A stretch of DNA of 28,931 nucleotides from a virus: the IMG/VR virus record IMGVR_UViG_3300009130_000103, positions 1 through 28,931 of that record, one strand, 5' to 3'. Position numbers and translations under genes: made by a program. The notes beneath the pieces are model-generated. The model worked only from the letters and a program-made list of their open reading frames with translations, was not told the DNA's origin and searched no databases. This document shows positions 1 to 28,931 of the stretch, in pieces. Every line of letters begins with the position of its first letter. The stretch's first letter is position 1.

Positions 1-242
1 GCTAAATCTAACGCATCAAACTTACCATACTTTATATAATCAAAAGTTTCTTTTGCAAAACCTGCTGCAAACGCAGATCCTGGTGGTAAATCTAATTCGT
101 GACCAACATATTCTGAAACTACACCAGCTCCAAAATGATAGTATTTATCTTTGCCTATAGGCTGTGCACTAGCACAACCCGCAATAACCGTTACAAATAG
201 GACACATAATATTCTAAAATTTACTTGCTTGATTAACTTCAT
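1..242 (-). CDS. YfiM/DUF2279-like lipoprotein, N-terminal part (3' end outside window)
   Basis: Only the first 80 codons are present. The start is ATG at 242-240, which overlaps the end of the preceding gene by 29 bases in another frame. The N-terminus (KQVNFRILCVLFVTVIAGCASA) is a lipoprotein signal with lipobox IAGC and lipidated Cys23. No acidic surface-export signal follows, so an inward-facing outer-membrane lipoprotein is likely. The mature part has KDKYYHFGAG (His36) and GFAKETFDY then KFDALDL, matching the D-K-x-x-H-F...KE..D...fD..D pattern I know from YfiM-like (DUF2279) putative lipoproteins. The role is not known. Together with the two membrane paralogues it could be the outer-membrane half of a spanin-like pair, which is speculation. 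It was found by hand translation of the overlap region. Confidence 0.72.
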   Translation of the reverse strand, partial: MKLIKQVNFRILCVLFVTVIAGCASAQPIGKDKYYHFGAGVVSEYVGHELDLPPGSAFAAGFAKETFDYIKYGKFDALDL

Positions 243-621
243 TTATCGCATTTTGTATTTCTTCTAAGTTTGTTGGCAGCTCCAAGTCTAAACCTGCTTT
301 CCAAACTGTTTCTTTTATACCATCTTTAAACAATATAATAGTAGGCGCCATACGTACCTTATATTTTTTCTTAGCTCCTGGTGCTTTAGCTATATCAACT
401 CTATAATAAGTTGCATCTTTTAATTGTTCCCATTCCGCAAAACAATTAGCTTCATTAAACTTAGCCCAAAATTCCACTACAACTGGCTTAGTATTATCAT
501 CGCCAAATGCTTGCTTCTCGTTTATTTTATTTTCAAACTCATTGTCGTCTAACCAGTATTTTTCTGGTACATCAACTTGAGCAAAAGATATAAATGGAAT
601 TAAAATTAAAAGGTATTTCAT
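214..621 (-). CDS. Secreted thioredoxin-fold protein lacking the CxxC site (135 aa)
   Basis: It has a signal peptide (MKYLLILIPFISFAQ, cleavage near A-Q) and then a thioredoxin-like domain: strand PVVVEFWA (residues 46-53), where the active site WCxxC should follow but reads KFNEANCF, so only one Cys (Cys60) remains; then YYRVDIAK and the typical cis-proline strand RMAPTIILFKDG (Pro93). The missing N-terminal Cys means it is unlikely to act as an ordinary disulfide oxidoreductase; binding, chaperone or monothiol roles are possible. Its location, if exported, is the periplasm. It is coupled to the 94-aa gene, and its 3' end overlaps the lipoprotein gene by 29 bases. The fold assignment is good; the function is not known. 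Confidence 0.8.
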   Translation of the reverse strand: MKYLLILIPFISFAQVDVPEKYWLDDNEFENKINEKQAFGDDNTKPVVVEFWAKFNEANCFAEWEQLKDATYYRVDIAKAPGAKKKYKVRMAPTIILFKDGIKETVWKAGLDLELPTNLEEIQNAINEVNQASKF

Positions 622-905
622 TATCTTCGTTGTTGTAGTTCGTATAATCTTTCGTCTATTTTATCTAACTGTTCTTTCATTGACTCTACGTCGTCTTGAG
701 TATCTAAAATTGTTTGTCGAATTAATTCGTCTTTTAAATCATACTCAACTCTATCGATAACGGGAGCAGGCAGTTCTTTAGCGAGCGCTATATCAGCTTG
801 TAGAGTAAACCACATTGTTGCAAGAGCAAAAACTCCCGCAGCGGCCATACCTATTGTTTTTAAGTCAATTGTTACTTTAGTTTCTTCTGATATTTGTTTT
901 GCCAT
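621..905 (-). CDS. Small single-pass membrane protein, paralogue B (94 aa)
   Basis: It starts MAKQISEETKVTIDLKT, then one membrane helix at about residues 18-35 (IGMAAAGVFALATMWFTL). The rest (about 51-94) is a highly charged coiled coil (DTQDDVESMKEQLDKIDERL) ending in QQRR. It is a tandem paralogue of the 104-aa protein upstream, shorter in the linker between helix and coil. Two such proteins side by side could form a hetero-oligomer, as with holin-antiholin or paired spanin components. The last base of its stop is shared with the start of the thioredoxin-like gene (TAATG). Confidence 0.78.
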   Translation of the reverse strand: MAKQISEETKVTIDLKTIGMAAAGVFALATMWFTLQADIALAKELPAPVIDRVEYDLKDELIRQTILDTQDDVESMKEQLDKIDERLYELQQRR

Positions 906-907
906 GA

Positions 908-1222
908 CTATTTTTTAGCGTTATCTATTTCTAACGCTTTAACAACATACTTTAGTTGTTCTACGTCATCTTGTAAATATTGTATTCTTAAATCTTGCTT
1001 TGCATCATCTGGTAATGCACCCATTTCTCCACGTGGCCATTTAATTCTAAACTCTTCATTAAGTGCAACAGCATCTTGCATTCTAATTACGTCTAATTGT
1101 AATTGTGATATTTCAGCTGTTAAAGTAAACCAAACACTAGCTATTGATACGATACCAACAACCGCTCCGATTACCGCTTTTATATCTAATGATACTTTTG
1201 ATTTTTCTGATATTTCTGTCAT
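908..1222 (-). CDS. Small single-pass membrane protein, paralogue A (104 aa)
   Basis: The N-terminus ISEKSKVSLDIK (residues 4-15) is followed by one membrane helix (about 16-34, AVIGAVVGIVSIASVWFTL) and a periplasmic or cytoplasmic tail with a predicted coiled coil (DLRIQYLQDDVEQLKYVVKAL, near 78-98). It is clearly related to the next gene: both share ISE..KV..D.K, the WFTL.A.I end of the helix and a QDDVE coiled-coil motif. Topology and size are those of holins or inner-membrane spanins, but no family could be recognised. Its start overlaps the preceding stop by one base and its stop lies 2 bases before the next gene, so the group is tightly coupled. Confidence 0.78.
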   Translation of the reverse strand: MTEISEKSKVSLDIKAVIGAVVGIVSIASVWFTLTAEISQLQLDVIRMQDAVALNEEFRIKWPRGEMGALPDDAKQDLRIQYLQDDVEQLKYVVKALEIDNAKK

Positions 1223-2430
1223 TATCTAAATGTAAAATTAACCCCGAAGTTTGAGTTAAATATTTTTGAGTCCCAAAATTTAGTATATTCACCTTCAACA
1301 AATATACCAATTGCTTTACTAACTTTCCAACCAAAAACTAAACCAGCTTGGTAGTCGTCCCATTGTTCACCTTCTAATAAATCATTATGTCCACCTTTGC
1401 CCCAGCTGTTTCTGTGAAGATAGCTAAAGTCTTCATTACCTCTCACATACTTGTGATAAGGTAGTATGTAATTTCCGTATGCATGTAGCCAGAAATTAGC
1501 TTTATAATGATAGAAGTCAAAACCGACGATAGGTGCAACTTCAGCAAAAGGCTCTAATTCAGCCCAAGCTTCTTCATTGAAACGATTCATCAATTCAAAA
1601 AATACATCATCTCTAAACTGTAGATCTGTATAAGCAACTATTTCACCACCAGCATCTACCCAATACCAATCACTAGTTTCAACACCATTTTCGTCAGTTG
1701 ATGTATAATATATATCATCATATCCGTATAAAAACCCTAATGAATACCATGGATTAGCTGGATATTCAAATGACTGACCTGTATTAGGATCTGTCCATGT
1801 TTCTATTTCATTTAACCATATTTCAATTGGGTTATATCCGTAAGGTTGTTGGTGAGTTCTATATATTGCACCAGCAGATATACTAAACTTCTTACCAATA
1901 GGTAACCTGGCTCTTATTTCACCAGATGTATATTCAAAACCTACATTACCTTGTTCTCTAGCTTCAAACTTACCAATATGATATTTACCTGTATGTCTTA
2001 CAAATAATCTTTTATTAGTAAATTCTTCACCATCTTTTCTTTCTTTTTCCCAATGTAATAGATATTCTAGCCCTTTTACAGCTGAAGTTGGTGCTGATAA
2101 AGCTATTTGTTTTTCAACTTTTTGATCACCTGTCCAGAAAGTTCCAGGCTTAGTTTCATAATCAAACCTAGCTAGTTTACGTATACCGAAGCCATATCTA
2201 TAATCATATGGGTGATAGACTGTCTCGTCTACAACTTCTGGTATTGCATATAAATCATCTGGGTTTGTTCTAACGAAGTACTCTTTGTTTTCCATTTTAG
2301 CATTACCTACATTACCGGCAGCATAAAATGTACCATATTTTAAGAAGTCATTATATACTTCTTTAAAAAAGCTTTGCCCTATAGAATTAAAGCTAACTAA
2401 TAAACATAGTATTGTTATTATTTTTTTCAT
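1222..2430 (-). CDS. Secreted beta-barrel-like probable outer-membrane protein (402 aa)
   Basis: This is the first gene of the left-end envelope cassette. It begins with a signal peptide (MKKIITILCLLVSFNSIGQ) whose cleavage near G-Q is typical of Bacteroidetes exported proteins. The mature part is rich in Tyr, Trp and Phe, with alternating aromatic strands (VGFEYTSGEIRARLPIGKKFSISAGAIYR; QAGLVFGWKVSKAIGIFVEGEY, read in parts) and ends in FGVNFTFR, resembling the closing strand of outer-membrane barrels, though the last residue is Arg rather than the usual Phe. Long acidic/aromatic loops (NEIETWTDPNTGQSFEYP; YYTSTDENGVETSDWYW) suggest surface exposure. Its stop overlaps the next start by one base (TAATG), so the cassette is translationally coupled. 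The function is unknown: receptor masking, uptake or envelope disruption are possible. A phage-encoded outer-membrane protein is unusual. Confidence 0.68.
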   Translation of the reverse strand: MKKIITILCLLVSFNSIGQSFFKEVYNDFLKYGTFYAAGNVGNAKMENKEYFVRTNPDDLYAIPEVVDETVYHPYDYRYGFGIRKLARFDYETKPGTFWTGDQKVEKQIALSAPTSAVKGLEYLLHWEKERKDGEEFTNKRLFVRHTGKYHIGKFEAREQGNVGFEYTSGEIRARLPIGKKFSISAGAIYRTHQQPYGYNPIEIWLNEIETWTDPNTGQSFEYPANPWYSLGFLYGYDDIYYTSTDENGVETSDWYWVDAGGEIVAYTDLQFRDDVFFELMNRFNEEAWAELEPFAEVAPIVGFDFYHYKANFWLHAYGNYILPYHKYVRGNEDFSYLHRNSWGKGGHNDLLEGEQWDDYQAGLVFGWKVSKAIGIFVEGEYTKFWDSKIFNSNFGVNFTFR

Positions 2431-2478
2431 AGTTAAGTGAACGGTTTATATATTATTATTACTTGTTTTAAGAGTTTT

Positions 2479-5400
2479 TTAGTTATCAAAAGCTGCAAAA
2501 GGATCTTTCTTTTTATTTTTTTCGTCTCTTTTCTTTTGTTTTTTATCTAAATCAATAAATATCTGCATAAGATCTTCTTCTTCGTTTTTAGCACCTACAT
2601 CCCAGGTTCTCCAACCTAATGCTAATGCTATTCTTTGCCAAGCTCTATTTCTACTATCAGTAGCTTCAACTATACCATCAAGTTCACTAACAACTCTGTC
2701 TAATGGCAAGTTAAGGAAAGCAGAAGCTAAATTACCTATTATTTCATAAGAAGGTGCTAGATTTATTCTACCATCAGCTGTTATTTCAAATCCTCTTTCT
2801 TCTAATAAATCTCTATTAAATTTTCTAGTTTGTATTGCACTGTAAACTTTTCTTGCTTTTGATCCAATAGGTGGTGAAATGTTTAGTAACTCTATTAATG
2901 TATAAGTATGATCTGCTCTAAATCCTTTAGCATCTTGTTTCTGATACTGCATTATAGCATTTTTTATAGTTGACACAACAGCACCTTTTAAACCAGATCC
3001 TCTAAGCAACGTATCTATCATGTTATTTATCTGTCTAGCTTTTTTAGCATTTTCACTTTCTATTTGTTTCATTAAATCATCTTTTTCATCACCTTCGAAA
3101 CCTGGTAACAAACCAAACATAGCGTTTTGTAAAAATGTAAATATAAAGTTTTGTATAGCTCCATAGTAAACTATTTTACTAACATTTGTAAAATCACTTT
3201 GAAGTTGTGTCATACCTTCATATTTTTGTCTTCTAATTAACATAGTACCAGCTTTGTTTTGTAACCTAACCATTTGTTGTGTTACGTTTTGAAAAGCTAA
3301 TACTAATCTACCTAATGGACTTGCTTGTTCTTGAGATATTAAAGCTGGATCACCAGACTGTTGTGTTTTTTCTGCTATTTCAGAAAAATCATCAAAAGCT
3401 TTTTGTTTAGCTTCAGCATCTGTTAAACCTTGTTTCTTATATGTATTAAACCTGTTTCTATAAAATGGAGCACCACCTGCAGCGATAGCAAAGTTATCCA
3501 TTAATTGTGTAGGTGTAAAACCTATTTGTAATAAATATGATATAGCTGAGTTAAATCTATTTTTTGAGTTTTTTGCAGCGTTAGCTATTTCTTGCCATTG
3601 TAAATCTGTTTGTAAACCTCTTCTTCTTTGTTTAAGTTTAGGAGAGTTCCATATCATAGCAAAGTCTTGCCAAAACTGAGGTTGATTACCATAAGCTATA
3701 GCAGCTTTTAAAGGGTTGTTATCAGACCAGTTAACAAAATTTATAAATGATATACCCTGTAGTAAAGCTGATCTTCTGTTAAAGAACATTATTGTACCAA
3801 CAGAGTTATTAACCCAGTTAAGCCAAGCGTTTGTTGTTGCGTTAGCACCGCTAGGTCTATTAGTACCATTTTCCATTCTCCATAAAGCATCTTTTAGCGC
3901 ATCAACATATGTTGAACCATATATAGCTTCAAGCTTATTAAACACGTCTGGTGTAAATGTTGCTTCTATAACTTTTAACCAGTCTTCTAAAAATCTTTTT
4001 CTACCAACTTTTCTTGTTAAGTTATCTAGATCAGCAAGAACACTATTCATTTCCCAACCATCTTTTGGTGCAGGATATACACCATCTTTACCACTACCTA
4101 TGTTTTGTATTGCATCAGCATATTGTTTTAATCTAGGATCTGAATTTATTTCTTTTAATATACTATTTAAATCTCTTTTAGATATACCAGGTATATTTTG
4201 ACCTTGTTTATTATATATATAAACTCTTATACCTTGGTCGTAAGTAAAATTACCGTTCTGCATTAATTTAGTTAGCTTATCACTTTCAGCTTTGTAGTTT
4301 TTATTTAATTTTTTAAAATCACTTATTATAGAAGTTTTAGCTATATTAATAGCATCAACAGCTTTCATATAAGGTTTAAATAAATTATTTTGTAACCAAG
4401 CTAAATCTTTACTACCTTGTTCACCTTTACCAGCCATGTAATATAACAAGCCTTCAAAATCTTGTGCTGTAGAAGGTAGTATATAAAACTTAGACTGTTT
4501 ACCTTTTCTTTGTGCAACAACTCTCGAGAATCTAGCATCTTTTGAAACACCACTTTGATGTGCTATTATTTCGTTTATTTTATCTTCGTAGTTAATAGAC
4601 TCACTAAACGCTAGTTCAACCCTACCTTTTACATCAACATCTTTTAATGCGTCTTTTACTGCTTTTATATTTTTGATAGCATCGTCAGCAAAATAAAAAT
4701 CATTATAACCTTCACCAACTTTATTAATTATCCAGTCAGCTTTTGCTTGTGGTCTACCATCTTCTAAACCAGTTATATTTTCTATAGGTATGTTTAAGCC
4801 AATACCTTTTAAAAACGCGTGTATAGCATACGCAGCTTCTTGTGGTCTTGCTGTTAAAACAAATATATCACCACTACCAAACTTACCTTGACGTTTTAAT
4901 GCTAAATCAGCTAATGGACCTTTTTTACCATCGATAACTTTATTAAATTCACTAAAATCAAACTTAGCTCCTGCAGCTTCTAGATCAGCAGATTCTAAAG
5001 CAAACTCAGTAGCATTTATTCTTCTCTTGCTGCCATCAGGCATTGTAACACCTACCTTGCTGTTAGATTTTGCTAGTGTATCATCAAAATCAAAAACACT
5101 TATACCTTTTCTTTTACCAGATAAACTATTAGCCATTTCTAAAGTATTTCTAGCGTTTTTAGTTTTCTTTTGCTCTACCTTTAATTTTATATCGTCTTCT
5201 CTTTGTTTTATTAAAGTTTCTGCTGGTTTCATGTCAAATGTAAATACTTGACTTGGGTTAGGATATAATCTAATTCTTAAATCTTTATTAGGGTTATTTT
5301 TGCCAAATACATCTACAAAATCTAATTGAGATCTGTTACCTATCCATTGATCATGATATTCTAGTATACCATCTATAGCTTCATCTAAAGCTTCACCTTT

Positions 5401-8400
5401 AAGGTTTTTATATTTTAATTCAACTATATCAACCATTGTTGATGAGTTATCTGCTAGATGTTCGCCTTTCATTTTACCTAAAGGACCATCTGTTATTGTT
5501 ATATATTTCAAACCTGTTAAAGCTCTAAAACCTTCAGCGGCATTAGTCTGTAGCTGTAACATGTTTATCATTGAAACATCTGATATACCACTTTTTAAAA
5601 GCTTTTTAATCAAATATTTAAATAATATTTTATTTTGCGCATTAGCTTCTTTTATCTCTGTTTGAAGTTTTTCATCAAGCAGTTGTTCTATTTTTTCACT
5701 AGCTGTTGTATCGCTTTGTAATATTTTATCAATCCTAAAAAATAAACTACCAGCTATTTTTATATTCATAGGTCTGACTTTACTAATGTCAAAACCTTCA
5801 GGAAATTGAGCTTTAGTATTATTTAGTTTAGATTTTATATCTTGTAATCTTTGGTAAAAATCACCTGTAACACCATCCTGGTAAACAGTAAGACCTTTAC
5901 CTTCTTTCATTTTTCCTAACTCTTCAAGAGTTACATTTAGATCTTCAGCAACTGTTTGTTTTAATGATAATGTAGCTTCTTTATCTTGTTTCGTTTTAGC
6001 GGGGTCTAACACTCTGTTTATAAAACCTAATGCATCAAAGCCTATAACCTCTAAAATTTCAGCACCAAACTCATTTGCTAATATTTCCATGTCATCAGCA
6101 AATACTTTTCTAAGATCATAATCTGATTTGCTAGTTAATGCATTTTTGACTTGATCTTTAACTTCTTGTGGTATTGCTGGATTTTTTTGTATTGCTTGCA
6201 AGAACTTATAAACTTTTTGATCTTGTATTAAACCACTTTCATATATGTCTTGTACTATTTTAGCCATTTCAGGCGTAAATTCTTTATTGTATTTTTCGTT
6301 TAGAACACCTTTGCTATCAAAAACAGAATCATAATCACCTTTCATTACTATTTTAGCTAGCTTAGTAAGCTTTTGTAATCCACCAGCTTCACTAACACTA
6401 AACGCTAATTCAGGATCTCTTTTTATATTTTCAGCTAATTTACCAGTTACACCATCATACATAGCTTGCATGCTGTCAGAATTTTCCATAGCTGTAAACG
6501 TAGCATCAAGTATTAGTTCATTCGCTAAAGCATCTTTTAATGCTTTATGCGTTGTTTCTCTACCATCGTATTCTACTACACCTGTTAAATTACCATCTTT
6601 GTCAACATATCCTTGCTTGTCACCTCTACCTCTTATTTTTAAACCATCTACAAAAGCTTTTTCAACAAAATCAATAAACTCTGCTTTTTCATCAGGTTTC
6701 ATCTTGCTCATGTCTTTTGGTTTGTATATTTTATTACCAGCTTTTTCATCACTAACAAACTGCCCTTGATCACTTTGTTGATTTGCTTTTGATACATCAA
6801 CATTCATAGTACCAATAACTTCACTTAAAAATGGAAAACTTGATCTATGTTTTACAGCAATAAGGTTTATTAAACTTTGTAATGTTTCTTCGTTTCTTAT
6901 AAAATCTTTAAATTTCTTTGATTTTTGAGCACCTATAATATTAGTTATATCAGCTCTTAAGTTTTTAGCAGCATAATCCTGTATTATAGTTCTGGCTCTT
7001 CTAGGGTTTAAATCTAGTAGTTCTTTTACTGTTTTACCTTTAAATTTACCTTTAGTATCTTTTAAATTTAAAAACATTTCAGTATTAACCTTTAATGTTT
7101 TGTCGTATAGTTGACCACCAAATTCTATGTTTAAAAGTTTTCTAAACTCATTAAAGTCTTGTGTAGTTTTATTTATATCTAAACTACTATCAGTTGTGCT
7201 TATTTCAAAAGGTTGACCTGATGATTTTATTTCATCTATAGAATCTACAAACCTACCATATGTTGGTGATTTTTTTACAAAATCTAATATTCTTAAATCT
7301 ACTTGGCCTTGTCCTTGAATAGATGATTGAATCCATTGGTTTATATTAGTACCAACATTAGGGTTCCATCTTGATATTATTTCTGCTAAACCTCTTGACC
7401 TAGATTTTTCACCTAATACAAATTCAGACGTTAAGTTATCTATTTCATAATCATCTGTATTTACAGACATCGTTTGCTTAAACTTCTTTCTAATAAAGTT
7501 TTCCCAATAAAGACCTATCATTTCACCTACGTCTTTCTTTTCGTCTTTACTTAGTTTGTTCCAGTCAACAGCATTTATAATATCTTCAGTTTGTTCAAAT
7601 AAAGTTTTGTCATCAGTCATTGAATCTGCTTTCTCATCTATAGATAAGCCATCATCAACAGGTGTGTTTTTATATTTATCAAATACTTCTTCTATTCTTT
7701 TCTTATCTAGATCAGTTTTCTTTAACGTACCGTTATCTAGCTTTTGTCCTAGTGTTATTAAAAAATCTATAACATCATTAGGTTTAGACATAGTATCTCT
7801 ATCAATACCAGTAAAACCACTAATCCACCTACCAAAAGCACCCATAAATTGTTTATCTTGTGGTCTTGATAAATCCATTTGACTAGCTCTTTCAATAAAA
7901 CCAGCAATTATTTCAGCAGGTATAAAACCTTTTTCACCGACTTGTACTCTTTGTGAAAGATCAAAACCAAACATATCATTATAAACTCTTGGTTGGTTTT
8001 TAAGTAAATATTCAACTATATCATTAGCTATAGCAGCTTCTACAGCAGCTTTCTTAGCTTTACCCTCTTTGGTTCTACCATCACCAAATAATTTTAATAC
8101 TTTATCCCAGAGTATCAAGTGACTAGTTTCGTGTGTTTTAGTTTGAGTTCTACTATTTTTTATTTCGTTTTCTTCTATAGTAGCAAACCTATATTCACCA
8201 TTTACTCTAGCAGCTATACCATTTCTAGTTCCTTTTTTTGCATTTTTTATAGATTCCCAGTATTTTCTTTCACTTTTACTTAAGTTTTCTTTAGCTAATT
8301 CTTCATTAGCTCTATTAACAGCATCAGCTTCAGTTGGAAATATATCCGATGTGTAGTTTAACGACATTTCTTTATCCGTTAATATTTTATTTATAGCTGC

Positions 8401-10938
8401 CTTGTTTGCTGCAACTTGTTCTGTGTTGTATATTAACTCAGCTTCTTTGTTTATAGCAGATTCATTAGTGTTTTTACCTTCACTTTCAAGGTTTTTTCTA
8501 GCTTGTTTTAATATTCTATCATGTCTATCAGGATCAACACCTTTTAGTAAAGTAAATCTATTACCATATTTATCAGGGCTTTTAAACTCATCTAATATAC
8601 CTTCTAGTCTTTTATATTTTAAAGACAAAGCATTTATCATTGTCTCTTTTTTCTTTTCACTTATATCTGTTCTAGCTTGTATAGCCAAAGCTTCAGCTCT
8701 AAGATCATATTGAGCGCCAACAATAGACTTGAAATCTTCATAAACATTGTAACCCATTTTAGCACTCCATGTTTCATTAAAACCATCTATTTGTTTTACT
8801 GTATCATCTTGTAGCTCTTTTAATTCTTTTCTTATTTCTACAGCTCTTTTTGTTCTACCTAACTTATTATCTTTTAACTGCTGATATTCTTGTTTTAGCT
8901 CACGCATTGTTTGAGCATTATTTAATATACCTTCAACAACCTCTTTATTAGCCATAGATCTAGCTGCAGCACCTGTAACAACACCACCAGCACCCATAAC
9001 ACCACCAAAAAATCCACCAGCAAAAGCAGCGTGATCTACATTTTCCAATATAGGTCTACCAGTAAAAATATTCTGAAAAATACTAGTTAAACCCTCTGTT
9101 GTTGATTCAAGTCCAGCACCAATGGCAAACTCTTTAAAAGCGTTCTTCTTAAAATATTGTTTACCACTTAACATGGTTAAATCATCACTTTGATTTTTTA
9201 ATAAAGTTTTAAAACCACCACTCAAAGCTGTTTTACCTATAATAAACGTAGGTGCAACACCTAAAGCACCTTCAGCTAAACCAAAACCAGTTCCAACAAG
9301 CATTTTATGTAAATCCGATGTGTTTTTATCGTTGTAATCAAGATCATCTAATCTAGTTAAATATTCTTGATATGTCATATCACCTATTTGTTGACCAGCT
9401 GATTGAACACCTATAACACTACCAGCAGCCGCTGCTGATAAATATGTTCCAGCACCAAGAACACTAGCCGCACCACCAGTTGCTATCATACCAGCAAATA
9501 TAGGTAACTGCCTACCACTTTCTTCAAATAAAAATCTTCCAAAGTTATTCAAACTATCAAAAGCATCATCAAAATCTACATCTTTTCTAAATTTTTTTCT
9601 TTCAGCATCCATACGTTTTCTTCTTTCTTGACCATAGTCTTCGAAAAAAGTAAATTCATTTCCTTCTTTTGGATTATAAACAAGAGTAGATCCTCCACCC
9701 GGTAATGAAACACCTTCAAGATCTCTAAGTATATTCACACCAGCTTCTAAATATTCCATACCACCTGTTAATAAACCACCACCTACGTCTAGTATTTGAA
9801 AACCTAACTTATCTGCCATGCTAAAGTTTAATTTACTTATAGCTAGCTCTTCTTGTGCGTCTCTACCTATTTCAGATCTTTTTAATAATTCTTCGTATTG
9901 GTTTAATAAATCATCTTTAAGTACATTATAATTATGTATTGATGATTGCAGGTCATCATATTGTTCTTTTGATATAAATCTACCATCTAATAATTGTAAT
10001 TTTTCTGATCCTTCAGGTATATTAAATTTATAATCTGGGTTTTTAATATTTTCTTCAAACTCTGCAATTTTAACCGCATCTTCTCCGTTAGATATACCAG
10101 TAGCTTTTATTTGTAACTTGTCATACTCTGTTTTTATAGTTTTTGCGTCGTTACTTTTTAATCTAACATCTTCATTATATATATTTATAGCTTTTCTTTC
10201 ACCATCAGAAAAACCAGCCCAAGCACGATCAATTTCGCTGTCTATAGCTTTTTGTCTATCTAAAATGTTTTTTTGGAATTTAAAATAGTCTTGGACAAGA
10301 TCTATTGGGGGAACTTCGCCTTCCCATGTTCGGAATTGTTCAGGTAGTGTTGATAAATTTGTTTTACCGTTTTCTTCTTCAGAGTTCTTTTTTCTTTCTG
10401 TAAATTCTGCTGTTATAGCATCTAACTCTTCTTTGTATGGATATACTGTGTTTTTTTCCCTAGTACCAAAATAATCATAAGAACCATAATTAGAGCCTGT
10501 TTTTGGCGATGATGATATTTCATAAGGTTCAAAACTTAAATTTTCGTTAGCAATTTTAGCTTCTTCTATTTTTCTTTTTAACTGAGGATTTATATCTGGG
10601 TTATTTATTTCACCATAAGATAAGTAACCAATTACACCATCATCATACTCAACTGGCACGTTTCTTATATCATAAGTATCTTCGTACTGCTCTTCTTCTG
10701 TATACCCAATTGTTACCTGAGTACCACCTTTTGTTATTCTTGTTTTTGGTTTACTAGGTTTTGTATATACTGTTCTTTTTCTATCAGGATTTATATTTCT
10801 ACCCGGCTCTAGGTCTCTTTCTATCTCTCCAGTTTCAAACGCAGAAAATGGATCATCATTTACAATTTCTGTATTTACTGTAAAAGCTGCAAAAGGATCA
10901 TTAGTCTCGCTGCCATCAAGCGTACTATTGTTCATCAT
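2479..10938 (-). CDS. Giant polyvalent internal virion protein with metalloprotease-like, sigma-like and HAD hydrolase segments (2819 aa)
   Basis: Likely carried in the capsid and delivered with DNA, as for large multi-domain virion proteins of podoviruses. Visible parts: DPFAAF and DPFSAF motifs near residues 14-34; a charged helical region to about 450; Gly/Ala-rich hydrophobic stretches at about 475-665 that could insert in membrane; HETSH (936-940), a zincin HExxH, with a candidate third ligand Glu1009 in PAEIIAGF; a stretch at about 1125-1225 resembling sigma region 2 (RWNPNVGTNINQWIQ); and a HAD hydrolase at about 1943-2105 with all motifs: D1950/D1952 in FDFDDT, T2029 in VLTARP, K2066, D2085/D2086 in YFADD. 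The C-terminal 500 residues hold FFNRRSALLQG and a final DPFAAF at 2812-2817. The start ATG (10938) is one base after the previous stop. The substrates of the protease and phosphatase are unknown; the sigma resemblance is weak. Confidence 0.78.
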   Translation of the reverse strand: MMNNSTLDGSETNDPFAAFTVNTEIVNDDPFSAFETGEIERDLEPGRNINPDRKRTVYTKPSKPKTRITKGGTQVTIGYTEEEQYEDTYDIRNVPVEYDDGVIGYLSYGEINNPDINPQLKRKIEEAKIANENLSFEPYEISSSPKTGSNYGSYDYFGTREKNTVYPYKEELDAITAEFTERKKNSEEENGKTNLSTLPEQFRTWEGEVPPIDLVQDYFKFQKNILDRQKAIDSEIDRAWAGFSDGERKAINIYNEDVRLKSNDAKTIKTEYDKLQIKATGISNGEDAVKIAEFEENIKNPDYKFNIPEGSEKLQLLDGRFISKEQYDDLQSSIHNYNVLKDDLLNQYEELLKRSEIGRDAQEELAISKLNFSMADKLGFQILDVGGGLLTGGMEYLEAGVNILRDLEGVSLPGGGSTLVYNPKEGNEFTFFEDYGQERRKRMDAERKKFRKDVDFDDAFDSLNNFGRFLFEESGRQLPIFAGMIATGGAASVLGAGTYLSAAAAGSVIGVQSAGQQIGDMTYQEYLTRLDDLDYNDKNTSDLHKMLVGTGFGLAEGALGVAPTFIIGKTALSGGFKTLLKNQSDDLTMLSGKQYFKKNAFKEFAIGAGLESTTEGLTSIFQNIFTGRPILENVDHAAFAGGFFGGVMGAGGVVTGAAARSMANKEVVEGILNNAQTMRELKQEYQQLKDNKLGRTKRAVEIRKELKELQDDTVKQIDGFNETWSAKMGYNVYEDFKSIVGAQYDLRAEALAIQARTDISEKKKETMINALSLKYKRLEGILDEFKSPDKYGNRFTLLKGVDPDRHDRILKQARKNLESEGKNTNESAINKEAELIYNTEQVAANKAAINKILTDKEMSLNYTSDIFPTEADAVNRANEELAKENLSKSERKYWESIKNAKKGTRNGIAARVNGEYRFATIEENEIKNSRTQTKTHETSHLILWDKVLKLFGDGRTKEGKAKKAAVEAAIANDIVEYLLKNQPRVYNDMFGFDLSQRVQVGEKGFIPAEIIAGFIERASQMDLSRPQDKQFMGAFGRWISGFTGIDRDTMSKPNDVIDFLITLGQKLDNGTLKKTDLDKKRIEEVFDKYKNTPVDDGLSIDEKADSMTDDKTLFEQTEDIINAVDWNKLSKDEKKDVGEMIGLYWENFIRKKFKQTMSVNTDDYEIDNLTSEFVLGEKSRSRGLAEIISRWNPNVGTNINQWIQSSIQGQGQVDLRILDFVKKSPTYGRFVDSIDEIKSSGQPFEISTTDSSLDINKTTQDFNEFRKLLNIEFGGQLYDKTLKVNTEMFLNLKDTKGKFKGKTVKELLDLNPRRARTIIQDYAAKNLRADITNIIGAQKSKKFKDFIRNEETLQSLINLIAVKHRSSFPFLSEVIGTMNVDVSKANQQSDQGQFVSDEKAGNKIYKPKDMSKMKPDEKAEFIDFVEKAFVDGLKIRGRGDKQGYVDKDGNLTGVVEYDGRETTHKALKDALANELILDATFTAMENSDSMQAMYDGVTGKLAENIKRDPELAFSVSEAGGLQKLTKLAKIVMKGDYDSVFDSKGVLNEKYNKEFTPEMAKIVQDIYESGLIQDQKVYKFLQAIQKNPAIPQEVKDQVKNALTSKSDYDLRKVFADDMEILANEFGAEILEVIGFDALGFINRVLDPAKTKQDKEATLSLKQTVAEDLNVTLEELGKMKEGKGLTVYQDGVTGDFYQRLQDIKSKLNNTKAQFPEGFDISKVRPMNIKIAGSLFFRIDKILQSDTTASEKIEQLLDEKLQTEIKEANAQNKILFKYLIKKLLKSGISDVSMINMLQLQTNAAEGFRALTGLKYITITDGPLGKMKGEHLADNSSTMVDIVELKYKNLKGEALDEAIDGILEYHDQWIGNRSQLDFVDVFGKNNPNKDLRIRLYPNPSQVFTFDMKPAETLIKQREDDIKLKVEQKKTKNARNTLEMANSLSGKRKGISVFDFDDTLAKSNSKVGVTMPDGSKRRINATEFALESADLEAAGAKFDFSEFNKVIDGKKGPLADLALKRQGKFGSGDIFVLTARPQEAAYAIHAFLKGIGLNIPIENITGLEDGRPQAKADWIINKVGEGYNDFYFADDAIKNIKAVKDALKDVDVKGRVELAFSESINYEDKINEIIAHQSGVSKDARFSRVVAQRKGKQSKFYILPSTAQDFEGLLYYMAGKGEQGSKDLAWLQNNLFKPYMKAVDAINIAKTSIISDFKKLNKNYKAESDKLTKLMQNGNFTYDQGIRVYIYNKQGQNIPGISKRDLNSILKEINSDPRLKQYADAIQNIGSGKDGVYPAPKDGWEMNSVLADLDNLTRKVGRKRFLEDWLKVIEATFTPDVFNKLEAIYGSTYVDALKDALWRMENGTNRPSGANATTNAWLNWVNNSVGTIMFFNRRSALLQGISFINFVNWSDNNPLKAAIAYGNQPQFWQDFAMIWNSPKLKQRRRGLQTDLQWQEIANAAKNSKNRFNSAISYLLQIGFTPTQLMDNFAIAAGGAPFYRNRFNTYKKQGLTDAEAKQKAFDDFSEIAEKTQQSGDPALISQEQASPLGRLVLAFQNVTQQMVRLQNKAGTMLIRRQKYEGMTQLQSDFTNVSKIVYYGAIQNFIFTFLQNAMFGLLPGFEGDEKDDLMKQIESENAKKARQINNMIDTLLRGSGLKGAVVSTIKNAIMQYQKQDAKGFRADHTYTLIELLNISPPIGSKARKVYSAIQTRKFNRDLLEERGFEITADGRINLAPSYEIIGNLASAFLNLPLDRVVSELDGIVEATDSRNRAWQRIALALGWRTWDVGAKNEEEDLMQIFIDLDKKQKKRDEKNKKKDPFAAFDN
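2488..2505 (-). repeat. 18-base direct repeat, copy at the 3' end of the giant gene
   Basis: This is the partner of 10882-10899, in the same orientation and reading frame. It lies in the last codons of the 2819-aa protein, so the protein begins and ends with the same short motif. Homologous recombination between the copies would remove nearly the whole gene. Confidence 0.85.
10882..10899 (-). repeat. 18-base direct repeat, copy at the 5' end of the giant gene
   Basis: AAAAGCTGCAAAAGGATC (plus strand) is identical at 10882-10899 and 2488-2505, near the two ends of the same 8.46-kb gene. Both copies encode DPFAAF with the same six codons. A third related motif (DPFSAF) close to the 5' copy uses different bases, so identical codons are not forced by protein constraint alone. 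Confidence 0.85.
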
Positions 10939-10939
10939 A

Positions 10940-12391
10940 TTATCTTAATTTACTTATTATTCTAATTATTTCGTCTTTATTTAAGCTAGGATCTATTTTA
11001 TGACCTGCATCTATTTTATTTCTTTCACTTGTTTTACTCATGCTTACTGGCACTAAATAAGTACCACCGCCACTTCCACCAGTTACCTTAGTTGTAACTC
11101 CTGCGGCAGTAAGTAAAGGTGTTTGTTCTTCTTGTGATAATTTTTCAAAATCCTCTATATTCATACCAAACAAAGTTTTATATGTTTTATCTGTGTAAAA
11201 AGTTTCATAATCATAAGGATATTGTTTACCGTTTCTAGTAATTGTAAATGACCTTGTGCCGCCCGTACCCTCTCTATTTATTATTTCAAAACCTTCTTCC
11301 CAGATACTATCTTTTTTACCTGGTAAATTACTTAAATATAATCTCCAGTCTGATTGTGTAGGCGGTGTTTCAAAACCACCAAACCAAGTATTAACGTCTT
11401 TTTCAGTATCAGCGGGTGTTGTTTCAGTTATTTTAGGTAAAGAAGCTGTATAACCTGCATCAGCCTGCTCATTTAATTTAATCATATGAGCTTCAATCAT
11501 TTTTTCTTTTAAAAGTTTTTCTGCATTTGCTTTTGCAACAGGATCATCACCTTGCATAGCTTGTATTTCGTTTTGATATATATTTGGATCTAACAACGTA
11601 CCACCCATATCCATTACGTCTTCAAAAGCAGCAGATAATATACCTCCAGTACTTTCTTTATTTAAAAGTTGTCTATAGTCATTTCTTTTTAAAGCAGCTT
11701 CATTTTCTGTTAATTTTTTCTTACCATCATAAGCATTAACATATGTTTCCATCATTACTCCACCTAGCGCGTAGTTTTTGTTAAAATGTTCAGGTAAGTC
11801 TTTTACACGCACTCCTAAAAAGCTCATATTACCATTAGCGTCTATTTCTGGTTTTATTTTATTACTTTTTATATCTGATATAAAAACCTTGTCTTCGTCA
11901 GATACAAAATCAGATATTAAAGAACTATCAGCATCCTCGTTAAACCCAGAAAACTTTTGATCTAATAATCTTAATTCATTAGGTATTTTATTTAGTATTA
12001 AATCTTCACTGGTATTAATAAGGTTAGACATGTGAGATTTACCCGCAAAATCAGTAGCACCCATGTTTTTACTTAAATGTGTGTAATAACCTCTTTGAGC
12101 ACCTGTTTCAACAACAAGTGGCATTATTATAGATTTATATTCAGAAGGTAAATTTGTAAACTGAGAAAAATCAATTTGAGGTGAATTTTCTAAATTATGC
12201 TGTACTATTGCATCAGCTTGTCTTCTTTTTAATTCTTGTTCACTAACTTTAGGCCCTAAATTTATACCAGTACCTTTAGCGCCTTGATTAACAGCTGAAA
12301 ACACATTTATATTAGCATTAGAAACACCTTTTAAATTACCAAAGTAATTAGGTGTTCTAGGAGTTGTTGTAGTTTGTTTTGTTGTTGCCAT
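10940..12391 (-). CDS. Putative internal virion protein (483 aa)
   Basis: No fold is recognised. The N-terminal 50 residues are polar and probably disordered (TTKQTTTTPRTPNYFGNLKG). The middle (residues 60-330) is mostly helical, with YKSIIMPLVVETGAQRGYY and a charged, Asp/Ser-rich segment (NEDADSSLISDFVSDEDKVF). The last third has EKDVNTWFGGF, a Gly-rich bridge (VTGGSGGGTYLVPV) and a basic helical end (DEIIRIISKLR). There is no signal peptide or membrane span. It is packed between the Ala/Gln-rich protein and the giant virion protein, with only one base before the latter, so the three are probably co-translated as a set of internal or ejected proteins. That role is inferred only from context. 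Confidence 0.55.
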   Translation of the reverse strand: MATTKQTTTTPRTPNYFGNLKGVSNANINVFSAVNQGAKGTGINLGPKVSEQELKRRQADAIVQHNLENSPQIDFSQFTNLPSEYKSIIMPLVVETGAQRGYYTHLSKNMGATDFAGKSHMSNLINTSEDLILNKIPNELRLLDQKFSGFNEDADSSLISDFVSDEDKVFISDIKSNKIKPEIDANGNMSFLGVRVKDLPEHFNKNYALGGVMMETYVNAYDGKKKLTENEAALKRNDYRQLLNKESTGGILSAAFEDVMDMGGTLLDPNIYQNEIQAMQGDDPVAKANAEKLLKEKMIEAHMIKLNEQADAGYTASLPKITETTPADTEKDVNTWFGGFETPPTQSDWRLYLSNLPGKKDSIWEEGFEIINREGTGGTRSFTITRNGKQYPYDYETFYTDKTYKTLFGMNIEDFEKLSQEEQTPLLTAAGVTTKVTGGSGGGTYLVPVSMSKTSERNKIDAGHKIDPSLNKDEIIRIISKLR

Positions 12392-12403
12392 TATATTTAT
12401 TTA

Positions 12404-13009
12404 TTATGGTTGATCATCACCAAATTGAGCACCTGCAGCAGCACCTAAAGCACCGACACCACCCATTATACTAGCCGTTGCGTTTGCCCTTGCTTGATTA
12501 GCTGCACTTAATCTGTTTTGAGCCATACTCATTAAACCACTAGCTTTTTGATATTCTAATCCTCTAGCGGCAGTTGCACCAGCTACTTCAGCTTGTTGAA
12601 CTTGAGCAGCACCTTGAGCAGCCATTTTAGCATTAGCAGCTTCTTGTTGAGCTATGCTAGCAGATGCAGCTTGGTTTTGTTGAGCACTTGCGTTTGCCAT
12701 TGATTGTGCTAAAGCAGCTATACCAGATCCACCGGCAGCTCCTTGCATAGAAGACATAGTATTAGCTAGAGCAGCTTGGTTTTGCTGTGCTGCAAAATCA
12801 GCGGCTTGCGTATTAACCGTTAGATCTTCATATGGATTTTCCATGTTAGCAGCTAAGTTAGATGTATCTAAATTCATCATTCTAGCCTTAGCTCTTGCCA
12901 TTTCTTGTTGTGCAGCCCTTTGTTCACGTTTACGTTTACCGCTACCAATTATACCACCGGCGATACCTGCTAAACCTTGAACTCCTGCACTTATTGCTGC
13001 TCCTGTCAT
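12404..13009 (-). CDS. Ala/Gln-rich putative internal virion (ejection) protein (201 aa)
   Basis: Probably a minor internal or ejected protein. The N-terminus is a Gly/Ala hydrophobic helix (AAISAGVQGLAGIAGGIIGSG, residues 4-24) followed by a basic stretch (KRKREQRAAQQEMARAKARMM). The middle has NPYEDLTVNTQAADFAAQQNQ, then about 100 residues of low-complexity Ala/Gln/Ser helix (GGSGIAALAQSMANASAQQ), and the end is again Gly/Ala-rich (MGGVGALGAAAGAQFGDD). This amphipathic, membrane-inserting composition is like that of the T7 gp14-type ejection protein, which is small and sits before larger internal proteins as here. No sequence homology to gp14 can be claimed. The start ATG is preceded by TTAATAAAT, the leader common in this genome. 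It is 12 bases from the next gene. Confidence 0.6.
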   Translation of the reverse strand: MTGAAISAGVQGLAGIAGGIIGSGKRKREQRAAQQEMARAKARMMNLDTSNLAANMENPYEDLTVNTQAADFAAQQNQAALANTMSSMQGAAGGSGIAALAQSMANASAQQNQAASASIAQQEAANAKMAAQGAAQVQQAEVAGATAARGLEYQKASGLMSMAQNRLSAANQARANATASIMGGVGALGAAAGAQFGDDQP

Positions 13010-13044
13010 ATTTATTAATTATTACTTATTATTATTATTACACA

Positions 13045-13362
13045 CTATTTGCTAGATTCAAATACTTCACTACCAACATCATATAACTCACAAGGTGTTG
13101 TGGCGTCGTTTCTCATTTTAACCTCAGCATAATAACCTCTTATAGATGATGTATTACCTCTACTATCTTTGCTAAATAATATAAAATCATTAGCGGTTGG
13201 TCTAACAACAGTACCACCTATATCACAACTTATAGTAGTGTCTGTAACTGCAGTAGCTACACCCATTTCTACTATAGTACCACTAGTGTTTTGATAATAC
13301 ATAGTATCACCAACTTGTACTGAATCTTGAATATGTGGAAATGTCATTGTTATATTAGGCAT
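13045..13362 (-). CDS. Small beta-rich structural protein, function unknown (105 aa)
   Basis: I cannot name a function. The protein starts MPNITMTFPHIQDSVQVGD, continues with TMYYQNTSGTIVEMG, and ends YDVGSEVFESSK. It is rich in beta strands, with two Cys residues (in SCDIGG and TPCELYD) and no signal peptide or membrane span. I recall small proteins with this N-terminal MPNI..F.H...QVGD.YY pattern and a SEVFESSK end in many marine phages, next to tail or virion genes. Its position 10 bases after the nozzle gene and before the internal virion genes suggests a minor virion component, perhaps a tail plug or tip. The gap downstream (13010-13044) is pure A/T spacer with no hairpin. Confidence 0.75.
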   Translation of the reverse strand: MPNITMTFPHIQDSVQVGDTMYYQNTSGTIVEMGVATAVTDTTISCDIGGTVVRPTANDFILFSKDSRGNTSSIRGYYAEVKMRNDATTPCELYDVGSEVFESSK

Positions 13363-13372
13363 ATCTTATAAA

Positions 13373-16300
13373 TTAAGGGACGTAATCTAAATCTACATCT
13401 ATTGTAAATGATACATCTGATGTTGATGATATTACTTCGTCTGTTTTTGCTGTCCAAGTATAGTGTAAATCTTGTGATGGGGCTACGCCAACTAAACTTG
13501 TTTTTGTAATTGTTAATTCTTGTGTTTGATGTATTGCTGAGCTAGATGCTGATGATATACTTAAAGTTATTTGCTGTAATGAGTTGCCATGGAAGTTACC
13601 ATACATAACACCAGTACCACTTGTTAAACTAGTAAGTGATAAAGTACCAACATCTATAGCTTTTACATTTGTACCACTATTTCCATTACCATCATTGTAA
13701 CTAAACCTGTGATCACCTACTATTATACCACTTGCATCACCTGTTACTGTAACTGATAGTAATCTTGAACCACCACCAGATCCACCAGAAACACTAAGAA
13801 AATCGTTTAAAGGTAATGTACTAGTTAAATCGCCATCACCATACTTATTGATAAACATATCACCAGTTATTGTAACCGTTTTTGGTGACGCTGAGTTATT
13901 TATAGTAACAACAGGTAAGCCAAAATCTAATTCAAAATTGTTTGTAAATATAGAGTGATCTTCATCTGTTGGTGTTGATACAAAACCTGTAAAATCATCA
14001 ATTTCAGGATCTCTAGTTTTACTTATATTGTTAGTAGCTGTAGCAGTTAAACTTAAAGCTATTTTTGAAAAGTCAGATCCTTCAACAGGATATGCACTTG
14101 CTGTGTATGTTTTAGTTGCTGCGCTCGATGTTATTGTAAAATCAGCTGTTTGAGAAGCATTTAAGCTTACAGTAACGTCAGCAAATTGATTTATATAAAA
14201 TGGGTTTTGTACTACATTAGAAGAGTTGTATACATTTCCTTGTAAAACAGGATCTCCAGCACTTGAAGGAGTTATAGGTAATAAAGTAGTTTCGCCTATT
14301 GCTTCTATTTGTATGTAATATCTTCTAGTCACAGTAGTTTCTAAAAACGGTATTGTAACAGAGTAAACACCAGTTGATGGTATTTCTAAATTTGTTTCAG
14401 ATCCAACAAACGTTGTACCGTTCCACCACTCTGTAAATGTTATTGTTGTGCTACTTATAGTCTGTGCACTTGAGAGCGTAACCGATGTACCATTAACACT
14501 AACAACAGTAACAGTACCACTTATACCAGTACCTGTAACTAACATACCGTTGTGTATGTCATTGTTTGCGGCTGTAAGCGTTAAAGTTGTACTTGAACCT
14601 GAAGTGCTAGCTGTTGAAGTTGTAGAGTTTTTAAATCTAAAATCTGCACCAACCGCACCAAAAACTTTTACTTCTTTATCTGTTGCAAATCTAGGAACAA
14701 CATTACCATTAACAACTCTATATCCTGTAATTTTATTAGTATCTGCAGCATTTTCTAAAACAGAACTAGCGTTAAATATAATTTCATCATCATTAGTATT
14801 AGATGCAGGATATTTATAACTTATGCTATACACACGTACGTGTACGTCTTCTAAAGTTTTACTATCTGATCCAATAGTTATGTTAGTATTAGTTGTATCT
14901 TTATCTTGAAAAGTAATTATATATTCACTTTCTGGATCTTCATCTTGTCTTGTTATTTTAAAGTCTGGTTGTTCAGTAAAATTGTAACCAAGATCTAATG
15001 TTAATGTAACTGTAGCTGCTAAAGTTGTAGATGTATAATTACTAGGTAAACCTGTAGCTGAGTTAGTTGGTTGAGCTGTAGCGTTACCAGAACCAGCATA
15101 ACTAATTACAGCAGTTACATTTGAATCTGTTTGTTCTTTTATATTAAGATCGTTTAATAAATATTGTTTTAAAACACCATCACCTGTAACAGCTAAACTT
15201 ATAGTTAAATCACTACTAGGCATGTTAACACCATCTGTAAAGTTTATTGTTGCTATTACATTATCACCACTTTGAGCGAAAGCAACACTATCTACATAAG
15301 TTCCAGTAGTACCTACGCTAAGATCACCAGCTGTCAACGTGCTACCTGTATTTGGTGTTATTAATATAGTTATACTAGAATTTGTACTGTGTATTTCTGT
15401 ACCTATTGTAACGTCAAATGTAGCGCCTGGGTTTGTTGTATTAGCAATACCAGTTAAAGCTACATTAACGGTTCTATCAGCTAAAGAAGTATCACCAGAT
15501 ATATTAGTTAGCTGACCAACACCTTGAACATTAAATTCAGTAGAATCTAAGTTAGCTAAAGTTGTTGCATCACCTTTTATATTATTATAATATCTACCTT
15601 CTTTTTTCTTAAACTCTTTTACAAAACCTTGTTGTAAGTCAGTTTGTATATATTCAGTATACCAACCTTTGGTATTTGTAGATGTAGCATTACCATAATC
15701 ATTTGTATATACTCTAGAGGCAGAACCTCCATAGTTTAATGTTTTAAAGCCTTTAATTGTTTCAGGCATTTCGTTTATTAAAAACGTTACAGATGAATCA
15801 TATTGTACACCATAAAAATTATTTCTAGTATCATTAGTGTGAACGTGTAATTCACCATTTTTTATAGAATAATACTTATTATTTAAAGACAAAGCAGCTT
15901 CAGGTATAAATGATTTAAAACTAGGAAAACCTCTAACTTTTTCATCAAAAGAAACTGTTTGATCACTTAATGTTAAATTATATAAACCTTTTGAACCATC
16001 ATAACTACCTAATATTAATGTTGAATTAGGTAATGTGTCTTTAAAAAAGTCTCTCATGCCATGCTCTGATATTGCTGATAAACCATCTCTTGATAATCTT
16101 AATACAGCACCTCTTGATTTATCTACAAAATAACATCTATAAGCATACGATGAAAATGACTCAGGGTTTTGTGATATACCATATTCACCTATAAAAGGTA
16201 TTGTTTGGCCTAAAACTCTATTTGTTGCTGTTAATTGTGGATTACCACTAGCTTCAAACAAAGCGTCTTTATTAGCTAATACTTTTAAAACTTTATCTTC

Positions 16301-19300
16301 ACAAAATACTATTAGATCTGTATTTCTAGCGTGTAACTTTTGTATACTACCGTAATGAGGATTAAGATCTTTTGTTATAGCTTCACCTTGTATAAATTGA
16401 TTTAATCTATTTACACCTGATGTTGAATTAAATATACCAGAGTATATTAAACCATTTTTTCTTCTTTCTTTTTTATATGGTTCATCTAAAACAGCAGAAG
16501 CTTTAACACCTTTATCTATTCTAGGCGCGTTATAATCATCATTTATTCTATCAGACTCAACACCGTTACCAAAAGAGTAACAGTTTTTAAAATCTAAAGC
16601 GTGTGTAGATCCGTGTTGTGCTATTGGTCTTGAAACACCTGTTTCAAAATATATATCTAAATCTACAGATTCTTTTGGCTCTGTTTCCCACACAGCCGGG
16701 TTATCAGATGTTAATACTTCTACATCTGTTGTTATAACGTTTTGTAAAATTTGTATTTCATCTGCAAAATTAGAAGCACTACCTGATGAAGGATATGTAA
16801 ACGAGTCTTCATATGGTGTGCCATTTTTATAATGCTCAAAAGTTATATTATATTGTCTTCTTTTACTTGAAGCTAATCTTCTTCTGTTTCTTCTATATTT
16901 ATATTCTATTTCACAAGCTGTAACTTTATATATTTCGCCTAAAGCATCAGTACTACTACCTTTAAATCTAAACAAAGTACCTGATGTACTTATTGATTTT
17001 AAAAAATTATTTATAGTATTTGCTTTGTCAAAATCTTTACTACCAGACTTAGGCGATGCGGTATATAATATACGCATTGTATGAGATCCTAATTTAGGAT
17101 GCCCATTGTTAGCTTGTGTTATTTTTCTTCTTTTTGCCTCTGTATCAAACCAAGATGCTTCTTGTGTACCATCACCAGGTCCTGTGTTTTGTGCATTACC
17201 AAATATAGTTCTAGCATCCGATATACCATACTCTTCATCTTCATCTGGAAAAGACGCTATAATGTTTGTATCAAAATTACTATCTCTATTTATTTTTACA
17301 AAAAACCTACCGTAAAACTCTGCTTTTCTTTCAAATTTTTCTTCAAAAAGTATTACGTCAAATTGAGTTCCAGAGCTTATAGTTGATACTACCGTGTCAC
17401 CAGTTTTTATAGGTTCAGCTAAAGTTATTTTATATATGTGTTTAAAACCTGTGCTACCAGTGCTATCTTCTTCACCTGTAGGACCACCACTTACAACTTT
17501 ATACTTGTCTGTTACAACACCACCTACAGATATTTGAATAACAGCATCAGAAGAAAAACCTTCACCAAAACTAGGATTTACCTGTGGATCTGGTCCTCTA
17601 AATTCAAAAGATATACTACCTACTTGAGGTATGTTAGATGATCTAGCTTTTACAGATCCATTACCTACAGCTCTTTGTTTTAATTTTAAAAAGTCAGGCG
17701 CATCATTAGATATATCTAATATTTTATATCTTGATTTAGTAGCTACAAACTCGTCAGAATCATGTTTCTTTTTTAATATCAAATAAGTTTCTTCATCAAC
17801 TTTGTTTCTTTCAGATGATGGAAAACTTAACCAAACATTACCATCTTCAGCTAGATAATATCTATCCATAGCTAAATTGTAATATTCGTTTGATGTTTCT
17901 TTTATGTAGTATTTAAAATGCGTAGCCCAGTCTGGTGGCTGATTATTTAAAGTAACATTTATTGTATTTACTGTTTTTGCGTAATCTTTACTGGTTTGTT
18001 TTGAAGCACTAGCACTAGTAAATACAGGTGATTGTCTATTGTATTTATCTATATATACAACACCCGCTTGATATGTTCTTAATGATTTTAATGATAACTC
18101 AGGTTCCTTTACTGTTGTTATACCAGACTGTGATATAGACATGCTAATATCAGGTAAGTTAAAATCAGGTATATCATAATTTTGTAAATAGTTACCATAA
18201 ATAAGTCTGTTAGCTGTAACCTCTTGTGATAAAGCTTGTCTTGGTACGTTATCCCATGGCCTTAATATTTGATTAGGTTCTACAACTTTTGTAATTATTT
18301 CTGACTCTAACTTATACTCTGTTGGAAAAGTGCCATCAGAGGCATATTTAAGCGTGTCTACGACGTATATATTGTTGTTGTTTGACTCTTTATATAATAT
18401 ATCAACTTTTTCTACATCAACAGGTCTTGATTCAGTTATATTTATTGTCAACTGTCTAAGGTTATTGATCATACCATCATTATAACCATCTGTAGATAAA
18501 TATTCAAATGTGTCAGGTAAAAAAGCTAATTCACTAAAAGGAGAGAAAGTAGAATATTGTCCGTTATAATATTTCCATCTATAACCAAATCTTACAAACT
18601 TCTTTTCAAATAAAACACCTTCTTCACTCAATATAGCTTCCCATTGTAAAGGAACATAAGGTATTTCTACAGGAATACTTTGTATTGTACATGTAAATAC
18701 ATTACTAGCGCTTATAGCGTTTATTAATAATTTTATTTCGTAAGTTTCTTGTTGACCAAGTTCTTCGTATACAGTTGTACAAGTTATTATATCACCTACT
18801 AACCAATTAGGTAAAGGTGAAAATGTTAAAGATAAAGAAGTTCCAGCAGCTTTAGCAACACCTTCTGTATCTGTAAACGTTGTGTTAACAGCATTACTTA
18901 TACTAACACTGTTAGTACCAGTACCGTTACCACCTCTTGTAGAGCTACTCATTGTTAAAGTTGGAGCACTCATCGGCGCTAATTTAGCAACAGTTATATG
19001 TTCTTCTAAAAAAGCAGAAGCTGCAGATAATTCTGAGCTAGGTATTTTTTTACCTGTGTATTTTGTATGTGTTGTAAAATTATCAGCACAACCAGATTTA
19101 AATACGTCTATTTCTATTTGTTTAGGTTCTTTTTCATTATCAGTCCACATTAATATATTTTCTAAAACATTTATACCAGTTATATATGTATTTGTTTTAA
19201 AATTTAATATATTGTTAGTATCAACTAATACAGGTGATATTATACCTTTTAAATCATCGTACTCAGCTATACAATCAGCTTCATCTGCTTTTATAAACCA

Positions 19301-19588
19301 ATATATTTTATCGTTTTCGTTATTTAATTTAGAACCAACACAAATAGCGTTTGTTAAACCAAAGCTAGTACCAGACCAATTACTGGTTATACTTTGTGAG
19401 TTTGAATCATAAACTTTACCAATAACTTTAGTAGTACCTTTAATGTTTTGCACAGTGCCGACATCATCACCATCTGACGTTGACATTTCTATATTCAACG
19501 CGTCTCTGTATTCTCCATTAGGTACTAATCTCTCGTCCAGGTCTTTATTCATTTTACCTGATCGAAAATAATGTTTTATATCTGGCAT
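13373..19588 (-). CDS. Tail nozzle (stabilisation/muzzle-type) protein with long beta-rich C-terminal extension (2071 aa)
   Basis: Likely the distal tail nozzle through which DNA leaves. The N-terminus (FRSGKMNKDLDERLVPNGEY, residues 8-27, then RDALNIE) is the hallmark I recall from nozzle, muzzle or stabilisation proteins of short-tailed phages. Residues 1 to about 1340 form the large beta-propeller-like part, with motifs such as NDKIYWFIKAD and VIVFCEDKVLKVLANKD-like repeats. From about 1345 to the end the sequence changes to Thr/Ser/Asn-rich, beta-sandwich-like segments, including GMLVTGTGISG..VTLSSAQTISS (about 1680-1715), a unit seen in fibre-like proteins, and a Gly-rich linker (SGGSGGGS, about 1930). 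This looks like a nozzle fused to fibre or receptor-contact domains. It is long compared with the roughly 800-1300 aa I would expect of a bare nozzle. No separate tail-fibre gene is seen in the window. Confidence 0.8.
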   Translation of the reverse strand: MPDIKHYFRSGKMNKDLDERLVPNGEYRDALNIEMSTSDGDDVGTVQNIKGTTKVIGKVYDSNSQSITSNWSGTSFGLTNAICVGSKLNNENDKIYWFIKADEADCIAEYDDLKGIISPVLVDTNNILNFKTNTYITGINVLENILMWTDNEKEPKQIEIDVFKSGCADNFTTHTKYTGKKIPSSELSAASAFLEEHITVAKLAPMSAPTLTMSSSTRGGNGTGTNSVSISNAVNTTFTDTEGVAKAAGTSLSLTFSPLPNWLVGDIITCTTVYEELGQQETYEIKLLINAISASNVFTCTIQSIPVEIPYVPLQWEAILSEEGVLFEKKFVRFGYRWKYYNGQYSTFSPFSELAFLPDTFEYLSTDGYNDGMINNLRQLTINITESRPVDVEKVDILYKESNNNNIYVVDTLKYASDGTFPTEYKLESEIITKVVEPNQILRPWDNVPRQALSQEVTANRLIYGNYLQNYDIPDFNLPDISMSISQSGITTVKEPELSLKSLRTYQAGVVYIDKYNRQSPVFTSASASKQTSKDYAKTVNTINVTLNNQPPDWATHFKYYIKETSNEYYNLAMDRYYLAEDGNVWLSFPSSERNKVDEETYLILKKKHDSDEFVATKSRYKILDISNDAPDFLKLKQRAVGNGSVKARSSNIPQVGSISFEFRGPDPQVNPSFGEGFSSDAVIQISVGGVVTDKYKVVSGGPTGEEDSTGSTGFKHIYKITLAEPIKTGDTVVSTISSGTQFDVILFEEKFERKAEFYGRFFVKINRDSNFDTNIIASFPDEDEEYGISDARTIFGNAQNTGPGDGTQEASWFDTEAKRRKITQANNGHPKLGSHTMRILYTASPKSGSKDFDKANTINNFLKSISTSGTLFRFKGSSTDALGEIYKVTACEIEYKYRRNRRRLASSKRRQYNITFEHYKNGTPYEDSFTYPSSGSASNFADEIQILQNVITTDVEVLTSDNPAVWETEPKESVDLDIYFETGVSRPIAQHGSTHALDFKNCYSFGNGVESDRINDDYNAPRIDKGVKASAVLDEPYKKERRKNGLIYSGIFNSTSGVNRLNQFIQGEAITKDLNPHYGSIQKLHARNTDLIVFCEDKVLKVLANKDALFEASGNPQLTATNRVLGQTIPFIGEYGISQNPESFSSYAYRCYFVDKSRGAVLRLSRDGLSAISEHGMRDFFKDTLPNSTLILGSYDGSKGLYNLTLSDQTVSFDEKVRGFPSFKSFIPEAALSLNNKYYSIKNGELHVHTNDTRNNFYGVQYDSSVTFLINEMPETIKGFKTLNYGGSASRVYTNDYGNATSTNTKGWYTEYIQTDLQQGFVKEFKKKEGRYYNNIKGDATTLANLDSTEFNVQGVGQLTNISGDTSLADRTVNVALTGIANTTNPGATFDVTIGTEIHSTNSSITILITPNTGSTLTAGDLSVGTTGTYVDSVAFAQSGDNVIATINFTDGVNMPSSDLTISLAVTGDGVLKQYLLNDLNIKEQTDSNVTAVISYAGSGNATAQPTNSATGLPSNYTSTTLAATVTLTLDLGYNFTEQPDFKITRQDEDPESEYIITFQDKDTTNTNITIGSDSKTLEDVHVRVYSISYKYPASNTNDDEIIFNASSVLENAADTNKITGYRVVNGNVVPRFATDKEVKVFGAVGADFRFKNSTTSTASTSGSSTTLTLTAANNDIHNGMLVTGTGISGTVTVVSVNGTSVTLSSAQTISSTTITFTEWWNGTTFVGSETNLEIPSTGVYSVTIPFLETTVTRRYYIQIEAIGETTLLPITPSSAGDPVLQGNVYNSSNVVQNPFYINQFADVTVSLNASQTADFTITSSAATKTYTASAYPVEGSDFSKIALSLTATATNNISKTRDPEIDDFTGFVSTPTDEDHSIFTNNFELDFGLPVVTINNSASPKTVTITGDMFINKYGDGDLTSTLPLNDFLSVSGGSGGGSRLLSVTVTGDASGIIVGDHRFSYNDGNGNSGTNVKAIDVGTLSLTSLTSGTGVMYGNFHGNSLQQITLSISSASSSAIHQTQELTITKTSLVGVAPSQDLHYTWTAKTDEVISSTSDVSFTIDVDLDYVP

Positions 19589-19593
19589 ATTTA

Positions 19594-20730
19594 TTAGTGT
19601 TTAATCCATTTAGATTTACCTCTCATTATTTGAGTAAGCTCCTCTAATTTTAAATTTGATAATCTTAACTTAGCGTTTCTTATAGCTACAAATTTTTCTC
19701 TTTTTAATAAAGGTATATATGTAGGTGCTACTGATGTGTGTGTGCTAGCTATAGCGTAAGCTATATATTTATACATTGCTTCTTCAGCAAACTTATGTAC
19801 TATCATTTCATCATCAGTTCCTAAACCATCACTTATATATTTAAGAATAACTATTTTACCGTTCATGCTACCACTAAAGTTTATATAACCTCTTTTTTCA
19901 TCTATATAATAAACTCCATTAAATTGAGCATGTTCAGGTTCTATACCATATCTTCTACCTTCTAACGAATCAAAATCGTCATCACTCTTTTTGTACTCAT
20001 TACCCTCACCTTCACCTTCATTAGAGCTTTGGTATCTAGTCCAAGCTTCTGAATCACTTATTTCTAATATACTACCATCTGATTGAAATAAAATATCACC
20101 AGCGCTATCTTGAGCGTAAGAAGTAGGGTTGCTAGTTTTTCTAGCAGGATATAATATTCTCTCTATACCATCTTCATCTATGTAACAAACCTTAACATAA
20201 TTAACATAATCATGCGGTAAAGCCACTCTTAACGCTGGAGGTATTTCTATTTCCATAGATTTACTAGATTTAAAAGTGTCATAGCTTAACTCTTGTATTG
20301 CTCTTTGAGCATGAAAAGATATATCTGATCTTCTTGCTCTTGGTATAATTTTATCTTTACCAACATAACTAATCATAAAGTTATTTATTATAGTTTGTAA
20401 TGATATAAATTGATAATTACCATATTGAGGATTTATTATTCTAACAAAAACAGTAGACCCTTGAGCTACAGGTGCGTTTAATGTAACTGTATATGTTGCT
20501 GCGTTATAAGTAAAATCAACACCTACACTAGTTGTTCCACTAACTACAGTGTCTACAGATATTTCACCAGCAGACTCTGGCATTGTTGCTAAATTATTAA
20601 GCAACGTTTGATTTGCTGGAAATGTTAAAACATATTGACCAGCACTACCACCACCAGTTGCTTGAGCAGCAGAAGTTGTAAACTCTTGAGTTCCGTGATA
20701 TTGTTCGTGTGTTCCTTCGAATAGTGGCAT
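19594..20730 (-). CDS. Probable tail tubular / head-completion protein (378 aa)
   Basis: Likely the second connector protein, comparable in position to the T7 gp11-type adaptor that joins portal and nozzle. Residues 1-105 are Gly/Thr/Ala-rich and beta-like (TGGGSAGQYVLTFPANQ; YNAATYTVTLNAPVAQG) and seem to be an added outer domain. From about 108 the helical connector-like core begins: QTIINNFMISYVGKDK, then RRSDISFHAQRAIQELSYDTFK and ALPHDYVNYVKVCYIDEDG. A Glu/Gly/Asp-rich loop (NEGEGEGNEYKKSDDD) sits near residue 240. The C-terminal half has strands (NGVYYIDEKRGYINFSG) and a helix bundle ending in a basic tail (MRGKSKWIKH). It lies 2 bases after the 259-aa gene and 5 bases before the nozzle gene. 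The exact structural role is inferred from neighbours. Confidence 0.66.
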   Translation of the reverse strand: MPLFEGTHEQYHGTQEFTTSAAQATGGGSAGQYVLTFPANQTLLNNLATMPESAGEISVDTVVSGTTSVGVDFTYNAATYTVTLNAPVAQGSTVFVRIINPQYGNYQFISLQTIINNFMISYVGKDKIIPRARRSDISFHAQRAIQELSYDTFKSSKSMEIEIPPALRVALPHDYVNYVKVCYIDEDGIERILYPARKTSNPTSYAQDSAGDILFQSDGSILEISDSEAWTRYQSSNEGEGEGNEYKKSDDDFDSLEGRRYGIEPEHAQFNGVYYIDEKRGYINFSGSMNGKIVILKYISDGLGTDDEMIVHKFAEEAMYKYIAYAIASTHTSVAPTYIPLLKREKFVAIRNAKLRLSNLKLEELTQIMRGKSKWIKH

Positions 20731-20732
20731 AA

Positions 20733-21512
20733 TTATTTATTTTCTTGTTGAATATTTTGCGCTTCTTCAGCAGCAGCAACTTGATAAACTTGTGGATCTT
20801 TGATTTCAATACCAGCAAGTTCTAGTATTTTTATTACTAATTCAGTTTCCTCTGATTGATGTAATTCAAAGTTTTGACTATTGTTAGCGTTATATAGTGC
20901 TTCATCTAAAACAGTTGTGTAAGCCCATTGTACTGTAGCTGGTCTAGCTATATAATTACACACTACATTGCTTGTTATAGTTATAGGATAAATTTGTATT
21001 GATCTTGATAAACCTATTTCATTGTCTGTTGTTGCCGCTTGAGCATTACCAGCAGCATCGTCTGGAACAACATTACTTGTTCTGACATAAACAGGTCTAG
21101 TAGCACTTGGTGCTGTTAAAGGAGAGTTTTGAATATGGTGTATTTCGTTTTGGCTTATTTTTTCTACTTCTACATAACCACCTTTGTGTTTATAGTATAT
21201 TTCACCTAAACGATAATATAGCGGTAGAGTACCCATACCACCTTCGTTTGCATCACCAGACATAACAACCGCTTGTCTGTATCTTTCGAATATATCTATT
21301 TTTTCTTGTAATATATCTACTTGATCTGCATACGTGTAATCGTTACCTGGTATTCTATTTAAAGCGTTTAAATCATAAAAGTATTGCTCAAATATATCCA
21401 TCTGAGCTTGATTAGCATATAGATTAAACTCTTGAGGTGTTATATAACCTCTTTGTTCTTTGTTAGCTATTGCTAAAACTCTTTGATAAACTGTATCTAC
21501 ACTAACTGCCAT
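20733..21512 (-). CDS. Probable head-tail connector / ring protein (259 aa)
   Basis: Likely a connector ring below the portal. Evidence is its place between the capsid and nozzle genes, its size, and a helical N-terminus with VYQRVLAIANKEQRGYITPQEFNLYA and QAQMDIFEQYF (read in two parts, residues 8-45), a pattern I associate with adaptor proteins of podoviruses of Bacteroidetes and of marine phages. The middle (residues 95-210) is beta-rich, with YYRLGEIYYKHKGGYVEV and VCNYIARPATVQWAY. The C-terminal helix NFELHQSEETELVIKILELAG is followed by an Ala/Gln-rich tail. The gene ends 2 bases before the next start, so the two connector genes are probably translated together. The specific ring in the stack cannot be decided from sequence alone. 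Confidence 0.66.
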   Translation of the reverse strand: MAVSVDTVYQRVLAIANKEQRGYITPQEFNLYANQAQMDIFEQYFYDLNALNRIPGNDYTYADQVDILQEKIDIFERYRQAVVMSGDANEGGMGTLPLYYRLGEIYYKHKGGYVEVEKISQNEIHHIQNSPLTAPSATRPVYVRTSNVVPDDAAGNAQAATTDNEIGLSRSIQIYPITITSNVVCNYIARPATVQWAYTTVLDEALYNANNSQNFELHQSEETELVIKILELAGIEIKDPQVYQVAAAEEAQNIQQENK

Positions 21513-21532
21513 ATTTTATTTTTTTATAGTAA

Positions 21533-21557
21533 GTAACCACCTCATAGAAGTGGTTAC
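21533..21557 (-). other. Intergenic hairpin, 8-bp perfect stem
   Basis: GTAACCAC and GTGGTTAC pair perfectly (21533-21540 with 21550-21557) around a 9-base loop, in the 59-base gap between the 251-aa and 259-aa genes. On the minus strand what follows is A-rich (TATAAAAAAATAAAAT), not a T-run, so a simple intrinsic terminator is less likely. It could be an RNA processing site, a stabilising 3' structure for the upstream gene or an attenuator. The loop plus right arm is repeated in the scaffold gene. Confidence 0.6.
21541..21556. repeat. 16-base sequence repeated at 24101-24116
   Basis: CTCATAGAAGTGGTTA occurs here, covering the loop and right arm of the intergenic hairpin, and again exactly at 24101-24116 inside the scaffold-like gene, where it encodes NHFYE on the minus strand. 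The match ends abruptly on both sides. In a genome of this size and base composition a 16-base match can arise by chance, so a functional link is only a possibility. Confidence 0.6.
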
Positions 21558-21571
21558 CTCTATAATTGGTT

Positions 21572-22327
21572 TTATTTCATTTTTTTCTCAATGGCTTTTA
21601 AAACCTCTATACCGTCATCTGTTTTAAACCAAGCAGCTAATGCTGAATATGGGTTTTCATCAAATGGTACAGACATTAACTTTCTACCATTGCCCCAAGT
21701 AAAACTTCTATTATCACTTGAGAGTTTAATAATGTTTGCTTCTACAGCTTTAATACCGATGTTTCTTAAATGAACATTATCATCAGCGGCTAGCTCTATA
21801 AAAGCTCCTGGATTATTTTTAGCATAAACTAAAGCATCTCTTTTTAATTCTTTAGTTGACATTTTGCTAACTTTATTTCCCTTTTCTACTCTTAATATAG
21901 CTTCTAAATCTTCTATTTCTAATTGTTTAGCTAAATTTAAAGCTTCTATTTGTAGTTCTATCTCATCAACTTCATTTTCAGCATAAACTTGAGGTGTATA
22001 TTCATAATATAAAACATCTTTTTTAGGGTGATATAGTGATAACAGTTCTTGTAAAGCTCTGTTTTGCTTTGGTACTGATAATCTACCATCTTTAAAAAAT
22101 ATATGTCCTAAGGTTGAATAACCTTTTTGTTCATCTCTTATGCATGAACGTTGATTTGTAGCATATCTAAGTTCTCTATTGTAACCTAATTCTTCATCAA
22201 ACCATAGTAATGGTTTTCTTCTTGTATGCTTTGATTGTATTGCTAAGACAGGTGGAGCGTTATCTCCTTTTACAATATATACTCTGTCTTTTACCTCCCA
22301 TTGAGGTTTTTTTGTTGTTTTTTCCAT
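21572..22327 (-). CDS. Conserved phage protein of unknown function between capsid and connector genes (251 aa)
   Basis: I do not know the function. The sequence has the look of a protein I recall as common in marine phage structural modules: a basic N-terminal strand region (PQWEVKDRVYIVKG), a segment with KPLLWFDEELGYNRELRYATNQ, then IFFKDGRL and LLSLYHPKKD, a helical acidic middle (residues 118-150), KELKRDALVYAKNNPGAF at about 158-175, and a C-terminal part with GRKLMSVPFDENPYSALAAWF. It has no signal peptide, membrane segment or recognised catalytic motif. It is flanked by a probable terminator upstream (22357-22389) and by an intergenic hairpin downstream, so its dosage may be set separately from the capsid gene. 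Possible roles are capsid decoration, a head-completion factor or an assembly chaperone; all of these are inference from position. Confidence 0.85.
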   Translation of the reverse strand: MEKTTKKPQWEVKDRVYIVKGDNAPPVLAIQSKHTRRKPLLWFDEELGYNRELRYATNQRSCIRDEQKGYSTLGHIFFKDGRLSVPKQNRALQELLSLYHPKKDVLYYEYTPQVYAENEVDEIELQIEALNLAKQLEIEDLEAILRVEKGNKVSKMSTKELKRDALVYAKNNPGAFIELAADDNVHLRNIGIKAVEANIIKLSSDNRSFTWGNGRKLMSVPFDENPYSALAAWFKTDDGIEVLKAIEKKMK

Positions 22328-22356
22328 GATATAATATAATTAAAAAAGTTAAAAAT

Positions 22357-22389
22357 AAAGGCATTGGGTGCCGAAGCACCCGTACCTTT
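22357..22389 (-). terminator. Hairpin with TTCG tetraloop after the capsid gene, probable terminator
   Basis: Read on the minus strand, GGGTGC-TTCG-GCACCC forms a 6-bp GC-rich stem (22381-22376 with 22371-22366) closed by the very stable C(UUCG)G loop. AAAGG and CCTTT outside it (22389-22385 with 22361-22357) can extend the stem across small internal mismatches. It is followed by ATTTTTAACTTTTTT. It begins 12 bases after the capsid stop codon, in a 73-base gap, which is the largest gap in the window. This is the expected place for intrinsic termination or for 3'-end protection of abundant capsid mRNA. Whether it terminates fully or partly is unknown. Confidence 0.82.
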
Positions 22390-22400
22390 AATAAATATTG

Positions 22401-23912
22401 TTATGCTTTCAATAATACGAAGTTATTCGCAGCTTGAACACATAAACATCTTTCTGATAAGAAGTTAACAACCATCTCATCAGCAGATGATGTATAGTTT
22501 CCACCAACAGATCCAGTGATCCATGATTTCATTTTTCTATCATCAGCTTCCGAAGCTCTATATCTTACGTGTAAGAAAGGTCTTTGGATGTTTTTACCTA
22601 ATGACTCATCATATACTGTTGAAGTACCAGCTGGTACGATAACACCTTCGATGTCGCCAATAAGTCCTCTTGTTACTGAATCATTTAAGTATTTCCAGTC
22701 AGATTTGTAGAAGTCATAAGAACCTCTTCTGAATCCAGAGAAGCCTAGGTTTAACGCCATATCTTCAGAGTTGTTGAATACTCCATAAGAAGTACCACCA
22801 ACACCGTAGTTATTTTGTGAAGCTAACATGTTGTCAATTTCTAGAGCAGTAGATCTGTCTAAGAACATCATGTTTTCTTCAATAGCACCTTGCTTGTCTA
22901 ATTCTTGAAGAATAGTATCAAACTCATTCATACCAACGTGTGCACCAGCAGCAACTTGATCTGTAACACCAGAAGTGTCAACAACATCAAAGTCAGTACC
23001 AGTCCAAACTAATCCTCTTGCTTCTAGAGCAGAGAATAAACCTTGAGTACCACCAACTGCGAAAGCAGAAGTACCACCAAAGGTGTGACCTGCAGGCATA
23101 CTTACTTGCTCACCTTCAATCATAGCCATTTCTAAGTAATCTTGGAATCTTAGTCTAGCTTCGTGCTCTGATTTTAAATACCATAGGTAACCAGAAGCAC
23201 CATTCTCAGAAGTAACTTCAACCCAACCAATCTGTGCAGTGTCAGAACCATTAACTTGGTATCTGTCTCTTAAGATAGCTGGTTTGTTGCTAAATCTTGT
23301 GAAAGAAGCGTCGATAGATCTTGAATCCTCAGAAGATCCTTTTACATATTCAGTACCATAAACGAAGATGTTAACGTCATCGCCATCAGCGAAGTTAACA
23401 GCACCGTTAGTAGATCCTGAATCAGGAGCTTGATCTAAGTGTGCTTGTGAATAAGGAGCAACTGTAATAGTAGCTGATCCACCACCTGATACAACGATAC
23501 ATTTTAATACTTTTGCATTGTCAGTTGACGCTACAATAATAGTATCATGATTTTGTATTAAGTTGTTAGCAGGTAAAGTAATTGTGTTGGCAGAAGCGTC
23601 AGCGATTTGTACGTTATTAGCACCATCGTTATAAGCTTCAGCAGAATACGCGATGTGTAATCTTCCTTGCTCAGACCAAATAACTTGATCAGAAGCTAAA
23701 GGCATTTCTGCTCCAACCATATTTAAGAAGCCAGAGATAGTTCTTTTACCATATCTCTCTACTTCTTTTTCATAAATTTCTGGCAAGAATTGCTGTGCAA
23801 ATGTTCCACCGCCAGAAGCGCTGTCGAACGACAAGTAGTTATCATTAAATAACTGCTGCGTCGGTCTTGGGGTTAGGTGATTTTGATAAGCACCTACACT
23901 TGAAAAAGGCAT
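22401..23912 (-). CDS. Major capsid protein (503 aa)
   Basis: The HK97-fold shell protein, present in hundreds of copies per virion. Evidence is position after portal and scaffold, length, and sequence character: an N-terminal arm (TPRPTQQLFNDNYLSFDSASGGGTFAQQFLPEIYEKEVERYGKRT, read in pieces from residue 15 on), a loop region with MPLASDQVIWSEQGRL, and a beta-rich segment at about residues 105-190 that looks like a domain inserted in the capsid fold (NTITLPANNL through YVKGSSEDS). The long helix GEQVSMP and the C-terminal strands near HVRYRASEAD follow. Codon use differs from neighbours: AAC, GAC, TTC and TAC are much more frequent, as for a very highly translated gene. A strong hairpin lies 12 bases after the stop. 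The start is preceded by an A/T-only leader. Confidence 0.88.
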   Translation of the reverse strand: MPFSSVGAYQNHLTPRPTQQLFNDNYLSFDSASGGGTFAQQFLPEIYEKEVERYGKRTISGFLNMVGAEMPLASDQVIWSEQGRLHIAYSAEAYNDGANNVQIADASANTITLPANNLIQNHDTIIVASTDNAKVLKCIVVSGGGSATITVAPYSQAHLDQAPDSGSTNGAVNFADGDDVNIFVYGTEYVKGSSEDSRSIDASFTRFSNKPAILRDRYQVNGSDTAQIGWVEVTSENGASGYLWYLKSEHEARLRFQDYLEMAMIEGEQVSMPAGHTFGGTSAFAVGGTQGLFSALEARGLVWTGTDFDVVDTSGVTDQVAAGAHVGMNEFDTILQELDKQGAIEENMMFLDRSTALEIDNMLASQNNYGVGGTSYGVFNNSEDMALNLGFSGFRRGSYDFYKSDWKYLNDSVTRGLIGDIEGVIVPAGTSTVYDESLGKNIQRPFLHVRYRASEADDRKMKSWITGSVGGNYTSSADEMVVNFLSERCLCVQAANNFVLLKA

Positions 23913-23938
23913 AATTTTTAAATTTTAATTGTTAAACG

Positions 23939-25207
23939 TTATTTTTTGTTAAATCTAACTTTGAACGCGTTGGAGTCATTTCCAGTAATAGCTCTAACCT
24001 TCATACCACCAGACTCAACAGTTTTATGTGTTTGTCTAGGGTCCATGCTCACGTTTTTAGCCTTAGCAACACTATCCTTGATAGCATCTGCTCGGCCCTG
24101 CTCATAGAAGTGGTTAGCGACCAAATCAGGATTCATTGCAGTAAATAAAGATTTATGATAACCAGCGGCATCACTCATTTCGTTTTTATCGTTTAAAAAC
24201 TTTTTAACAAAATTAGTAATATCACTTTGAGTATCTTTAACCTTAGCAGCATCTTTAACATTAAACCTATAACGCTTATCACCTACGTTATATTCAAAAC
24301 CTTTGAATTTTTGGTTAAAAACATTATTTGTTTGTTGTTTAAAAATAGATGCTTGATGATCTGCAGCTTTTTGACTCTCATCTTGCTCTTTGTTATATCT
24401 ATTAAAGAAATCAACAGCTTTTTGTTGTTCAGGTGTTAACTTAACACCAGCTTTAATTTCTGCATAGTATTTAGACTTTAAGCCGTCTAAGTGGCTTTTG
24501 GCATTTGCAACTTGCTCTTTTAACGCCAATTTTTTTCTACGGACATCTCTTTCTTCGTCGTTTTCTTCATCAAACGAAAACTGATCGTCCATTAAAAAAC
24601 TAATTTCATCATCCGTAAGATGTGGTTTAGTTTGTTTATAGTATTCTTTTAATAGTTGGTTTTCATCGTAACTTTCATAGTCTTGATTTAACCTAACATA
24701 CTCTTCTAGACTTCCACCAGTTTCATTCATAAAGTCTACAACTTTTTGAATATTCTCTGGTAATTGTTGCCCAGTTTCCTGAGATTCACCTATTGCTTGT
24801 TCAATCTCGTCTTTTAATTCCTCTGTTTTAGTTTCAACTATTTCTTCTTTTTCTTCATCAGTTATTTCTTCAAGAACAGGAGTTTCTTCTTCTTTTACTT
24901 CCTCCTTAACTTCTTCTTTAACTTCTTCTTTAACCTCTTCTACAACTGATTCTTCAGTTTCTTTAGGTTCTTCTTCTTTTTTTACAGTTAAATCTACTTT
25001 AGGTATTTCTTCTTTTTGAACCTCTTCAACCGGTTTAGATAAATCTACCTTTACTGGTTCGTTAGGTTTGTTAGCAAATCTTTTTGCTTTTGGCTTTATT
25101 TTCATATCGCCACCTTCAGCTAACTCAGGCTCTTTATCTTTAGGAGCATTGTCAACTGGTTTTACTGACTCAACTTCTTGAATCACTTCTTCTTTTTTTT
25201 CTGACAT
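23939..25207 (-). CDS. Probable capsid scaffolding protein (422 aa, acidic, helical)
   Basis: Likely the internal scaffold that guides capsid assembly and then leaves or is degraded. The assignment rests mainly on position, between the portal and the major capsid protein, plus composition. Residues 1-150 are very rich in Glu and Lys and low in complexity, including an EVKE tandem repeat at about residues 88-107. Residues 150-400 are predicted helical and polar (LTDDEISFLMDDQ; KEQVANAKSHLDGLKSKYYAEI), and the C-terminus is basic (AITGNDSNAFKVRFNKK), as expected for a scaffold that contacts the shell. No Ser-His-Asp protease triad is recognisable, so I do not call it a protease-scaffold fusion. 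The stop is 26 bases before the capsid gene start. It could instead be another prohead core protein. Confidence 0.7.
   Translation of the reverse strand: MSEKKEEVIQEVESVKPVDNAPKDKEPELAEGGDMKIKPKAKRFANKPNEPVKVDLSKPVEEVQKEEIPKVDLTVKKEEEPKETEESVVEEVKEEVKEEVKEEVKEEETPVLEEITDEEKEEIVETKTEELKDEIEQAIGESQETGQQLPENIQKVVDFMNETGGSLEEYVRLNQDYESYDENQLLKEYYKQTKPHLTDDEISFLMDDQFSFDEENDEERDVRRKKLALKEQVANAKSHLDGLKSKYYAEIKAGVKLTPEQQKAVDFFNRYNKEQDESQKAADHQASIFKQQTNNVFNQKFKGFEYNVGDKRYRFNVKDAAKVKDTQSDITNFVKKFLNDKNEMSDAAGYHKSLFTAMNPDLVANHFYEQGRADAIKDSVAKAKNVSMDPRQTHKTVESGGMKVRAITGNDSNAFKVRFNKK
24887..24946 (-). repeat. 12-base tandem repeat encoding EVKE units
   Basis: Five consecutive 12-base units, reading on the plus strand as variants of TTCTTCTTTAAC, lie inside the scaffold-like gene. 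Two adjacent units are identical and the others differ by one to a few bases. The unit is a multiple of three, so copy-number change would keep the frame and only lengthen or shorten an acidic/basic helix. The protein flanks are also Glu/Lys-rich, which suggests slippage in a tolerant linker rather than a functional site. Confidence 0.75.
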
Positions 25208-25234
25208 AATATAATATTATAAAATTAAACAAAT

Positions 25235-27643
25235 TTATTTAGGATCAAAATTACCCATAGTAATTCCACCACCTAATATATCATTACCTGAAGACTCAAA
25301 GCTTTTAGCTTTATCTTGCGATTTTCTTCGCTCTTCTCCTTGTAATTTTACTCTTTGATCTTTTCGATCTTCTTTTAAAGTTTCTTTTCTATCTAGTACT
25401 TGATTATCTACTTGCTTCATTCGCATACCTAATTTAAACTCATGATCCATAAGTTGTTTCTTTAGTGCTGCTTCTTCTTGAAGCTCTTTGCTTTTTATTT
25501 GAGCTTTAACTTGTTCTAGTTGTGTTTGCATCTGAGTTATAGCTTCTTGTTTTTGTACCTCAGCTTGAGCTGCAACTTGTTGCGCTTCAGCGTTAGCCTT
25601 TGCTTGTGCTTGTATGTTTCTTTGCTGTAACTCCTGATCTCTTTCTTGTTTTTTCCTACGTCTTATTTTAAGCAACTGATTAGCTAACTTAACATTTTTA
25701 ATCATACGTAAATCAATAGCATCTTCTAATTCTATACTTTGTTGAGTTAATGCCATTTGTATATTGTTTTCTAACAATTGTTTTTCTTCTTCATCTGGTT
25801 CTAGTTCTAAAAATATACCAAAATCATATAGATGTAGATCAGTCATTTCTTCTAATGTAGCAACGTTATGTGCACCTATTTTTTGTATAAATGCATCTCT
25901 TGTTGGTGAGTACTCTATAATATCTGATATTCTTAACGATAAAGCTTCACAAACCTCAGCTGTTAAATATAAACCAGCTTTTAGTATATGTCTAGTAGCT
26001 GTGTTACTATTTGCAGCAGCTATTTTTTGTATACCAACTAATGCTTTCGCGTCTGGTGTGCTAGCATCCCTTGCCTCATTTAATCCGGTCACGTCTCTTA
26101 TCATCTGCAGATAATAATTGTATGTCTGTATTAAACTCTGTAGCTTGCCACCGCCGTTACTACTTTGTATTTCTTGAATAGGCACCTTTCCTGGGTTTGG
26201 ATCTCCATCCATAGTTAAGGATCTACCGATTATACTACCAGTTTGGAAGAACATGTTTAATGCTTCTTGCGGGTTGTAGTTCGTGCCATTGCCAAGGTCA
26301 ATCTCTGCAAGGCCATCAGCATCCATAAATATGCCGTCAGGTACCATTCGCGAAAGAACTTGTTGGAGTTTAAGGTGTGTTAATTGAATCATATCAGCAA
26401 AACCAGTAATACGTCCTACTAGTGATTCAATTTTACCTTTATACATTCTTGGAGCAACTATATTGTAATTCATTTTTACTTTAGTATAATCACTCTTAGG
26501 TCTCATCATATTTTTAGCAAGTTCCCATTTAAGTAATTTATCAGTACCTAATATAAGAACACCCTCGTATAAAACCTCTATTTGTTTTTCTAACTTACCA
26601 AACCTTTGTTCTAAAGCAGCATCAACTATAGGGTTAAATGATTCATCTTTTACAATAACCTTACTACCACCTGTAGCTGTGTCTTTTACTTTATAAACTT
26701 CTTTTGAATAAGTTTTATAGTTAAAGTACAATACTTGTACTTGATTTTTATCTATTTCATCATGCTCATGATGTTGGTTATAATAACCAGCTTTTCTAAA
26801 ACTTTGACCTGATATTTCTTCTAACTCTTGTTGATCTAAATCAGGAAATTGTTTTACTAATTCGTTTATTGGTATTACTTTTACTTCACCACAGTAATAT
26901 ATATCATCAAAATAAGGATCTGTTGTATAAGACCATATTAAATTAGCAGGATCAACATATTCTATAGTAACACCTTCTGATGTATTAAAACCTGTTTTAA
27001 CAGCACCAATACCTAGTACAGTTAAATCATAGTAAAATCTTTTTCTTGTTAATTCGTATTTATTACCATCCAATAAAACGTTTAAAGCTTGCTCTTCTGC
27101 TATTTCAACAGCTTGTTTATAATTAAGCTGCATATGTAATTCTAACTCTTCTTTATTTTCTGGTACAAGTTCTTCAGGATTTTGTAATATACCTTGACCA
27201 TAAACACTTTTAACTTGTTTATCAAATTCTAAGTTGTTCATGTCTATTAATAAACTTTCCATATAAGCTGTTCTTTTGCTTACACCATATGGATCTTGCG
27301 AGTATGCTTTTATATCATAAACTCTTTCTGAAATACCATTAACAACTATATCTACAAATTTTGGTATAATAGGTACTGGTTTCCAGTCTAAATTAAGATA
27401 AGACATATCACCATTAATAGATAACTCGTCTTTGTATTTTTGAACTGACTGTTCACCTCTTGCATATAATCTAAGTTTATGAAAACTGTCTTGATTATTG
27501 GCGAACCTATAAGTCACACCATCTCTAACGAACCACTCGCTTTCGATAGCTTTAGCTACCTTCAAGCCATATTCTTGACTTATTTTTTCTATATCAGGAG
27601 CTACCTGACTTGGAAAATATTCTTTTGTTATTGATTCGGCCAT
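25235..27643 (-). CDS. Portal protein (802 aa)
   Basis: The dodecameric portal forms the DNA entry and exit channel at one capsid vertex and docks TerL. The identification rests on its place directly after TerL and before scaffold and capsid genes, its length, and portal-like features: an N-terminal part with YARGEQSVQKYK and LNLDWKPVPIIPKFVDI, a central mixed region, and a long helical segment around residues 410-520. Residues from about 660 to 785 are strongly charged and Gln-rich and predict a long coiled coil, as found in large portals of short-tailed phages where the C-terminus forms a barrel. A His-rich patch (QHHEHDE, about residue 293) is of unknown meaning. The leader before the ATG is A/T-rich with no Shine-Dalgarno. 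No truncation is seen. The wording of the N-terminal motifs recalls crAss-like portals; that is recollection, not a search. Confidence 0.88.
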   Translation of the reverse strand: MAESITKEYFPSQVAPDIEKISQEYGLKVAKAIESEWFVRDGVTYRFANNQDSFHKLRLYARGEQSVQKYKDELSINGDMSYLNLDWKPVPIIPKFVDIVVNGISERVYDIKAYSQDPYGVSKRTAYMESLLIDMNNLEFDKQVKSVYGQGILQNPEELVPENKEELELHMQLNYKQAVEIAEEQALNVLLDGNKYELTRKRFYYDLTVLGIGAVKTGFNTSEGVTIEYVDPANLIWSYTTDPYFDDIYYCGEVKVIPINELVKQFPDLDQQELEEISGQSFRKAGYYNQHHEHDEIDKNQVQVLYFNYKTYSKEVYKVKDTATGGSKVIVKDESFNPIVDAALEQRFGKLEKQIEVLYEGVLILGTDKLLKWELAKNMMRPKSDYTKVKMNYNIVAPRMYKGKIESLVGRITGFADMIQLTHLKLQQVLSRMVPDGIFMDADGLAEIDLGNGTNYNPQEALNMFFQTGSIIGRSLTMDGDPNPGKVPIQEIQSSNGGGKLQSLIQTYNYYLQMIRDVTGLNEARDASTPDAKALVGIQKIAAANSNTATRHILKAGLYLTAEVCEALSLRISDIIEYSPTRDAFIQKIGAHNVATLEEMTDLHLYDFGIFLELEPDEEEKQLLENNIQMALTQQSIELEDAIDLRMIKNVKLANQLLKIRRRKKQERDQELQQRNIQAQAKANAEAQQVAAQAEVQKQEAITQMQTQLEQVKAQIKSKELQEEAALKKQLMDHEFKLGMRMKQVDNQVLDRKETLKEDRKDQRVKLQGEERRKSQDKAKSFESSGNDILGGGITMGNFDPK

Positions 27644-27647
27644 ATTG

Positions 27648-28931
27648 TTATTTTATTAACTTAGATAAGGTACCTTTATTTTCATACCTTGAAATCTTTA
27701 TATTTAGTTTCTTTTTTTCTTTTACAGCATTAGGATTATATAAATGTCTATTACAACCCATTATAGCTAAACCACTACTAATAGCGGCGTCAAATTTTGT
27801 TCTATTGTTTATGTCAAACTTAGACCAATCGTGTAGAGTTTCTGTAAAATACATTTTACCTCTATCGCCAACATGATCTTGTATATACATTTCAATAGCA
27901 GCTGCATGAGCTTGCTTTATGTCTTCACTAGAGTTTGGTATACCACCTATTTCTTTTTCAGCTGTAGATAATTTATTCCAAACTTTATCAGGTCTATTCA
28001 TACTAAAACCTCTATAACCACGCCTTCTTAAATAATACAATAGACGGGGTTTATTATTTTCAGCAAGTATAGGCATCCCGTAGAATATTAAAGACATTAG
28101 AACGTCCTCAAAGAATATCTCGGCTGTCTGTGGTCTAGCTATATACTCTAAGAAAAACTGATTTGGTGGGCAGTCTTCCATGCTAAACTTAGTTAAACCA
28201 TGCAAAGAACCTTTCGATCCTTTTCCATCTACTGTTCCTGATATATCATAAGAGTCACATCCAAACGCTCCCATGTGTTCATTACCTGGGTATTTAATTC
28301 CATTTTTAATAATTACATTGTTTTGTAATTCTACTTTTGGCACCCATGATACTTTAAATCTACCTTTTGCATCAGGATAAAACATTACTCTTGTATCTTT
28401 AATACCGTTTATCCATTGAAAATTCCCAGTAGATATATAATCCTGAGCAAACTCTTCGTTGTAATCTATCTGCTCGTATATCTTTGATAGATTAAATATG
28501 CTGTTTTTAGTTTCGTCTCTGAAAGCATGTTCTTCAGTACGTGGAAATTGTCTATAAAATTCATTTAAAGCATCTCCATCGTTTTTTAATCCATCAGCTT
28601 CATTTTGCCAATGATTAATAACACCAACATCTATGAAGTCACCGTGTGGTCCTTCAACTTCTGTTTCTGGTGTATCGAATACAGGTAACCCATAAGAATC
28701 AATGAATCCCTCGTAGTTCCACTCCATAGGTATGAACAAACTATATAATCCCGAGCTAGTCTGTCCATTGCGGTTTCTTTTTGTGACATCTGAGTTTTTG
28801 TATAATTTTTTGAAGTTGTCACCACCTTTATCTAAAGCGTTTGATGTTGAACCCATCATACACTTACCGATAATTCTACTACCTAATCGCAGTGTTGTTT
28901 TTGTAACTCTCCAGTTATTTAATATGTTATT
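27648..28931 (-). CDS. terL: Terminase large subunit, C-terminal part (5' end outside window)
   Basis: This is the motor that packages DNA into the prohead through the portal and cuts the concatemer. The reading frame stays open to the right edge, and residues upstream of the first internal Met (28859) still look like terminase (..LRLGSRIIGKCMMGSTSN..), so the true start lies beyond the window. The GST near 28850 fits the ATPase coupling motif that follows Walker B; Walker A and B themselves are not in the window. The RNase H-like nuclease domain is represented by Asp in GCDSYD (codon 28256-28254), Glu in ILAENN (28061-28059) and Asp in KFDAAISS (27791-27789), the usual three acidic metal ligands. 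The stop lies 4 bases before the portal start, giving the classic terminase-portal order. Assignment as TerL is firm; the exact family is inferred. Confidence 0.93.
   Translation of the reverse strand, partial: NNILNNWRVTKTTLRLGSRIIGKCMMGSTSNALDKGGDNFKKLYKNSDVTKRNRNGQTSSGLYSLFIPMEWNYEGFIDSYGLPVFDTPETEVEGPHGDFIDVGVINHWQNEADGLKNDGDALNEFYRQFPRTEEHAFRDETKNSIFNLSKIYEQIDYNEEFAQDYISTGNFQWINGIKDTRVMFYPDAKGRFKVSWVPKVELQNNVIIKNGIKYPGNEHMGAFGCDSYDISGTVDGKGSKGSLHGLTKFSMEDCPPNQFFLEYIARPQTAEIFFEDVLMSLIFYGMPILAENNKPRLLYYLRRRGYRGFSMNRPDKVWNKLSTAEKEIGGIPNSSEDIKQAHAAAIEMYIQDHVGDRGKMYFTETLHDWSKFDINNRTKFDAAISSGLAIMGCNRHLYNPNAVKEKKKLNIKISRYENKGTLSKLIK

Follow-up and report, generated by a model that had tools for sequence, protein, structure and literature searches.

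Five coupled genes at the end of a marine phage fragment

Which step of infection is served by five tightly coupled genes whose products, according to an earlier note on this DNA, are all destined for the cell envelope? The stretch analyzed here (the window), a lone fragment of 28,931 bases, makes up an entire virus record, and the five minus-strand open reading frames at its left end were borne out as described: neighboring frames share one base at 1222 and at 621, two bases (906-907) separate the second frame from the third, and the last pair overlaps by 29 bases (214-242). They encode an outer-membrane beta-barrel protein of 402 amino acids with a Sec-type signal peptide (the barrel; 1222..2430, minus strand; MKKIITILCLLVSFNSIGQ); TMCC1 (104 amino acids; 908..1222, minus strand), with one N-terminal transmembrane segment followed by a charged C-terminal region that is probably helical; TMCC2 (94 amino acids; 621..905, minus strand), likewise with a single N-terminal transmembrane segment and with a C-terminal region predicted, as probable, to be helical; TRX, an exported thioredoxin-fold protein (135 amino acids; 214..621, minus strand); and a small exported or membrane protein (the fifth gene; 3..242, minus strand) that is open at the window edge, with 80 of its 101 amino acids inside the window. 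Three of these products make up what we call the triad: first the barrel, then TMCC2 and then TRX.

To the right of the five genes, all on the same strand, lay genes for a 2,819-amino-acid protein, structural proteins, capsid, portal and terminase. The closest portals were those of Flavobacterium, Cellulophaga, Maribacter and Tenacibaculum phages, and a crAss muzzle C-terminal domain (crAss_MUZ_C, PF25729; E = 1.1e-9) was found in a 2,071-amino-acid structural protein (13373-19588, minus strand). Because of these two features the host is probably a marine Bacteroidota bacterium, and because of the muzzle domain this podovirus group has tail parts in common with Crassvirales. The giant 2,819-amino-acid protein (2479-10938, minus strand), located between the triad and the structural genes, had no Pfam match, and its sole similarity, a weak one, was to polynucleotide kinase at residues 1940-2104 (phrog_415; E = 3.6e-4).

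An endolysin gene beyond the window edge

The earlier note had recognized no endolysin and had suggested looking for one to the left. In a near-identical 67.5-kb contig (L002), whose barrel was 100% identical to that of the window over 402 residues, the triad, the fifth gene, an M15 endolysin and a lipoprotein were located in a row on one strand. The fifth gene, there at its full length of 101 amino acids, occupied 10201-10506, and the M15 gene (155 amino acids; 10651-11118; PF08291, E = 4.8e-15; phrog_894 endolysin, E = 1.4e-27) started 144 bases past its end. The M15 peptidase had no transmembrane segment and no signal, i.e., it was of the cytoplasmic type. The missing endolysin was thus an edge effect, since the M15 gene sits just beyond the left end of the window, and its presence beside the row in L002 places the five genes in the lysis region. 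Neither a second M15 gene nor any member of the other three hydrolase families used was found in the whole 67.5 kb of L002. After the lipoprotein came three small basic proteins and then metabolic genes on the opposite strand. The three proteins (L002 11425-12419) were very basic; one had a DUF6321 domain and one was weakly similar to DUF5872.

The lipoprotein of L002 (124 amino acids) overlapped the M15 gene by one base, and a lipobox lipoprotein directly following M15 was a recurrent arrangement (within 5 bases in 12 of 13 cases). A crude scan, which missed known examples such as that of L012, found no lipoprotein-like gene within 4 kb of TRX in 57/82 loci. Replacement of the barrel by the lipoprotein, or the reverse, was considered and rejected, as the corresponding pattern was not seen and several loci carried both. 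For the fifth gene the label of lipoprotein given to it earlier is doubtful: a lipobox-like site was present in only 5/17 relatives, no conserved lipobox cysteine was found in the family, and the members from L012 and L076 lacked this cysteine. The gene matched weakly to phrog_29588, a family of unknown function, and was optional, being located near 14/82 TRX loci.

Predicted properties of the products

The AF2 model of the barrel had moderate confidence (mean pLDDT, 75; pTM, 0.63) and contained many long strands, consistent with a membrane barrel. In a fold search of PDB the best E-values (best E = 9.8e-7) belonged to outer-membrane barrels, among them autotransporter barrels, OmpG, NanC and porins, with low TM-scores. 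The signal segment, the modeled strands and these matches agree, at moderate model confidence, in pointing to an outer-membrane beta-barrel, as had been proposed from the letters alone. The barrel had no Pfam or PHROG family and no match among the 50,697 phage records of INPHARED, and at least 582 relatives were present in IMG/VR; in 84,980 genomes it was found on only 9 contigs from metagenome-assembled genomes (MAGs), all viral-looking. By these sequence comparisons, we take the barrel to be a phage family. Descent from a host porin was rejected, given that those 84,980 genomes held no cellular relative besides the viral-looking contigs, with kin of lower similarity still possible. These contigs (L207-L215) had been binned as Woesearchaeota, Maricaulis, Alphaproteobacteria and Bacteroidetes, probably through misbinning of viral contigs.

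TRX carried a signal peptide ending FA-Q, matched PF00085 (5.2e-7), was modeled by AF2 with a pLDDT of 86.7 and matched PDB thioredoxins down to E = 8e-8; from sequence and model, the predicted thioredoxin fold is beyond doubt. The description of TRX as a periplasmic thioredoxin-fold protein thus held for fold and export signal, but the CxxC active site is gone. TRX of the window has FNEANC at this position, and CxxC was found in 0/132 relatives, which have FNEAN, WNRGN and similar motifs instead. Activity as a disulfide oxidoreductase was therefore rejected, and because CxxC is replaced in all 132 members, binding is predicted to be a more likely role than redox chemistry. When TRX and the barrel were searched for in cultured phages, unrelated thioredoxins only, or nothing, were returned, and with a diverse TRX alignment as the collection query no conserved stretch was found.

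TMCC1 and TMCC2, regarded earlier as inner-membrane paralogues with coiled coils, were homologous over residues 3-40 (37% identity; E about 1e-6), with different C-terminal parts; hydropathy placed a single transmembrane segment at residues 16-34 of TMCC1 and 17-35 of TMCC2. The C-terminal flank of this segment was more acidic than the N-terminal flank in 25/32 TMCC2 members, a weak fit to an N-in/C-out orientation. By prediction, both proteins have the features of an i-spanin, namely, type II topology, an N-terminal transmembrane segment and a periplasmic helical domain. TMCC1 matched phrog_20984 (E = 1.4e-13), a family of unknown function, and the motif EFR(I/V)KWPRGEMG was present in 54/56 de-duplicated members, a conservation somewhat inflated because the seed search selected on neighboring peptides; the motif was recognizable also in pelagiphages found by full-length comparison. 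A tandem duplication of the TMCC2-TRX pair was observed in one contig (L051 6664-7999).

The barrel, TMCC2 and TRX form a fixed triad

Using the barrel, TMCC1, TMCC2 and TRX as four independent seeds, we gathered loci from IMG/VR, de-duplicated them into 161 groups without a shared 150-base word and scanned them with profiles; co-occurrence was counted for genes flanked by 4 kb or more on both sides. The arrangement recurred in more than 100 distinct loci, i.e., more than expected by chance. TMCC2 and TRX were located within 4 kb of the barrel gene in 74/74 cases, and the barrel was near TRX in 76/83. In 81 of 84 cases the gene right after TMCC2 was TRX, and in 81 of 83 the gene right before TRX was TMCC2; the median spacing was -1 base over 133 pairs. 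The barrel was mostly first in order and came after TRX in 18 cases. In the group to which the window belongs (15 cases), the TMCC1 gene separated the barrel gene from that of TMCC2; elsewhere it adjoined an M15 endolysin, including in loci that have no triad (L043-L058). From these counts the locus consists of a fixed triad of barrel, TMCC2 and TRX, an association of TMCC1 with endolysin, and optional extras. We rejected a single unit of five genes because loci differ in whether they carry TMCC1 and the fifth gene. The idea that the products work together thus stands for the triad, with its near-constant co-occurrence, and does not extend to all five genes; independent occurrence in relatives, or a standard lysis cassette elsewhere, would have spoken against joint action, and this outcome was reached in part for TMCC1 and the fifth gene and not for the triad.

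The triad crosses phage lineages. In 20 contigs tested, the barrel was present in 19 and the portal of the window's phage in 7, and contigs of 80 to 180 kb without a relative of this portal also carried the triad. By sequence, the triad was not found in any cultured flavobacterial phage of INPHARED.

The triad lies beside endolysins of several types

In 82 loci, the genes within 4 kb of TRX included M15 in 50, an amidase with a peptidoglycan-binding domain in 6, DUF5675 (to our knowledge a family of unknown function) in 5 and a phrog_33083-type endolysin-like gene in 3. One recognized peptidoglycan hydrolase family was thus near TRX in 64/82 loci, the lysis-cassette location looked for in a two-component spanin, and no locus had two families; no recognized peptidoglycan hydrolase was found within 4 kb in 18/82. 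This proximity (78%) is far above chance, because the 8.5 kb considered makes up 5 to 14% of a 60- to 180-kb genome (an estimate without simulation). Gene order varied around the triad. An amidase and a two-transmembrane-segment (two-TM) holin-like gene preceded barrel, TMCC2 and TRX in L073, an endolysin-like and a holin-like gene preceded them in L066, and the order in L234, L239 and L270 was holin-like gene, barrel, TMCC2, TRX and amidase; the contigs with these layouts were 93 to 181 kb long, had one barrel each and lacked a relative of the portal of the window's phage. Two small two-TM families, of 84 and 76 amino acids (L066 4942-5196 and L212 7798-8028), were located beside the barrel or TMCC1 and had no PHROG match; they are candidate marine-phage holins. 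The lipoprotein family was present in 15/82 and TMCC1 in 23/82 TRX loci. The enzyme changes and the lineage changes while the triad stays unchanged, which is the pattern expected of a lysis submodule. Of the three roles that the earlier note had offered, lysis is therefore the best, with the triad beside a single endolysin of varying type; superinfection blocking and envelope remodeling could still be among its functions.

Proposed function of the triad

We consider it probable that the locus belongs to the lysis module, of which the five genes would be the first part. Whether the triad itself carries out or controls the outer-membrane step of lysis is close to an even call, which we would place slightly on the doubtful side. 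As judged from signals and topology, the barrel would be exported and inserted into the outer membrane, TRX would be exported to the periplasm and serve there as a binding module without redox activity, and TMCC2 would have an inner-membrane anchor and a C-terminal region extending into the periplasm, so that the three, if they form a complex, could bridge the envelope. A holin, possibly TMCC1, TMCC2 or the product of the fifth gene, would release the endolysin; after the endolysin had cut the wall, the triad would act on the outer membrane or set the timing of the event. TMCC1, also in the inner membrane, would be linked to the endolysin as an i-spanin-like or holin-like partner. In its most specific form, which we put forward tentatively as one possibility, the triad would be a spanin based on an outer-membrane protein and used by several marine phage lineages, with the barrel in place of the o-spanin lipoprotein, inactive TRX as an adaptor and the inner-membrane protein as a stalk. 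The triad's outer-membrane member is a barrel, and a lipobox lipoprotein follows the endolysin in the closest relative (the family being present in 15/82 loci), so an ordinary pair of i-spanin and o-spanin, TMCC1 and this lipoprotein, may exist; given such a pair, the triad may do something else.

One such function would be the timing or inhibition of lysis, with TMCC2 (or TMCC1) as a bitopic holin, TRX as a periplasmic antiholin or sensor and the barrel sensing or conditioning the outer membrane. TMCC2 and TRX are the tightest pair of the locus (81/83), one bitopic and the other exported, and the closest long relative has neither of the two two-TM holin-like families, so that some protein of the cassette must serve as holin there. 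Nonetheless, a separate two-TM holin-like gene was present in 22/82 triad loci, and the barrel was always accompanied by the pair (74/74, in this one direction), although a holin and antiholin need no barrel; we therefore regard control of timing as unlikely.

Superinfection exclusion or receptor masking, in which the barrel would replace or block an outer-membrane receptor while held by TRX and TMCC2, seems rather improbable to us. Receptor blocking is a role that would readily suit an outer-membrane barrel specific to phages, and the genes adjoin virion genes in the late region. However, the triad was placed beside four endolysin types and holin-like genes, an exclusion barrel would not need fixed partners in the inner membrane and periplasm, and the barrel was fairly conserved (mean column identity, 60% over 28 aligned members), whereas blockers would usually be expected to track the receptor of each host. 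Should timing or exclusion be the true function, the triad would still define three as yet unnamed protein families that marine phages carry as constant partners.

Quite unlikely, too, in our estimation is an ordinary cassette in which TMCC1 and the lipoprotein after the endolysin form the spanin, the fifth gene or TMCC2 is the holin, and barrel and TRX serve nutrient uptake or envelope stability. The close placement of the lipobox lipoprotein behind M15 and the i-spanin-like topology of TMCC1 agree with such a cassette, but these two genes co-occur less often than barrel, TMCC2 and TRX do, and a porin for nutrient uptake would not be tied so strictly to TMCC2 and TRX. A part in the virion or in DNA ejection is disfavored by the Sec signal peptides.

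Comparison with known systems

Crassvirales and the cultured flavobacterial podoviruses (Cellulophaga, elemo and Panino phages) resemble the window's phage in portal, terminase, capsid neighbors and the crAss_MUZ_C domain, but differ from it in that barrel and thioredoxin-like protein were not found in them by tblastn. With the thioredoxin family (PF00085), TRX shares the fold and, by a simple pattern, a proline at the cis-Pro position in 110/132 members; it differs in being exported and in the absence of CxxC throughout. The TMCC1 relatives of pelagiphages (HTVC027P gp15, HTVC121P gp53 and HTVC010P gp40, some annotated as fibrinogen-like coiled coil protein) are similar to TMCC1 in their single N-terminal transmembrane segment, the motif EFRIK(W/Y)PRG and, in several genomes, a position in the lysis region: in cultured HTVC027P the relative lies one gene from an M15 endolysin, and those of HTVC010P and HTVC121P are near an endolysin. 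No barrel-like or thioredoxin-like partner was matched there, and a small exported-looking protein follows instead. TMCC1 was common to 44 pelagiphage records, with EFRIK(W/Y)PRG kept across hosts (e.g., L123 6980-7402 and L125 6998-7381).

In T4, holin T is bitopic with a periplasmic part, and antiholin RI is periplasmic and separately exported. TMCC2 and TRX likewise combine a bitopic inner-membrane protein with a separately exported partner; no sequence relation to T and RI was found, and the set here includes a thioredoxin-fold protein and a barrel. Reports on flavophage lysis genes have so far named enzymes, holins and a small number of unimolecular spanins (PMC8776804), and a search on barrel-containing lysis cassettes found no such paper in the literature collection covered.

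It is still an open problem how phages lacking a recognizable spanin breach the outer membrane. In a survey of spanins, none was found in 91/677 phages, including Bacteroides and Croceibacter phages, and an outer-membrane protein was named as a possible substitute for the o-spanin (Kongari et al. 2018, PMC6139136). With more than 500 relatives of the barrel in IMG/VR, the triad offers a concrete and widespread candidate. Cultured phage collections do not contain it, and its conservation across unrelated phages points to a possible new mode of outer-membrane disruption. It is similar to two-component spanins of the Rz/Rz1 type in its location beside the endolysin, its tight overlaps and its products for both membranes, one of them an inner-membrane protein with an N-terminal transmembrane segment and a predicted periplasmic helical region. 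It differs from them in that the outer-membrane member is a beta-barrel rather than a lipoprotein and in that a third, thioredoxin-fold protein is always present.
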